A stretch of 64,000 bases of DNA from Polytrichum commune (lineage: Eukaryota; Streptophyta; Polytrichopsida; Polytrichales; Polytrichaceae). A model generated the notes under the pieces. That model ran no database searches. It saw only the letters and a list, made by a program, of their open reading frames with translations, and was not told the origin of the DNA. Each line of letters starts with the position of its first letter. Position 1 is the stretch's first letter. The stretch covers positions 7,254,501-7,318,500 of the forward strand of contig OX485805.1 of the NCBI GenBank assembly GCA_950295325.1, read 5' to 3'. Position numbers and translations under genes: made by a program. Of the stretch, positions 1 through 64,000 are shown piece after piece.

Positions 1-646
1 AATCGTATGCAAAATTGAGTATAAATCAACACCACTTTGATTAATCATAGTGGCAATGTATGAAAGGTGTCATATCATTTCAAGAAGAACATCAACATTG
101 ACCAAACACAACAACCTAGTCTAGGATCTACTCACTCAATGAGGCAATGTAAGAAGTGTTCAACAAAAGGTGATCACTAATCTCACACTATAACTTGGCT
201 CATTTTGTGGTCATTTTCAATCAACATGCAACAGTAGTGGACGCCCCTATGTGGTGTTATGAAATCTATTTTGACAGTCAACTCTATGAGTTGCATTATG
301 ATATGAATTTTGAATTCTATTAAATTTTGGGATGTCAGTTTAGCACACATTTTCATATCTACCCTCTTGTTTACTACATATAATTTTGTATTTTATTTAT
401 GTATATCTCTCTACTCTCTTGGTCATTGCCCCAAACTACACAAAGTGTCTGGGGTTGTCACTTACCTTATCCATGGCCCCAATCTTATGAATAAAGCCAC
501 AAGACTGTATCATGCCAACAAACTTAAAGATATTGCAAACATACAGTAGATAGTCTTTTTTTCTTTTTCTTTTTCTTTTTTGGGTATACTGTTAGAAATG
601 ATCAGATGCTCTTTTGGAGGAGGAAGACAAGATGCCGAGTGGTGTC
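1..646. other. AT-rich intergenic sequence, no gene recognised
   Basis: No reading frame here looks like a protein I recognise, and I see no splice-bounded exon. The only structure I note is a pyrimidine-rich T/C tract around 551-581, just before the MITE insertion that begins at 650. Ordinary intergenic sequence. Confidence 0.6.
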
Positions 647-649
647 TAA

Positions 650-1215
650 GGGCCACTTCACACATGAGCCAAGAGCCGTGACCTTGTAATGGTGAGGACC
701 CTTGACTCTCATCCAAAGGCCGTACCATGGGTGTTGGGAAAGCCATTTTATGTAGTCTTTGGCCCTCAAGTATAGTGTGAAGTGAGAATGAACCATGTTG
801 CGGGACCATTGCATATTTTGTTGGCGAAAAAAGAGGGGAGGATTTGGTTTAATATAATATGTCTCCAAGTTTATCAATTTAAGATAACTACTTGGTGGTG
901 CTTGTCTGTCCTGGAATCTGTCCTGAAATCTGTCCTGCTGGAAAAAATATTAAAAAAATCATGGTCTCCCGGAATTTGCGTCAAGCCCACCTCTTGGAGG
1001 TGGGCCTGACGCAAATTCTGGTAGACCATGCACCCTTATCCACAACTAGCCATGTAGGACTCCATGTAGACTTTTCATCCACGAACTTTTCTTTGGGCCT
1101 TTAGGCCTTCACCTCCTAGTGTGAAGTGAACTTGGACGGTCTCCGCCTTTTCGACCAATGAGAGCTCTTACATTGCCATGGTCAAGGGCCTTCAGCCTTG
1201 TGTGTGAAGTGGCCC
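650..1215. mobile_element. Tourist-like (PIF/Harbinger-type) MITE, copy 1
   Basis: A 566-bp non-autonomous element with terminal inverted repeats that start GGGCCACTTCACACA on both strands. It is bounded by a 3-bp TAA direct repeat at 647-649 and 1216-1218. TIRs of the GGGCC type with TAA/TTA target duplications are characteristic of Tourist/PIF-Harbinger MITEs. There is no coding capacity; short frames inside are shadows of the repeat. A strong internal hairpin lies at 961-1029. A second copy with almost the same ends lies at 37512-38007, and relatives with other TIR variants lie at 12914-13434 and 28314-28758. Mobilisation would need a Harbinger transposase in trans; only decayed copies of such a gene are seen in this window. 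Confidence 0.85.
961..1029. repeat. Hairpin-forming inverted repeat inside MITE copy 1
   Basis: The two arms, roughly 962-992 and 996-1029, read as near-perfect reverse complements around a 3-base loop centred on CTTGGAG. The outermost bases are ATGGTCT and AGACCAT. The corresponding place in MITE copy 2 (about 37697-37768) has the same arrangement but many mismatches, so the hairpin belongs to the family and is best preserved here. A transcript would fold into a stem of about 30 bp. Confidence 0.8.
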
Positions 1216-1218
1216 TAA

Positions 1219-1548
1219 GTAGTTATTATAAATAAGAGAAAGAAACTAAAACTGGAAGGCACATGTTCATTAGAATTTTGTATGGTGAATGAAATCAAAC
1301 AAGTGTTCACTGGGTTAACAATTGGAATGATTGAAGTTTGAGTCTACATATTATTTATGCTAGATAATAGGATCAAGTGGCAAGCACATAATAACATGAC
1401 AAGAATGCCCTGATTCGACATAGGATAGATCTGCATTATGTGATGTCCAGAGCTTAACTTGCCTGTCAAAATATGGGTCTGTAAGACCTTGCAAGATGTT
1501 CAACCCCGCTCAGCAAATCTCGAAGAGGTCAATATAATTCAAAGCATA
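1219..1548. other. Downstream flank of the membrane-protein gene
   Basis: About 330 bases between MITE copy 1 and the stop codon of the minus-strand membrane-protein gene. Presumably it includes that gene's 3' untranslated region. I see no convincing polyadenylation signal or other feature. Confidence 0.5.
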
Positions 1549-4278
1549 TTAGGGGTTGCCTGGCAACAACGAGTGTCCTGGGTTGCACAATACTTGTCTA
1601 ATGGTAACTAAAAATGTAGCCGAGAACAAGACTAAGACAACAATCACAGCACTGATGAAATAGCTCAGTATCGTTTTCCTCTGAGCCTTTAACCTCCTTA
1701 GAGCTTTATACTTCCTCACCTCAAACAAGAATTTCGGCCCATCAAAATTGAGGCGTCTGAGCTGATCCGCCACTTGCTGCAAAATAAGAATGTGTGATTG
1801 CCAAGTTGGTCATGGGAGGCTAAAAACAAAAGCCTTCGTAAGGTTGCATGGACTCCATGAGCCTCAAAGCACTCAAACCATTAACAATACATATTTACTT
1901 TGACAGTTTCATATCTCAAAACCTTCACCAAGTAGATTTTAATGTCCAAGAATGTGTTTGAAGCATCAAACTTAAGAAAGAAAAAATGTAGTACACCTTA
2001 TATGGACTGTGAGCTACAATGGTCGTTTACATATAGTTATATACTCAAAACCTAAAATGTGCAAATTTGAAAGGAATCCATTATAGGTCACTTATAAGTT
2101 TCACTTCAAGAACTCATTAGATTCACATGGCTTCCAGATCTATAGCAAGCTCAACTTTCATGTTCTCATAAAAATAGGGATTTGCATATGTACTCACCTT
2201 ACATTGCTTAAGTAGATTTTATTTTTTCCATCAATCCCACATATGTCCTGAAAATGCCTCAAGTGTTCACAATAAGGTGCACTCACCCTACATTGGTAGA
2301 AGTGTCCACATAAAGTATGTGGGCCTTATGTGGTCATTCTTTTTTTCATCATACACCTAGATTTGCATGGTATATGGCAAGGCTTGTAATTACAAATGGA
2401 CACCAAAAATATGAGCTCGTTGGTATCCGCTATATTACAATGAGATTGGACTATGGTCTAATATTATAGACATCATCCTAGGTTAAATAATCAACACTGA
2501 CAATTGGGAGGCTCTATGTGCTTGTTTTAGAACAAAGATAAATTATCTTCACTTTGACCTCTTATAACTTTTGCATCTCATAAAATGACAATCTTCGTGA
2601 TTCGCAACTACTAACTTGATGAGACAATTCTCAAGCCAATCTGATGACCATTTTCTTTTGTGGAGTTGAAAAGGACCCATAATAAGGCCACATAAGGTAA
2701 GTGAGCCTAATTTGGTTACTTATCTTAAACATACTCCTATATTTGAGTGTTGTATATTGAGGTGTGGATCTAAGAACAAAAAACCAACATGACATCATGT
2801 GGTTTGTAGAGATTAGACCATGTGCTCAGAATTTGTTAACGTTCTAAACTCAATAGGCAATGTAATTGGAGGGACCGATATGACCAGAAAGAAAAGAAAA
2901 GAAAAAGTAACGCCTGCACATTGTGCTGGCGTGAATGCGAGCCCGTTGTCCGAATGCTAAACACGGCGGGCCGTGTTGTAGCATGGGGAGTTATACCTCC
3001 GTTAGGAGGTGGGCTCTGTTAGTAAAAAGAAAGAGAAAGTGTAGTGTAAGGGGGTTATTGTAAAGGAGTGGTGGGGAAATATTTAGGGGGGTGCAACGGG
3101 ATTTTTTTTGTTATCGAGTTTTCTTTTATTTAAAACGAGGTATGTGAGATATTTGATGGCATTTTGGTGTATGTTTTTCATGAGGATTTTGATATTAGAT
3201 TTTGGGATTTTGAGGTCTTCTAATTTTTTGATGGAGTGTTCGTGTATGGCACCTCTAACTCCTGCTGTGATGGTTATAAGAGGGTTTATTTTCCATCCCT
3301 TGCTTTGTATAGTGTTGATTAATGGATCGTATTTGGCATGTGACCATAAACAAGAGAATCTTCACTTTGCTTACGAGAAAAATGGCTACAAACACAATAT
3401 CCTGCTATGGGTTGTAGTAGGGCAGCACGTGTAAGATATCGAGTGTAACACAATATCGAATGAAGACACGTGAGGATGCATCGTGCGCTAATCATTGACT
3501 TGCACTAATTGTGTCAATGAACGGGGAGAATCGACCGCTGGTTACAGATGAACTGGTTGAATTTGAGAAATAACAGGTTCAAATTCAAGACTTCAGGAAA
3601 ACTACCAATCCATTTAGAGGAATTTACAGAACATTGCCCAATTCAGTAAAGAGAAACTGAAAGATTTCGACATGCCACGGGTTGATCTTGGAAACACTAG
3701 GATCTCGACTGATTATGGCCAGAAATCTCCCCAGGCACTGAACTGCGTGTTTCATAACTTCCGAGAATTTAGTGGTTGCAGAGATAATTTAGTAAAAGTG
3801 TCCCTTCGAGACCAGAATACCTTACGGTCCTCGTGAGGATAGGAAAGATGAGCTTTACCTTGCGTGTGATGTCTTCTGAGCCGATCGTCTTCTCCAGCGA
3901 CCAAACGGTGTAGAATTTCTGAATCACCCCGCCCACTGTGACAAGCGAAGCAAGCGCCGATAATGTGAAGGCCGACCACCAGTTGTTGCAGTGCAACAAG
4001 TTCGATTGCGCCACGGCCGTGAGCAACACCCCTTGAAACACACTGTAAAACCCTATCAGCTGGTAGATCTCGTTGCGTACAGACAAGCTCTGCTTCGTTT
4101 TCTTCTCCACCCTAGAAGCAAACAGTTTGTCCTTCGCCGTCCAAATCTCCAACGCCACATTGTAGAACAGGGGCTTGTCTTCAGGATCCCACTTCCTCAT
4201 CCACATGATGTTCTTAATTTCTCCCTCCAACTCGTCCGGAATGTCTATGTCTATGTTCACGTCCACGGCCGCCATCAT
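1549..4278 (-). CDS. Two-exon small plant membrane protein of unknown function
   Basis: Exon 1 is 4278-3859 (140 codons) and exon 2 is 1776-1549 (75 codons plus stop), giving 215 residues. The donor reads CGCAAG|GTAAAG and the acceptor TTTGCAG|CAAGTG. Both exon ends fall in phase 0 and the join stays open. The start is the first of two tandem Met codons. The N-terminal ~75 residues are charged and hydrophilic (DIDIPDELEGEIKNIMW). They are followed by two hydrophobic stretches (near residues 75-95 and 101-120). Exon 2 adds a basic stretch and a third strong membrane segment (SYFISAVIVVLVLFSATFLV) near the C-terminus. I recognise no catalytic motif; it resembles lineage-expanded plant membrane proteins without known role. 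Degenerate relatives of exon 1 occur at 39394-39739 and possibly 7355-7642, so the family has duplicated locally. Existence as a gene is well supported; function is unknown. Confidence 0.75.
1777..3858 (-). other. Intron of the membrane-protein gene, containing a dispersed repeat
   Basis: A 2,082-bp intron between the two exons. Positions about 3520-3740 are clearly related to 54960-55230, sharing the run GGGGAGAA, the motif GTTTGAGAAATAAC or a close variant, and an ending near AAAATCTCCC; this is a dispersed repeat fragment. Near 2890-3060 there is a short GC-richer patch with inverted pieces of AACACGGC/GCCGTGTT. A 108-residue open frame at 3108-3434 on the plus strand resembles nothing I know, and I do not call it a gene. 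Confidence 0.6.
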
Positions 4279-4363
4279 TCAACAACCAAACTTCTTCGAT
4301 CGGACTGGAGCTGAATCTACTAGTCTGCAACCTTGCACAGATAAGATCTAAACGGTTGAGGTT

Positions 4364-4461
4364 TTTGACCTATTCACTGTACATGTCTGCAACAATCAGC
4401 TAAGCTTCCGCCTTTGACCTAATCACTGTACATGTCTGCAACAATCAGCTAAGCTTCCGCC
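4364..4461. promoter_or_regulatory. Perfectly phased 49-bp tandem duplication upstream of the membrane-protein gene, each unit with a W-box
   Basis: Units 4364-4412 and 4413-4461 differ at about one base. Each begins TTTGACC, and TTGACC is the W-box core bound by WRKY factors. The pair lies 86-183 bases upstream of the minus-strand start codon at 4278, the expected promoter or 5' UTR interval. The duplication itself is seen directly. Regulatory meaning is inferred from position and the known motif. Confidence 0.55.
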
Positions 4462-5542
4462 TGCATGACCGATGAGCCCTAACCTCTTCTCGCATGTTTC
4501 TAGTACTCTTTTGACGCACAGCCAAGAGTTTCAGTGTATTATCTAAGGTAGATATGGCTCAATTGGACTAGTTCTGAACCTGGAAGTCAGAATACTTGTA
4601 AGTCTAAGTTTCTAATGACTAACGAACCTTGGAGGAGACCTTAACGATGAAGCTAAGCCCATGAAGGAAGTGTTATGAAAATTTATTAAGATCTACAACT
4701 GGGGATAAAGGTGCTGCACTGTCTACTTCCTCACTGTTTAGGATAGAAATCCCAACATGTAGGAATACCTTAATTAAGATTCCATGAAAAACCTTAAACA
4801 TATGGACAACATCCACGGCCAAATGGTTTTTCAGTCTCTGCAAATCCTACTTGCTCCGCTTTGTAGGATTTGCATAGTAAATTGCAAGCAACCTGCCCCA
4901 AGAAACTAAGGGGCAAAGGGAGCTGGGGTATCCTCTACCCTACAATTGTACAAGTGGAGTAACTAAAACCGTCAAGGCTGACAATTTCTCTGTGGCAAGG
5001 GGATTTAAGTGGCAGAATAATTTCAAGGATGAACAATACCATCAGTTCCAGAGATTCTCAAGTAATGAGACTTAAAAAGAAATCTGAGCTACAACCATGG
5101 ACTGCCAATAACATCATCATCCAAACACCACTTGCTAGGGATTGCCTCTGAAGAGATTGACATCTCGTGCTTCACGCTAGGAAAGTTTGAAAGTACGAAC
5201 GCCTTCGGTCCTGGAGCACATCGATTCATACCTACAGATATATTAACCACCATCACAACCATGTATCCACAATCATCTTCTATGTAAACGCAACAATGCC
5301 ATTTAATGTGTTGGCAGTCCATCACACTCACAGAGCAGTGTTCATATATTTGAAGTTTCTGGTCCAGAATATACTCTACTAATCTTCCACATCTCCTAAT
5401 ACTAGAATATCCTTGTCTTAATAGTTTCCATGTGCAGCATCATCATTGCAACTAATTCTCCTCATAAACTTGTAATACCTCAAGATAAGTTGTTAATAGT
5501 TAGTAAAACCAATACCTCAAGAAGCATTCCTAGCTAAAAACC
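4462..5542. other. Intergenic region between the two minus-strand host genes
   Basis: About 1.1 kb with no recognised gene. A minus-strand frame at 5089-5331 (80 residues, Cys-rich start) has no features I can link to a family. The final 150 bases probably include the 3' UTR of the 5543-5926 gene. Confidence 0.45.
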
Positions 5543-5926
5543 TCAAACTGATTCGGCCTTGCGATTCCAAAGTTTCAGAGCCCAGCTGAAGAGCCGAGAG
5601 CCCTCTGATTTGCCTTTGGCATCCGCTCTTTTATCACCATCAAAGGTATACGTATTCTGAACATCATCACCCTTGATAATCCTAATTGTGGAATATTCAG
5701 CACAATCATCAGAGGTCACCAAAACCTTTTGACCATGAATGCCAGTTGCGACCACATATTCACGGTATGTGGCATTGTGATCAATTTCTACGCTGTGTTG
5801 GTTATTTGGGGCTTTTACACCAAGATTGCAAACATGTGTATAAAAGCCTGCATTTCCCTCCTTCAACACAAAAGGTATATCTGTAGCATTAACAAACTTA
5901 GTTGTCGTCTTGCCCATCTTTGACAA
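5543..5926 (-). CDS. Uncharacterised 127-residue plant protein, single exon
   Basis: A complete minus-strand frame from ATG at 5926 to the stop at 5543. A second Met at codon 4 is an alternative start. There is no signal peptide or membrane segment. The first ~95 residues alternate polar and hydrophobic residues in a beta-strand-like pattern (KFVNATDIPFVLKEGN, then YREYVVAT, then YSTIRIIKGDD). The C-terminal ~30 residues are basic and charged (GDKRADAKGKSEGSR), ending FSWALKLWNRKAESV. The composition is that of a real soluble protein. I associate it loosely with small plant proteins annotated only as domains of unknown function, and cannot name it. It lies on the same strand as the membrane-protein gene, 1.26 kb upstream of that gene's start codon. 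Confidence 0.6.
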   Translation of the reverse strand: MSKMGKTTTKFVNATDIPFVLKEGNAGFYTHVCNLGVKAPNNQHSVEIDHNATYREYVVATGIHGQKVLVTSDDCAEYSTIRIIKGDDVQNTYTFDGDKRADAKGKSEGSRLFSWALKLWNRKAESV

Positions 5927-8879
5927 TTTATTTCACCTGTACAACAACACACTCTTATTGCCTCAGATCTCTGACAAGATTGTATAATTTTGCACGATTT
6001 AAGAGGCAGAGATACATGTCAGCGCAATCTGCAGATCAGACTTACTTGGCTCAAGGGACAATACTACGGCCTTTTCGACTACAGGAGAAATTTCGTGCAA
6101 GTTATTTAGTCTAATGTCATCACCAATCTTTAAAACAGTTGATCGATAACAAGGGAAGCCTTTGTTCTCTTCTCTAATCTAACATGATCACAAGAATTTT
6201 TTTGCCACAACTGAGAAAATGCATGTCTAAAATGAGAGCTAAAGTTCCTCCAAACAGAATGCAGCACGCTTATTGATGTTCAGACGAACTATACAAAACT
6301 TGAGTGCTGAATCTCTGCAAAATGGAATCTTGGTTTTTCTCATCTTACATCTGTCCTCGTCTACTAGAGCAAAAAGTCATGAAAAGCAGTTGAACAGAGA
6401 TTTCATTGAATTACTTGTAGATGATGGCATAGACAATTGCAAGCAATCGATTTTTCGTCCGCATTGCATAAGTGAGGAATTACGCACCAAGCCATTGATA
6501 CGGATCCTTCAGGTGTTCATTCTGTATAAGAATAGCTCAGCCACAGATGGTGGACAAGCGCCAGACAAGAGGTTGAAGCCTGGGTGGCACAAAATCTTGT
6601 AATTTGTTGAAGCAAGAAATGTATCCAAGACACTGCACACTGCACACACAGCATACATATTGTTAGATGTCTGCACCTGTTCCAGGTTTGAATACTCTGA
6701 GAATCTCTTCCCTACCTCCAAAAGGATAAAAATTTATCATATTTGCTCCTCGCAGCTTGTGCGAAATTCGTCTAGAGTCCACACTACACATCGGTCAGGG
6801 TTACCATTACAAATGCAAGTGGTCAGCATGTAATGTTGAATCAGTGTCGTTGCAGACCATTCACGGTTCAATGTCTTCACATGGGTGATCGAAAATTTTC
6901 CCAACGGCTTATCCAACATCAGTTCAAATGCTTTATGTTGATTCAACATTGATCTAAAGTATGAAAATGGTAGGAGTGCAGCTTTATGGGCAACAGAGCA
7001 CTTCGAGGTTATACATCTTGACAACATTTCGCTGCAGTACTCGTCTCCTTCCAAGATTACTGAAGAGCTGATAAGGCTAGTTTCGTTGATGCGCATGAGA
7101 TGGTGGGAGCTGATGTAAGGAAGCGAACAGAAGTAGGGCTTGCTCAAATATAAATTAAGCGGGAACTACAGAGGGTGAGCCTCTCTCACCCCATTTGCGT
7201 CATGTCATCACAAACCTCTACACCCGTATGTATTGACTCAAATCATTTGTGCACTGAATCAACATAAAGCAACCAAGGTTGAAAACAAGATAGTAAGGAG
7301 GTCGAATCAAGGAGATAACTTAACTTAGACATTGTGGCTTGTGAGTAAGTTAAGTTAATCCTGGCTATGGTGGCGATGCAGGCGAAAGTTAAGCTGATAG
7401 ACAGATCGCATGACTCTGTAAGAGAGGAGGAGATCGGACTTACTGGGGCACACTTGATAATCTGTGAGGCGAATTATTTGTATACACTGCAACACCAAGC
7501 TGTAAAATTCTATCAGCTGGCAGTGGATCGGATCTCGTTCTTCTTCAGGGGGCAACGGTGGTGTGCTTCCTGTGAATGCTGGAACTTGCTCCTGCCCGCT
7601 CTTCAACTTGGCTAACCAAAAGCTTGTGACTCCTGCTCCCACTCCACAATCGCAACCTGTTTCCCCGACGATTAAATTTAAGTAAGTACAACACGTTTGA
7701 TCGTCTAGGTCTCCTGATTCTACACAATGGACAATGCTCTACCGACAAGGAGACTCATGCCCCCATCACACCAAACTTCCTGTCAACTTCCGGATGTGAA
7801 ATAGTCGGGGATTCCACTACGGCCGGATGCCAAGTTGCTCAGTCAAACGAGTTGGCGTAAAAATGACGGTGGAAATTTCATGACTTTTGGGGAAGAACTA
7901 TTCTTCCTCCTATAATGAACCCACCTCTCCCTCTTTAGTATGACACGGTTAGGAAACACCAAATAAAATCGTACTATCGAGGTGTCGTCTTCTGATTAAT
8001 ATGATAAATGGTGTAAAGTTGTCATATTATTGAGGGAATACGAAAACATAAGTAATATGAACTTAAAAATATATACCACGAGTTTAAGCAATATAGAGGG
8101 TATGACATAATAACTTATAACTCCAAACAAATACAAATATTCTCAAGAACTCTTGAAATAGGAGGCCAAAGATCTTTGGTGTTGCCCTACCCAAGTTAGC
8201 AACTGTCCTCTTATCTAAATTCCCTACTAACTTTTGAAAACTAATAATTTCATTAACATCAAGATATAAAGAGGTTTCTAACAAGAAACTAGACAACAAT
8301 GATGCATGACGTTTAGCATCATCAAACTTTACTATGGGTGGAGCAACATCATCCACATCCACACTAGTAACCCTAATTTTCATTAAGTTCCCAAGTAGTT
8401 CCCAAGTGAAAATGGATGTATTCTAGATGTACATAACATAGATGAACAAAATTTTAGCATTAACCACCTCTTTAATATGACAAAACGGAGATTCTAAATG
8501 TCACATCATCGAGTGGCGTAGTCGTATAAAAGAGGGAGTTTTAAACTAAAAAGTTCGGTCTCGCAAAAATGTGTCGTAATATCGAGGGTGTTGTATAAAC
8601 AAGTGCCATATTAACGAGGTTAGACTGTATAACTTTTGTCCCAAGTTCTTCGTCATCTTTAAGACTCTTTTCAAGTGTTCAATTCATCATTTGTGTTGGG
8701 CACAAAATTGTTAAAAGCGTAGTGTATGCTACAATGGACCCATTAGAGTTTTTTATGATGTCCCCTTTGCTCCAAAATGATGGAGATAGTTGTAGTATTA
8801 TGTCTTTGTTATTTACAATGATTATTGTGAGTGAGGTTATCCAATGACAATTTACCATGAGTGGTGGTAATTTTCACGT
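5927..8879. other. Intergenic region with weak open frames only
   Basis: The minus-strand frame 6737-7147 (136 residues) has ordinary composition but no motif I recognise and could be chance or an eroded gene. Frames at 6273-6602 and 7367-7748 overlap on opposite strands and are not convincing. Positions about 7490-7560 share a short block with exon 1 of the 1549-4278 gene and are listed separately. From about 7900 to 8700 the sequence is AT-rich without visible features. Confidence 0.45.
7355..7642 (-). pseudogene. Possible eroded fragment of the membrane-protein exon 1
   Basis: The minus-strand translation contains CQLIEFYSLVLQCIQII, which aligns by eye with YQLIGFYSVFQGVLLTA in the intact gene at 1549-4278. 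The nucleotides match locally too: CTGTAAAA, then a stretch ending CTATCAGCTGG, on the plus strand in both places. Similarity fades outside about 60-70 bases, so this may be a very old duplicate or a chance match. Confidence 0.3.
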
Positions 8880-9830
8880 TCGAGTCGTATGTGGAGGGTT
8901 TCACAAAGGATTTTTGAAATTTTGACTCACAAGTTCATGATACTTTATGGATTAACAAATATAGAAGGACCTACACATTTTTTTTTTAATCTAGTGAAAT
9001 TTTTGAGACCTTATGTAGAACATGAATCTATCAATTATAGAGCAATTATTGAGGTTGATCGTACTATAGCTATGGTCTTGCATAAGTTAGCATTTGGCTA
9101 TTCCAATAAACACATTGCCAACATTTATTGTGTTGGACAATAAATGATTCGGAAATATACTTTTATTGTTACAAAGGTTTTGGCTAATCCAATAAAAAAT
9201 CATTAGTGTTCCTCAAGGTGAAAGATTGGTATCGATTATAGCACACTTGAAGAATTTGATTGGGTTAGGAAATATGTGCGGGCCATTAATGGCACCCACA
9301 TCAAATAGCTAAAAAAATCTTATTAACTTAATTCATTTTGATTATTGAACTTGCATGATCATCATTCAATATTTTTACGAGGTGTTTATGATGCTAATCT
9401 TGTGTTTCGAGATGTGTGTGTGAGGGGACCCAGAGGAACTCACGATGCTATTGAGTTTCAAGTTACTTTTTTTTTACAAGGAATTTTTGGGAGAGATCAA
9501 TTTTACAAGAATCAACTATTCAATTAGGTTGTCAGCTAATTCAACTGTGCATTGCATATGATTCTACCTATTCGTTGATGATCCATATTATAAAGGCATT
9601 TTCTAATCAAGGCAATGGTGATATGTGTAAAGATGCTTTTGACAAAGAATTTAGAAGGGATAAGGTTAAAATTGAAAATGCTTTTACTCATCTCAAGAAT
9701 AATTGGAAAGTTCTTAAGTGTCTTAATTTCACTATCCCATATGTAGGCTAAATCATTAATTTGTGTCGTGTTCCACACAACTTTTATAGGATGAATAGTG
9801 AACATATTTCAAGTGGACATATATAGTGGA
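8880..9830 (+). pseudogene. PIF/Harbinger transposase pseudogene, copy 1
   Basis: Conserved blocks of the plant PIF/Harbinger DDE transposase (ALP1-like nuclease fold) occur in order but in several frames and with stops. Near 9040-9140 is the helical part (RTIAMVLHKLAFGYSNKHIA). Near 9285 is the first catalytic block, here AINGTHI where the family has AIDGTHI, so the first Asp is replaced by Asn. Near 9360-9460 is SIFLRGVYDANLVFRDV followed by GTHDA with the second Asp. Near 9560 is a DSTYSLM block, and near 9670-9730 the Glu block IENAFTHLKNNWKVLK. Stops between blocks and the lost Asp make it non-functional. It would have cut and pasted elements such as the Tourist-like MITEs in this window. 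Confidence 0.8.
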
Positions 9831-10389
9831 TGCTCATCCAAACCTTGATAAATCGAGGGTTCCAAGAAGACCGACTACTGGGAGAGCATCTAGACTTGAT
9901 GCAATTGCCATTTGACATGCTATTTTCAAAAAATGATTAGATATCATGTCAGACGACTAATCACATTTTGTAATTCATTTTATTATATTATGACGTGAAT
10001 TTTGAAATTCATCTATTTTATTTATTACATATGTGAATATGTCAACATTAAATATCTTTTGATTGTCTTCAATATATGTATGGTAACATATCATAGAACC
10101 ATGCACTAGTTGTAGGTGGTTTTGAAGTGCTCTAGAGGATTGAGATTGTAATCATTGAACCAAAAGAATCGGCATCAGAGTAAACCTAAAGATTGGAACA
10201 TGTACCCAATTTAATTTAGAAATACTAGGATATTGACCAATCAAGGTATGTGGGTGTTATTTGGTCATTTTTCCATGTTCTCCAATTTCTACTAATTAGA
10301 TTGACACAAAAAAATAGTTCAGTTCCATTAGTAAATTTTACAACAACACATATGGACAAACTGGCTTGAAAATTGGACTTCGATTGATT
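9831..10389. repeat. Downstream part of Harbinger copy 1, shared with 14560-15010
   Basis: This AT-rich stretch aligns by eye with 14560-15010, sharing runs such as TTCATTTTATTATATTATGA and the block around AATACTAGGATATTGACCAA. Because it follows the transposase remnant in both places, it is most simply the 3' non-coding part of the same Harbinger-type element. I could not define terminal inverted repeats. Confidence 0.6.
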
Positions 10390-13300
10390 TAGTTGACGCT
10401 AATAATTAACTCACACACATTGCATGTTTCATATCCTCTAAGAAGTGTAAACTTGTGTAGAGCAAAAAGTATCCAAACAACACATGTTTACCTTATATGC
10501 ACAATTTCTACAAGCCTCACCAAGTTTGTAAGTCATTATTTTATATTTATAGGTTTGAAGCGTTATTTGGTACATCATAAGCTTATGTCAAATAGGTGAT
10601 AAAACATACCCATATATGACATGGATGATCAAAATACTAAATATTTATTTTCATTTAAAGACACCGAGTATGTGTATTGTAACCCAATTTTTCAATAAAA
10701 ATCTTATGTTTTTTGAAGTTGTGTTAGAATAGTGAGTTGATTTTGAGTAGGGTCATTAATGATGCATTTAACTAAAACCAAAAGTATGTAGATAATAAAA
10801 TGTTCTTTGTGCATGTAGAGGTATAGTTTAGGCCTCTAAAACGCTTGAGAATCAACTCTTAACGAAATAGGGATGTATGTCCATGGGATGAATGATATTT
10901 CGTACAAACCCCTCCCAAAAAATATGGTGGTAATGTTTTACTCGGTCTATGGGTATTGAATCCATTTGATTTGGCAAAACACATCAAATAAATTGGGAAT
11001 AAAATGTAAGTGAAATTATAAACATATGAAAAAATCATTTAAATATCATAATTTCCAATAGCAAAAATCCTCATCCCATTTAGAAATTATACATAGAGAG
11101 ATATTGCAACTTTAAGTCCATAAGATTTTTTAGATCTTTAGGAACATTAAGAGTTGTCTCTATCATGCTCAGTAAATGATCCAAACTTGTTATGCGAGCA
11201 TTGAAATTTCAACCCACGTTCTTTTGTTTTAGGAATGAATCCAAGATTGCTCGTTCAAAGTCATGTAGGGTGGGTAGCTGGGCATAAGAGGGGTTAGCGT
11301 TGGGGGCACCACTTGGCGATTGGCAACTATTAGATTTAGCATTTCCACCATCCATAATCTGAACGTGGCAAAACGAAGGTTGGGATTTTGTGATAGGGAA
11401 AACCCTACGTATTGTGATGTATGCTCATGTTGTAAAGCTTTGGCGATGGACAATGTGGATGCATGGTGGCACAAGATGAACGTTGGGTGAGCTCCACATG
11501 ACCCCCATTTTTTAAAAAACACATCATTTTCATGGCCACAAAATTGGGTTTGGTGCAATTAGGCTGAATTTAGCCTAATTGATTTGCACTAGGACTTAGG
11601 ATTGAGCATTGTAATTGAAGAAAAAGGACCTAATTTGGCTACCCATATATTGACCAATGTGTGGTAAGGTGTGGATCCAAGAACAAAGACCAAAAAGGCA
11701 TGGGTGCAAGCATGGTAAAGTGGACCCAGAAATTGCTCTTGTATCCTAACAACATAGTGTTTTTGGTCAAACACTTAAATATAATAGCAAAATGATATTT
11801 AAATTCATCATTTTCCATGGTGACCTCTATTGTTGTGTTAAGTACTCAATATAGATTACCAAGTTGAGATCTTCAAAACTTATCATTAAGTACAATGCTC
11901 AAAAGAAAATGGCTAGATCTTGTTTTGGACGTAAATTTCATGACCTTAACTATTATGAATTTGGTTGTTTTATCATGTTCCTAAGCTTCATCATACACTT
12001 GAGGTCGTCATCAAAAACAAAACAAAAAAAAATCATCAAATAAATGCAAATTTATCATAATTTTGACAAGTATTTGTTCAATATCACCACTTGCACACCA
12101 CTTGCACTGTCTTTTGAAATTTGTAGAATTTTTTTGAGATTTGTTTTGTCAACATGAACTTCTTGGCTTTGTAGATCAATATGTTTTTAAAACGTTTATG
12201 ATTTTTTTAATCACAAAATTCATTTGAATCACTTTCACTTAAACATGTGCAAGGATCAAGAATCGCCCACTTTACCGTGTTTGCAATCGTATGTTATAAA
12301 AAAAAAAAGTGGATTATATGCTCAATTTGTTAACCAATCTAAAGACTCAATAGTCAACACAAATGGGGGGACCCATATTTGTCATTCAATAAGAAAGGGA
12401 ATCTTCAATTTGATGTTTTTAGGGGATTGTTAAATCGATCACACATTGATCAAACAATCATAGCCAATATCTAAGGTGTCAAGTAGGCTTTGACTTGTCA
12501 TCCAAGTTGGCCAAGTTTATTCTTTCTAACACACAGCTTAAGCCTTGCTCCTCTTCATGTGTATGATTAAGAATCAAATATTGACAAAGTCACATGACCT
12601 TGCGACGCATCTCTATGGTCCTTTCAACAAACTACGTGGTGGATTTAGCAATGCCCTATTTTTATTCCTAACGTGTAGTAAGATATTTGAGAATTCTAGG
12701 ACCACATTCTTGAAGTTTGTTCCATAGACCTCGACAAAAGGGCACCCTCTCGGGATATAGGACAAATGTACGTTAGTGATCACTCATAAAAGCTCCTTTA
12801 GGTGTTTGTGGCCAATTGAGCTTTGGGTGGTTGGTCTAGACTTGATTATTTGTTTGTACTCATCAATATTGAACGGGTCTCCCATAATGTCTACAACAAA
12901 TTATCATAATTTAGGGCCTCTTTATACCTAGAGGCCGGCTCAATTCCCCTTGAGTCCGATTACATGAAATTTCAGCCCTTTTTGGGTTGGAGGCCGGCCT
13001 TAATTGCACATTATAATAAGATTATAATGGGGCCCAATGTTTCCATATGTAAAGGCCTTAGGGCCAAGAATCTAGGCCGATTCAATAAATCTAGCATAAT
13101 CCAATGGATCTAGCATAATCTAGGATAGAGCCAATCATATTTCCACATAATCCAATGGATATGGTTCGCTAAAACATCATATAAAAAAATATTGAAATTT
13201 GACATTGGTCCTCGAGGCCAAGAATTGGCCTTCCAATTTGGGTGCACCCAATTCAATGAGCTCGGGCCGTGTCATACCATGCATTTTTTGATTAAAAAAT

Positions 13301-13545
13301 TCATTCCACCAAATTGGCCCGACCTCTAGGTGTACAGGGGTTGGGGCCGATTTCAACGTTTTGGCCAATTAAAAATGAGGATTTCTAGCCTCTTACACAA
13401 TGAATTGGCCCGGCCTCTAGGTGTAAAGCGGCCCTTAGCTTTGCTTAGCCTGCACTGGTGGAGCCCTAAGCTCCTCTTGCATGAACTTCCTACTCTTTCA
13501 AAAACTCAACTTTAATTTGTGAAAGTCTGGTGTGTTGATTGAGCT
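10390..13545. repeat. Dispersed repeat family, copy A (contains a nested MITE)
   Basis: About 3.1 kb, collinear with copy B (34110-37027) and partly with copies C (42061-43605) and D (26860-27500). Shared landmarks include ATCCTCTAAGAAGTG near the start, TTTGGCAAAACACATCAA near 10972, and TTAATTTGTGAAAGT near 13511 at the end. Reading frames inside are short and are not conserved as proteins between copies, so I cannot assign a transposon class. A 521-bp MITE at 12914-13434 is nested in it and absent from copy B at the same position. Confidence 0.75.
12914..13434. mobile_element. Tourist-like MITE nested in repeat copy A, with TTA target duplication
   Basis: The ends are inverted repeats of about 25 bp: the left begins GGGCCTCTTTATACCTAGAG and the right, read on the other strand, begins GGGCCGCTTTACACCTAGAG. 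The flanks are TTA at 12911-12913 and TTA at 13435-13437. Copy B of the host repeat has a single TTA (36914-36916) between the same flanking sequences, so the pre-insertion site is visible in this window. An extra internal copy of the TIR-like sequence occurs near 13315. Confidence 0.85.
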
Positions 13546-14089
13546 CAAAGAAGAAGAAGAACTCCGGTCTTCAAAGGAAGGCTGAAGTGAGTAAAGTGTA
13601 TGTTTGTAAAACATCCTTGGCAATGCCCTAGGGACAATGGCGTTGGATGTGAAACTGCTTCACCCCTTGCAGGGAGTATATATATACTATATTAATATAT
13701 TTTAATTATGAACAATTTATGGTAGTGTGTAATCTTCCTTGGTAGGAGAAGCTCTAGAACGTAGTGATATTTTAGGGCGTTAGGGTAATTGTTTTTCTAT
13801 ATACATATTATTTCTTTATTAGTTTATATATGGCGAGTTCTGGAGGTTTGTGATAGGTTGTCAATTCTCTAGTCTTAGCTTATGGACTAATATAGAATGT
13901 GCATATTGTGCATTGATTATATTTATTTGTTTGAATGTATTCTTGATTTTGTAATATGGATTTTTAATTTTGTTTCCAAGTGTTTCATTGATGGGTTATG
14001 TGTTATGGCTCTTGCACATGCACTTAGGACCATAAGTGGTGCTACTTGGAAGACTCTCACAATGCTTCTCATTTTCAAGATTTAGTTTT
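13546..14089. other. AT-rich spacer
   Basis: A GAAGAAGAAGAA microsatellite-like run lies at the junction with copy A (about 13548). A TATATATA-rich stretch lies near 13678-13700. The plus-strand frame at 13897-14085 is hydrophobic but low in complexity, and I do not support it as a gene. Confidence 0.45.
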
Positions 14090-15010
14090 ATACAAGGATG
14101 TTATTGGAGAATTTTGTTTTGCAAGAACCAACTATTTAACTAGGCTCTCATCTAGTTGGACCTTACATTGCGAGCGATTCTACCTATTCGTTGATGATCC
14201 ACATTAAAAAGACATTTTTGGATTGAGGCAATGGTGATATGTATAAAGATGCTTTTGACAAGGCATGTAGAAGGGGTATGGTTTAAATTGAAAATGCTTT
14301 TGCTCGTCTCAAGAATGATTGGAAAGTTCTTAAGTGTCTTAATTTCATTGTCCCATATGCAAGCAAAATTATTATTGTGTGTTGTCTTCTACACAACTTT
14401 TATAGGATGAATAATGAACGACTTTCAAGTGGAAAATTACTAGTAGCCCATCTAGACCTTGATGATTTGAGGGTTCCGAGAAGACCAACTACCGTAAGAG
14501 AGCATCTAGACTTGGTGCAGTTTCCATTCAACATGCTATTTTGAAGAAATTGTAAGATTTCATATCAAATGACTAAACACATTTTGTAGTTCATTTTATT
14601 ATATTATGATGTGAATTTTGAAATTCATTTATCTTATTTATTACATATGTGAATATGTCAACTTTAAGGATCTTTTGGTTGTCTTTTATATTTGTATGGT
14701 AACATATTATAAATCAATACACTAGTTGTAGGTGGTTTTGAAGTGTTTTTAAGGGGTGAGATGGTAATCATTGAACCAAAAGAACTGGCAACCAAATAAT
14801 TTAAAGATTGGAACATGTAACCAATTTGATTTAGAAATACTAGGATATTGACCAATCAAGGTATGTGGGTGTTATTTGGTCAATTTTCCGTGTTTTCCAA
14901 CTTCTACTGATTAAATTGACAAAACAAAGGTCAAGTTCCATTAGGAAAGTTGACGATAACACATATGCAAAAACGGGCTTCAAAAGTGGAGTTCCCTTGA
15001 TTTAGTTGTA
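14090..15010 (+). pseudogene. PIF/Harbinger transposase pseudogene, copy 2 (3' part only)
   Basis: Translation gives YIASDSTYSLMIHI near 14170 and IENAFARLKNDWKVLKCLNF near 14285-14345, the last D-block and the Glu-block of the same transposase as at 8880-9830. These are followed by the same downstream sequence up to about 15010. The helical, first-Asp and GTHDA blocks are missing, and stops interrupt what remains. It is a truncated second copy of the same element in the same orientation. Confidence 0.75.
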
Positions 15011-15460
15011 GCTATAGCCTATCGAAAGTGCATGCTTGTTCCACTTCTTAATTACATACATAGGTCTCCCCATTTGTAATCATTATTAAACGTAGAACAC
15101 TTATTGATATTTGAAGACATAGTCGAATCTCTTATTTAATCAAACCTTATTCAAGCATAAAAATATACTACATATACAACTTTGATAACATCATTAAAAT
15201 TATTATATATCTAGCATACATAATAATATGTAGTACAAATATAATTTAGAACAAAATATATAATCTACTAGCCCATTAAACATAAAAGAACGTCGTCTTT
15301 CTTCTTGTCATTTGCGTTTGTTGGAACTACCAACCTCCATTTTCATGCGGAACAATTGAATTTTCAAATCTTTAGCACGTTCTTTGGTTTGTGCATCTAG
15401 CTCATGTAGATAGTTGAAATGTTTTATTTTCATAATGCATTTGGGCAACTAATGCTAAGT
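15011..15460. other. AT-rich intergenic sequence, nothing recognised
   Basis: About 450 bases of A/T-rich DNA. I see no exon, terminal repeat or simple repeat. Confidence 0.5.
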
Positions 15461-16930
15461 GTTTGAGAAGAAGTCTATGGGCGATGAAAGCAGCTTCTGA
15501 CTTCTGGTGGGGCCACGTTGCCTATGCATTCTCGATCGTCGGATTTGACCGATGTAAGATCTCCACCGTTCCTGCCACCACTCATCCACTGCGTGTGCAG
15601 ACAGAGAGAGAAGAAAGACAGACACTCACTCTCTTCACCTTCCCGATTACGATTTCAAGCTGGCGTTTCACGAGGGGGACGAGGAGAGGTTTCACACTTC
15701 ACATTTCAAACCATATGCGGAGAGCTTAAGGGCACTTTGATGAAAAAGACAAGATCATTATACTGCTGCTGAAGTTTGTAATTGACGGTGATCATCGCCA
15801 CGTTTTTGCGGCATATCGAACCTGCTTCATCTGTTGGGCGTGTGATGGTATAAGAGTCACCCTCATATGCGTAGATTTGCAATGGAAGAGTGTCGAGTGA
15901 TCAGTGGTGGAAATTAAGGCTCGTTGTTTTCATGCGAAGGCTTTTGTTCAGCCGGGTTTCTGCATTTCGACTTTTAGATCTAGTCGACGTTCAGCGTTCC
16001 ACAAGTAGGATGAGGAGAAGTTTCACAATTCACATTTCACACAGCATGCACAGAGAGATGCATAGCACCTTGATGGAATAGACGAGATCGACGTGCCGTT
16101 GCTGTAGAGTACAACGGTGATCATCACCAGCTTTTGCCCCATAAGAATAGTCCTTCGTAAAGTGTTGGAAGGCTCTCTTCATGCGAAGAATTCTGTTTGG
16201 CCGCAGGGTTTTGTGCATTTCTTTAAATACCCACGACATTCATTCAGCGTTTCGTAAGTGGGAGGAGGAGAAGTTTCACATTTTAAATTTCACACTGTAT
16301 TCAGAGAGCTTTAGAACACCTTGATGGAGAAGACAATGGAGATGTTGCTGCTGGTGTAGTGCACAACGGTGATCATCGCCAGGTTTTTGCAGCATAAAAC
16401 CCAGCCATCAACACTTCTTGACGAGTGTTGATGATATATTAAGCGGTATATTAAGTGTTGATGGTATATGTGTAGAATTGCAACCCGCGAGGAGTGAGTG
16501 ATCATCAGCACCCCTGATCTCCTCTGTTCCTGTCACCACTCATCCACTGCGTGGTTCTTCTCCCACCACTCATCCAATGCGTGTGCAGACAGACAAACAG
16601 AGAATACAAACAAACACTCACTCTCTTCACCTTCCAATAGTCGGTATTTTCGGGACATTCATCACCTTCAGATTTAAAGTTGTAGGATCTCTCTTTTGTT
16701 CTATTGGAGAATAGCAAGAAGCCCGAATCATTTGGTTCTTCGGGACTTTGCAATTGGTGATGTGTTGCGATGTGATGCTTGAAGAAAATTGGGCTGTTAG
16801 AGGTTTTGAGGTTTTTTGGTTCCGGAGAAACTCGAGAGTGAGAGAGGATCAGATATGATATTTGGGTTTTCTGCTTCAAAATATCTTGAGTGGGCTTTGT
16901 CAGCCTACTTTTCGGGGAAGGGTCGATGTG
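15461..16930. repeat. Degenerate tandem repeat block (~250-350 bp period)
   Basis: The phrase GAGGAGA(A/G)GTTTCACA followed by CACATTTCA-like sequence and an AGAGAG-GC block recurs near 15677, 16013 and 16262. GTGATCATCGCCA or a variant recurs near 15788, 16112 and 16370. CCACTCATCC(A)CTGCGTG recurs near 15583, 16535 and 16566. The units are imperfect and of unequal length. Open frames across the block are not conserved between units and look non-coding. It could be the eroded U3 or leader of a retroelement. Confidence 0.5.
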
Positions 16931-17196
16931 AGAGGGAACCGCTTAGTTTTATAGCTTTTTGTGGGTTTTGGAAAAAAATCGATCACCGCATCTAAGGTTG
17001 GCCCTTGTATATTTGTTCGTTCGTTTGTTATGTTGTGGGTTCTTGGAATTTTGGGGACATTCATGAAATTCAGATTTTATTTGTAGGTTCTCCTCTTGTA
17101 TTCCAGTAGAGAAGGAGATTAAGAGGATTGCTTTGTGGGAGTGAGGAGTGCTTGGGGATGTATATTTCGTGTCAGGGACGATGTAGGAGAGCCCCT

Positions 17197-18935
17197 TGTG
17201 AGCCCAAAAGCATGTGCCCACATGTGTTTTAAGGTTAGGATTGATTAAGGTTGAGTAGGGATTTATTATTACCTTATTAAAACATAAAAAGAGTGATGTT
17301 TATTAGCAGCGAGTGGAGTTGTGTTAAGTTCAGATTTTGAGTTAAGGGGAGGGTTAGTGTAGGGGCCTAACCAATCTAGGAATTAGTGAAGTTTAGGGGT
17401 TGCCTAAGGTAGGGAATTCAAATCCAGGGTTTTAATGTTGGAATCGGGACCCTCGTTGTCCATTTTGGGAGGGGCACCGTTAGTTAGGATTATCTGGAAC
17501 TTAGCGGCGGGATAGGCCGAGGCCCCTGGACTCTTTGGTTGCGGCTGCGGGAGAGCTCGGAGAGGAGGCGGCATCGGAGAATGGTTGCGGTCACGGGAGA
17601 GAGAGGGTGAGGCCGCGATGAAGGAGCCTCGGCGGACTAGGGGCAGTGGCAGCTAATCTACGAGGATGGGTGCAGTCGGCATTAGAAAGTGGATTTAAGA
17701 GGGCAGAAGCAGGTATCCTCAGGTAACAGACTGGGCGTTCGGAAGCGCATACTCAAAATTCTGGTTTTCGATTCCTTGTGGCATTCTAGGGTGCCAAGAT
17801 CGCACAGGCATCGGCTGCCTGGATAGGAATGTGAGGAGTGACATTAGGCTGCGGCCAAAGAAAAAAGGTTGACAATGCTGGGTCAGGGGAGGCAAGCCAT
17901 CAGGAATGGAGTTGGCCACAAGCGAGGCTGACTCAAATTCGGCAGCCTAGGCGTTACATGGCTGCTGGATGCAGCTCGGGTGTGCAGAGAGATTCAAAAC
18001 CTGGGGGCGCCGCTGGGTGATGCCGTATTTAGCGCTCTGAGGCCATCTAGCGAAGAGAGTGGGTTGAGGAGGAGTGTCCCTGGAGGAAGTGCGAGGAAGG
18101 GGAATTAGCTGCAAGGCAGCAGCTGCTAGGAGGCAGGCGCATACATATGGGATGAGAACATTCGGCAGCTAAGGGCTGTGGATGCGAGGCAATGCCGTGC
18201 TTCTACCAGCAATCCAGGAGTGAACCAGTGGTTGGAAGGAGAACAGAATTGGGAGTTGGGCAATGCCTCCTGAAATTGAGATCATATTCGATTAGAGGTC
18301 GACGAGGAAGGGAGGAGGTTGCGAGTCCGCCAGGGAAGAGCGGCTGACAGGATTCTCCAAGTATTCGAGCTAGCTGGAATCGGCGAAATTAGTTCAGGTC
18401 AGGAGCAAATTCCCGATGCCAAAGGTGGAAATCAGAGCTGATCACACCAGACAGTAGCACTGTGGGTTAGAGGATGGGCTGGAATGGGTAGCAGCCGAGG
18501 TGAATTGAAGGTAACAGGGGCAGAGGACCGGCCCAGGCCTCCTGGGGTAGCTCCCTTAATGTTGACTGGGACTAATGAGGTGATCGGGGTATGCCACATG
18601 TACACGTGGATCGGCTCCTATGCTACTAGGAAGTAGGACTTGGTTAAGAGTTGTTAGTGTTGTGAGTGGAAGGTTAGGTAGGAAGAGTTAATGGGTTGAG
18701 GGCATGTGATAATGTCGCACGACGGGTCGAGTGTTTCTAAATACTCGGGCCTTGAGCCTTTTTAATAAAATTGCATATTTGAAGTTTTATGGCGGTATCA
18801 TTAGAGGGTTAGCCCAGAGGCTAAGCGAGATTGAAAGAATACATGTGAGCCTTGGACTCTTCCCTGGACTAGGACGCATAAAGGGGAAGGATTTAGGCCT
18901 CACACCCCTCAACCTTGAAGATTTTTGTAAGTTTG
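17197..18935 (+). repeat. Solo-LTR-like block, copy 1
   Basis: The block starts TGTGAGCCC, has a TATA-like AACATAAAAAGAGTG about 100 bp in, a GC-richer body and an AATAAAA signal near 18764. It ends shortly after a block resembling GGACTAGGACGCATAAAGGGG. The same landmarks in the same order occur at 30900-32340 (TGTGAGCCC, AAAAAGAGTG, AATAAAA near 32188, then GACTATGACGCTAAGGGG), and the first two also at 41327. A promoter, a body and a polyadenylation signal without coding capacity suggest solo LTRs of an unidentified retrotransposon. No target duplication was confirmed. Confidence 0.4.
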
Positions 18936-20694
18936 CAAAAAATCACAATTAAGGTTAACCCTTGCTTGTATGCTTTTTGAAGTGGAAAGGGTGGGTTGTG
19001 GTTGGCCAGTTACTGCAACGATTGCAGGGACCTTGATTTGGGCCGTGACCCTGCGCTTTTAGAACATAATTGTCACAGCTTGTGTTGCATTGTGAGGCTT
19101 CACAGCTCCTAGATCGCATTCTTCTTGCGCAAGTGTTCTCGGTCAGCAGATGTGCTTCAAAGCTCAATACTGTAGGGGATGAAGGAGATAATGCAATTTT
19201 AAGGAATCATAATCAACAAGGAGTTGGATCAGAGAGACCACATCCACATCATGATAATGGCATTGGTAAGGGTGGGAGAAGTCATTAGTGCAAAGGCAAG
19301 GGGAGATTAGTGTTGTTTGGTCTCGACAACATAGCCCTTTCTTGTGTTAGAAGCACCTGGACCATTTGGCTGTTGAGGCTTTGCCAAGTTTTTTTAATTT
19401 GAAATGAAATTTGTTCAATTTTTTTGTGAATGTATCATTTAAGATGTCCTAACAAGGCTTTATCTTGTATACTGGCAACATCAGTTGACTCATCAGCTCA
19501 TTGTAGACCAACTCCTGCCTTGGGTGCTGCGGACCAACGTGACATTGTTTGGACAAAGGTTTACACTGACTTTTGTAACTTTGGGTGACTACCATTGTGT
19601 TGAGTATTAGGAGTTTCAACTTTAAAAACCATGTTGATATCTGGTGTTTGTTTGGTTGCACAGCTACAATTGTTGAAGGACAAATACTTACCAGATATAA
19701 ATGAGCTTTATGGGATGCTGTCCACTCGCAGCAATCAGGTTGTTCATCTGTTCCACATAACCTTTTAACATGAAAAGCACCTGTGGGTGTTTTGAGCATC
19801 TTGTTCTGATGATTGCAAATTAGAAGGTTCCTGCAGAAGTGAAACGTCTCCTTGTTAGTGAAATTCTCTTATGGTCCAAAATACACAACAATTAGAGTCA
19901 ATATTGGAGGTTTGATGGATTCTCCGGAGATGGTTGGTTCGAGGGTGAAATTGAGAAAGGGATGTGGAACTACTGCTCCGATATTATAACAGGGATGCTT
20001 GTAAATACTGCTGATGAGGAGTTCGTCATTTGCAGCAGGAAGGATGCAAAGCTCACATATCTCATGGATTATAAGCTATGATGTTTTTAGGGTTCCGGCT
20101 TTGAAGGGGACATGAGTCGATGATCGATGATGCATTTTTAAGGGGCAGGGGCCGAAATAGGCTACACCGAAATCAATTCGAACTGCCTGAAGGCTTCTTT
20201 GGGCGATGATATGAAATTTTGCTGATCAATATGGAGCAGGTTATGCAGAGGTAATTAGCAAATCCCTACTTCCCAGCATGTGAAGAAGATAGAAGAAGAT
20301 ACCTATTTGCAGAGGTGTTTGTTTGTGCTTTGGACAAAAACCTGCGCTGTGATTTCTTCTTCTGAACAAATTTCTAGGTGGGACTCAAACAGATCATAAC
20401 TGTCTCCTTTGTAAATCTCCACACCAACTCCTCTCTATAAAGGCATCTGTTGAGTAATTTGCCTCTGGAGTACGTCAATTTTGGTTCTGTCAATGTGTGA
20501 CTTCACTAGACTAGGTGCTACTTTGGTGCTCGATGATGTGCAATTGCAATCCATTTTTTCTCAATGGAGGTTCTATCATGTTTTCTTTTCGTTATTTTCT
20601 TATTATATGGGTTCTCACTTAACTTTCTTACCCATAGAACGTTGTATCCAAGTATCCTTGCACCTAAGTACATGATTTAGTGTTATATAATCAG
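18936..20694. other. Intergenic stretch before the gene-fragment cluster; one exon-like frame
   Basis: Mostly unremarkable. Around 19910-20080 a plus-strand frame reads FDGFSGDGWFEGEIEKGMWN and onward to a stop near 20079. It has protein-like composition and may be another captured exon, but I cannot identify it. Other frames in this stretch look random. Confidence 0.35.
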
Positions 20695-22247
20695 CACTGC
20701 TGCTGCTCGAGATCAGGAACGAGCTGCACGAGTGGGCTCTGGACGTGGGCTAGGTGCTGTGGCAATGGCAACAGCATGGCAGCAGAGAACCCTCACAGAT
20801 AGAGAGCTGACGAGAAGGTGGAATATTTCAGAGGCCATGAGCAACACTTGGCAGGAATATGATAAAGGGGAAGATTTTGCAGGTATTGACATTAGTGAGT
20901 CTGCTCACTCGCTCTTTGGAGTTCTCCCTGCCATGGTGAAACTGCCAGGCGAATGCGAATCCTTGAGGTACAGCTTTTAATTCTATTCCTTTCTTCGGCC
21001 AATTCTTTGTTTGTTTGAGCCGTTTACCAACAAATATGCTTACAATTCTTTGATTATTAGATAGTGAGTGAGATGTATGTTCTCTGCTATTTCTGATGTG
21101 GGTCACTTAGATTGATTAGCTGAAGTATGTCACACGCCTTTTATTAATCTAACAGTCATCATTTGCTTACATAGGTTGCCTTCTTAATTCCTATTTTGAC
21201 AGGTGAATAGGCGTTCACTGGCTGCTGCGGCAGATAAATTTGGGTCAAATATAGGAGGAAGAGTTTGGCGCTCTCTTGTTCGACGCCTGCAAGAGATGGG
21301 TGCTCTGTTTGGGGCTATTTCAAATCAAATTGGACCTCTTGACCAGGTATATCTTGTGCTTGGTTCTGATTGAGCAGCTTTCTAATTTGCCGATCTGATA
21401 TTGTCTGAGATGGAAACTTCTTGCATGTCACAATCTTATGTAGAGTTCCTTCTGGATAATAATCAAATTCATGGCACTGTATTTTCAGTAGGCTTTCTTG
21501 CTGCAATGCATATATATGAGTGCATGACGTCATACTCAATCCAGCTTCTTCAGGGTCATGCTTCTTTTCTTGCTTTTCTGAAGTTTGTAAAAGGAACTTT
21601 GTAGAGGTTGATAATTGTCATGAAATGTACAGCATTGGTTTAGGAATTATAGTGAACTGCAATGCAATACGTAGGTCATGTGGTTACAAGGTACCTCCTT
21701 CATGTAGGTTAGTTTGTCCAAGTTTTCAAATATCACAATGGTTTATGGACAGGTGTGTCCATATTTTTCCATACTCCTAGCGTATATTTATCCCATAGAA
21801 GTTGACAGTTTCTGTGGCAATACCACCTGATAGATGTCAAGTCTCTTTTGCTGACCCCTATCATATGTTTCTTTTCATGTGCAACCTGTCCAAGATAAGT
21901 GCAGGGCTAACTTCGTTTCACAACTTTCTTTCCCATATATGTACAATCTGATGACTTTCCACGTGCAGGTATTCTGGAAATTAGATTCGTTTGAGAACTC
22001 TCAACGGATGAAAAAGAGGTTGAGACGAAATTACAAGGGTTTGGACCATCAAGTTGTGAACTCTTGCAAGGAATCTCCACTTGTTGATTTTTCAAGTGAT
22101 CGGATCCCTCTGCTACCAGGAGCTGCAGAACTTGTCTCTGAAAACATCAAGACTGAGGAGACTGGGGAAGATGAGTCAAAATCTGATGATGAAGGAGGTG
22201 AGGAGGGTAAATTGTCTGCTGGCAAAGGTGACATGGGTAGTTCATAA
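20695..22247 (+). pseudogene. Fragment of a SPIRRIG-type BEACH-domain gene (three exons)
   Basis: Three exon-like blocks with canonical splice edges: 20695-20967 (after CAG, donor GAG|GTACAG), 21203-21346 (after ACAG, donor CAG|GTATAT) and 21969-22247 (after GCAG). The translations include WQQRTLTDRELTRRWNISEA, then DKFGSNIGGRVWRSLVRRL, then VFWKLDSFENSQRM with LRRNY. They match in order the region just before the PH-BEACH module of plant SPIRRIG/BCHC proteins, which act in membrane trafficking and P-body function. Blocks 2 and 3 join in phase. Block 1 leaves two bases over while block 2 needs none, so this join breaks the frame. Block 3 becomes an acidic tail with a stop. The several thousand residues of a complete gene are absent here, so this is a fragment. 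Confidence 0.6.
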
Positions 22248-22610
22248 AAACCTGTAAGCTTTAAAAGTTACACAGAACAATTTTCTAAAATAAGGTGCAT
22301 TAATAAACGAATTAATATCACTCATGGCAACTGTCAATTCTGTACCAGTGAATGTTTCGATATAGTATCAAATTGCAAATGCAGAAATAAATGCCATAGC
22401 CAATACTTTGGCGAAAACCTAACCAATACTTCATCATCCAGCCGAATGTTGTAAGACTTTCCTTGACTAACCACAACTGCCAGCCACCAGAAAAAAAAAA
22501 TTATCACATGAATATCACTGCAATACTCTTCATTCACAATGCCAGCTCAACCACAGGGTTACATAGTTGGCTCAGGAATAGATTTGTTGTGAGCTGTGAG
22601 AGTAACATAC
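22248..22610. other. Spacer between opposite-strand gene fragments
   Basis: About 360 bases between the SPIRRIG-like fragment (plus) and the next exon blocks (minus). I see no feature. The strand switch with so little space supports a composite origin of the cluster. Confidence 0.4.
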
Positions 22611-23491
22611 CAGGTGAACAAGGGGAATCTGGAACATCGTCATCCACTCTGCTGCCTTCCATAAAATCAACGCCATTTATATGAAAATCACTGCTTGATG
22701 TCCTCTTTGGACCTAAGTCAGAATCAAAGGAAGCACCAAATTGCTTTACACCTGGAACACAAAGAAAAATGTCCTCTTAAGAAATTCCCACAAGTAAAAA
22801 CAGAAGGTAAAAAAAAGGTACATTAGATCTGGTGGAACTCTTCCAATAGCACCTAACAGAGAGCAGATGACCAGATTTGTACAAATACTCTCTTGCAGCA
22901 GTTACAGTCAATTCAGCTGTAGAGATACCAAGCGAGTCCCTTCGTGGTGTAATAAATGAATCAATATTAGGTGTATTGATGTGGGAAGATGCCGATGAAA
23001 AAGAACGGTCGAAGGAGGGTTCAGACACAACGGATTATACATGACATCAACTTTTGACCATACTTACCCCAATGTCAGAAGATGTAAAACACAACACTTA
23101 CTGAATTCCTCTCATACACACTCTGGAAGACAAATAAGTAAAAATTATCCATATTGCAGCAGAATATAAAATGAAAAGAAAGGTGAAGCACAAAACTCAC
23201 CAGATGAACCAAAATGAGAATTATCAGGAGTAAGGCCATTGGTATTTGGAAGTGTCCAGATGGGTATTGCAGTTCGCACTTCCTGAGAATTTTTTGATTC
23301 AATGTTATACTCGACCATTCTGCTCAAATTAAGATATTCAATCCCAGTCAAGTCAACAGAACGAAGATTCGAATTTTCTGACCAACAGTTGAGCTGTACA
23401 TAGTTCAAATCAACAAGGGCTTTGGTTACTGCCTTGCGCACCTGTAGAGGATCCTTTCTAACCCCTCGTGCATCAAGGTCTGATGATATTT
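22611..23491 (-). pseudogene. Unidentified multi-exon gene fragment
   Basis: At least two exons have proper edges. Block 23491-23201 follows CTGCAG, carries DLDARGVRKDPLQVRKAV and SVDLTGIEYLNLSRMVEYNI, and ends TCTG|GTGAGT. Block 22751-22611 follows TTCCAG, carries VKQFGASFDSDLGPKRTSSS and DDDVPDSPCSPG, and ends CCTG|GTATGT. Between them, 23028-22830 translates to SFDRSFSSASSHINTPNIDS and ITPRRDSLGISTAELT, probably a third exon. The composition is that of real protein, Ser-rich in the later part. I do not recognise the family. Whether it belongs with the polymerase-like exon upstream is unclear; no shared family is apparent. It may be part of an intact gene elsewhere. Confidence 0.45.
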
Positions 23492-23650
23492 CTGCAGACA
23501 TATGTACACAGCTCATTTTGGTGCATATATTTTAGCAGTCCTCAAGTAGACTTCACCTTTGCAATAATTTCAACCAAGTCCCCAACTACACTTCAATTTT
23601 GCAACACCATCAACTAAATAAACAATGGTGACTGGACAAGGAATGCTTAC

Positions 23651-23730
23651 GACAAGCTGCAGTAAGATGGTTGAGTAGACCACAAGGAGACCCATCAGGA
23701 GTATGAACCGGACACATGAATCCCCATGAC
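23651..23730 (-). pseudogene. Single exon of RNA polymerase I second-largest subunit
   Basis: The 80-bp block 23730-23651 translates to [20 protein letters not shown] followed by HLTAAC. The [18 protein letters not shown] signature is specific to the Pol I second-largest subunit (RPA2/NRPA2); Pol II and III have WGM-CP-ETPEG variants. It is bounded by GTGCAG before and GTAAGC after, so it is a genomic exon copy, not a retrocopy. The neighbouring exons of the gene, which should encode the flanking hybrid-binding and wall regions, are not seen nearby. It is an isolated captured or deleted exon. Confidence 0.7.
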
Positions 23731-24236
23731 CTGCACCAAGAGATAAACTGCCTTTCAGAATCTTATACAAATTGAGAAAATTTTGTTAAAATTGGGGAAA
23801 AGGCATTATCACATTCTAATCTACATTCTTATGACTACCAAAATTTGTTGAACTCTGCTGGATCCTTTGTGCCACATCCTTGGAAAAATAAATCCCGAGT
23901 ACTGTATTTACTCTGTAAACTGGAGGAGCACTAAGGTTTATCAAATACATCATTGCAGTATCGGAATGCTATAGCAAAGATTCAACTCACAACTCAACTT
24001 TTAGGTCTTGCAACTATCAAAGTGTAGAAACAACAGAATGAAATTGCAACCCTATGTTGGGTAGGTATTGTACAATGTTGATGTTGTTTGATGTGATTGG
24101 AATTGATCCTGTTCATGATGAAATCATTAGGTAACTCATTGTCACATTCTACTTCACATTCTTCTGATAATCAAACTATGTTAAACTCTGATTTGGAAGG
24201 AAAAAACCCAACCCAAGGACTCATGAATAAAAATAC
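23731..24236. other. Spacer within the gene-fragment cluster
   Basis: About 500 bases between the Pol I exon and the lipocalin-like fragment. It holds intron-like AT-rich sequence and no recognisable exon. A TTCTTATGACTACCAAA-like block near 23827 recurs in altered form near 24160, a possible short local duplication. Confidence 0.35.
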
Positions 24237-24758
24237 CTTGGATTTGACGGCCACCGCATAAGTAAACCCAAATCTGACACTGTCTCTGTCTCCTTCGGGT
24301 TTAATCTCACCGTTCTTCCCTTTGTCGGAGTCCTTTCCAGGAGCAAAGAGTAGAGTCACCTGGCTCTCATCAGTGGCATAATTCGTAGCCAGGATCACAG
24401 CAGCACTAAATTCCATTTCGGGATCCCACAATCTAATAAACCAACCCTCAAAGGATGGATATGGTCGAAGAGCCTCAGGCAGAAGCTCACTGAAATTAGG
24501 TTTGTGGGGGTCCAATGGATGTCTTTGAGCAATCTCAGGTTCGTCAGGCAATGTAGGCACATTCTCCCAATCAATCTTCTGCTACTTTGATTTCGTGCTT
24601 TTCCCATCCGTGGAGCTTTTTCCGTTGGTGGATATTTTCTCCTTTGAATCACTTGAGATTTCTTCCTCCTACTGCTTCGACTCATAGTCTTCTAATATGT
24701 TGTTGGCCGCAGCTTCGAAAACCTCTTTCCTCGAGTTGTCTGGGTCTAATTTCTCCAT
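24237..24758 (-). pseudogene. First exon of a tocopherol-cyclase-like protein, two nonsense codons
   Basis: From an ATG at 24758 the frame reads MEKLDPDNSRKEVFEAAANN and runs to a donor at 24237 (AAATCCAAG|GTATTT). It is interrupted in frame by TAG at 24671-24669 and TAG at 24584-24582. Both stops follow the pattern of a Gln CAG changed by one C-to-T. The part after the second stop has HPLDPHKPNFSELLPEALRP and FEGWFIRLWDPEMEFSAAVI. The FEGWF/Y block and the following strands resemble the tocopherol cyclase / AttH lipocalin-like family, in which this block opens the beta-barrel. The rest of the gene is missing. Family assignment is tentative; the pseudogene status is clearer. Confidence 0.45.
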
Positions 24759-26859
24759 GATGCCTGTGGTAGTGGAGGTAGAGTCTTGGGATTGAGCTCG
24801 AGGCACGATCTACATAACGACAGTGCTGGCATGAATACATTATTTGAGGGCAGAAATTTCTTAATCCTGAATTCTGAGCCTTTAAATGCATTGGCAAAAA
24901 ATTGTCGAGCGAGTGGAAAGACTTCCCTTAAAATTCTGCGTGATTGGAGATGGAATAGATGAATGTGAAGCTGCTCGTGTGTTAACCTGGCCCTTTGTGA
25001 AGATAAATATTGGACCTCATGCCGTCCATCGCTTGCCAACTATGTCAATGTATATATTGGATCACTACATTAAAGTTATCTATGATCCTGTAGATAAATC
25101 TCATGCAAGTACTTACAGATTGGGGATTTAAGTTGTACAGGTGTAACTATAGATACTGTACAGCTGTAGTAATATGCATATATATGCGCACGCGCGCGCA
25201 CACACACGCGCACACATATATACTTTGCACACATATATACTTTGTCAAAAGTGGTGCATAGACCTTTCTCAAAACATTGGATAATCTTCATACAACTCCA
25301 TCACACCATATACTTCTATGGAACAGTCTTTCATGGCTTCGTGTCAGATTTTTATGTGGTTAATCTTAATTTTGTGTGAAGCATGTCTTTGATTTCCTAC
25401 ATATGTTCTGGGTGGAGTTGGGAGGAATCATGGCAGGAAAGTGGTTTACTGGCATTTGCTTTTGAGATACAAGTCTGAAGACTAGAAACCATAGTGCAGC
25501 TATGAATTTTTTAGCTTGCTGGGACCAATTGTTTTGTTGAAGCTGATGTGTACTCTGCTTCTGCTACTCGGTTGCTCTAATTAGGTGTATTTGGGTTGAT
25601 TTGGAGGTCTTGTATCCTATCTTTATTTTGCAATTGGCAACCTATGTACACAAAGATAAGATGCCTCGTGTACATTCTCATTGTATCTGAAATTCAGAAG
25701 GCTAGTGAAAGATTATTGCAATAACATGGTTTGTCAGATACCATTGTGTGGGCCAAATTTCAATACCAAGAACAAAGGTGAAACAGTTTCATATTGTTTT
25801 GTAGTTGTTTTGATGATTCTTTTGGTGTAAGCATCAATACCTATTACCCAAACAAACTCTCTGCTTTGCCAACTTCCTTGCGGACTTCTTCTCCCACCAG
25901 CGGTGGGCCTTTGGCCCTAGCGGCTCGTTTTCCGCAATTAACATTTTGGTATCCTCTTAAAGACTTATAAACATCTACAAATTTGCAGAAAGAATGTGCA
26001 ATAGGTTTGCTAAAAGTGTTGTAACAATTGAAATTCAATTTGCCCTCCACCTTGGGTAATTTGCAAGTTGTCTTCTGTGGAGATTTTGTAGTTACCACAA
26101 AAGGTGTGGTATCAATAACCTTTAATTCGGAATTTGTTGGCGTTATGTGCATTGGACTTGTAAGAATCTCTAGGTTCAAATATAATGTTTGATTTTGATC
26201 CAAATGTATATTTGTGCTTGTGTAAGGCACTTCACCTCGATCTTGTGTTCACGGTAGATTGGAGGATTTTGGTGTAGTTGCCTATAGTTGATCACATTCC
26301 TCACACCAAACCCAAGTTAAAGGTGTTCCGCCTGAAGTTTTGAGAACATATGCACATTTTATTTTTATTTGTTAAATTATTAGTCTTATTTTTAACCATT
26401 TTTTTAGTCAATTGAGTCACTGCTTCTTCATTACATGAAGCGGTTAGTTTATTCCAATGATGATCTTTTGCATTGTTTTGTTTTATATAAAAATATTGAT
26501 CCTGGAAAATAGTCAATAGAATCATAATTCACACATTAAGTAATGGGTTGCAAGTCCCTCATAAATTGACTTGGTTGCATCTAAATTTGGTAGCACCATC
26601 CTACAAAACACATTTACAATAAGACATAAGGTTTTTCTGTGCATGATATGATACATTGCTTTGTAACCACTAAGTTAGATGGATCTTAATTGGAATTTCT
26701 TTTTAATTGGACGCCCCGATTTTATTGGTGTGGGGTTCAATGAGGATCACAAAGCAAACATCATAAAGACACATATTCAAAACAAATTGTACTATGCCTT
26801 CAAATATGGACAACTACTCTACAATCAATAATACTTTTAATTGGGAGGACATTTGGGTG
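24759..26859. other. Intergenic region with a Z-DNA-prone tract
   Basis: No gene recognised. An alternating purine-pyrimidine run at about 25172-25225 (TATATATG, then GCGCACGCGCGCGC, then CA/CG repeats) is the main feature. The minus-strand frame 26230-25844 (128 residues) and several shorter ones do not resemble known families. Confidence 0.5.
25172..25225. repeat. Alternating purine-pyrimidine tract (TA, CG and CA dinucleotides)
   Basis: The sequence switches from TA repeats to CG repeats to CA repeats and back to TA in about 55 bases, with almost perfect alternation. Such tracts are prone to left-handed Z-DNA and to length polymorphism. A near-duplicate TATATACTTT block follows. Confidence 0.75.
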
Positions 26860-27500
26860 CAAACATGGTTAAGCGGACAATAAAAATGCTCTAGAATATT
26901 TAAATCATTATGTTTTTGGTCAACAACCTAAAAGTAGTAGCAAATCATTGTTCAAATTTGATTTCTTTTCATGATGACTTTTGTTATTGTGTTGAATATT
27001 CAAATATAGAAAAATCAAGTTGAGATCTTCAATACTTATCATTGAAAACGATGCTCGAAAGCAAATGCTTGAGTATGGTTTTGGATGTAGATTTCATGAC
27101 CTTAACTATTTTGAAGTTGGAATTTTCTTTCATATCCCTTGAATTCCTTATCTCCTTGAGGGGATCATCATAAAACTTTGTGGAAGACCATCAATTTAAT
27201 ATAACACTATCTTACTTTAAACAAATTTAGGACAATCATTTTTTCAATATCACCTACTTGCACACCACTTGCACCATTTTCTAAAATATGTAGACTTTTC
27301 TTGGAGATTTTTTGTCATCACAATTTGCTTGGCTTTGTAGATTAATATGTTTTTAAAATGTTTATGATTTTTTTCTTCACAAAACTCAAAGTTAGTGTAT
27401 AGTTTTGAATCACTTTCGCTGAACACTAAGCATGGATCATGAGTTGTCCACTTTACCGTGCTTGCACTCATATGTATCCAATTAAAAAACCAACAAACAT
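26860..27500. repeat. Dispersed repeat family, copy D (divergent)
   Basis: Related to the second half of copies A, B and C: TGTTTTTGGTCAA near 26910, CACACCACTTGCAC near 27260, GGCTTTGTAGAT near 27330, and CACTTTACCGTG near 27449 occur in the same order as at 11757-12285. It has many more differences and indels than copies A-C, so it is an older copy. Confidence 0.6.
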
Positions 27501-27747
27501 GCACTTCCAATAATTACAACTAAATTAGACGAGGTCTAATTTTCAACCCGATTTTTGCAAACACTTCATCGTAGTTTTGCTAATGCAACACAAGTTTATT
27601 GTGTAAGTGAATTGGTAGAAGTTGAAGAGCATGGAAAACAAACCAAATAACATGCGCACACTTTAACGTCTATAATTTGCAGCGGGAGGAGCCTTCTAGA
27701 TGGTTACAATAAGTCAAACCAAGTTGCAAGTACTAGTAGAAGAGCTG

Positions 27748-28120
27748 CAGCTTAGGCACCACGGGCCTTGGCTTGGTGGTTAGGGCTCATGGCCCCCAAT
27801 GAGGAGGTTGTGGGTTCTATTCCCCATGCCGGCGTGGTGCTCACCACCTTAGTCCACCCAACTATGGTGGGGAGTCCTTGGACCTTGTTGTATGGGTACC
27901 TCAAAGCCCTTTGGGGGGATACCATGTCCGGTATCTTCAAGGCACTAGTGGCTAGCTAGGAACTAGTATAGTGTGTCACTATAGTGCCCATCCTCGAAAG
28001 GGGAGAGTAGTATTGTCTCAATGTCCCCTTGTCCAGTGGGCATCGGTTCATTGACATTACGAACGGACACTTTATTCACGCCGGCCCCTTGCTAAAAAGG
28101 GACCGGAGTTTCTCTCTATC
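27748..28120 (+). mobile_element. tRNA-derived SINE with 11-bp target-site duplication
   Basis: The element is bounded by a perfect direct repeat TAGAAGAGCTG at 27737-27747 and 28121-28131. Near its 5' end is a tRNA-like RNA polymerase III promoter: an A-box-like GGCTTGGTGGTTAGG near 27770 and a B-box-like GGTTCTATTCC at 27813-27823 (consensus GGTTCGANNCC), about 33 bases apart as in tRNAs. The 3' end is pyrimidine-rich (TTTCTCTCTATC) rather than poly(A). At 373 bp it fits plant SINEs with a tRNA-related head and an unrelated body. Transposition would depend on a partner LINE, which is not seen here. The 63-residue frame inside is a shadow. Confidence 0.8.
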
Positions 28121-28313
28121 TAGAAGAGCTGACTGAACCATTTAACCTAGACTTGACATGCTCGTTGCTGTAAATATGCATGACATGCAGCCTGTTGAAA
28201 GTATTTTACTCTCAGAAAAAACATGGATTTACACGTCTTAGAAAGCTATCTCACCAAAGCATTTCCAACGACTTCTTCATGATCTGTTCTAAACATGTGG
28301 TTGATCTCTCTAA

Positions 28314-28758
28314 GTGCCGCTTCACACTATGGCGAGGCCATCGATTTTCACCAATTAGATTGCAATAAACCAAGAATTCGACCTCTCAACCCTTCACACT
28401 AAAGGCCAAAGTTCAAAGGCCATGGCAATTTAAAATGCCTACTTTTCTACCAAGGCGACAGACTCTAGAAGGAAAATCTGGTCGGACGGGAATGAAAACC
28501 TATGGTCGAAAAACCGTCGATTTTTTTCATTAAAAATCAAACTTTGACAAGATCTTGGCCGTTAGATTGGAGGGGTTGTTTTGGACAAGGCATCAAGTGG
28601 GATGCTCCTTCTTCCTTTGGGCTTTTGGACTTCGCCTTTGGCTCCAATTTCTATATTGTATTGGTTATTTTCAGCCCATTTCCTTGGATTCTCAACAAAA
28701 GTTTGGCCATTCAATCCCATAACCTCTCGACTTAGACGGCCATAGTGTGAAGCGGCCC
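28314..28758. mobile_element. Tourist-like MITE, copy 3
   Basis: The terminal inverted repeats share CCGCTTCACACTATGGC (left end from 28317; right end from 28755 reading leftwards). The left flank is TAA (28311-28313) and the right CAA (28759-28761), a decayed 3-bp duplication. The TIR is a variant of the GGGCCACTTCACAC ends of copies 1 and 2, so this is a related subfamily. Internal frames are not conserved coding sequence. Confidence 0.75.
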
Positions 28759-28761
28759 CAA

Positions 28762-30424
28762 AACTATGTATGGTGATATGTTCTAGAAATTGAAATGATA
28801 TGATCTGGGTCAATGATGATCTGGAGAGGTAACTCATACCTTTTCTAGCCTCCACTTTATGGACGGCGAATTTGGCTCACTTATATTTTAGAACTATCTA
28901 AAATATATCCCAACCAACAACTAAGTTGCAAGAATGATCTTGTAGATACTCTTGTAAATACATGAATTATGAACTTGAAGAGCCGAATGCTAGTTTCAAA
29001 TGAACTAGTAGAGTTTAAGAGATAACCGCTTGAAGATGAAGAGTTCATGAAATTAACTTGAAGTTGTGTTGATTCTAGGGATGCACAACACAATGAGGAA
29101 GGCGTTTTACAAGCAAAATCTTAATGTGTAGGAATTGGAAGAGAGTGACCAGTAGAGGCTAATCTTGGAGAGACCGGAATTTTTGGGTGGTGGGCCCCAT
29201 GCATCCGATGCGCATCCAAACATGGACATTAGAGTGTAGGTTGTGGCCATCTCCGGCAACATTGTACAGGTTGGATGGTGTTGATGGGGGACTTATTCAC
29301 GTATAAAATATGCATTTCCCGTTTGGTGTGAACATGCCTTCAGGCCCCAATCACACCAAACTTTTCCTCCGGTTCTAGTCGTGAAATTGATGGGGATTGT
29401 GTTGAGAAATAGGTGTTGGCCCACCACTTTGCACATTATTACAGTCATAGATGCCTACGGATGGTGCCAGAAGTGGCAAGTGTGATGAGGGGCGAAGCCA
29501 AGATTTTGACCTTAGAATATGGAAATATCCAATGTACATTTTATTCTCAAATTTCAATAGGTTGTCAATTTGGATTATTTATTGAGAGTTTTGGACTCAT
29601 TGAGCTAATATCCCCATAAATGTTTTGTAATGTCGTAAACATCCAAAGCTTTGGTTATGTTTTGTTCGATATAGATGATCATCATGTCTACCATCCAATC
29701 ATCACCAACAAACATCGCCAATAGTAAGCAGATGCCCGACTTTCTTTCAATGCGCTAGTTAAAAACATTGTGAAAAAAAAACCACAGTCGTTTTCCCATT
29801 GCGGTTCGTTTGACCAACCTGCTTTACAGTCGCTAAACGACTACAAATTTATTTGTTGGTTTTACCAACTAAACTTTAAGGAATTTAGGGGCTTGTAATA
29901 TACCATTGGAAAAGATCTTGAAAATACCTTCCAAACAATGTATTGCATGCCGCAAATTTTCTAAAATTACAATCATTACACAAAAAAAAAGTTATTTATG
30001 TAGTCGTTGTGGCATAGTTTTCTACTAGTGATGTCGGGGGGGGGGGGGGGGGCTGAGCCCCGCATTAGTGAGGCGCTATGAACGCCTCCCGTGTGGTTGT
30101 GGGCTAGGAAGATCTCGGGCGCCAATTGCGATTTGATAGATCTAAAGGCTCTTATGTTGCCTCAAATTTTGGTTTGTCTTCCCCTTGGGTGGAGCTTGAA
30201 AAACTTCATGTTGGATGAAATCTTAGCCTCCATCCACTCACAATCTTGAATGAAAAATTTTCAAACTAAGTCCTTTATTAAAAGGACTTGCAGAGGAGAT
30301 GATGCCCACTTGGGAAATCGAACTCCTATCTCTTCCTTCCAAAAGGTACAATCAAAGGCAATAACCAGCATCTCCAAGCCCCTTTTAATGACCAAACTTG
30401 AACTAAAATAAAATTTAACCGGTT
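28762..30424. other. Intergenic region, no gene recognised
   Basis: About 1.7 kb with no exon or terminal-repeat structure that I can support. It contains a run of 17 G at 30036-30052. Confidence 0.5.
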
Positions 30425-30563
30425 GTATGAGAGCATTTGTGTGGGATTTTGAAGGTTCCTAGAGGGTTCCCTACGTTCCCAATGGAGTTCCGCCGCGGAA
30501 CTCCATTGGGAACGTAGGGAACTCTCTAGGAACCTTCAAAATCCCACACAAATGCTCTCATAC
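30425..30563. repeat. Near-perfect 139-bp palindrome (foldback element)
   Basis: Arms 30425-30493 and 30495-30563 are reverse complements with a single-base centre and, by eye, one mismatch in 69 positions. The outer ends read GTATGAGAGCATTTG and the centre TTCCGC-C-GCGGAA. Such a symmetric structure suggests a recent foldback MITE, or an inverted duplication formed by template switching during replication. No clear target duplication was found. Confidence 0.9.
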
Positions 30564-30899
30564 GATGGGTTGAACAATCAACCCCTTCATATTGCTTGCA
30601 AACATTGATTTCTTATCCATTGAAATTTCATCGGTCCTAAGGTTTTTTCAGGTTGCCCGTGACGTTTCGTAGACCGCATGATCGGAGGGAATCAAATCAA
30701 ATCCAAGGCAATGGTTCCGCAAGGCTCAAAACCTCCATATTTGATGGGAGTTGAAAACATACAAGTTTAATTAATGAACGATGGATAGTCCTCAAAACCC
30801 AACTCCTCAAAGTTAGGCACATGTCAAGGGCAACATTTTTTTACCTGGGCTTACCAAACTTTGCTCCAAAACCGGCATTTTCAAATGTGTGTGGCCTCA
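30564..30899. other. Intergenic spacer
   Basis: About 335 bases between the palindrome and the second LTR-like block. I see nothing notable. Confidence 0.5.
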
Positions 30900-32340
30900 T
30901 GTGAGCCCAAATTCAGGGCCCACATGTGCTTTTAAGCTCTGAATTTATTAAACTATGGATAGGGATTTTCTATTACATATTTAAAACTTAAAAAGAGTGT
31001 TGCATGAGGATTTAATTTAGAAGTAAGCGGTAGGATAGATTTCTAGTAGTTTAGTGTTAAGGCGTGAAGTTAGGATTTCATGAATTAAGTTAGTTGTGTT
31101 AAGAGGATTTAGGCCGCACGGGTTAGGGAGCTGAGTTTATTGAGCAAGAAGGGGTACCGGTGGTGTTCGAATTAGGGGGGGTACACTGTACCCTAACAAA
31201 TTCCGGATCCGGGGACTGTGGGGGCGGTTGAGGCCAGCCTCCTTCCATTCTCTCTCTCTGGTTAGGGGCAGCACGGGGAACAGGGCAGAGGACGGAGGAA
31301 TATGGTCGGGGATTGCAGCTGGAGGGCGAGGGGGCCTCCTTGAATTCGAGGGAGGTTATTGTGCAGCTGTAGGTGGTTGCAGCTCTGGGAATGGAGAGGA
31401 TTGGCCGCTACCGTATGGGCAGGGCAAATGGCGGAAGGAGAAGTGGGAGCATTGACATGGGCAAGAGGATCGAGCCTACAATGCGAATGAGGACAGGAAG
31501 TAGCGGCAAGAGAGGAGTCAAATTTCGGCTGGGAAGAGCATAAGTGTGAATGAATTCCGACCTCAGCCCACAGTAAGAGGATTTGTTGCTCAAATTGTGA
31601 GTGCTGCCCTGGAGTAGGTGAAGGTGTGATGCGGAGTGCGGAAGGAGGGAAGTCAGATCAACAGGGGAGCTGGGTGAATGTGCGTTGGTTGAATGTGTGC
31701 TGGTTGAATGTGCCGAGGAGCTGGTTGAATGTGCGCTGGTTGAAGGTGCTGCAAAGGGCCGAGGAGCTGGGTGAATGTGCGCTGGTTGAAGATGCTGCAG
31801 AGGACTGAGGCAGCAGGTGAAGCACGGAGGGTGACCGGGGATAGGAGGTCAGGCCAGGGCCTTGGAACATGGCCTTCCGAGGGGGGATTTTAGCTGGGAA
31901 TAGACTTATTATTTCACTTAGGGGCAACACTGATATTAATAAGGGGTTGGGGTTGAGGCCAACCAAGGGTTGTAGGGGTATGGGAAGATAGGTGAGTGGG
32001 AAGGTTAATTGGGAGCCTCCCAAGGGAGAACCGATTAGTGCTTAAGCATTCTCATTAGGGAGGGGGTTAGATAGAACAAGGGGCCACTTAGGCAAGGGAG
32101 AACACTTAGTAGAAGGCATTACTAGGTGTCACCAAAACCCATAAGGCGGGGGAGTATTCATGAGTACTCCGGGCCTTGTGTTATTGCAATAAAAAAGATT
32201 GGATTGAGGTTTACATCATAGTTGTATTGGGCTAAGCGGAGTTGACAAATTGTGTGTTGGCCCTGAACTCTTACCCGGACTATGACGCTAAGGGGTGGGG
32301 GTTTAGGGTTGCCACCTCCCCTTCATTCATTGAATCTTTG
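30900..32340 (+). repeat. Solo-LTR-like block, copy 2, with internal minisatellite
   Basis: It begins TGTGAGCCC, has AAAAAGAGTG about 95 bp in and an AATAAAA near 32188, and ends near GACTATGACGCTAAGGGG. The order of landmarks matches 17197-18935. The GC-rich body at about 31668-31812 consists of short imperfect repeats built on GTGAATGTGCG(C/T)TGGTTGAA. Reading frames through it are repeat artefacts. Interpreted as a solo LTR of an uncharacterised family; class not proven. Confidence 0.4.
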
Positions 32341-34109
32341 TTGTTGGCCGATACACCTTGACATGGAGGTTCATCCTTAAAGGATGTAGCAATGTATTGG
32401 GAATATTGAGGTTTAGTTATGAGCTAGCCGATTTTTTTGCAGATTACCCAATGAGTTCGCAATTATTCATATGAGGTTCCAATATAAAATAACAAAGGTC
32501 ATAAATTGACTGGTACAAGGGAGAATAGACCGGTAATATGGCCGGTTGAGGCATCATAGTATGGGATATTTACCAACCCATTTTAATTTTTTTAGGCAAG
32601 TAGCCGGAGGGACTAGGGATAGGGCGGAAATTTTTACTAGGATAATACTATAGACATAAGGTCAAAAACCATGAAGGCTACCTTATGGTTGGTGCCGTTG
32701 TCACTGAGCCGATTAGGGTCTTGAGGCTCTAAGAAGCCAAGGACCCTCACTCACGAGTAAAAGAGTTTGAGTCCATTGGGCAAAGTACCTCACTCCTCCA
32801 TCGGGGTTTTTCTCTCTACCCCATTCTTGCCCCAAGTTTTTGTTTCTACTCTTGTGTTTGGTTTTGAGGCTTCGAGCTCTGTGGGTGGCTTTTGATCTTG
32901 CATCACTTGTCAATCTCGTTCAAAAGTACATTGAAGTGATAATTTTTGAGGGTTTAGTCTTGTTTCGATGCTCGCAATGTGCGCTCTCTTTGAGCTTCGC
33001 AAAGGATTTCAAGGAGTGGATTGTGGAAACAAATTTCTCACTATCATTACCGATTGTGGTTGTGGCTGACATTTATTGTTATTACATTTGTTGTTTTTCT
33101 ATGCCTCTGATCTTGCGACCAATGTAGTGAAGCATTAGGGTTGTCTCCACAGTACCAAAAATTTCGTCTTTAATCTTGGTTGCAACTTTTTTTCGTGGCA
33201 GCCTGATTCTTTGGTAAGAGGATGAGGGGAAGGGTGAGGATGAGAGTGAGGGCAAGGGTTTGTGTTGGCAATGAGGAAGGTTCTTATGAGGTCGTTTGAA
33301 GGAAGTGAAGTGTTGATTTTGTGTTGACACTTCTTGTTCAATAACTTCAGTTATGTTTCCCAATATTGAGGATGTCGATTACTTTAAAGGTTGCATGTAC
33401 TGTTGTACTAACCATCCTCAAAATAATGTATGCATCCTCTTTGGATTCATACTTTTTTCAAAGGCTACATCCTTGGCCCCAAGATGGTGGGCGCTTGGCA
33501 AGGTTCAACTCCTTTCAAGGATACTTGGGATTTCTTTCAACACAAACTTGCCCCCTCAAAAACATAACACCGATTTTCTTTTATAAAATAAAACAAAAAC
33601 AAAATATCCGACTTACTATACATAACTTCGAAAACATCCTGAAGTAAAATTTGGAAACTACGATAATTACCAAATAGAAAATGTAAGTCTCGGAAATGTA
33701 ACCTAGAAAAAAACTGGCTTTCGGTAGCTTCCGAGAAAAAGAATAAAATCCGAACCTCTTTTTAAAAGCTCGGAAATGTGATGATGTTTGTATAGAACTC
33801 GCATGACTATGGGATGTAGAGGTCCAATGTATGACCTAATTTCAACATTAAAAATAACATGGACACATATATTTGAGTGGTATGTGGTTATGTGTGTATT
33901 TAAGAAATTGGCATCTTTTGGGCATGATGTGGTCAACAGAGATTAGACTATGTGTTTAGAATATGTTGAACATTCTAAGCTCAATAATCAACATGCCTAG
34001 GGGAATCTATATGGTCACTTGATCAACATGGGATTCTTCACTTTGATAATGAATAAATTATAATATATTTCCTATAAACTCTACATATTATGAGGCAAAT
34101 GGCTACAAC
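32341..34109. other. Intergenic region, no gene recognised
   Basis: Frames such as 32840-33127 and 33366-33647 have no recognisable domain and overlap others. AT-rich overall after 33550. Nothing supported. Confidence 0.5.
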
Positions 34110-37027
34110 CACAACTTGAAATTGCTAATAAGTAACTCACATTTACTGCATGTTTAATATCCTCTAAGAAGTGGAGACTTGTGTAGAGCAAAAAATATCC
34201 GAACAATACATGTTTACCTTATATGCATAATCTCTACAATCCTCACCAAGTTTGTAAGCTACACTTCATTTATATAGGTTTGAAGCGTTATTCGGTACAT
34301 CAAAAGCTTATGTCATATAGGCGATAAAACATACCCATTTATGACATGGATGATCAAATTACTAAGTATTTATTTTCATTTAAAGACACCAAGTATGTGT
34401 ATTGTGACCCAATATTTCAATGTTATGGTTTTTGATGTTGTATTAGAATAGTGAGTTCATTTTGAGTAGGGTCATTTATGATGCATTTCACTAAAATTGA
34501 AAATATGTAGCTCAATAAAATGTTTTTTTGTGCTTGTAGCAATATAGTGTAGGCCTCTAAAATGCTTGAGAATCAACTCTTAAGGAAATAGGGATGTATG
34601 TCCATGAGATGAATGACAATATGTACAAATCCCCCAAAAATGTGGTAGTAATGTTTTACTCGGTCTATGGTATTCAATCCATTTGATTTAGCAAAACACA
34701 TTAAATAAACTGGGAATAAAATGATGTGAAATTATAAACATATGAAAAAATCAATTAAATATCATAATTTCCAATAGCATAAATCCTCATCCCATTTATA
34801 AAATATACAGAGTGAGATATTGCAACTTTTAGTCCATTAGAATTTTTTAGATGTTTAGGAACATTAAGACTTGTCTCTATCATGCTCATAAAATGATTCC
34901 AAACTTGTTATGCAAGCATTAAAATTTCAACCCACGTTCTTTTGTTTTAGGAATGAATCCAAGATTACTCGTTCATAGTCATGCAGGGCGGGTTGTTGGG
35001 CATAAGAGGGGTTAGGGTTGGGGGCACCACTTGGTGATTTCAATTGTTAGATGTAGCATTTCCACCATCCATAATTTGTACGTGGCAAGACGAAGGCTAT
35101 GATTTTGTGATAGGGAAGACCCTACATATTGTCATGTATGCTCATGCGGTAAAGCTTTAGTGATGGACAATGTGAATGCCTGGTGGCACAAGATGAACAT
35201 TAGGTGAGCTCCACATGACCCCCATTTTTTCATAAACACATCATTTTCACGGCCACAAAATTGTGTTTGGTGCAATTAGGTTGAAATTAGCCTAATTAAT
35301 TTGCACTAGGACTTAGGACTCAACATTGTAATTAAAGAAAAAGGACCTAACTAGGCTACCCATATATTGACCAATGTGTGGTAAGGTGTGGATCCAAGAA
35401 GAAACACCAAAAAGCCATGGGTGCAAGCATGATGGTAAAGTGGACCCAAAAATTGCTCTTGTATCCTAACACCATAGTGTTTTTGGTCAAACGCTTAAAT
35501 ATAATAGAAAAATGATGTTTAAATTCGTCATTTTTCCATGGTGACCTCTATTGTTGTGTTAAGTACTCAATTATAGAATACCAAGTTGAGATCTTCAAAA
35601 CTTATCATTAAGTATAATGCTCATCTTGTTTTGGCTAGATGAAAATGGCTAGATCTTGTTTTGGACATAAATTTCATGACCTCAACTATTATGAATTTGG
35701 TTGTTTTATCATGTTCCTAAACTTCATCATACACTTGAGGTCGTCATAAAAAACAAAACAAAAAAACATCAATTAAATGCAAATTTATCATAATTTTGAC
35801 AAGTATTTGTTCAATATCACCATTTGCACACCACTTGCATTGTCTTTTGAAAATTGTAGAATTTTTTTGAGATTGCTTTTGTCAACATGAACTTCTTGGC
35901 TGTGTAGATCAATATGTTTTAAAAACATTTATGATTGTTTTTTTTAATCACAAAATTCATTTGAATCACTTTCACTTAAACATGTGCAAGGATCAAGAAT
36001 TGTCCACTTTACCGTGTTTGCAATCGCATGTTATAAAAATAAAAAGTGGATTATATGCTCAATTTGTTAACCAACCAAAAGACTCAATAGTCAACATAAA
36101 TGGGGGGGGGACCTATATTTGTCACTCAATAAGAAAGGGAATCTTGAATTTGATATTTTTAGGGGATTGTTAAATTGATCACACATTGGTCAAACAATCA
36201 TAGTCAATATGTAAGGTGTCAAGTAGGCTTTGACTTGTCATCCAAGTTGGCCAAGTTTATTTCTTCTAACACATAGCTAAAGCCTTGCTCCTCTTCATGT
36301 GTATGATGAAGAATCAAATATTGACAAAGTCACACGACCTTGCGATACATTCTCTATGGTCCTTTCAACAAACTACGTGGTGGATTAAGCAATGCCCTAT
36401 TTTTATTCCTAACATGTAGTAAGATATGTGAGAATCCTAGGACCACATTTTTTAAGTTTGTTCCATAGACCTTGACGAAAGGGCACCCTCTCGGGAATAG
36501 GACAAATGTACCTTAGTGATCACTCATAAAAGCTCTTTTAGGTGTTTGTGGCCATTTGAGCTTTGGGTGGTCCGTATAGACTTGATTATTTGTATGTACT
36601 CATCAATATCGAACAAGTCTCCCATAATGTCTGCAACAAATTATAACAAATTAATTAAGGCCGCTTTACACCTAGAGGCGGGCCCAATTTCCCATAATAT
36701 TGATGTCTTGAAACTTGTTCCATAGACCTTAAGAAATGGACACCCTCTCGGGAATAGGAGAGATGTACCTTAGTGATCACTCATAAAAGCTACTTTAGGT
36801 TTCAAGTGTTTGTAGCCATTGAGCTTAGGTTGGTCGGTACAGACTTAATTATTTGTTTGTACTCGTCAATATTAAACATGTCTCCCATAACATCTGCAAC
36901 AAATTATCACAACTTAGCTTTGCTTATCCTACAATGGTGGAGCCCTAAACTCTCTCGCATGAACTTCCTGCTCTTTCATAAACTCAACTTTAATTTGTGA
37001 AAGTTTGGTGTGTTGATTGAGCTCAAA
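34110..37027. repeat. Dispersed repeat family, copy B (MITE-free, with local duplication)
   Basis: Collinear with copy A from ATCCTCTAAGAAGTG (34160) to GATTGAGCTCAAAGA (37014). At 36914-36916 it has the single TTA where copy A carries a 521-bp MITE. A segment of about 200 bases is duplicated: 36470-36655 and 36726-36910 both contain ACTCATAAAAGCT, then GTGTTTGT, then a run ending CTGCAACAAATTAT. Between the duplicates lies a stub resembling the MITE end (TTAAGGCCGCTTTACACCTA, 36655-36675), evidence of a second insertion followed by deletion. Confidence 0.7.
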
Positions 37028-37508
37028 GAGAACCATTGCAATCAAAATCTCGGGGTGGCAACTAGTGCAAAATAATTTGTAACAAATAACCCATCCATAG
37101 TATCTTTGTATGTTCACACCAAAGAACAATTTTACAAAATTTAGAATGAATTGATCTAGTGCACATTAAGACGGTCCTAATGCGCAATAATTTTCATTTG
37201 AACATGTTTGTGTATTCTGAATAATGTAATGTAGACACTCTCTTGGACAGGGGGACTCGTCCAAAATATGATCTTCATCATACCTAATTATAATTTTTAT
37301 AATTTACAAAAACGTGAAGATAATAGAAAGTATTTCGGCTTGTAACCCCTAACCCTAACTCTCTTCCCGACTTCTCTTAGTGGCTTCTCTCCCGGTCCTC
37401 TTTTGAACTCTTCAACCCCTCTTTCCTGCATCATGTTCTGAAAATTAGTAGCAATTTTCCGTGTAGTATGCATATTTATCTTTGTTGAAACGAAGGTTGA
37501 GTGTAAGT
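37028..37508. other. Intergenic spacer
   Basis: About 480 bases between repeat copy B and MITE copy 2, with no supported feature. Confidence 0.5.
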
Positions 37509-37511
37509 TAA

Positions 37512-38007
37512 GGGCCACTTCACACATGAGACTGAGAGCCCGTGATCATTACACTTCAAGCACTCTCATTGGTGGAAAAGCCGGAGCCGGTCCAAGTTCA
37601 CTTCACACTACGCTTGGGGGACCAACGGAGTGTGTGAATGCAAGATGGATGTAAAGTCTACATGGATTCCTACATGGCATCGAATGGATCGGGTTTCATG
37701 GTCACTTGGACTATTTTCAAAAACCACCTCTTGGAGGTAGGCCTACCACAAAACCAGGAGACCATGGCAGTGCGAACGTTCACAACCGTTGGTTTATTCT
37801 ATTTTATCATGTGTGAGGACCCATCTACAGAATTCATTGAAATAGAATTCGGTTGACGGCCCGGTCTCATATGACTTCACACTACACTTGAGGGTCCATG
37901 ACCACTCTACATGATTTTGGAGGTGTGTAGGGACGGCCTTTGGACACTTTCTTGTGGGCTCTCACAATTTCATGGTCATGGCTCTTGGCTCATGTGTGAA
38001 GTGGCCC
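37512..38007. mobile_element. Tourist-like MITE, copy 2
   Basis: Both ends read GGGCCACTTCACACATGAG inward, a longer match than in copy 1. It is flanked by TAA at 37509-37511 and TAA at 38008-38010. The length is 496 bp against 566 in copy 1. An imperfect central hairpin with CCACCTCTTGGAGGT at its loop lies at about 37697-37768. Non-coding. Confidence 0.85.
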
Positions 38008-39393
38008 TAAGACCCAGTTCAGAGTTTGTGTGTTTCGGACTCAGAATTGCCGTGCCTTGGTCACTTTATTGGCTCCTCTATTTTGGTTAGCCCTCTAAGA
38101 ACCCTCGACTGTGACTCATGTCTGAATTGAGAACATTATCTGATGCTGTGTCTAAAAATCTATAAAAGTATACTTCTGTAGTGGTCTGGATGGTGATTGT
38201 GATTGCATTTCGTATTTCGAGCACTTGGTGCTCTCCACATTATCACATGAGTTTTATGAATTACAAGATGCACATAAATTTGCTCTAGATAACTCTAGTA
38301 GAATGGAGATTCTTAGATCGAAGCCTGTTGGAATTGAGATTCTTAAGTCAAAGTCTGTTGGACGGATAAAACGTGATGCTTTGCAAGCTCAATTGCCACC
38401 ACAAGCGTATGTGGACATTGCAACAGTAGATGGATCTAGCTCAGTGAAGGTAATGACTACCACCAGAAGTGGTCGGATTGCCAAGAGAATTATACAAAGT
38501 TCGTAAGTTATTGAAATAATGAATACAAATTATTTGAGACATAATCTAGATTATATGTACGTTTATGTGTACATAATCTATGTTTTTGTGAAATTTTTGG
38601 ACGAGGTCCCTATGATTATTTGTTTGAGTTGCCGCCCTGGCATCAAAATTTCTCTTGCAGGTGCATAACTGAATATGCTCTTGCCTCGTACATAAAGATT
38701 ATTATGCGGCTAACCTTGCCAAATCGATTCTAGAGTTGTTTGTTGGAATATAAGGGCATCTAATGTGACTATTGGGTCTGGTGAATTTATTGTCATATTT
38801 GTTAGTCAACGGGTCTGCTACATTCTAAGCTTCTGCTGAGAGAGATTGTCGTATTTGTCACATTAGTGTGCTCAATGTGGTGACATCAACATAATCAAAC
38901 TGCATGTGTGGGTTTTAGTTGATTCTGGACAAGATCAAAATGAGAGCATAGTGGATGGTGAGCCGTTGGAGCAACGAATCATTCCCATGTTCGAGTTGGG
39001 TTAGTAGTCATAACTGATCCGCTCATGGACAAACTCCGGGAATAATGGATGATATTGTGCCTCCATATATGCCAAAATGTGACTTGTTTTGATGACCCAT
39101 CTATTTATGGATGAATGATCAATCATGTTGAAATATCTCATCCTTTTGGGGTTGAATAGTTTTCATCGTGTGCACCCTAGAGAGTTACCATGCTTATTTT
39201 TCTACCAATGAAATGACCACTTCCATTGCCTCACCAAAAAAATAAACTAAACGAAGGAGGAGAATGGCGGTGGCCTGCTGGGAAGAGGGCATATTCATTG
39301 TTGAGCGAGATGTTGAATTAGGGGGGAGGCTCAAGAACTACTAATTAAGATCGTAAGTCCTTAATTACTGAAATTGAAACCAATTTGTCAATG
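38008..39393. other. Intergenic region including one hypothetical open frame and a 148-bp repeat
   Basis: A plus-strand frame at 38225-38506 (93 residues) has protein-like composition with a 10-codon internal duplication (EILRSKPVGI / EILKSKSVGR) and a basic Ser-rich end. I cannot identify it, and it may be part of a repeat. Positions 38771-38918 recur at 41121-41268. Confidence 0.35.
38771..38918. repeat. 148-bp direct repeat, first copy
   Basis: It begins ATTGGGTCTGGTGAATTTAT, ends TGCATGTGTGGGTTTTAG and differs at about ten positions from 41121-41268. The copies are 2.35 kb apart in the same orientation. No TG-CA ends or target duplications suggest LTRs, so a segmental duplication is as likely. 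Confidence 0.7.
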
Positions 39394-39739
39394 AGGGGGT
39401 TGAAGCATAATGCTTTGGACATACATGTGTTCTTCCACATGGTCTTGGAGATTTGGGAGAGGGAGGCGAAAATGTTGACCTTGTAGGTGGAGATGAACAA
39501 GATGTTGCATTTGTATGTGCACTATGAAATTTACCAGATGATATGGATTTACAATATTTTACAAGGGGTCATATTCGTTGCCGTCATGCAATCAAACTTG
39601 TTACACTACAACAACCGGTGGATGACATTCAATTTGACAGCACTCGCGTCAATTATTACATGTGTCAAGGCTGGTGTAAAAACTTTTCTCCATTTGGTCA
39701 TGGGAGTGAATGCTTGCTACATACAACATCACATACAAG
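39394..39739 (+). pseudogene. Decayed paralogue of the membrane-protein exon 1
   Basis: The translation HMVLEIWEREAKMLTL, a stop (TAG, 39484-39486), then EMNKMLHLYVHYEIYQMIWI and VIFVAVMQSNLLHYNN aligns with YNVALEIWTAKDKLF through AVAQSNLLHCNN in the intact gene at 1549-4278. The splice donor is kept: ACATACAAG|GTAAGC at 39739/39740, equivalent to ACGCAAG|GTAAAG in the gene. The duplicate is therefore genomic, not a retrocopy. The stop, and a frame change before the donor, make it non-functional. No second exon was found downstream. Confidence 0.7.
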
Positions 39740-41120
39740 GTAAGCCATTCATGAGTTGTAGCCATTTTTCTTGTAATATCTTCTTTGTTAATTGATAAAC
39801 ACCGTGGGTCATTCCCTTGCAATAAGCTAGTTAGTCTCTCAATGGAATATCATGTTAATTTATAATCGCTTGAGAGGTACCATGCCTCATTAATGTGTTC
39901 AGTCGAATATCATTGTTTAAAATTGTTAACCTCTTTTTATTCTTTTGATTTGAATATGATTACTTTGAAGTTTAATAGATCTCAATCCTAATTAACTTCA
40001 CTCTCAGTGTAAGGCTCATTAAATGTGAGAACAACTAAGATGGAATGAGCTCTTAGATATTTGTATATATCCTTAAGTTCCATCCATATCTTTCAAAAGT
40101 AAATTCTCTCGATCACCATCATCAATTGTTATTGACAAAAGAATTCTCCGAAAGTTTTAATGAAGAACTCTCCAAGAGTTTCCTGAAGAAGGTCAAATTC
40201 GTAGTTGACATTATGATTTCCGTGATATATAAATCCTTCAACATCAAATCATACATTCATATATTTGAGTCAATTTTACATAATTATCAGTGTAAAATAC
40301 ATTATTCTGCATAATGTAAAATTACTTCCTTGATAAGTTATAGTAGTAGTGAGAACTGAATGTCAATGTCTTAAATAAAAATGCATATTCTTGCGTCTTT
40401 CTTCTTTAAGCTCGAGTGTTACCACTATAATTCTTATAAGTGTATTAAGAATGCATATGATAAGTTTAACCACATTGACATAATCTTGAATATAGAACTT
40501 CTCATACTTAATCATATATCATCATAAACCATCTTATGATAATGTAATAAACCAAAATATGCTTTAGTTGTTCTTTCACAAAGCATGGGCTACATCTTTA
40601 GTTTATAATACATAATTTAAATATTGTTGTTTGAGGAGTTCAGTCATGGATGTTTTTTTATGAAGAAAAAAAGAATAGACATGATCTTAATTCTATCAAG
40701 TATTTGATGAGTGTTAATGTTCATTTAATGTCAATTTGTCTTTTCAAAGTACTATTAATTCTCTAAAGTCTTGAGCGCTTCAATGCCACCCTCACAATAC
40801 TCTTTTGAGTGCTTGATCAAAAGATGCTACTTTCATCTAAATTGACCAATTATTTAAATATCATAACATCCACACAAGTCACAAATGATAGAGATAGAAG
40901 AGCTAACAATTATTGAATGAATAAATAAACGTGTGTATATTGAGAAGGATGCCTTGAAAAAGGTGAAATACAAGATAAGCTCAAGTGTTGTTTGCTAGTC
41001 AATCTTGAGATAACTTCATTGCTATGGAAAAATGTATGTGTCCTAAAAACATTTCCCTATGTATATTTTTTCCCTCTTACTAGAATCTATGTTCCAATGA
41101 TATGCATCTACTTTCTCTTT
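39740..41120. other. AT-rich intergenic region
   Basis: I see no exon, terminal repeat or conserved frame. It probably includes the remains of the intron that followed the decayed paralogue. Confidence 0.5.
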
Positions 41121-41268
41121 ATTGGGTCTGGTGAATTTATTGTCATATTTGTTAGTCAACGGGTCTGCTACATTCTAAGCTTCTGCTAAGAGCGATTGTC
41201 GTATGTGTCACATTATTGTGCTCAATATGGTGACATCAACGTAGTCAAATTGCATGTGTGGGTCTTAG
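41121..41268. repeat. 148-bp direct repeat, second copy
   Basis: Same orientation as 38771-38918, about ten differences by eye. The flanks differ immediately outside the repeat on both sides. Confidence 0.7.
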
Positions 41269-41326
41269 GGCCAAGTTCCATGTGCAGGTCCCGGTCCGTT
41301 TTTTTTAAAAGAAATGGGTGGGCCGG

Positions 41327-42055
41327 TATGAGCCCAAAATGAGTGCTCATATTTGTTTTATGTTTAGGATCTACTTAGAATTGCAATTGGAGTGTTGTTA
41401 AAACAATCAAAAGTATAAAAAGAGTGAGGCTTGGTGTGGATTTACGTTTAGGCCTTAAGCCTATTTTGTGTGGTTAAGTAGAAGCTTAGTGATATTAGGG
41501 AGAGTTGTGATTAAGTGAGTAGTGGTTGATGAAGCAAGAGGAAGGTCCTTGGATTTAAATGTTTGAATTAGAACATGCTCTTGTTGGTTTAAAGGGTAAA
41601 GGCTTAGTGGATAGGATAAGGTCCTACTAAGTAGGAGAAGGTTAAGGGGCTTGTGGTCTTGGGTGCCCTCTCCTCCTCCTCCTCCTCCTCTCCTCTCTTC
41701 ATTCTCTCTTCTTCCTCCCCTCTCTCGCTCTCTCCTCTCTAGGAGTGGGGAGCTCTTAGATTAACCAAAAAATAATGTGTGAATTAGGAAGTATTTTAGT
41801 GGAATTAGTGAATTGTTGTTAGAGTAATTAGTGATGGTACTTGTTAGACATTAGGTGGTACTTGTTAGACATTAGGTAGGACTTGTTGACTTCGGACCAA
41901 GGCCAAGGATAGCGGTTGGAATGGTTTAACTTTGGACTGAAAGGCTAAGGGAGCAGCTGGAATGGTTAAACTTTGGACTGAAAGGCTAAGGGAGCAGCTG
42001 GAATGGTTTAACTTCGGACTGAAGGCCGGGGATACTTGGCTAGGGGGTTAGTAGA
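41327..42055 (+). repeat. Truncated LTR-like block, copy 3, with ~41-bp tandem repeats
   Basis: It starts with ATGAGCCCAAAAT and has TATAAAAAGAGTG about 100 bases in, like the blocks at 17197 and 30900. A CTCCTCCTCC run lies at 41669-41695. About 3.5 tandem units of 40-41 bp (CTTTGGACTGAAAGGCTAAG type) fill 41891-42040. The block stops abruptly at the edge of repeat copy C, so its 3' part, including any AATAAAA, is missing. Confidence 0.4.
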
Positions 42056-42060
42056 ATGGG

Positions 42061-43605
42061 TATTTGATTTAGCAAAACACATCAAATAAACTGGGAATAA
42101 AATGTAAGTGAATTTATAAACATATGAAAAAATCAATTAAATATCATATTCCAATAGCAGAAATCCTCATCCTATTTATAAATTATACATAGTAAGATAT
42201 TGCAACTTTAAGTCCATTAGAATTTTTAGATGTTTAGGAACATTAAGAGTTGTCTCTATCATGCTCATAAAATGATCCAAACTTGTTATGCGAGCATTGA
42301 AATTTCAACCCACGTTCTTTTGTTTTAGGAATCAATCCAAGATTGCTCGTTCAAAGTCATGTAGGGCGGGTAGTTGGACATAAGAGGGGTTAGGGTTGGG
42401 GGCACCACTTGGCGATTGCCAACTATTAGATGTAGCATTCCCACCATCCATACTCTGAACGTGACAAAGGCTGGGATTTTGTGATAGGGAAAACCATACG
42501 TATTGTGATATATGCTCATGCGGTAAAGCATTAGCGATGGACAATTTGGATGCATGGTGGCACAAGATGAACATTGGGTGAGCTCCACATGATCCTCATT
42601 TATTCAAAAACACATCATTTTCATGGCCACAAAATTGGGTTTGGTGCAATTAAGTTGAATTTAGCCTAATTAATTTGCACTAGGACTTAGGATTGAGCAT
42701 TGTAATTAAAGAAAAAAGACCTAATTTGGCTACCCATATATTGACCAATGTGTGGTAAAGTGTGGATCCAAGAAGAAACATCAAAAAGGCATGGGTGCAA
42801 GCATGGTAAAGTGGACCCAAAAATTGCTCTTGTATCCTAACAACATAGTGTTTTTGGTCAAACACTTAAATATAATAGCCAAATGATGTTTGAATCCATC
42901 ATTTTTCCATGGTGACCTCTATTGTTGTGTTAAGTACTGAAATATAGATTACCAAGTTGAAACTTCAAAACTTATCATTGAGTATAATGCTCATCTTGTT
43001 TTGGCTAGATGAAAATGGCTAGATCTTGTTTTGGACGTAAATTTCATGACCTCGACTATTATGAATTTGGTTGTTTTATCATGTTCCTTAACTTCATCAT
43101 ACACTTGAGGTCGTCATCAAAAAACAACAAAAAAAACAACAACAACAACAACAACAAACCAAAAACAAAAACAAATACAAATCATCAATTAAATGCAAAT
43201 TTATCATAATTTTGACAAGTATTTGTTCACTATCACCACTTGCACACCACTTGCACTGTCTTTTGGAATTTGTAGAATTTTTTTTGAGATTGTTTTTTTC
43301 AACATGAACTTCTTGGCTTTGTAGATCAATATGTTTTAAAAAAACGTTTATGATTTTTTTGATCGCAAAATTGATTTGAATCCCTATCACTTAAACATGT
43401 GCAAGGATCAAGAATTGTCCACTTCACCGTGTTTGCAATCGTATGTTATAAAAAAAGAGTGGATTATATGCTCAATTTGTTAACCGGTCTAAAGACTCAA
43501 TAGTCAACATAAATGGGGGGACCTATATTTTTCACTCAATAAGAAAGGGAATCTTCAATTTGATATTTTTTGGAGATTGTTAAATTGATCACACATTGGT
43601 CAAAT
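42061..43605. repeat. Dispersed repeat family, copy C (truncated both ends)
   Basis: Collinear with copy A 10965-12450 (TTTGATTTAGCAAAACACAT to CACATTGGTCAAA). A CAACAACAACAACAA microsatellite expansion lies at 43125-43158, where copies A and B have a shorter A/C-rich run. It ends about 340 bp before the retroelement LTR. Confidence 0.75.
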
Positions 43606-43833
43606 GTTTTATGTTGAATCAGAGAGTCGTATTATACTCCACAACCCATGTTCCGTTCGCTGCCCATGTATGTGTAAACCTTAGGTAGGGCAGTCTATGG
43701 CATTTCGTATGCACAAAAGGTTGGCCTCCCTACCAACATGCATGCCGCCATTTTTTTATAAACAAACTGTATGCATTTATTCGGAGTCTCATATTATACG
43801 GAAAATATTGTGGGCATATGGCAATGTCACTTA
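43606..43833. other. Short spacer before the 107-bp repeat
   Basis: About 230 bases that match neither copy C nor the LTR. I see no feature. It may belong to the target in which the retroelement sits. Confidence 0.4.
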
Positions 43834-43940
43834 TGTCGTGTAAACTAAGATCGTTAAACACAACAGATCGAGTGTCGTTGTCAACATCAATTAGCAAAAT
43901 AAAATAACAAACTAAAATGCTAAACAACCACCTCTTCAAG
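43834..43940. repeat. 107-bp direct repeat flanking the 3' LTR (outer copy)
   Basis: It starts TGTCGTGTAAACTAAG and ends CACCTCTTCAAG. It differs by one base from 44375-44481. It abuts the outer edge of the LTR at 43942 with one base between. See the matching inner copy. Confidence 0.9.
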
Positions 43941-43941
43941 A

Positions 43942-44372
43942 TGAGGGTTTCTCTTTCCAAGCTTAAGAAACTAAAATGTCTCCTTACAAAGCTTAAGAAA
44001 CTCTAAAATTCACACACAAGAGTCAAGCTATTTCTCACTTCACGAAGGGAGAATCCAAGAGTGCAAGTGGTGGAGAAAGAATGCAAAGGCTTTACTCATA
44101 ATCTACTACACCATAGCCATGAGAAAGCAACAACAAGCTCTCTCTCTTTCAAAACACACTCACAAGACTTGACTTGACAACAATGGCAATTCAAGAGGCC
44201 TTCCTCTCCATACAACCCCAATCCTATGTGGAGTTCATCCATGGAGTGGATGAACAACTAACTAGGACTCCCAATGGAGTCCGTTATTCATCCCAACACA
44301 CATGGACTCCTAATGGAGTCCATTTACTCCTAAATTGACGTAACTTAGCCCCCGATGTCACCTCACATGACA
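43942..44372 (-). repeat. 3' LTR of the minus-strand element
   Basis: 431 bp, in element orientation from TGTCATGTGAGG to GAAACCCTCA, with the TG...CA ends usual for LTRs. It is more similar in several diagnostic places to the LTR of the plus-strand element at 59499 than to its own 5' LTR. It contains the 16-base self-complement of the primer site. No polypurine tract lies directly upstream; a G-rich AGTGGGGGC lies just beyond the adjoining 107-bp repeat. Confidence 0.9.
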
Positions 44373-44374
44373 GC

Positions 44375-44481
44375 TGTCGTGTAAACTAAGATCGTTAAAC
44401 ACAACAGATCGAGTGTCGTTGTCAACATCAATTAGCAAAATAAAATAGCAAACTAAAATGCTAAACAACCACCTCTTCAAG
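44375..44481. repeat. 107-bp direct repeat flanking the 3' LTR (inner copy)
   Basis: It lies inside the element, between the LTR and a G-rich tract that resembles a polypurine tract (AGTGGGGGC on the minus strand, just beyond 44481). It differs at one base from 43834-43940 (TAGCAAAC against TAACAAAC). Far longer than a normal target duplication. Confidence 0.9.
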
Positions 44482-44817
44482 TGCCCCCACTAGCAGATAA
44501 CGAGCCCCTCCAATCGGCTAGGAACAAACACACTCATCGGTAGAGTTGTTGAACATGATGAAGTTGTTGCTACATCTATACATATTTAATTGGGTAGTAG
44601 TAATCGAAGGAATTAAACTCGTGATTGACAAAATAATCCAAGAACTGTAGGCTGGGTGCAATGTGAGCCCCATCCTTAATCGTCTTCAACAATTAATGTT
44701 GAATTTTTGGATAACTCTTTCAATGTGGTCTTAATGTGATTTTCAATCCCATAAAATTTCCAACCAACTAAATAACAACTTCACCACTAAAACATGTGGT
44801 AAACATCCACAAAATTC
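44482..44817 (-). other. 3' non-coding part of the element after pol
   Basis: About 335 bases between the pol stop codon and the 107-bp repeat. AT-rich, no conserved frame. In element orientation it ends in the G-rich AGTGGGGGC run, a plausible plus-strand primer site. Confidence 0.5.
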
Positions 44818-47800
44818 TCAATCATGACCATTAACGGCCACGGAATGAGAAGCTTTCCGACAACGAGGACAAACCCAGTTGCCAGAAGGAAGAGTCAAAA
44901 GGGGAGGTGTCAAACATGCCATGTGCCATCCACGTTGACATTGGTCGCACAATAACATTGTTGCAGCTCCTTTCTTCTCTCCACAAACATAACAAGGCAG
45001 ACCCTGTGGTACAACCGCCAACTCGGGATGCACAGAGCCGTCGATGGGAAGGTGACATGGAGCACAATTCTTTGAATGCTCACAACATTCCCGTCCATCC
45101 TTGCCTTCAAGCAATAATATACCACTTGGCAAGACATCTTTTACCCGCAAAATCGTGCGCCCAGCCTTGACATCCAATGTCGTAGGCGCCTCCCGTTGCA
45201 AGTAAACATAATTCCCTTTGGAAAATCTACGAACCTGAGGTCGATAAGCTCCACTGCGGATCCGGGCATACCGTAATGTATCACGATGTTGAGCAATATT
45301 TAAGTTATCCATAGCCATAGGCATGGCCTTTTGGAAGAACGCTGCTCGGTCATGAAGACATTGAGCCCAAACATCTGGATCATCCAAGTTTACCACGGGA
45401 GCCAATTTCTCTCGCACCGAGCTAGATAAAATTGGTTCCCGTCCATACAAGAGTTGGTAAGGACTATAGGATGCCAAAGATGCTTGCCTGTTGAAACGAT
45501 AACCCATTGCTATCCATGGTAACATCAAGTCCCAATCGCGATGGTTGCCATGAAGCAATCCATACTTCTGCAAACCGCGCTTAACCGTCTGAACAACTCG
45601 TTCAGCTAAGCCATCTGCCTCAGGGTGATCTCTGGAAGTTGTCCGATGATCAATCAAAGCCTTGGTACACAAAGCTTCGAAAGATCCAAAAAATTCTCTC
45701 CCTTGATCCGTCAACACCTCTGCAGGTGCTCCAAACCGTGCCAAAACTCGATCAAGAAATGCCATAGCCGCCAATTCTGAGGAATTTTGCGGAAGAGCCA
45801 CGAGTTCAATCCACTTACTAAAATGCTCCACCATCACAAGTACATACTTTGCCCCTCGTGGAGTGATAGTAAGCGGTCCGGCAAAATCCAAAGACCAACG
45901 ATATCCCAAGCCCATAATAGGTAAAGACTGAAGTTGAGGTGATAAAGTATTAAAACTTGACCTGACCCGGTCACATACTTCACACCTAGAAATATAAGTG
46001 GCAACCTGTTGATACATACCAGTCCACCAATATTGGTTGCGCAACATAGAGTGCGTCCTTCGCACTCCAAAATGTCCAAGCTCCTCGTGCACTTGCCGCA
46101 CCAAAGAAGCTCTTTGATCTGGCCTTGGAACGATGCGCCTCGTTCCGTTTGGCCACACACGAAATAACAAGCTGTTTGCCCAACGAAACCTTGTTATCCG
46201 GTGACTAACTCTATCTCGCTCCATAGCAGATAGTCCAAGAGGAAATATCCCTTGTTGAAGTTTGTGCAAGACCGCCTGGTCTTCCATCACATCACTAACA
46301 ACGAGAGATTTATCAACCTCCTCATCTTGTTCTTCCACAAGGATCTCAGCAGCCAATCCCGACATCATTGTGAGATATGTGGCAGCATGCCAACCCGGCA
46401 CTGCCTCACGATCACAATCTCCATGCCACCTGGCTCCAGTTAAATCCTCATCTGAAAGACTTGGATTGCGAGACAATCCGTCTGCATCCAAGTTGGCAAT
46501 TCTTGCTCGGTGAACAACTTCAAAATCATATTCCTGAAGTAACAATGCCCACCTAGCAAGTTTCCCGGTGAGCTTATCTGATTCCATAAGCCATTTTAAA
46601 GGCTGATGATCAGTCACCAAAGTAAACTTTTGCCCATACAAATAAGGTCGAAAATGTGCAATGGCCCAAACGGCCGCCAAGGCCTCGCCTTCATAAGAAG
46701 AATAATTAGATTCAGCACTATTATTGCTTCTAGATGCATAAGCCACCACATATTCCTTTCCTTCTTCATCTTTCTGTGTCAATACCGCTCCCAATCCCAC
46801 TGCACTCCAATCCGTGTGCAATTGAAAAGCTCTAGACACATCCGGGCGTCGAAGCACTGGCGCTGAACCGAGCCTCTGCTTCAATGTATCAAATGCATGT
46901 TGTTGTTCCCGACTCCAAATCCATGGTTGGTCTTTCCCCGTGAGAATGGTAAGAGGTTTGGCAATCAAACTAAAGTTTTTGACAAACCTCCTATAATAAT
47001 TTGCCAATCCTAGAAATGCACGAAGCCGTGGTACATCACTAGGTGCGGGAATTTTGTGCAAAGCATCCACCTTCGCCTGTTGCACACCAAGACCGCCATG
47101 AACAATCATGTGGCCTAAATAGGGCAATTGATCATGGAAAAACTTACATTTTCCATGATGTAAACGGAGTCCCCACCGTTGAAGTCGTTCAAATACCGCT
47201 TGCAAATGTCTCACATGATCTTGTGGACTATTACTAAAGATGATAACATCATCAATGTAACATCTAGCAAACGACAAACCAGCCAATAATTGGTCCATCA
47301 CCCGCTGAAATTCAGCTGGTGCATTCTTGAGACCAAATGGCAAAAATTTCCAATGATAAAGTTGATCATTGCCATCTTTATCAATTCCCCAAAATGCGGT
47401 CTTCACCCGATCACCTAACAACAAAGATAATTGGTGATAACCAGACCTCAAATCCAGAGTGCTGAAGATTCTAGAAAATCCCAGTGCATCAAACAACTCC
47501 TCCGGCATCGGCATTGGATATCGATCCGACTTGGTCTTGCGGTTGACTGGACGATAATCACCACACATCCGTTTTTCCGTCCAGTTGCCAAAGATATCCT
47601 TCTTTGACGGCATAACCGTGGCACAAGCATACTCTCCATTGGAGAGTTCAATCAATTCCGCTGCCAATAACTCTTGACATCGAGTTTGAACACCCAACCT
47701 GTCAGATGTACTAAGTCTGTACGGCCGTCTGAAAATAGGGTGGTCGTCCTCAAGTTGAATACGAACATGTTTACCTTTATATCCTTCAAGATCATGAAGA

Positions 47801-47961
47801 CTAAAGGCAAAACAATTACGGTAAGAGCGAATAAATGCCCGTACCTTTCGTGCTTCGGCACCAGTAAGCTTTGGCCCCACTTCAATTGGCCAATCGTCAA
47901 ACTCCGTGGTTTCCTTCTTCATAGAAGGATTGCCACTTGGTGCCAGCACAGCCTGTGATTG
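44818..47961 (-). CDS. pol: Pol: reverse transcriptase, RNase H, integrase, C-terminal PHD finger
   Basis: An open frame of 1,047 codons follows an in-frame TAG at 47964-47962. It has no ATG at its start, so it is expected as part of a polyprotein. Numbering from the GTG at 47949, RT spans about 75-270 with YIDD at 231-234 and LPFGLKNAP before it. RNase H spans about 370-490, with D380, E420 and D447 visible. The integrase zinc-binding HHCC is H621, H626, C656, C659. The integrase core is D688, D748, E783 with the canonical 35-residue spacing. A PHD finger closes the protein at 986-1030: C986, C989, C1001, C1004, H1009, C1012, C1027, C1030. Related chromoviruses carry a chromodomain in this position. 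All catalytic residues are present. Neighbours are the linker and methyltransferase in the same frame upstream. Confidence 0.92.
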   Translation of the reverse strand, partial: QSQAVLAPSGNPSMKKETTEFDDWPIEVGPKLTGAEARKVRAFIRSYRNCFAFSLHDLEGYKGKHVRIQLEDDHPIFRRPYRLSTSDRLGVQTRCQELLAAELIELSNGEYACATVMPSKKDIFGNWTEKRMCGDYRPVNRKTKSDRYPMPMPEELFDALGFSRIFSTLDLRSGYHQLSLLLGDRVKTAFWGIDKDGNDQLYHWKFLPFGLKNAPAEFQRVMDQLLAGLSFARCYIDDVIIFSNSPQDHVRHLQAVFERLQRWGLRLHHGKCKFFHDQLPYLGHMIVHGGLGVQQAKVDALHKIPAPSDVPRLRAFLGLANYYRRFVKNFSLIAKPLTILTGKDQPWIWSREQQHAFDTLKQRLGSAPVLRRPDVSRAFQLHTDWSAVGLGAVLTQKDEEGKEYVVAYASRSNNSAESNYSSYEGEALAAVWAIAHFRPYLYGQKFTLVTDHQPLKWLMESDKLTGKLARWALLLQEYDFEVVHRARIANLDADGLSRNPSLSDEDLTGARWHGDCDREAVPGWHAATYLTMMSGLAAEILVEEQDEEVDKSLVVSDVMEDQAVLHKLQQGIFPLGLSAMERDRVSHRITRFRWANSLLFRVWPNGTRRIVPRPDQRASLVRQVHEELGHFGVRRTHSMLRNQYWWTGMYQQVATYISRCEVCDRVRSSFNTLSPQLQSLPIMGLGYRWSLDFAGPLTITPRGAKYVLVMVEHFSKWIELVALPQNSSELAAMAFLDRVLARFGAPAEVLTDQGREFFGSFEALCTKALIDHRTTSRDHPEADGLAERVVQTVKRGLQKYGLLHGNHRDWDLMLPWIAMGYRFNRQASLASYSPYQLLYGREPILSSSVREKLAPVVNLDDPDVWAQCLHDRAAFFQKAMPMAMDNLNIAQHRDTLRYARIRSGAYRPQVRRFSKGNYVYLQREAPTTLDVKAGRTILRVKDVLPSGILLLEGKDGRECCEHSKNCAPCHLPIDGSVHPELAVVPQGLPCYVCGEKKGAATMLLCDQCQRGWHMACLTPPLLTLPSGNWVCPRCRKASHSVAVNGHD

Positions 47962-48300
47962 CTAGTCCGTGGAGAGGGCAACACCTTTGCCCCCATCATC
48001 TGTACTTGAATCCAAATGCGTATCCTCTCCACTACAATTAGTTTGTGTAGCTAAATAGCTACCCACATATGAAGTATCACCAAGAAATAGAAGTGGAAAC
48101 ATTTTATGGGCCTCCAACTTCCCAAACTCTTGGTCCAAAGCCGAAAAAACACGTTGGGCTCGAAGCTCTTCTGCAACATGAAGTTTCAAAGGAAATAATC
48201 CCTCGGTGTCATTGACCTCAATGTGATCCTTGGATTGCGGCTCCATTGCCCCCTGACCATTGTTCTCTGCCCTCAGAGTAAGCAATTGGTCATCCATACG
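47962..48300 (-). CDS. Linker region between methyltransferase and pol, role unknown
   Basis: It lies in the same frame as both neighbours, between TAA at 48303-48301 and TAG at 47964-47962. The first ATG at 48297 gives 111 residues (MDDQLLTLRAENNGQGAMEP at the start). It is acidic and polar (SSTDDGG near the end), with one more hydrophobic stretch (HKMFPLLFLGDTSYVGSYLA). I recognise no domain. It may be a spacer removed by the protease, or the N-terminal part of the RT protein. Its terminating TAG is followed by CAATCA, which fits the CARYYA rule for stop-codon readthrough. Confidence 0.5.
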   Translation of the reverse strand, partial: RMDDQLLTLRAENNGQGAMEPQSKDHIEVNDTEGLFPLKLHVAEELRAQRVFSALDQEFGKLEAHKMFPLLFLGDTSYVGSYLATQTNCSGEDTHLDSSTDDGGKGVALSTD

Positions 48301-49449
48301 TTATTGAGCAGCAAGACAAATTCCAATTATCCACACAATGCTATTAAGATCCATAGCTTGCCCCAATAGGAAACGTCTCTGACCTTCCTGAAGCCCGTGA
48401 GCAGCCGTGGTACCTGTAAGAAAACCCATGGCGCGTTCCCGCTCATCTGCCGTAGGCTCCTCATAAGTTTGGGATTTTGAATCCCAAACCATGCCAGGTC
48501 CACGAGATCGAAATGCAAAAGACTGTGGATATGTCACAAAAGTAAGTAGTGCACCTCTCGGAATTCCCACCTTGTTAATTAATGCAAATGGCAAGGTGTC
48601 ATCCTGGGTAACTGCCAAGGAAACACGATGATCATCTAAAATGTCATCCACCTTGCGATCCATAAGGCGGGGAATGCGGGAAATCGCCGCTGAAACCCGA
48701 GGTGATACCAAGTTGGTCCAAAACCAACGAGGCCGATGAGCAAAGGATCCCAAAGATGCAGCATCTAGAAATGTTGGAGTACCCAGAATTTGGTTAATGT
48801 ACTCACCATCCTTCACCACTTTGTACCGGGTATCACCCAATAATGGTACATTTTCGAAAATGTACCCTGGCGAAGTTGATTGGTGGGTAAACCACCATTG
48901 CGTCAATCGCATCAAATCCGCAAACAAACTAGACCTAGGATCATCCAATCCTTGGCCAGTTCCTGCCCGCGAATGGCCTTGACAAGGCCATCCTGCAATA
49001 ATCAAATCCACGTGGCCCAACCTTCTCAAATCCTCATCACTAATCATAGTGACATCTTGAGGAAGTTGACCACAACATCCATGAATGGCAGAGGCTGACA
49101 ATTGTGCGGGGTATCTCAACAACAATTGTTGGATGTGGTGTCGGACGGCTCTGTTGGCTGCATACCCATTGTCCACATGAATATATCGCCAAACTGTAAT
49201 TCCAGCTTCCAACACTGCCGCCAAACCTGTGCCAATGCCTCCAAAGATCTCCACAAGGACAATACCTTCAGGTGATGGTTGCCAACGAATGGGTTGAGCA
49301 AAAGAAAATGAGGATGAAGTTGGAGGTGCCTCTCCAAGCTTCAAATCCGCTACAATGTGTCGACAATGGTCGGATAACTCCTTAGGAGTTCGCCATGGTG
49401 GAGGTGGATCCTTGAAATGTGGAGCAGGAATTTGAAAAGATGCTACAAA
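48301..49449 (-). CDS. Retrotransposon-encoded cytosine-5 DNA methyltransferase
   Basis: The frame is open for 382 residues from just after a double stop (TAA-CAA-TAA). No ATG precedes the catalytic domain, so expression as part of a polyprotein is likely. Numbering from the in-frame TTG at 49344: motif I is EIFGGIGTG (32-40), binding AdoMet. Motif IV is GWPCQGHSRAG with the catalytic Cys121. Motif VI is FENV (163-166) with Glu164. Motif VIII is HRPRWFW (203-209). The last part, ADERERAMGF and LLGQAMDLNS, corresponds to motifs IX/X. The order I-IV-VI-VIII-X is not permuted, unlike plant DRM enzymes, and the short target-recognition region recalls Dnmt3-type enzymes. It would transfer methyl groups to C5 of cytosine in DNA. 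No chromodomain, BAH or UBA domain is present. All key residues look intact. Confidence 0.88.
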   Translation of the reverse strand, partial: FVASFQIPAPHFKDPPPPWRTPKELSDHCRHIVADLKLGEAPPTSSSFSFAQPIRWQPSPEGIVLVEIFGGIGTGLAAVLEAGITVWRYIHVDNGYAANRAVRHHIQQLLLRYPAQLSASAIHGCCGQLPQDVTMISDEDLRRLGHVDLIIAGWPCQGHSRAGTGQGLDDPRSSLFADLMRLTQWWFTHQSTSPGYIFENVPLLGDTRYKVVKDGEYINQILGTPTFLDAASLGSFAHRPRWFWTNLVSPRVSAAISRIPRLMDRKVDDILDDHRVSLAVTQDDTLPFALINKVGIPRGALLTFVTYPQSFAFRSRGPGMVWDSKSQTYEEPTADERERAMGFLTGTTAAHGLQEGQRRFLLGQAMDLNSIVWIIGICLAAQ

Positions 49450-49455
49450 TTATTG

Positions 49456-49761
49456 TTATGCCGTATTACAAGTGTAGTCCATTGTTTCCTCCAATAAAAC
49501 TGGAGCACAAGGCAAATCTGCAACTGAACAGCTGCAACCAAACATTGCCTCCGCAACCATAGTCATAGCAGTGGCTGCAAATGTGACGGGAATAAATACC
49601 TTCCTGCCATCTCCAGTGGACCATCCCGGTTTAATCCATGCCTCTTCCGTCCAATTATCCAAACCAAAGCCAAGTGGGTAAAGAGCTTGCTGACCAACAA
49701 GTATATCATAGTTGGTAGCATAGAGGTGCCTTGGTGTAACCTGTTGCACGTTCAGTGTCCC
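49456..49761 (-). CDS. C-terminal part of the retroviral-type protease region
   Basis: It lies one frame off gag, overlaps its last ~56 bases, and shares the frame of the methyltransferase. It has no ATG. It contains ATNYDILVGQQALYPLGF and AWIKPGWSTGDGRKVFIPV, which match the part that follows the DSGA active site in plant gypsy-like gag-protease proteins; the Gly-rich DILVGQ strand closes the protease fold. It ends at TAA 49458-49456 followed two codons later by another TAA. Either translation shifts frame here, or a deletion separated the two halves of the protease; the same arrangement occurs in the second element. Confidence 0.65.
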   Translation of the reverse strand, partial: GTLNVQQVTPRHLYATNYDILVGQQALYPLGFGLDNWTEEAWIKPGWSTGDGRKVFIPVTFAATAMTMVAEAMFGCSCSVADLPCAPVLLEETMDYTCNTA

Positions 49762-51988
49762 CTACTGAAGTCACAATAGTGAATGGACAAGGATCCAAGC
49801 TTGCTGGCGTTAATCCAAGACTGTCAGCAAGTCCTTTGCCAATCATAACCGGTTGAGCACCGGAATCCATCATAACTCTCAGTGGTGTAGCACGGATAGT
49901 AGGCATATCCGTGCGTGAAACGACAAACAAGGATTTGTCGTTCACCAGCCGTACAACTCCAGGTTGCAAATTATGCCGTTCGCGAGCAGGCCTTGCAGAA
50001 ATGTCTGCAAGGTATGCCGCTCCCGCCGCATAATTCGAAAATGACGTATCCACTGCTGAAATTGATGATGGAGGAATATCAGTTTGCTTACCAAAAGCAA
50101 TGATCGCCGCATCCGCAAGACTCGCTCGCAAATTGGCTAAGTCCTCCACCTCCTCAGCCACAGGTACGTCAACCACAGCTTGGGATACTTGAAGGGATGG
50201 CAAATCCACCTTACCTTCTAACATTCTCCCAGCTAAATGAAAAACTGCAGCAGGCTTGAAATCCGAAGCCATAAATTCTGAACCCGAGAAAATTGGCATA
50301 TGGAGAATTTTATATGCCAATGCCTGCGTAACATCCTTCGAGATGGAATCCCCATCTCTCAAAGGTACAGGGTTTTTAGCCCCAACAACAGTGGTGTCTA
50401 CCAATCCAAATGAAAGAGGTAAACATGCTTGACCAATTTGATCAGCTGGTCCGGCACGGCGAGGATGTAGCACCTCGTTGCTACCACCACTCGTGGAAGC
50501 CACCGCATCTGCCAATGTTTGTGAGCGAGTAGAAGCCGCCGCCACCACCTCTCCAGCTGCTCCAAACATATACATGTCCGAACCCGAGGTGCCAGTACCC
50601 ACATGCGGCTCAGAAATTTGAGCAAAAGATGCAGAAGATTTGAGCTTTTGCTCAAGCTCTGCCACCTTAGCCTCAAGACTCTGCTCCCTTGGAGACTTTC
50701 CAGTGACATAACTGGCAGGCCGCATCTCAGGATGAAGTTGGAAACAATGATCCACATCGTGATTAGTGCCACCACAATGGTTACATTTCAATTGTCTCTT
50801 CTTAGAATTGTCCCCTGCCTTTACTGATTCTATCTTTTGTTTTAATTTTCCCAAAGGCTGAGTTTTCTTCTTCTTAGGACAATTGGGATCATTTTTCGAA
50901 TGACCAGCTTCTCCACAACCCCAACAATGCAAAATCCTTTGCTCCTTCACGGGTTGAGTCTCAGCTAAACTACTAGTAGCTGTGACAATTCTTCTTGATT
51001 TCGTACTTTCTGTCATCCAAGATACCATGTCTGTGGCATCATGTTGACAGAGAGCCCGATCACATCTCTCAACCACGGCAAACGCTTGTGCAAGCGTAGC
51101 TCTGCCTTCGTAGTCGAGGATAATCCGAGGTGATGCCAACTCAAGTAGCCGCTTGTCAATCTTAGACAAAAAGATTTTGACAAGCTGACTCTCAGCAAAA
51201 ACACCTCCCGACTCAACAGCAAAGCGTGCGAGTCGCGTATACATGGTCCGTGGAGTGTCATCCTTCTCTCGGCGGAAATCCTGAATGCGCTGCATCTGGT
51301 CTCGCCGAAATCCACCATACTCCACCTCCAAATGTGCGACAAATTCAGCAAGGGGATTAAATGGAGGTGGTGGACCAACAGCCGTCAATGCTGCCTGTGT
51401 AGCACGTGCCACCCGTGAAAGGGTTGCCGTGCTACTGCTAGCCACCATTGGCCCAAGTGCCAGTTCTTTGTCCTTAGACTCCTCCGGCGATTCCTCCTCC
51501 TTTAAGGTGGGTGGAGCTAAGGTAGCAACCGCCCCATCTTTAAGGGCTGAAATAAGCTCAACCCGAGCCTCCCAATACTGCTCCACCTCCCGAAGTTGTC
51601 GCTGATGACCCTCTGTCCAGCGTTCATAAGTTTGGAGTGCCTCATACTCCAAATGTTGAGGCAGAAGCTCAAAGGCATACCAATCATTGAAATTGGAAGA
51701 CCTTTGACGCTTCTCCTTAATCCAGGTGCGAAACCGGAGTTTCCAGTCGGGCAAGGAAATGCCCCCAGCTCGACCTGAGAACCGATCACGCACTGAATTG
51801 TGGCGATCGTCCTCCATTTCGTCGAACGTGCCGACACTCCAAATCCGAAGCCTACTAGTAGTGTCCAACGCCGAAATAGGCTCAAAAGCCTCGTTGGTAT
51901 CTACCTCTGGCTCAAGATTTGTGGTATGCACGTCCTCCAAGTAATCTGGTGATGGAGATCGATAATATCGGCTCCTAGTTTGCACCAT
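49706..51988 (-). CDS. gag: Gag-protease (N-terminal protease part)
   Basis: A 760-residue intact frame from ATG at 51988. Residues ~80-320 are helix-rich and correspond to the retrotransposon gag region (YGGFRRDQMQRIQDFRREKD and LARFAVESGG). Two nucleic-acid-binding zinc knuckles follow: C355, C358, H363, C370 (unusual 6-residue last spacing) and C402, C405, H410, C415 (classical CX2CX4HX4C). Residues ~436-452 may form a short coiled coil (EAKVAELEQKLK). A long stretch, ~455-690, has no motif I know. At 703-726 is VRVMMDSGAQPVMIG-type sequence with the Asp708-Ser-Gly active site of a retroviral aspartic protease. Gag forms the particle; the protease matures the polyprotein. It is identical in sequence to the gag of the plus-strand element. 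Confidence 0.9.
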   Translation of the reverse strand: MVQTRSRYYRSPSPDYLEDVHTTNLEPEVDTNEAFEPISALDTTSRLRIWSVGTFDEMEDDRHNSVRDRFSGRAGGISLPDWKLRFRTWIKEKRQRSSNFNDWYAFELLPQHLEYEALQTYERWTEGHQRQLREVEQYWEARVELISALKDGAVATLAPPTLKEEESPEESKDKELALGPMVASSSTATLSRVARATQAALTAVGPPPPFNPLAEFVAHLEVEYGGFRRDQMQRIQDFRREKDDTPRTMYTRLARFAVESGGVFAESQLVKIFLSKIDKRLLELASPRIILDYEGRATLAQAFAVVERCDRALCQHDATDMVSWMTESTKSRRIVTATSSLAETQPVKEQRILHCWGCGEAGHSKNDPNCPKKKKTQPLGKLKQKIESVKAGDNSKKRQLKCNHCGGTNHDVDHCFQLHPEMRPASYVTGKSPREQSLEAKVAELEQKLKSSASFAQISEPHVGTGTSGSDMYMFGAAGEVVAAASTRSQTLADAVASTSGGSNEVLHPRRAGPADQIGQACLPLSFGLVDTTVVGAKNPVPLRDGDSISKDVTQALAYKILHMPIFSGSEFMASDFKPAAVFHLAGRMLEGKVDLPSLQVSQAVVDVPVAEEVEDLANLRASLADAAIIAFGKQTDIPPSSISAVDTSFSNYAAGAAYLADISARPARERHNLQPGVVRLVNDKSLFVVSRTDMPTIRATPLRVMMDSGAQPVMIGKGLADSLGLTPASLDPCPFTIVTSVGDTERATGYTKAPLCYQL

Positions 51989-52199
51989 AAAATAATCACT
52001 TGAGTACCTGCAACTATCTACAAGGTAATGGCAACCTGCACCTGTTGCGGGCTATCTAAATGGCAATCCCTTGCCAAATGCCAAGTGTTTATGCCCCCAG
52101 AATTCCAAAATTGTGCAAAGGTTTGAGATTGGTAATTAAAATTAAAAATCAGCGTTGAAAAGGCTCATTTCCAAGGTGATTATGGACTCCAATCAACAA

Positions 52200-52600
52200 A
52201 CTAAGTGCACCAATGGACTCCTAGGAAGATTTCACACAAATTAGGCTCAAATTTCACTCTGTTCAGAGTTAATTTGCTCCCAAAAACAAAAATCAGCGTT
52301 GAAATTAATAATTTCAGCAATGATTTTGAATTCCAATCAACAATCCAATTACACCATTGGATTCCTTGGCAAATTTCACACAAGATAGGCTCAAATTTCA
52401 CTCCGTTCGGAGTTAATTTGCTCCCAAAAACAAAAATCAGCGTTGAAATTAATAATTTCAGCAATGATTTAGAATTCCAATCAACAATCCAATTACACCA
52501 TTGGATTCCTTGGCAAATTTCACACAAGATAGGCTCAAATTTCACTCCAATCGGAGCTAGTATGCCCCCAAATTTGAACCTCAAAGTTTGTGAGAATTGG
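52200..52600 (-). repeat. 144-bp tandem repeats in the 5' leader
   Basis: The phrase CCAATTACACCATTGGATTC recurs at 52345 and 52489, exactly 144 bases apart, with a third divergent unit (CACCAATGGACTCC) at 52208. The unit also contains TTTCACACAA(A/G)-TAGGCTCAAATTTCAC and a CAAAAACAAAAATCAGCG run. The plus-strand element has one unit fewer (60749-61010). Confidence 0.85.
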
Positions 52601-53198
52601 ATGCCAAGTTTGAAAGGTGAAAGTAAAAATGTGAAAAAAATAAAATAAAATAAAATAAAAATATTTGTTTTAATTAAACAAAACAAAAACAAAAACAAAA
52701 ACAAAAACAAAAATAAAAAAATAAAAAACAAGGGTAAGGGCTTACCTTACCTGCCTGCCAGGGCCTAGCTGGCGCCCGCCCGCCCGCCCCCGGCCCGGGA
52801 TTTGCCGCCCCCGGATTCAGAATTGGAGCTCCAAGAGCTCCAAGAGCTCCAAGAGGGTCCGGTGAGCTCCGGATCCGTCCGGAGCTCAACCAAAATTAAA
52901 ACTAAATCGGATTTTGATTGTGGTTTTTGTTTGTATTTAAATTAAACTTTGCTTCACAATTTGCAAGCAAGAAAATGTGACTTGAGAATCATGAAACTAA
53001 ATGGAATCTCAAGATTCAACCATCAACAATTGAAGAAAATACAAGAGACAACAAAAGAAAAATGGGAAGATTTCTCTCAAAATTTTCTTGAGGGTTGCAA
53101 GAAATGACGAACTAAGCTTTCAAACACTTGTATCACTCATTTACTCTCATTACTGGGCCATTCTAGCTCAGAAATACAACCGAAAATGAGAAATTAGA

Positions 53199-53214
53199 GC
53201 CATTGTTGTCAAGT
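53199..53214 (-). other. Primer-binding-site candidate of self-priming type
   Basis: In element orientation the 16 bases ACTTGACAACAATGGC begin one base after the LTR ends. The 5' LTR holds the exact reverse complement, GCCATTGTTGTCAAGT, at 53461-53446. No TGG-initial tRNA-complementary site is present at the junction. This is the layout used by Tf1-type elements, in which the 5' end of the RNA folds back and primes reverse transcription. Confidence 0.65.
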
Positions 53215-53215
53215 A

Positions 53216-53646
53216 TGAGGGTTTCTCTCTCCAAGCTTAAGAAACTAAAATGTCTCCTTACAAAGCTTAAGAAACTCTAAAATTCACACACAAGAGTCAA
53301 GCTATCTCTCACTCCACGAAGGGAGAATCCAAGAGTGCAAGTGGTGGAGAAAGAATGCAAAGGCTTTACTCATAATCTACTACACGATAGCCATGAGAAA
53401 GCAACAACAAGCTCTCTCTCTCTCAAAACACACTCACAAGACTTGACTTGACAACAATGGCAAGTTAAGAGGCCTTCCTCTCCATACAACCCCAATCCTA
53501 TGTGGAGTTCATCCATGGAGTGGATGAACAATTAACTAGGACTCCCAATGGAGTCCGTTCCTCATCCCAACACACATGGACTCCTAATGGAGTCCATTTA
53601 CTCCTAAATTGACGTAACTTAGCCCCCGATGTCACCTCATGTGACA
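53216..53646 (-). repeat. 5' LTR of the minus-strand element
   Basis: 431 bp, TGTCACATGAGG to GAAACCCTCA in element orientation. It differs at about a dozen sites from the 3' LTR at 43942-44372. A short palindrome (TGTCACATGAGGTGACA) forms its very start. No convincing TATA box was seen. If the RNA starts at the self-complementary segment, U3 would be about 185 bp. Confidence 0.9.
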
Positions 53647-53750
53647 TGCCAATAAGAATGAGAATGCTACAGTCCATTTACTCCTAAATTGACGTAACTT
53701 AGCCCCCGATGTCACCTCATGTGACATGCCAATAAGAATGAGAATGCTAC
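53591..53750. repeat. Perfect 80-bp tandem duplication spanning the LTR/flank junction
   Basis: 53591-53670 and 53671-53750 are identical: each contains the last ~56 bases of the LTR plus 24 bases of flanking DNA (TGCCAATAAGAATGAGAATG and on). The unit was therefore duplicated after the element inserted. Confidence 0.95.
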
Positions 53751-56700
53751 ACTACATATTGTATTTAGTGTCATTTACTATTTGGATCTACACAATGTCA
53801 TATTTTACTATTATTGATGTGACTCATTACCAAGTAAAGATGTTAATGTTCTGCAATGTCCAACAACCAATTTAACCTTTGTTGGCCCCAAAAGAGATAT
53901 ACAGTAAATATTTATAGCATTGCATAGTCTCAAATAATATAGTATGTGACATTGAATACAATATTTAGTGTAGTAAAATTAAAGCTTAACAAATCTCTAG
54001 AAGTATAGATGGTGAAAATTACCAAACAATGTCAGTCAACATATATGTTGCAATTTATTCTTTTGAGATGATTATTATATACGGAATTGTAATGGTACAA
54101 TGTCAATTAAATTTTCATATAGTACTTGTATGTAATATAGCATTTTACATTATTTCTAATGTAACTTTAACTATTCGCTAAAAATTTTTAGTGGAGTTGG
54201 ATTACAAAATATTAGATGTTTGTTGAATAAGACATGGATGGATGACAAGGATGATAGGTTTTATTGGTGACGGGAGAAGGTTTGAATCTCTTGAGGTTTG
54301 GGGTTGATTACCAATGCTTCTTATGTTGCCCTTATGTCACAATGGTGATGGGTTTTCTTGTCAAAGCTCATTGTTGGGCGGGGATTGTGAGGTGTTAGGG
54401 TACATTGAGCATGTTGTAGATCTCAATTCAATCGTAACCTCCAAGGAGGGACAATAGTTTCAACCTCACGTTTGGATAAATTGAAAGTTTTAGAAAGCTA
54501 GAGGAAGGCACATGACTTGTGTGCAAGATTCTAGCTTTCCTAGAAATTGTTATGAAATTTCTACTCAAATTGTGTGATATTTTGGTTTGTGTTCTTGAGA
54601 ACACATCAAGAATGCAGAGTGACATTATGCATGCTTGGCATCTGGTTCAACATGGTAATGTGTAAGTAATATGTTGATTTTAGGCCGAGTGGTGTACAAC
54701 ATGATTATGTCATAATTAATATATTGTTTCCATATAAAAATATTTCTAATTAACTTTAGTATAATCTGACGTGTATAGATGAAGACATAAAAAATAATGT
54801 AATTTTCAATGTAATAAGTGGAAAATGTGTCAATATTTCAACATTTCATTGAATTTCACATAATAATTTCGCGCTTGGAAACTTGTGATCCATGTGTGAG
54901 GTATTGCATTCTTGTACTTGTAGCCACATTAATGGCAGCCTACATGTAATGTTCAATGATCGGGGAGAACCGGCAGTTAGTTACAAATGAACCAGTTGAG
55001 TTTGAGAAATAACTGGTTGAAGTTCAAGACTGCAAATGAACTAGTTGAGTTTGAGAAATAACCAGTTGAAATTCAAGATTGCAGGAAAATTATCAATCGT
55101 TTTAGAGGAATTTATAGAAGAATATACCCCAATTTCATAAAGGAAAACCGGAGGATGTCAACATGTAACCGGTTGGACTTGCAACCACTAGGATCTCAAC
55201 CAGTTATGCCCAAAAATCTCCCAATCATTGGTAATGTTCTTTAGACTTAACCGTAAATGTCAATCAAAGAGGGATGAAACCGTGGGTTCGATCCTTATTT
55301 GAGGAAACTTTCTATTCTTAGCTCGTTGGCTCGTCATACATTGGTACCTATTTTGAAAGTAGGGTGAAACTTTTGGGACAATTTGTTTTCACCACTCAAA
55401 CTTTGAGAGGGTTTTAGATCTAAAATAGGGTTTGTGGATGGTATCCGTTGTTCTTAATCCCTGATGGGTCTATGCAAGGGTAGCTTGGCCCACCCATCCT
55501 AGTAGGACAAGCTAGAAAATTGTTTTTAAATAGCCCGATACCACTCTTTGTTGATGGTTTTTTAAGCATTAAGAAAACTTGGGTGACTTTGTGTTAATTC
55601 TCATAAACTCTGGGTTTGGGACTATACCCATGATTTCATCTCATTTACTTTACAAATAACTCTAATAGGTCCCCATATGATACCTAGTTTACGCATGTGT
55701 ATACCCTGGGGGTGCGCCTTTCATTAAAAACCAAGAACCATGTGCGTTCACAACATACACTAAACCCCCCTATATATAAGTTTTTTGGTAAAATTAAGTA
55801 ATGCACATTCAATTTCAATCATAAAAATACAAGTGACAATATGTATACATAAAAATTTACATTCATATTTAGTCATTAACATATGTGTACAAATAAGGTT
55901 TTGGATATTACTGAATTCCTATCATACATATAATGTGAAACCCTAGCATTCCTGGATATAGTCATCCCCCAAATGTAACTCATAAGCATCTAAGTCTACA
56001 ATGTATGTCATAGAGGCTAATGCTATTATTTTTTCTATATCTATCATCAAATGATTTGTAAGATCGTAAGTCCACTTATTGTTGGTTCCTTTTTGACTAC
56101 CAACATAAACCAATTTCCATGCTTGATCCAATTTGTTGCACACGTCGGAGGTTTACCAATGATACGAAAATGATTGGGAATCAACACCTTCACAATTTTG
56201 ATGCCGCCTATGATTTAATGATGGCATCAACCACCCGCAACCACCTAGATCAACCACAAAGAACCGCCATAAGGAAGCGCTTGCCGTTCGTCTTGCAACC
56301 CTATGCAAGAAGTGGCCTTGTTCTCGGCTCAACCACCCTTGCCTCTTCCACACATACATGGATGAGAAAATGATTCATCTTGGTTTCATCCAATATTTTG
56401 TACTTATCCCATCGAGTCTAGTGACCCCTATCATACAATTACAAATATTATATATTTCTAGAGGTCCTCCATACATGTACAAAATACAAGTTCTAATTTG
56501 TTTAGCATGTGTATATGTAGTACACAAAAGTTCAAATTAATACTTTTTATGTGCACTCATGTATACTCATACGTGTCATGAAAGGTGCACCCCCTGGGGT
56601 GTATACCAAACATGAAGCTAAGTGGACACCCAAGGAGCCACTTGTTTATATTGATAAGGATCAACAACAAGGTTGCATGGGTGGTGAACACATTTGTTTT

Positions 56701-59498
56701 CCAAAATTTCAAAAACCATAGCAAGATGTCAACATGGGGCCCCCCCCCCCCCCCCCTACGATTGAGCAACATGGCCATGATGGACAACTTATAAGGGCAA
56801 CATGAAGGAAATGTAGTTTTTTTTTAAAAAAATTATTAATATGAGGAGGGGAGCAAGGATGTGCCCACAAGCTAGAAGGGCAATGACCCTTGTTGTAGCG
56901 CTTCAAAAGATGAAGGGCTAATGGGGAGATTGTGAATATTGTAACCCAATAAAGATTGCGAAGCCAATGGGAAGGGGACTAATTAAGACATGGGGTAGGC
57001 TTTGAAGGTGGCCACCTTCATTAGCCCATAGTTTTGCCCAAAGGCATAAAAGGCATTTAAGGTTTTTCATCTTAAGAATGTAAAAGTAGATGGAGTTTAC
57101 ATGTAGAACAATTGCATGGTTGGTCGTGCTCTCATTGAGTTGTTCGGTGATTTCAACAACTAGTGATTGCACCTAAAATGGTGGGCAAACTGCATGTACA
57201 ATGTTTTGTGGATGTTGTATTTATTTTGGACCATTAGACGACCAACATCAATCACATTTGCACCTTTAGTCTACGGATACAACACTTTATATGTTTTCTC
57301 TTTTCTTTAAAATTTTTCACTATATTTTGTTTACTAAATTATAATACAACATTTTTGCTATCAATATAAAGTTAGACTTAGCAATATGATTTTAGCGAAA
57401 CATTTTTCTCCTAGGATAAAACCCCTTGGCATTGTTCATATGATGATATTTAAAAATTCCTCAATCAAATTAGATTGTTTTATTGAAGAGTCAAGAGTCT
57501 TTCCAATCTTCTATGAAATATTCAATTTCATTATTCATTAGTAATCCTAAAAGTGGGGTATTCCAAAGTTCGCATGTGCTTAGAAAGACGTTTAGGTGTA
57601 CTCATGTGTCTCACAATGCGCGAAGAAAACTTTACCACATGGAAAGCAACATGTGTTTTGTGTTTAAATTTCCGCCCACGAGGCACTTGTAGTATGCATC
57701 CAAAAGTGAGCCAAACTTGGTGACATTTTTAAAACAAAGTGTTGTTGTCTTGGGAGTCATTGTGGCAATCTCAAAATGCAAGTGTGGACAACATCTAATG
57801 TTGTTGAGTTAGTGTGGTTATATACCCTTGAAAGTGTATATCTTTGCAGAGGTAGTTCAACATTTAGCTAATGGTTTCAACATCGATTCAACTCACATTT
57901 CATCTCTTCTTAGATCTTGCAACTTAAAAGTCGCAAAAGATCAATCCTGTAACCATATGTTCAATAGGAACCAAAATTTCAACGTTGAGTGTAATGTGTA
58001 TGAATCAATACGTAACCGGTGTTGATAATTTCATCTAGAGGCTTGTAATGGCCAATTGCAAACAACACCCGCATCATCACCTGCATAAAGCTCAAAATTT
58101 ACGCAGATTCGAACAAAAGGACCTCGATCCCTTGCTGGATTCCAGTTCGAGAATTCAAACCAAAAACTTAAACCAATCCAAATAAAAACAAACAAAAACA
58201 AAAACTTCCTGAATGCCGATCAAATTAAGGACAAAGATGAAAAGAGTACTATCAATGCCTGTGACATGTGCTTAATTGGGTGTGACCTGAAGAGGCCTTT
58301 GTTTCCTTCTAACTAAAATACCTTAGAATTGCTTCCAATATTACCATCTTCTGGTTGTTTTGTTTATTATTCAAACTTTTCTTTACAAGAGCAGACCTTT
58401 AGAGGAGAAAGCCTTGGACGCCTTTAGAGATGTCTGGAGAGAAGCAGGAGGAATCTCATCATTTAAAATGCTTGGGAGGTTTCCACATTTTTCTGCACGT
58501 AAAACTCCATAACTACTGGACCATTTGCCTATTGGCTTTGTTCGGAGTGCTATTTTGCGACCTTTGAACACTTTACACATATGAATTCATGCCTACACCC
58601 CAAGAGTGGCAACTCTCTCCAATAACACAATTGTTTCTAATTCACTTCTAATGTTTCGTAACATTACTCAGATGATGAGGTGTGTTCAACTATCCTGAGT
58701 TCATATTCAATCTGAAGCACTAGGATTCTAGTATCTCTGGAGTCTTTATGCTCGAATCTGCTGTTGGGCCCATGAACACAACCCATCAGCTGAGTGATGT
58801 TTATGTTCTAAAAAATCGATATATTTGTGAAGTCACAAGGAAGCAACAATAATAATAAGCTCCATGTGCAAGACATGGTTGAATCTAATACAATTTCAGA
58901 AAAATCCAACACATGATGCAAATGGGTTGTAAATTTTTGATGCAAAGATTTAGTAGCCAATTGAAATTAGACAACTTAATCAACCACCAAGATTGCACTG
59001 GATAGAATAATCAAAACTCCACATATATGACATCACACGAGGTGCCTAACGCATTCGACTATTATTGGCATTAATAATTTTATTGAATTTAATAATTTCA
59101 ATACTTTTGATGTGATTTTAGTTTATAAAATAACATATATAACTATACCATGAATTGTGTTTAATTATTTATGCACAAAATGATTGACATACATCAATAA
59201 TATATGTAGGCCTAGAGTCAAACCAATGCTACATACTCGATATAGGCTTCTATGTGAGAGGTACACATGCATATGATATTTCCTTCTCCCATTCAAAGAT
59301 CAATTGCATATAGCTTTCAAAAACACCTTCATGCAGTTTTTGGAATTGCCTCCCTTGATTCTTGAACTTATGAAGCTAGAGTATGCTATTTGGATTGAAA
59401 GAATGAGAATAAAATGAGTTCTAGCTGAAGAGTCAAGTGTTATTTTCACGAGTGATGGTGTATAAAGTGGTCCACACCAGAGGGATGCAAAGGGTAAG
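53751..59498. other. Spacer between the two head-to-head retroelements
   Basis: 5.7 kb of AT-rich DNA without a supported gene. It contains the dispersed repeat shared with the intron at 3520-3740 (54960-55230), a run of 17 C at 56740-56756, and a CAAACAAAAACAAAAAC run near 58190. Short frames at 56119-56373, 57483-57692 and elsewhere have no recognisable domains. Confidence 0.5.
54960..55230. repeat. Dispersed repeat related to the host-gene intron at 3520-3740
   Basis: Shared blocks in the same order: GGGGAGAA, GTTTGAGAAATAAC(T/C), TTTAGAGGAATTTA(C/T)AGAA, CACTAGGATCTC, and ATCTCCC. This copy has an internal tandem duplication of about 44 bases (the GAGTTTGAGAAATAAC unit occurs twice, near 55000 and 55047) that the other lacks. 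Confidence 0.75.
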
Positions 59499-59929
59499 TG
59501 TCACGTGAGGTGACATCGGGGGCTAAGTTACGTCAATTTAGGAGTAAATGGACTCCATTAGGAGTCCATGTGTGTTGGGATGAATAACGGACTCCATTGG
59601 GAGTCCTAGTTAGTTGTTCATCCACTCCATGGATGAACTCCACATAGGATTGGGGTTGTATGGAGAGGAAGGCCTCTTGACTTGCCATTGTTGTCAAGTC
59701 AAGTCTTGTGAGTGTGTTTTGAGAGAGAGAGAGCTTGTTGTTGCTTTCTCATGGCTATGGTGTAGTAGATTATGAGTAAAGCCTTTGCATTCTTTCTCCA
59801 CCACTTGCACTCTTGGATTCTCCCTTCGTGGAGTGAGAGATAGCTTGACTCTTGTGTGTGAATTTTAGAGTTTCTTAAGCTTTGTAAGGAGACATTTTAG
59901 TTTCTTAAGCTTGGAGAGAGAAACCCTCA
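59499..59929 (+). repeat. 5' LTR of the plus-strand element
   Basis: 431 bp, TGTCACGTGAGGTGACA at the start and AAACCCTCA at the end. It includes the self-complementary segment at 59684-59699. In diagnostic sites (for example the TTATTCATCC type and the AACTAACTAGG type) it groups with the 3' LTR of the other element rather than its 5' LTR. Confidence 0.9.
59684..59699 (+). other. LTR segment complementary to the primer site (candidate self-primer)
   Basis: GCCATTGTTGTCAAGT here is the exact reverse complement of ACTTGACAACAATGGC at 59931-59946. By analogy with Tf1, the RNA 5' end would lie at or near 59684. That start is inferred; no TATA box is evident in the 40 bases before it. Confidence 0.6.
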
Positions 59930-59930
59930 T

Positions 59931-59946
59931 ACTTGACAACAATGGC
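59931..59946 (+). other. Primer-binding-site candidate, plus-strand element
   Basis: Sixteen bases beginning one base after the LTR's terminal CA, fully complementary to 59684-59699. The same pair is intact in the other element although the surrounding leaders have diverged. Confidence 0.65.
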
Positions 59947-61173
59947 TCAAATTTTTCATTTTTGGTTGTATTTCTGAGCTAGAATGGCCCAGTATTGAGA
60001 GCAAATGAGTGATACAAGTGTTTGAAAGCTTAGTTTGTCATTTCTTGCAACCCTCAAGAAGATTTTGAGAGAAATCTTCCCATTTTTCTTTTGTTGTCTC
60101 TTTGTGTTTTCTTCAAGTGTTGATGGTTGAATCTTGAGATTCCATTTGGTCTCAAGATTCTGAAGTCACATCATTCTTGCTTGCAATTTGTAAAAGCAAA
60201 GTTTAATTTTTTTTTTAAAATTTACAAACAAACACAAACCAAACTTAAAATCCGAATTTTTTTATTTTTTTTGTTTTTTGTTTATTTTTATTTTTATTTG
60301 AGCTCCGGAGCTCCACGGACACTCTTGGAGCTCCTGGAGCTCCTGGAACTCCGATTCTGGATACCGGGCGGCACCACCCAAACCGGGTCGGGGGCGGGCG
60401 GCCCAGGCTCCGGGCCCCCCAGGCCAGCTAGGCGGGCGGGCTCCGGCCAGGCCCAGCTGGCCCCCCCACCAACCGCGGCTGCAGGCCCTTATCCCCAAGG
60501 TAAGCCTCCTTTTATTGCCTTAAGTTAAGTTAGTAAGGTTCAATTAATTAAGCTAAGTTACTTAATTAAGTTAATTAATTAGGTAATTAGGATCAGTTAA
60601 TAAATTTAGGTTAATTAAGTTAATTAGATTAAGTTAATTAAGTTAATTAATTTTTTTAATTTTTTTAATTTTTTTAATTTTTACTTTCACTTTCAAATTT
60701 GGCATTTCATTGTCACAAACTTTGAGGCTCAAATTTGGGGGCATACTAGCTCCGATTGAAGTGAAATTTGAGCCTATTTTGTGTGAAATTTGCCAAGGAA
60801 TCCAATGGTGTAATTGGATTTTTGATTGGAAGTCAAAATCATTGCTGAAATTGCTAATTTCAACGCTGATTTTTGTTTTTGGGAGCAAATTAACTCCGAA
60901 CAGAGTGAAATTTGAGCCTAATTTGTGTGAAATCTTCCTAGGAGTCCATTGGTGCACTTAGTTTGTTGATTGGAGTCCATAATCACCTTGGAAATGAGCC
61001 TTTTCAACGCTGATTTTTAATTTTAATTACCAATCTCAAACCTTTGCACAATTTTGGAATTCTGGGGGCATAAACACTTGGCATTTGGCAAGGGATTGCC
61101 ATTTAGATAGCCCGCAACAGGTGCAGGTTGCCATTACCTTGTAGATAGTTGCAGGTACTCAAGTGATTATTTT
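59947..61173 (+). other. 5' leader of the plus-strand element
   Basis: It has a GC-rich segment (60300-60490, GGAGCTCC repeats and C/G runs), then a TTAATTAAG-rich stretch (60520-60660) absent from the other element, T-rich runs, then the 144-bp tandem units at about 60749-61010. The frame at 60127-60528 translates this low-complexity DNA and is not a gene. The last ~210 bases before gag are identical to the other element. Confidence 0.6.
60749..61010 (+). repeat. 144-bp leader tandem repeats, plus-strand element
   Basis: CTCCGATTGAAGTG at 60749 and CTCCGAACAGAGTG at 60893 are 144 bases apart and open matching units with GTGAAATTTGAGCCTA. The second unit passes into a partial third. There is one full unit fewer than in the minus-strand element. 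Confidence 0.8.
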
Positions 61174-63456
61174 ATGGTGCAAACTAGGAGCCGATATTAT
61201 CGATCTCCATCACCAGATTACTTGGAGGACGTGCATACCACAAATCTTGAGCCAGAGGTAGATACCAACGAGGCTTTTGAGCCTATTTCGGCGTTGGACA
61301 CTACTAGTAGGCTTCGGATTTGGAGTGTCGGCACGTTCGACGAAATGGAGGACGATCGCCACAATTCAGTGCGTGATCGGTTCTCAGGTCGAGCTGGGGG
61401 CATTTCCTTGCCCGACTGGAAACTCCGGTTTCGCACCTGGATTAAGGAGAAGCGTCAAAGGTCTTCCAATTTCAATGATTGGTATGCCTTTGAGCTTCTG
61501 CCTCAACATTTGGAGTATGAGGCACTCCAAACTTATGAACGCTGGACAGAGGGTCATCAGCGACAACTTCGGGAGGTGGAGCAGTATTGGGAGGCTCGGG
61601 TTGAGCTTATTTCAGCCCTTAAAGATGGGGCGGTTGCTACCTTAGCTCCACCCACCTTAAAGGAGGAGGAATCGCCGGAGGAGTCTAAGGACAAAGAACT
61701 GGCACTTGGGCCAATGGTGGCTAGCAGTAGCACGGCAACCCTTTCACGGGTGGCACGTGCTACACAGGCAGCATTGACGGCTGTTGGTCCACCACCTCCA
61801 TTTAATCCCCTTGCTGAATTTGTCGCACATTTGGAGGTGGAGTATGGTGGATTTCGGCGAGACCAGATGCAGCGCATTCAGGATTTCCGCCGAGAGAAGG
61901 ATGACACTCCACGGACCATGTATACGCGACTCGCACGCTTTGCTGTTGAGTCGGGAGGTGTTTTTGCTGAGAGTCAGCTTGTCAAAATCTTTTTGTCTAA
62001 GATTGACAAGCGGCTACTTGAGTTGGCATCACCTCGGATTATCCTCGACTACGAAGGCAGAGCTACGCTTGCACAAGCGTTTGCCGTGGTTGAGAGATGT
62101 GATCGGGCTCTCTGTCAACATGATGCCACAGACATGGTATCTTGGATGACAGAAAGTACGAAATCAAGAAGAATTGTCACAGCTACTAGTAGTTTAGCTG
62201 AGACTCAACCCGTGAAGGAGCAAAGGATTTTGCATTGTTGGGGTTGTGGAGAAGCTGGTCATTCGAAAAATGATCCCAATTGTCCTAAGAAGAAGAAAAC
62301 TCAGCCTTTGGGAAAATTAAAACAAAAGATAGAATCAGTAAAGGCAGGGGACAATTCTAAGAAGAGACAATTGAAATGTAACCATTGTGGTGGCACTAAT
62401 CACGATGTGGATCATTGTTTCCAACTTCATCCTGAGATGCGGCCTGCCAGTTATGTCACTGGAAAGTCTCCAAGGGAGCAGAGTCTTGAGGCTAAGGTGG
62501 CAGAGCTTGAGCAAAAGCTCAAATCTTCTGCATCTTTTGCTCAAATTTCTGAGCCGCATGTGGGTACTGGCACCTCGGGTTCGGACATGTATATGTTTGG
62601 AGCAGCTGGAGAGGTGGTGGCGGCGGCTTCTACTCGCTCACAAACATTGGCAGATGCGGTGGCTTCCACGAGTGGTGGTAGCAACGAGGTGCTACATCCT
62701 CGCCGTGCCGGACCAGCTGATCAAATTGGTCAAGCATGTTTACCTCTTTCATTTGGATTGGTAGACACCACTGTTGTTGGGGCTAAAAACCCTGTACCTT
62801 TGAGAGATGGGGATTCCATCTCGAAGGATGTTACGCAGGCATTGGCATATAAAATTCTCCATATGCCAATTTTCTCGGGTTCAGAATTTATGGCTTCGGA
62901 TTTCAAGCCTGCTGCAGTTTTTCATTTAGCTGGGAGAATGTTAGAAGGTAAGGTGGATTTGCCATCCCTTCAAGTATCCCAAGCTGTGGTTGACGTACCT
63001 GTGGCTGAGGAGGTGGAGGACTTAGCCAATTTGCGAGCGAGTCTTGCGGATGCGGCGATCATTGCTTTTGGTAAGCAAACTGATATTCCTCCATCATCAA
63101 TTTCAGCAGTGGATACGTCATTTTCGAATTATGCGGCGGGAGCGGCATACCTTGCAGACATTTCTGCAAGGCCTGCTCGCGAACGGCATAATTTGCAACC
63201 TGGAGTTGTACGGCTGGTGAACGACAAATCCTTGTTTGTCGTTTCACGCACGGATATGCCTACTATCCGTGCTACACCACTGAGAGTTATGATGGATTCC
63301 GGTGCTCAACCGGTTATGATTGGCAAAGGACTTGCTGACAGTCTTGGATTAACGCCAGCAAGCTTGGATCCTTGTCCATTCACTATTGTGACTTCAGTAG
63401 GGGACACTGAACGTGCAACAGGTTACACCAAGGCACCTCTATGCTACCAACTATGA
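61174..63456 (+). CDS. gag: Gag-protease of the plus-strand element
   Basis: A 760-residue frame identical to the minus-strand gag at 49706-51988: gag core, zinc knuckles at 355-370 and 402-415, and the protease active site Asp708-Ser-Gly. Complete from ATG to TGA. Identity at every residue, together with identical silent positions as far as I compared, implies a very recent common origin or conversion of this part. Confidence 0.9.
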   Translation: MVQTRSRYYRSPSPDYLEDVHTTNLEPEVDTNEAFEPISALDTTSRLRIWSVGTFDEMEDDRHNSVRDRFSGRAGGISLPDWKLRFRTWIKEKRQRSSNFNDWYAFELLPQHLEYEALQTYERWTEGHQRQLREVEQYWEARVELISALKDGAVATLAPPTLKEEESPEESKDKELALGPMVASSSTATLSRVARATQAALTAVGPPPPFNPLAEFVAHLEVEYGGFRRDQMQRIQDFRREKDDTPRTMYTRLARFAVESGGVFAESQLVKIFLSKIDKRLLELASPRIILDYEGRATLAQAFAVVERCDRALCQHDATDMVSWMTESTKSRRIVTATSSLAETQPVKEQRILHCWGCGEAGHSKNDPNCPKKKKTQPLGKLKQKIESVKAGDNSKKRQLKCNHCGGTNHDVDHCFQLHPEMRPASYVTGKSPREQSLEAKVAELEQKLKSSASFAQISEPHVGTGTSGSDMYMFGAAGEVVAAASTRSQTLADAVASTSGGSNEVLHPRRAGPADQIGQACLPLSFGLVDTTVVGAKNPVPLRDGDSISKDVTQALAYKILHMPIFSGSEFMASDFKPAAVFHLAGRMLEGKVDLPSLQVSQAVVDVPVAEEVEDLANLRASLADAAIIAFGKQTDIPPSSISAVDTSFSNYAAGAAYLADISARPARERHNLQPGVVRLVNDKSLFVVSRTDMPTIRATPLRVMMDSGAQPVMIGKGLADSLGLTPASLDPCPFTIVTSVGDTERATGYTKAPLCYQL

Positions 63457-63706
63457 TATACTTGTTGGTCAGCAAGCTCTTTACCCACTTGGCTTTGGTT
63501 TGGATAATTGGACGGAAGAGGCATGGATTAAACCGGGATGGTCCACTGGAGATGGCAGGAAGGTATTTATTCCCGTCACATTTGCAGCCACTGCTATGAC
63601 TATGGTTGCGGAGGCAATGTTTGGTTGCAGCTGTTCAGTTGCAGATTTGCCTTGTGCTCCAGTTTTATTGGAGGAAACAATGGACTACACTTGTAATACG
63701 GCATAA
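63401..63706 (+). CDS. C-terminal protease part, plus-strand element
   Basis: Plus-one frame relative to gag with a 56-base overlap; no ATG. Same content as 49456-49761 (ATNYDILVGQQALYPLGF and on) and the same terminal TAA-CAA-TAA. That both elements share the frame change and the stops means these features predate the split of the copies, or were spread by conversion. Confidence 0.65.
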   Translation, partial: GTLNVQQVTPRHLYATNYDILVGQQALYPLGFGLDNWTEEAWIKPGWSTGDGRKVFIPVTFAATAMTMVAEAMFGCSCSVADLPCAPVLLEETMDYTCNTA

Positions 63707-63712
63707 CAATAA

Positions 63713-64000
63713 TTTGTAGCATCTTTTCAAATTCCTGCTCCACATTTCAAGGATCCACCTCCACCATGGCGAACTCCTAAGGAGTTATCCGACCATTGTC
63801 GACACATTGTAGCGGATTTGAAGCTTGGAGAGGCACCTCCAACTTCATCCTCATTTTCTTTTGCTCAACCCATTCGTTGGCAACCATCACCTGAAGGTAT
63901 TGTCCTTGTGGAGATCTTTGGAGGCATTGGCACAGGTTTGGCGGCAGTGTTGGAAGCTGGAATTACAGTTTGGCGATATATTCATGTGGACAATGGGTAT
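63713..64000 (+). CDS. Start of the methyltransferase frame, plus-strand element (partial)
   Basis: Opens after TAA at 63710-63712 and runs off the window. It begins FVASFQIPAPHFKDPPPPWR, a Pro-rich lead-in, and reaches motif I (EIFGGIGTG) and HVDNGY. Identical to the other element across the visible part. The catalytic motifs beyond motif I lie outside the window. Confidence 0.8.

What the first reader, a model, noticed from the sequence alone, without database searches (positions are those of the whole stretch)
48301..49449. Ty3/gypsy retrotransposon with its own cytosine-5 DNA methyltransferase
A complete set of C5-methyltransferase motifs (I EIFGGIGTG, IV PCQ, VI ENV, VIII RPRWFW, late LLGQAMD) lies between protease and RT in one retrotransposon, in the same frame as pol. 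The motif order is non-permuted and Dnmt3-like, so it is not simply a captured plant DRM. I recall that methyltransferase-bearing retrotransposons have been reported from dinoflagellates and a charophyte alga; an example in what looks like a land plant, combined with the other features here, would extend that. The element could methylate its own copies or target regions, so mobility and silencing may be coupled. That last step is inference.
Basis: partly seen in the sequence, partly recalled or inferred. Interest (0 to 1): 0.92.

Follow-up and report, generated by a model that had tools for sequence, protein, structure and literature searches.

The report
Plant retrotransposon carrying a DNA methyltransferase
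A jumping element present in at least a hundred copies in what looks like a moss genome carries its own DNA-methylating enzyme, apparently made together with its capsid protein, plus a histone-reading finger and an unusual arrangement of end repeats; the kind was known from one green alga and from dinoflagellates, and this one adds several new parts.

Summary
In detail: 48304-49449 (minus strand) encodes a complete, non-permuted C5-methyltransferase inside a Ty3/gypsy-type element (43834-53646). It is not a one-off: the host genome gives 108 scored matches to it (a lower bound) and holds a diverged subfamily. The separate ORF in the window is local decay. In 10 of 20 loci read the frame is open from 1.5 kb upstream through the enzyme to a shared stop, and in one subfamily copy zinc knuckle and enzyme lie in one 1364-aa frame. 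The shared stop is TAG-CAATCA in 20 of 20 loci; RT-RNaseH-integrase-PHD follows in frame. So the enzyme is probably made with Gag-Pro and Pol by leaky-stop readthrough. The ends are split direct repeats (B - ORFs - A-gc-B-A), as in DIRS elements, but with a DDE integrase and 4-bp target duplications (13 of 15 perfect). Selection conserves the enzyme (Ka/Ks 0.115 for one pair across subfamilies). The closest known element is KnitGypsy-Dnmt3 of Klebsormidium. DNMT3 ancestry is unsettled. Methylation by the enzyme is not shown.

The parts
53215..53646 (-). 5' terminal repeat B1 (432 nt, starts TGTCA); no A repeat beside it
   Evidence: B at the expected 5' place in 15 of 17 fetched copies
52138..52572 (-). 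144-nt tandem repeats in the 5' untranslated region
49706..52051 (-). gag-protease ORF (zinc-knuckle-like CWGCG/CNHCG, protease DSGA)
   Evidence: (weak protease matches)
49459..49704 (-). rest of protease and linker, in the frame of the methyltransferase (frame change in this copy)
   Evidence: L189 and L177 also show a frame change further upstream
49450..49458 (-). TAA CAA TAA, stops found only in the two window copies
   Evidence: 2 of 20 loci
48304..49449 (-). C5-cytosine methyltransferase domain, 382 aa; PCQ at 48979-48987
47965..48300 (-). linker of 112 codons after the methyltransferase (TAA at 48301-48303 only in the window copies)
47956..47964 (-). conserved leaky-stop-like signal TAG CAATCA before RT
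   Evidence: 20 of 20 main-family loci; CAATTA in 4 and CAGTTA in 1 of 8 subfamily loci; 1 of 1692 TAGs in the window, both strands, is followed by CARYYA
44818..47961 (-). RT - RNase H - integrase - PHD finger ORF, 1047 aa (YIDD 47248-47259)
44860..44994 (-). PHD finger at the end of the integrase
   Evidence: PF00628 2e-10; also in one subfamily copy, 1.8e-10
44482..44493 (-). polypurine-like tract CTAGTGGGGGCA directly before A1
44375..44481 (-). repeat A1 (107 nt)
44373..44374 (-). dinucleotide GC joining A1 (ends CGACA) to B2 (starts TGTCA)
43941..44372 (-). repeat B2
43834..43940 (-). repeat A2, 3' end of the element
   Evidence: ends fixed by 4-bp duplications in other copies
59499..64000 (+). 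second copy, inverted, running past the window; its methyltransferase starts at 63713

Best explanation
A multicopy Ty3/gypsy-type retrotransposon of a streptophyte (probably a moss) makes two products from one RNA. The main one is Gag-protease-methyltransferase, ended by a leaky UAG (CARYYA context). The rarer one is the readthrough fusion with RT-RNase H-integrase-PHD. The methyltransferase is therefore made at Gag level and packed into the particle. There it most likely methylates cytosines of the element's own cDNA before integration, so that new copies arrive already marked. The integrase joins DNA at the B-start (TGTC) and A-end (GACA), sequences that lie side by side as A-gc-B inside the element; the element thus behaves as if integrated from a circular or end-joined form, with a 4-bp target duplication. 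The PHD finger probably guides the integrase to chromatin. Shown: domains, copy number, frame organisation, conserved stop, repeat layout, target duplications, purifying selection. Inferred: readthrough, packaging, cDNA methylation, circle intermediate, PHD targeting.
For: Domains. Fold. Copies: 108 matches at 86-100% identity (108 of 599 candidates scored). Frame: 10 of 20 loci open from locus start to the shared stop; one subfamily frame of 1364 aa holds zinc knuckle (17.8 bits, below its cut-off) and methyltransferase. Stop context TAGCAATCA in 20 of 20 loci; in the subfamily CAATTA in 4 and CAGTTA in 1 of 8 loci, and CAATTA in 3 of 3 longer stretches, one of them among the 8. Layout B...A-gc-B-A at the 3' end in 15 of 17 copies (one with a shortened A2), A only in 2 of 17; perfect 4-bp duplications in 13 of 15 assessable copies, 3 of 4 bases in 2; 3 of 3 subfamily elements perfect (CTCC, TACA, GAAT). 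Selection: Ka/Ks 0.115 for one pair across subfamilies. Precedent: SymbioDIRS-Dnmt3 domains methylate CG in yeast (PMC5890265 section 10).
Against: No activity, expression, particle or methylome data. In the yeast assay the Klebsormidium gypsy enzyme gave no methylation, which the authors call inconclusive. C-to-T excess in the copies occurs in CG, CHG and CHH alike, as host silencing alone would give. Close copies are weakly constrained (median Ka/Ks 0.48 over 171 pairs of 19 copies); 10 of 20 loci carry a stop before the shared one; Ks across subfamilies is saturated (2.9). 3 of 8 subfamily loci show no CARYYA stop in the stretch held. B...A copies can also arise by recombination between A1 and A2.
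Confidence: 0.5

Rival explanations
1. The methyltransferase acts on host chromatin rather than on cDNA: it methylates target regions or neighbouring genes, or interferes with host silencing, helped by the PHD finger on the integrase.
For: Writer and reader domains in one element; the discussion of PMC5890265 considers effects on the insertion site.
Against: Placement before the shared stop, with Gag-Pro, favours a particle role; PHD and enzyme sit on different sides of that stop.
Confidence: 0.2
2. The enzyme is kept for a non-catalytic or RNA-directed role, for example RNA binding in the particle.
For: Very long branch (3.4 changes per column); the Klebsormidium enzyme was inactive in yeast.
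Against: Motifs IV, VI, VIII and X are kept, and one pair across subfamilies with 59.7% shared residues has Ka/Ks 0.115.
Confidence: 0.15
3. Origin rival: the enzyme was captured from a bacterial- or virus-type DNMT3-like enzyme, not from a host DNMT3.
For: PCQ in motif IV as in the 82 prokaryotic/viral rows (partly by selection, since the scan pattern held PC or PCQ), not PCN as in DNMT3A and the host DRM; best scores to viral contigs (54.7 against 34.3 bits for a DNMT3A segment); careful tree puts it outside the DNMT3A/DRM group (95/87).
Against: Joint clade with DNMT3A (+DRM) not rejected, p-AU 0.20 and 0.27; support for its own place is weak (59/73); no plant DNMT3 was available; an earlier quick tree joined it to DNMT3A, a long-branch join that did not survive leaving DNMT3A out.
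Confidence: 0.4
4. One-off chimera or misassembly.
For: The two window copies differ at 1 of 7,516 body sites although their ends differ, and their flanking 4-mers are swapped: recombination or assembly has acted here.
Against: 108 matches spread over all seven large contigs, and a diverged subfamily of the same design.
Confidence: 0.02

Closest known systems
KnitGypsy-Dnmt3, Klebsormidium nitens (de Mendoza et al. 2018, PMC5890265)
   Same: Gypsy domain composition, Dnmt3-related enzyme in a polyprotein, repeats arranged as in DIRS elements (Fig. 4c legend), purifying selection on the enzyme.
   Different: There the enzyme is described as part of the Pol polyprotein ORF; here it lies before a conserved leaky-stop-like signal, with Gag-Pro. 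'PHD', 'readthrough' and 'target site' have 0 occurrences in that main text; figures and supplements were not seen. Sequence kinship could not be tested.
SymbioDIRS-Dnmt3, dinoflagellates (same paper)
   Same: Retroelement with Dnmt3-type enzyme and A - ORFs - B-A-B repeats.
   Different: Tyrosine recombinase there; DDE integrase and 4-bp target duplications here.
PAT/DIRS-order elements with split direct repeats
   Same: Repeat geometry.
   Different: No tyrosine recombinase among the Pfam hits of the ORFs scanned; rve-type integrase present.
Gypsy elements with chromatin-reader tails (chromodomain and Tudor elements of Ectocarpus, PMC12477816, passages)
   Same: Histone-reader domain fused behind the integrase.
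   Different: Reader is a PHD finger; one Ginger1 transposase family bears PHD (PMC2836005, passages); none reported for Gypsy in the passages read.
Readthrough signals of TMV type (UAG-CARYYA; recalled)
   Same: Context CAATCA, CAATTA or CAGTTA after UAG.
   Different: Leakiness not measured here.

Membership tests
Ty3/gypsy retrotransposons | PR-RT-RNaseH-integrase order with DDE integrase | tested here: met
   (protease match weak)
Ty3/gypsy retrotransposons | TG...CA ends and short target duplication | tested here: met
   TGTC...GACA; 4-bp duplications 13 of 15 perfect
Ty3/gypsy retrotransposons | identical full LTR at both ends | tested here: not met
   B alone at the 5' end, A-gc-B-A at the 3' end; hence 'gypsy-type pol with split repeats'
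Ty3/gypsy retrotransposons | tRNA primer-binding site after the 5' repeat | tested here: inconclusive
   similar but not identical sequence follows B1 in both subfamilies; by eye and recall no known tRNA end
KnitGypsy-Dnmt3 kind | gypsy domains plus C5-methyltransferase in a polyprotein | tested here: met
KnitGypsy-Dnmt3 kind | DIRS-like repeat arrangement | tested here: met
KnitGypsy-Dnmt3 kind | common ancestry with the Klebsormidium element | not testable with these tools
   no Klebsormidium sequence held; protein database switched off
DIRS/PAT elements | tyrosine recombinase | tested here: not met
   no such hit in the ORFs scanned; rve present
DNMT3 family | non-permuted C5-methyltransferase fold | tested here: met
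DNMT3 family | PCN in motif IV (recalled as typical; seen in DNMT3A and host DRM) | tested here: not met
   PCQ in the window copy and in 8 of 8 subfamily loci (whose script looked for PCQ)
DNMT3 family | tree placement with DNMT3 | tested here: inconclusive
DRM | permuted motif order | tested here: not met
   motif order I to X; host DRM is permuted
Leaky-stop (UAG-CARYYA) genes | conserved stop in that context before an in-frame ORF | tested here: met
Leaky-stop (UAG-CARYYA) genes | measured readthrough | not testable with these tools
   needs a reporter assay

The most novel reading that the evidence does not exclude
A gypsy-type element of a land plant packages a cytosine methyltransferase, taken from a bacterial- or virus-type enzyme and made at Gag level, to mark its own cDNA. 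It integrates by a DDE integrase acting on joined ends (A-gc-B) of a circular form, guided by a PHD reader, so that two-repeat circles give B...A-gc-B-A and one-repeat circles give B...A insertions.
Probability: 0.2. Interest if true: 0.9.

Novelty: new variant of a known kind. Interest (0 to 1): 0.7.

Why it matters
[quoted passage not shown] A high-copy, selectively maintained family in a probable bryophyte would overturn that. It gives a tractable plant host for asking what a retroelement gains from writing the mark that silences it. The conserved stop bears on stoichiometry: the enzyme seems to go with Gag. Split repeats with a DDE integrase and clean 4-bp duplications are a natural test of how end-joined retroelement DNA can integrate.

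Tried and rejected
Chimera or misassembly of the family: rejected by copy number. Captured DRM: rejected by motif order, PCQ and 23% identity. Stand-alone methyltransferase gene with its own start: rejected, first Met after motif I, frame open far upstream in 10 of 20 loci. An early idea of a programmed +1 frameshift in protease and readthrough of TAA CAA TAA: rejected; TAA CAA TAA occurs only in the 2 window loci of 20, and 16 of 20 have no frame change in the stretch held (L177 and L189 do). Window LTR age: not used, since the two window copies were altered by recombination.

Led nowhere: Rfam and tRNA scans of the window (none); viral-contig scans with the single proteins (no confirmed relative); AlphaFold without relatives (pLDDT 37); a genome paper for the host (none recognised in the 15 of 112 listed; contigs C1-C7 of 406.07 of 407.81 Mb suggest n = 7, which fits some mosses by recall). 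In the structure comparison DNMT1 and DRM are not among the 50 rows shown; that excludes nothing.

Rows dropped or chosen: c176 and c177 have no B at the expected 5' place and are left out of the duplication count. One search used 18 rows (second window copy and 17 of the 18 loci L175-L192), ungapped. One search oriented 17 of 20 loci; the other three were read. The alignment for AlphaFold and trees took 82 of 131 suitable relatives found, themselves from scans cut at 80 of 280 and 80 of 457 loci; the careful tree used 34 rows. One search lists each locus in both orientations, because a palindromic stretch let the wrong strand pass the filter; I counted the correct strand only.

Full report

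Copies. The genome that holds the window has 407.8 Mb; contigs C1-C7, whose lengths are printed, sum to 406.07 Mb. The methyltransferase gives 108 scored matches of 86-100% identity, a lower bound that includes the two window copies. A search with a DNMT3A segment gave 148 matches, whose best rows belong to a diverged subfamily. One subfamily enzyme is 59.7% identical to one main-family enzyme over 382 aa, with pS 0.734, pN 0.269 and Ka/Ks 0.115; Ks is saturated. Among 19 close copies the median Ka/Ks is 0.48 (171 pairs). So the enzyme seems conserved over the long run, while young copies decay.

Frame organisation. In the window the ORF is cut off by a frame change in protease, TAA CAA TAA before it and TAA after it. 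The latter two occur in 2 of 20 loci, the window's own. In 10 of 20 loci the frame is open from the start of the locus, 1.5 kb upstream, to one stop about 340 nt after the enzyme; the other 10 carry further stops. That one stop is shared: TAG CAATCA in 20 of 20 loci (17, 3). In the subfamily 4 of 8 loci show TAG CAATTA and 1 of 8 TAG CAGTTA. All three fit CARYYA, the context I recall for leaky stops of the tobacco mosaic virus type. Of 1692 TAGs in the window on both strands only this one is so followed. One subfamily frame of 1364 aa holds a zinc knuckle (weak) and the methyltransferase, and the next frame of 1047 aa holds RT, RNase H, integrase and PHD. I infer that Gag-Pro-methyltransferase is the main product and Pol the readthrough product. 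Domain order in the other main-family copies was read from frames, not by Pfam.

Ends. Repeats B (432 nt) and A (107 nt) are arranged B - ORFs - A-gc-B-A. Of 17 copies whose ends I fetched, 15 have A-gc-B-A at the 3' end (one with a shortened second A) and 2 only A; 15 have B at the expected 5' place, none with A beside it. Target duplications of 4 bp are perfect in 13 of 15 assessable copies and match at 3 of 4 bases in 2. In three subfamily stretches the repeats have other sequences; two show the same layout (B 333-334, A 106) and the same CACGACA-GC-TGTCACG junction, the third ends as B...A; duplications are CTCC, TACA and GAAT. In one of the three both repeat pairs are identical, so it is young. 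A G-rich tract ending GGGGGCA lies directly before A1 in the main family and in the subfamily copy looked at. Read as reverse transcription, A-gc-B would be the LTR; yet integration happens at B-start and A-end. A circle or end-joined form cut at A-gc-B explains both the common form (two repeats) and the B...A form (one repeat). Recombination between A1 and A2 explains the second form as well.

The two window copies. They are inverted and differ at 1 of 7,516 body positions, while their 5' parts differ by several per cent. Copy 1 is flanked by GGCA and TAAG, copy 2 by TAAG and TGCA. The 4-mers pair up crosswise (TAAG exactly, GGCA/TGCA at 3 of 4), as expected after an inversion by recombination between the copies; a flipped assembly is not excluded.

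Origin of the enzyme. It is not DRM: the host's DRM exons match solved DRM structures, are permuted and have PCN. Against a 166-aa DNMT3A segment the enzyme scores 34.3 bits, less than against the best viral-contig enzymes (54.7), while the DNMT3A segment scores about 100 bits with some bacterial enzymes. A quick tree joined it to DNMT3A by long branches; with DNMT3A left out it went elsewhere. A careful tree with a subfamily enzyme and host DRM added puts the retroelement pair outside a supported group (95/87) that holds DNMT3A and DRM, but a joint clade is not rejected (p-AU 0.20 and 0.27). No plant DNMT3 was at hand. Ancestry is open.

Methylation traces. Transitions at C/G sites exceed those at A/T sites about 3- to 5-fold, in CG (0.028 per site-copy), CHG (0.018) and CHH (0.019) against 0.006. 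The copies have probably been methylated in all contexts, as host silencing would do; this says nothing about the element's own enzyme.

Known work. de Mendoza et al. 2018 (PMC5890265; sections 9, 10 and 11 read whole, other passages by search) describe KnitGypsy-Dnmt3 with gypsy domains and DIRS-like repeats. A 2019 article says such transposons are absent from land plants (PMC6338049, passages). A 2025 survey mentions DNMT3 in retrotransposons of streptophytes and dinoflagellates and says DRM is restricted to streptophytes (PMC12344493, passages). Ten searches, seen as listings that were often cut, showed no report of such an element in a land plant; the library lacks most subscription papers.

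Noticed in passing
53591-53751: 80-bp tandem duplication of flank plus the first 56 nt of the element at the 5' end of copy 1.
   Followed up: partly
43834-53646 and 59499 onward: The two inverted copies share a nearly identical body and crosswise-paired flanking 4-mers, pointing to an inversion by recombination or to a flipped assembly.
   Followed up: partly
10400-12900, 34100-36900, 42100-43600: Pieces of an unidentified repeat in three places, mostly 90-95% alike.
   Followed up: no
9470-10181 and 14086-14797: Direct repeats of 300-nt pieces, 82-85% alike, 4616 nt apart.
   Followed up: no
5543-5932 (-): ORF with DUF7748, 8.9e-24.
   Followed up: no
21855-22247 (+): Weak neurobeachin-like DUF1088 match, 1.3e-4, below the curated cut-off.
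   Followed up: no
L222 (G000 C2:4699500-4707500): Host DRM gene with permuted motifs and PCN.
   Followed up: yes
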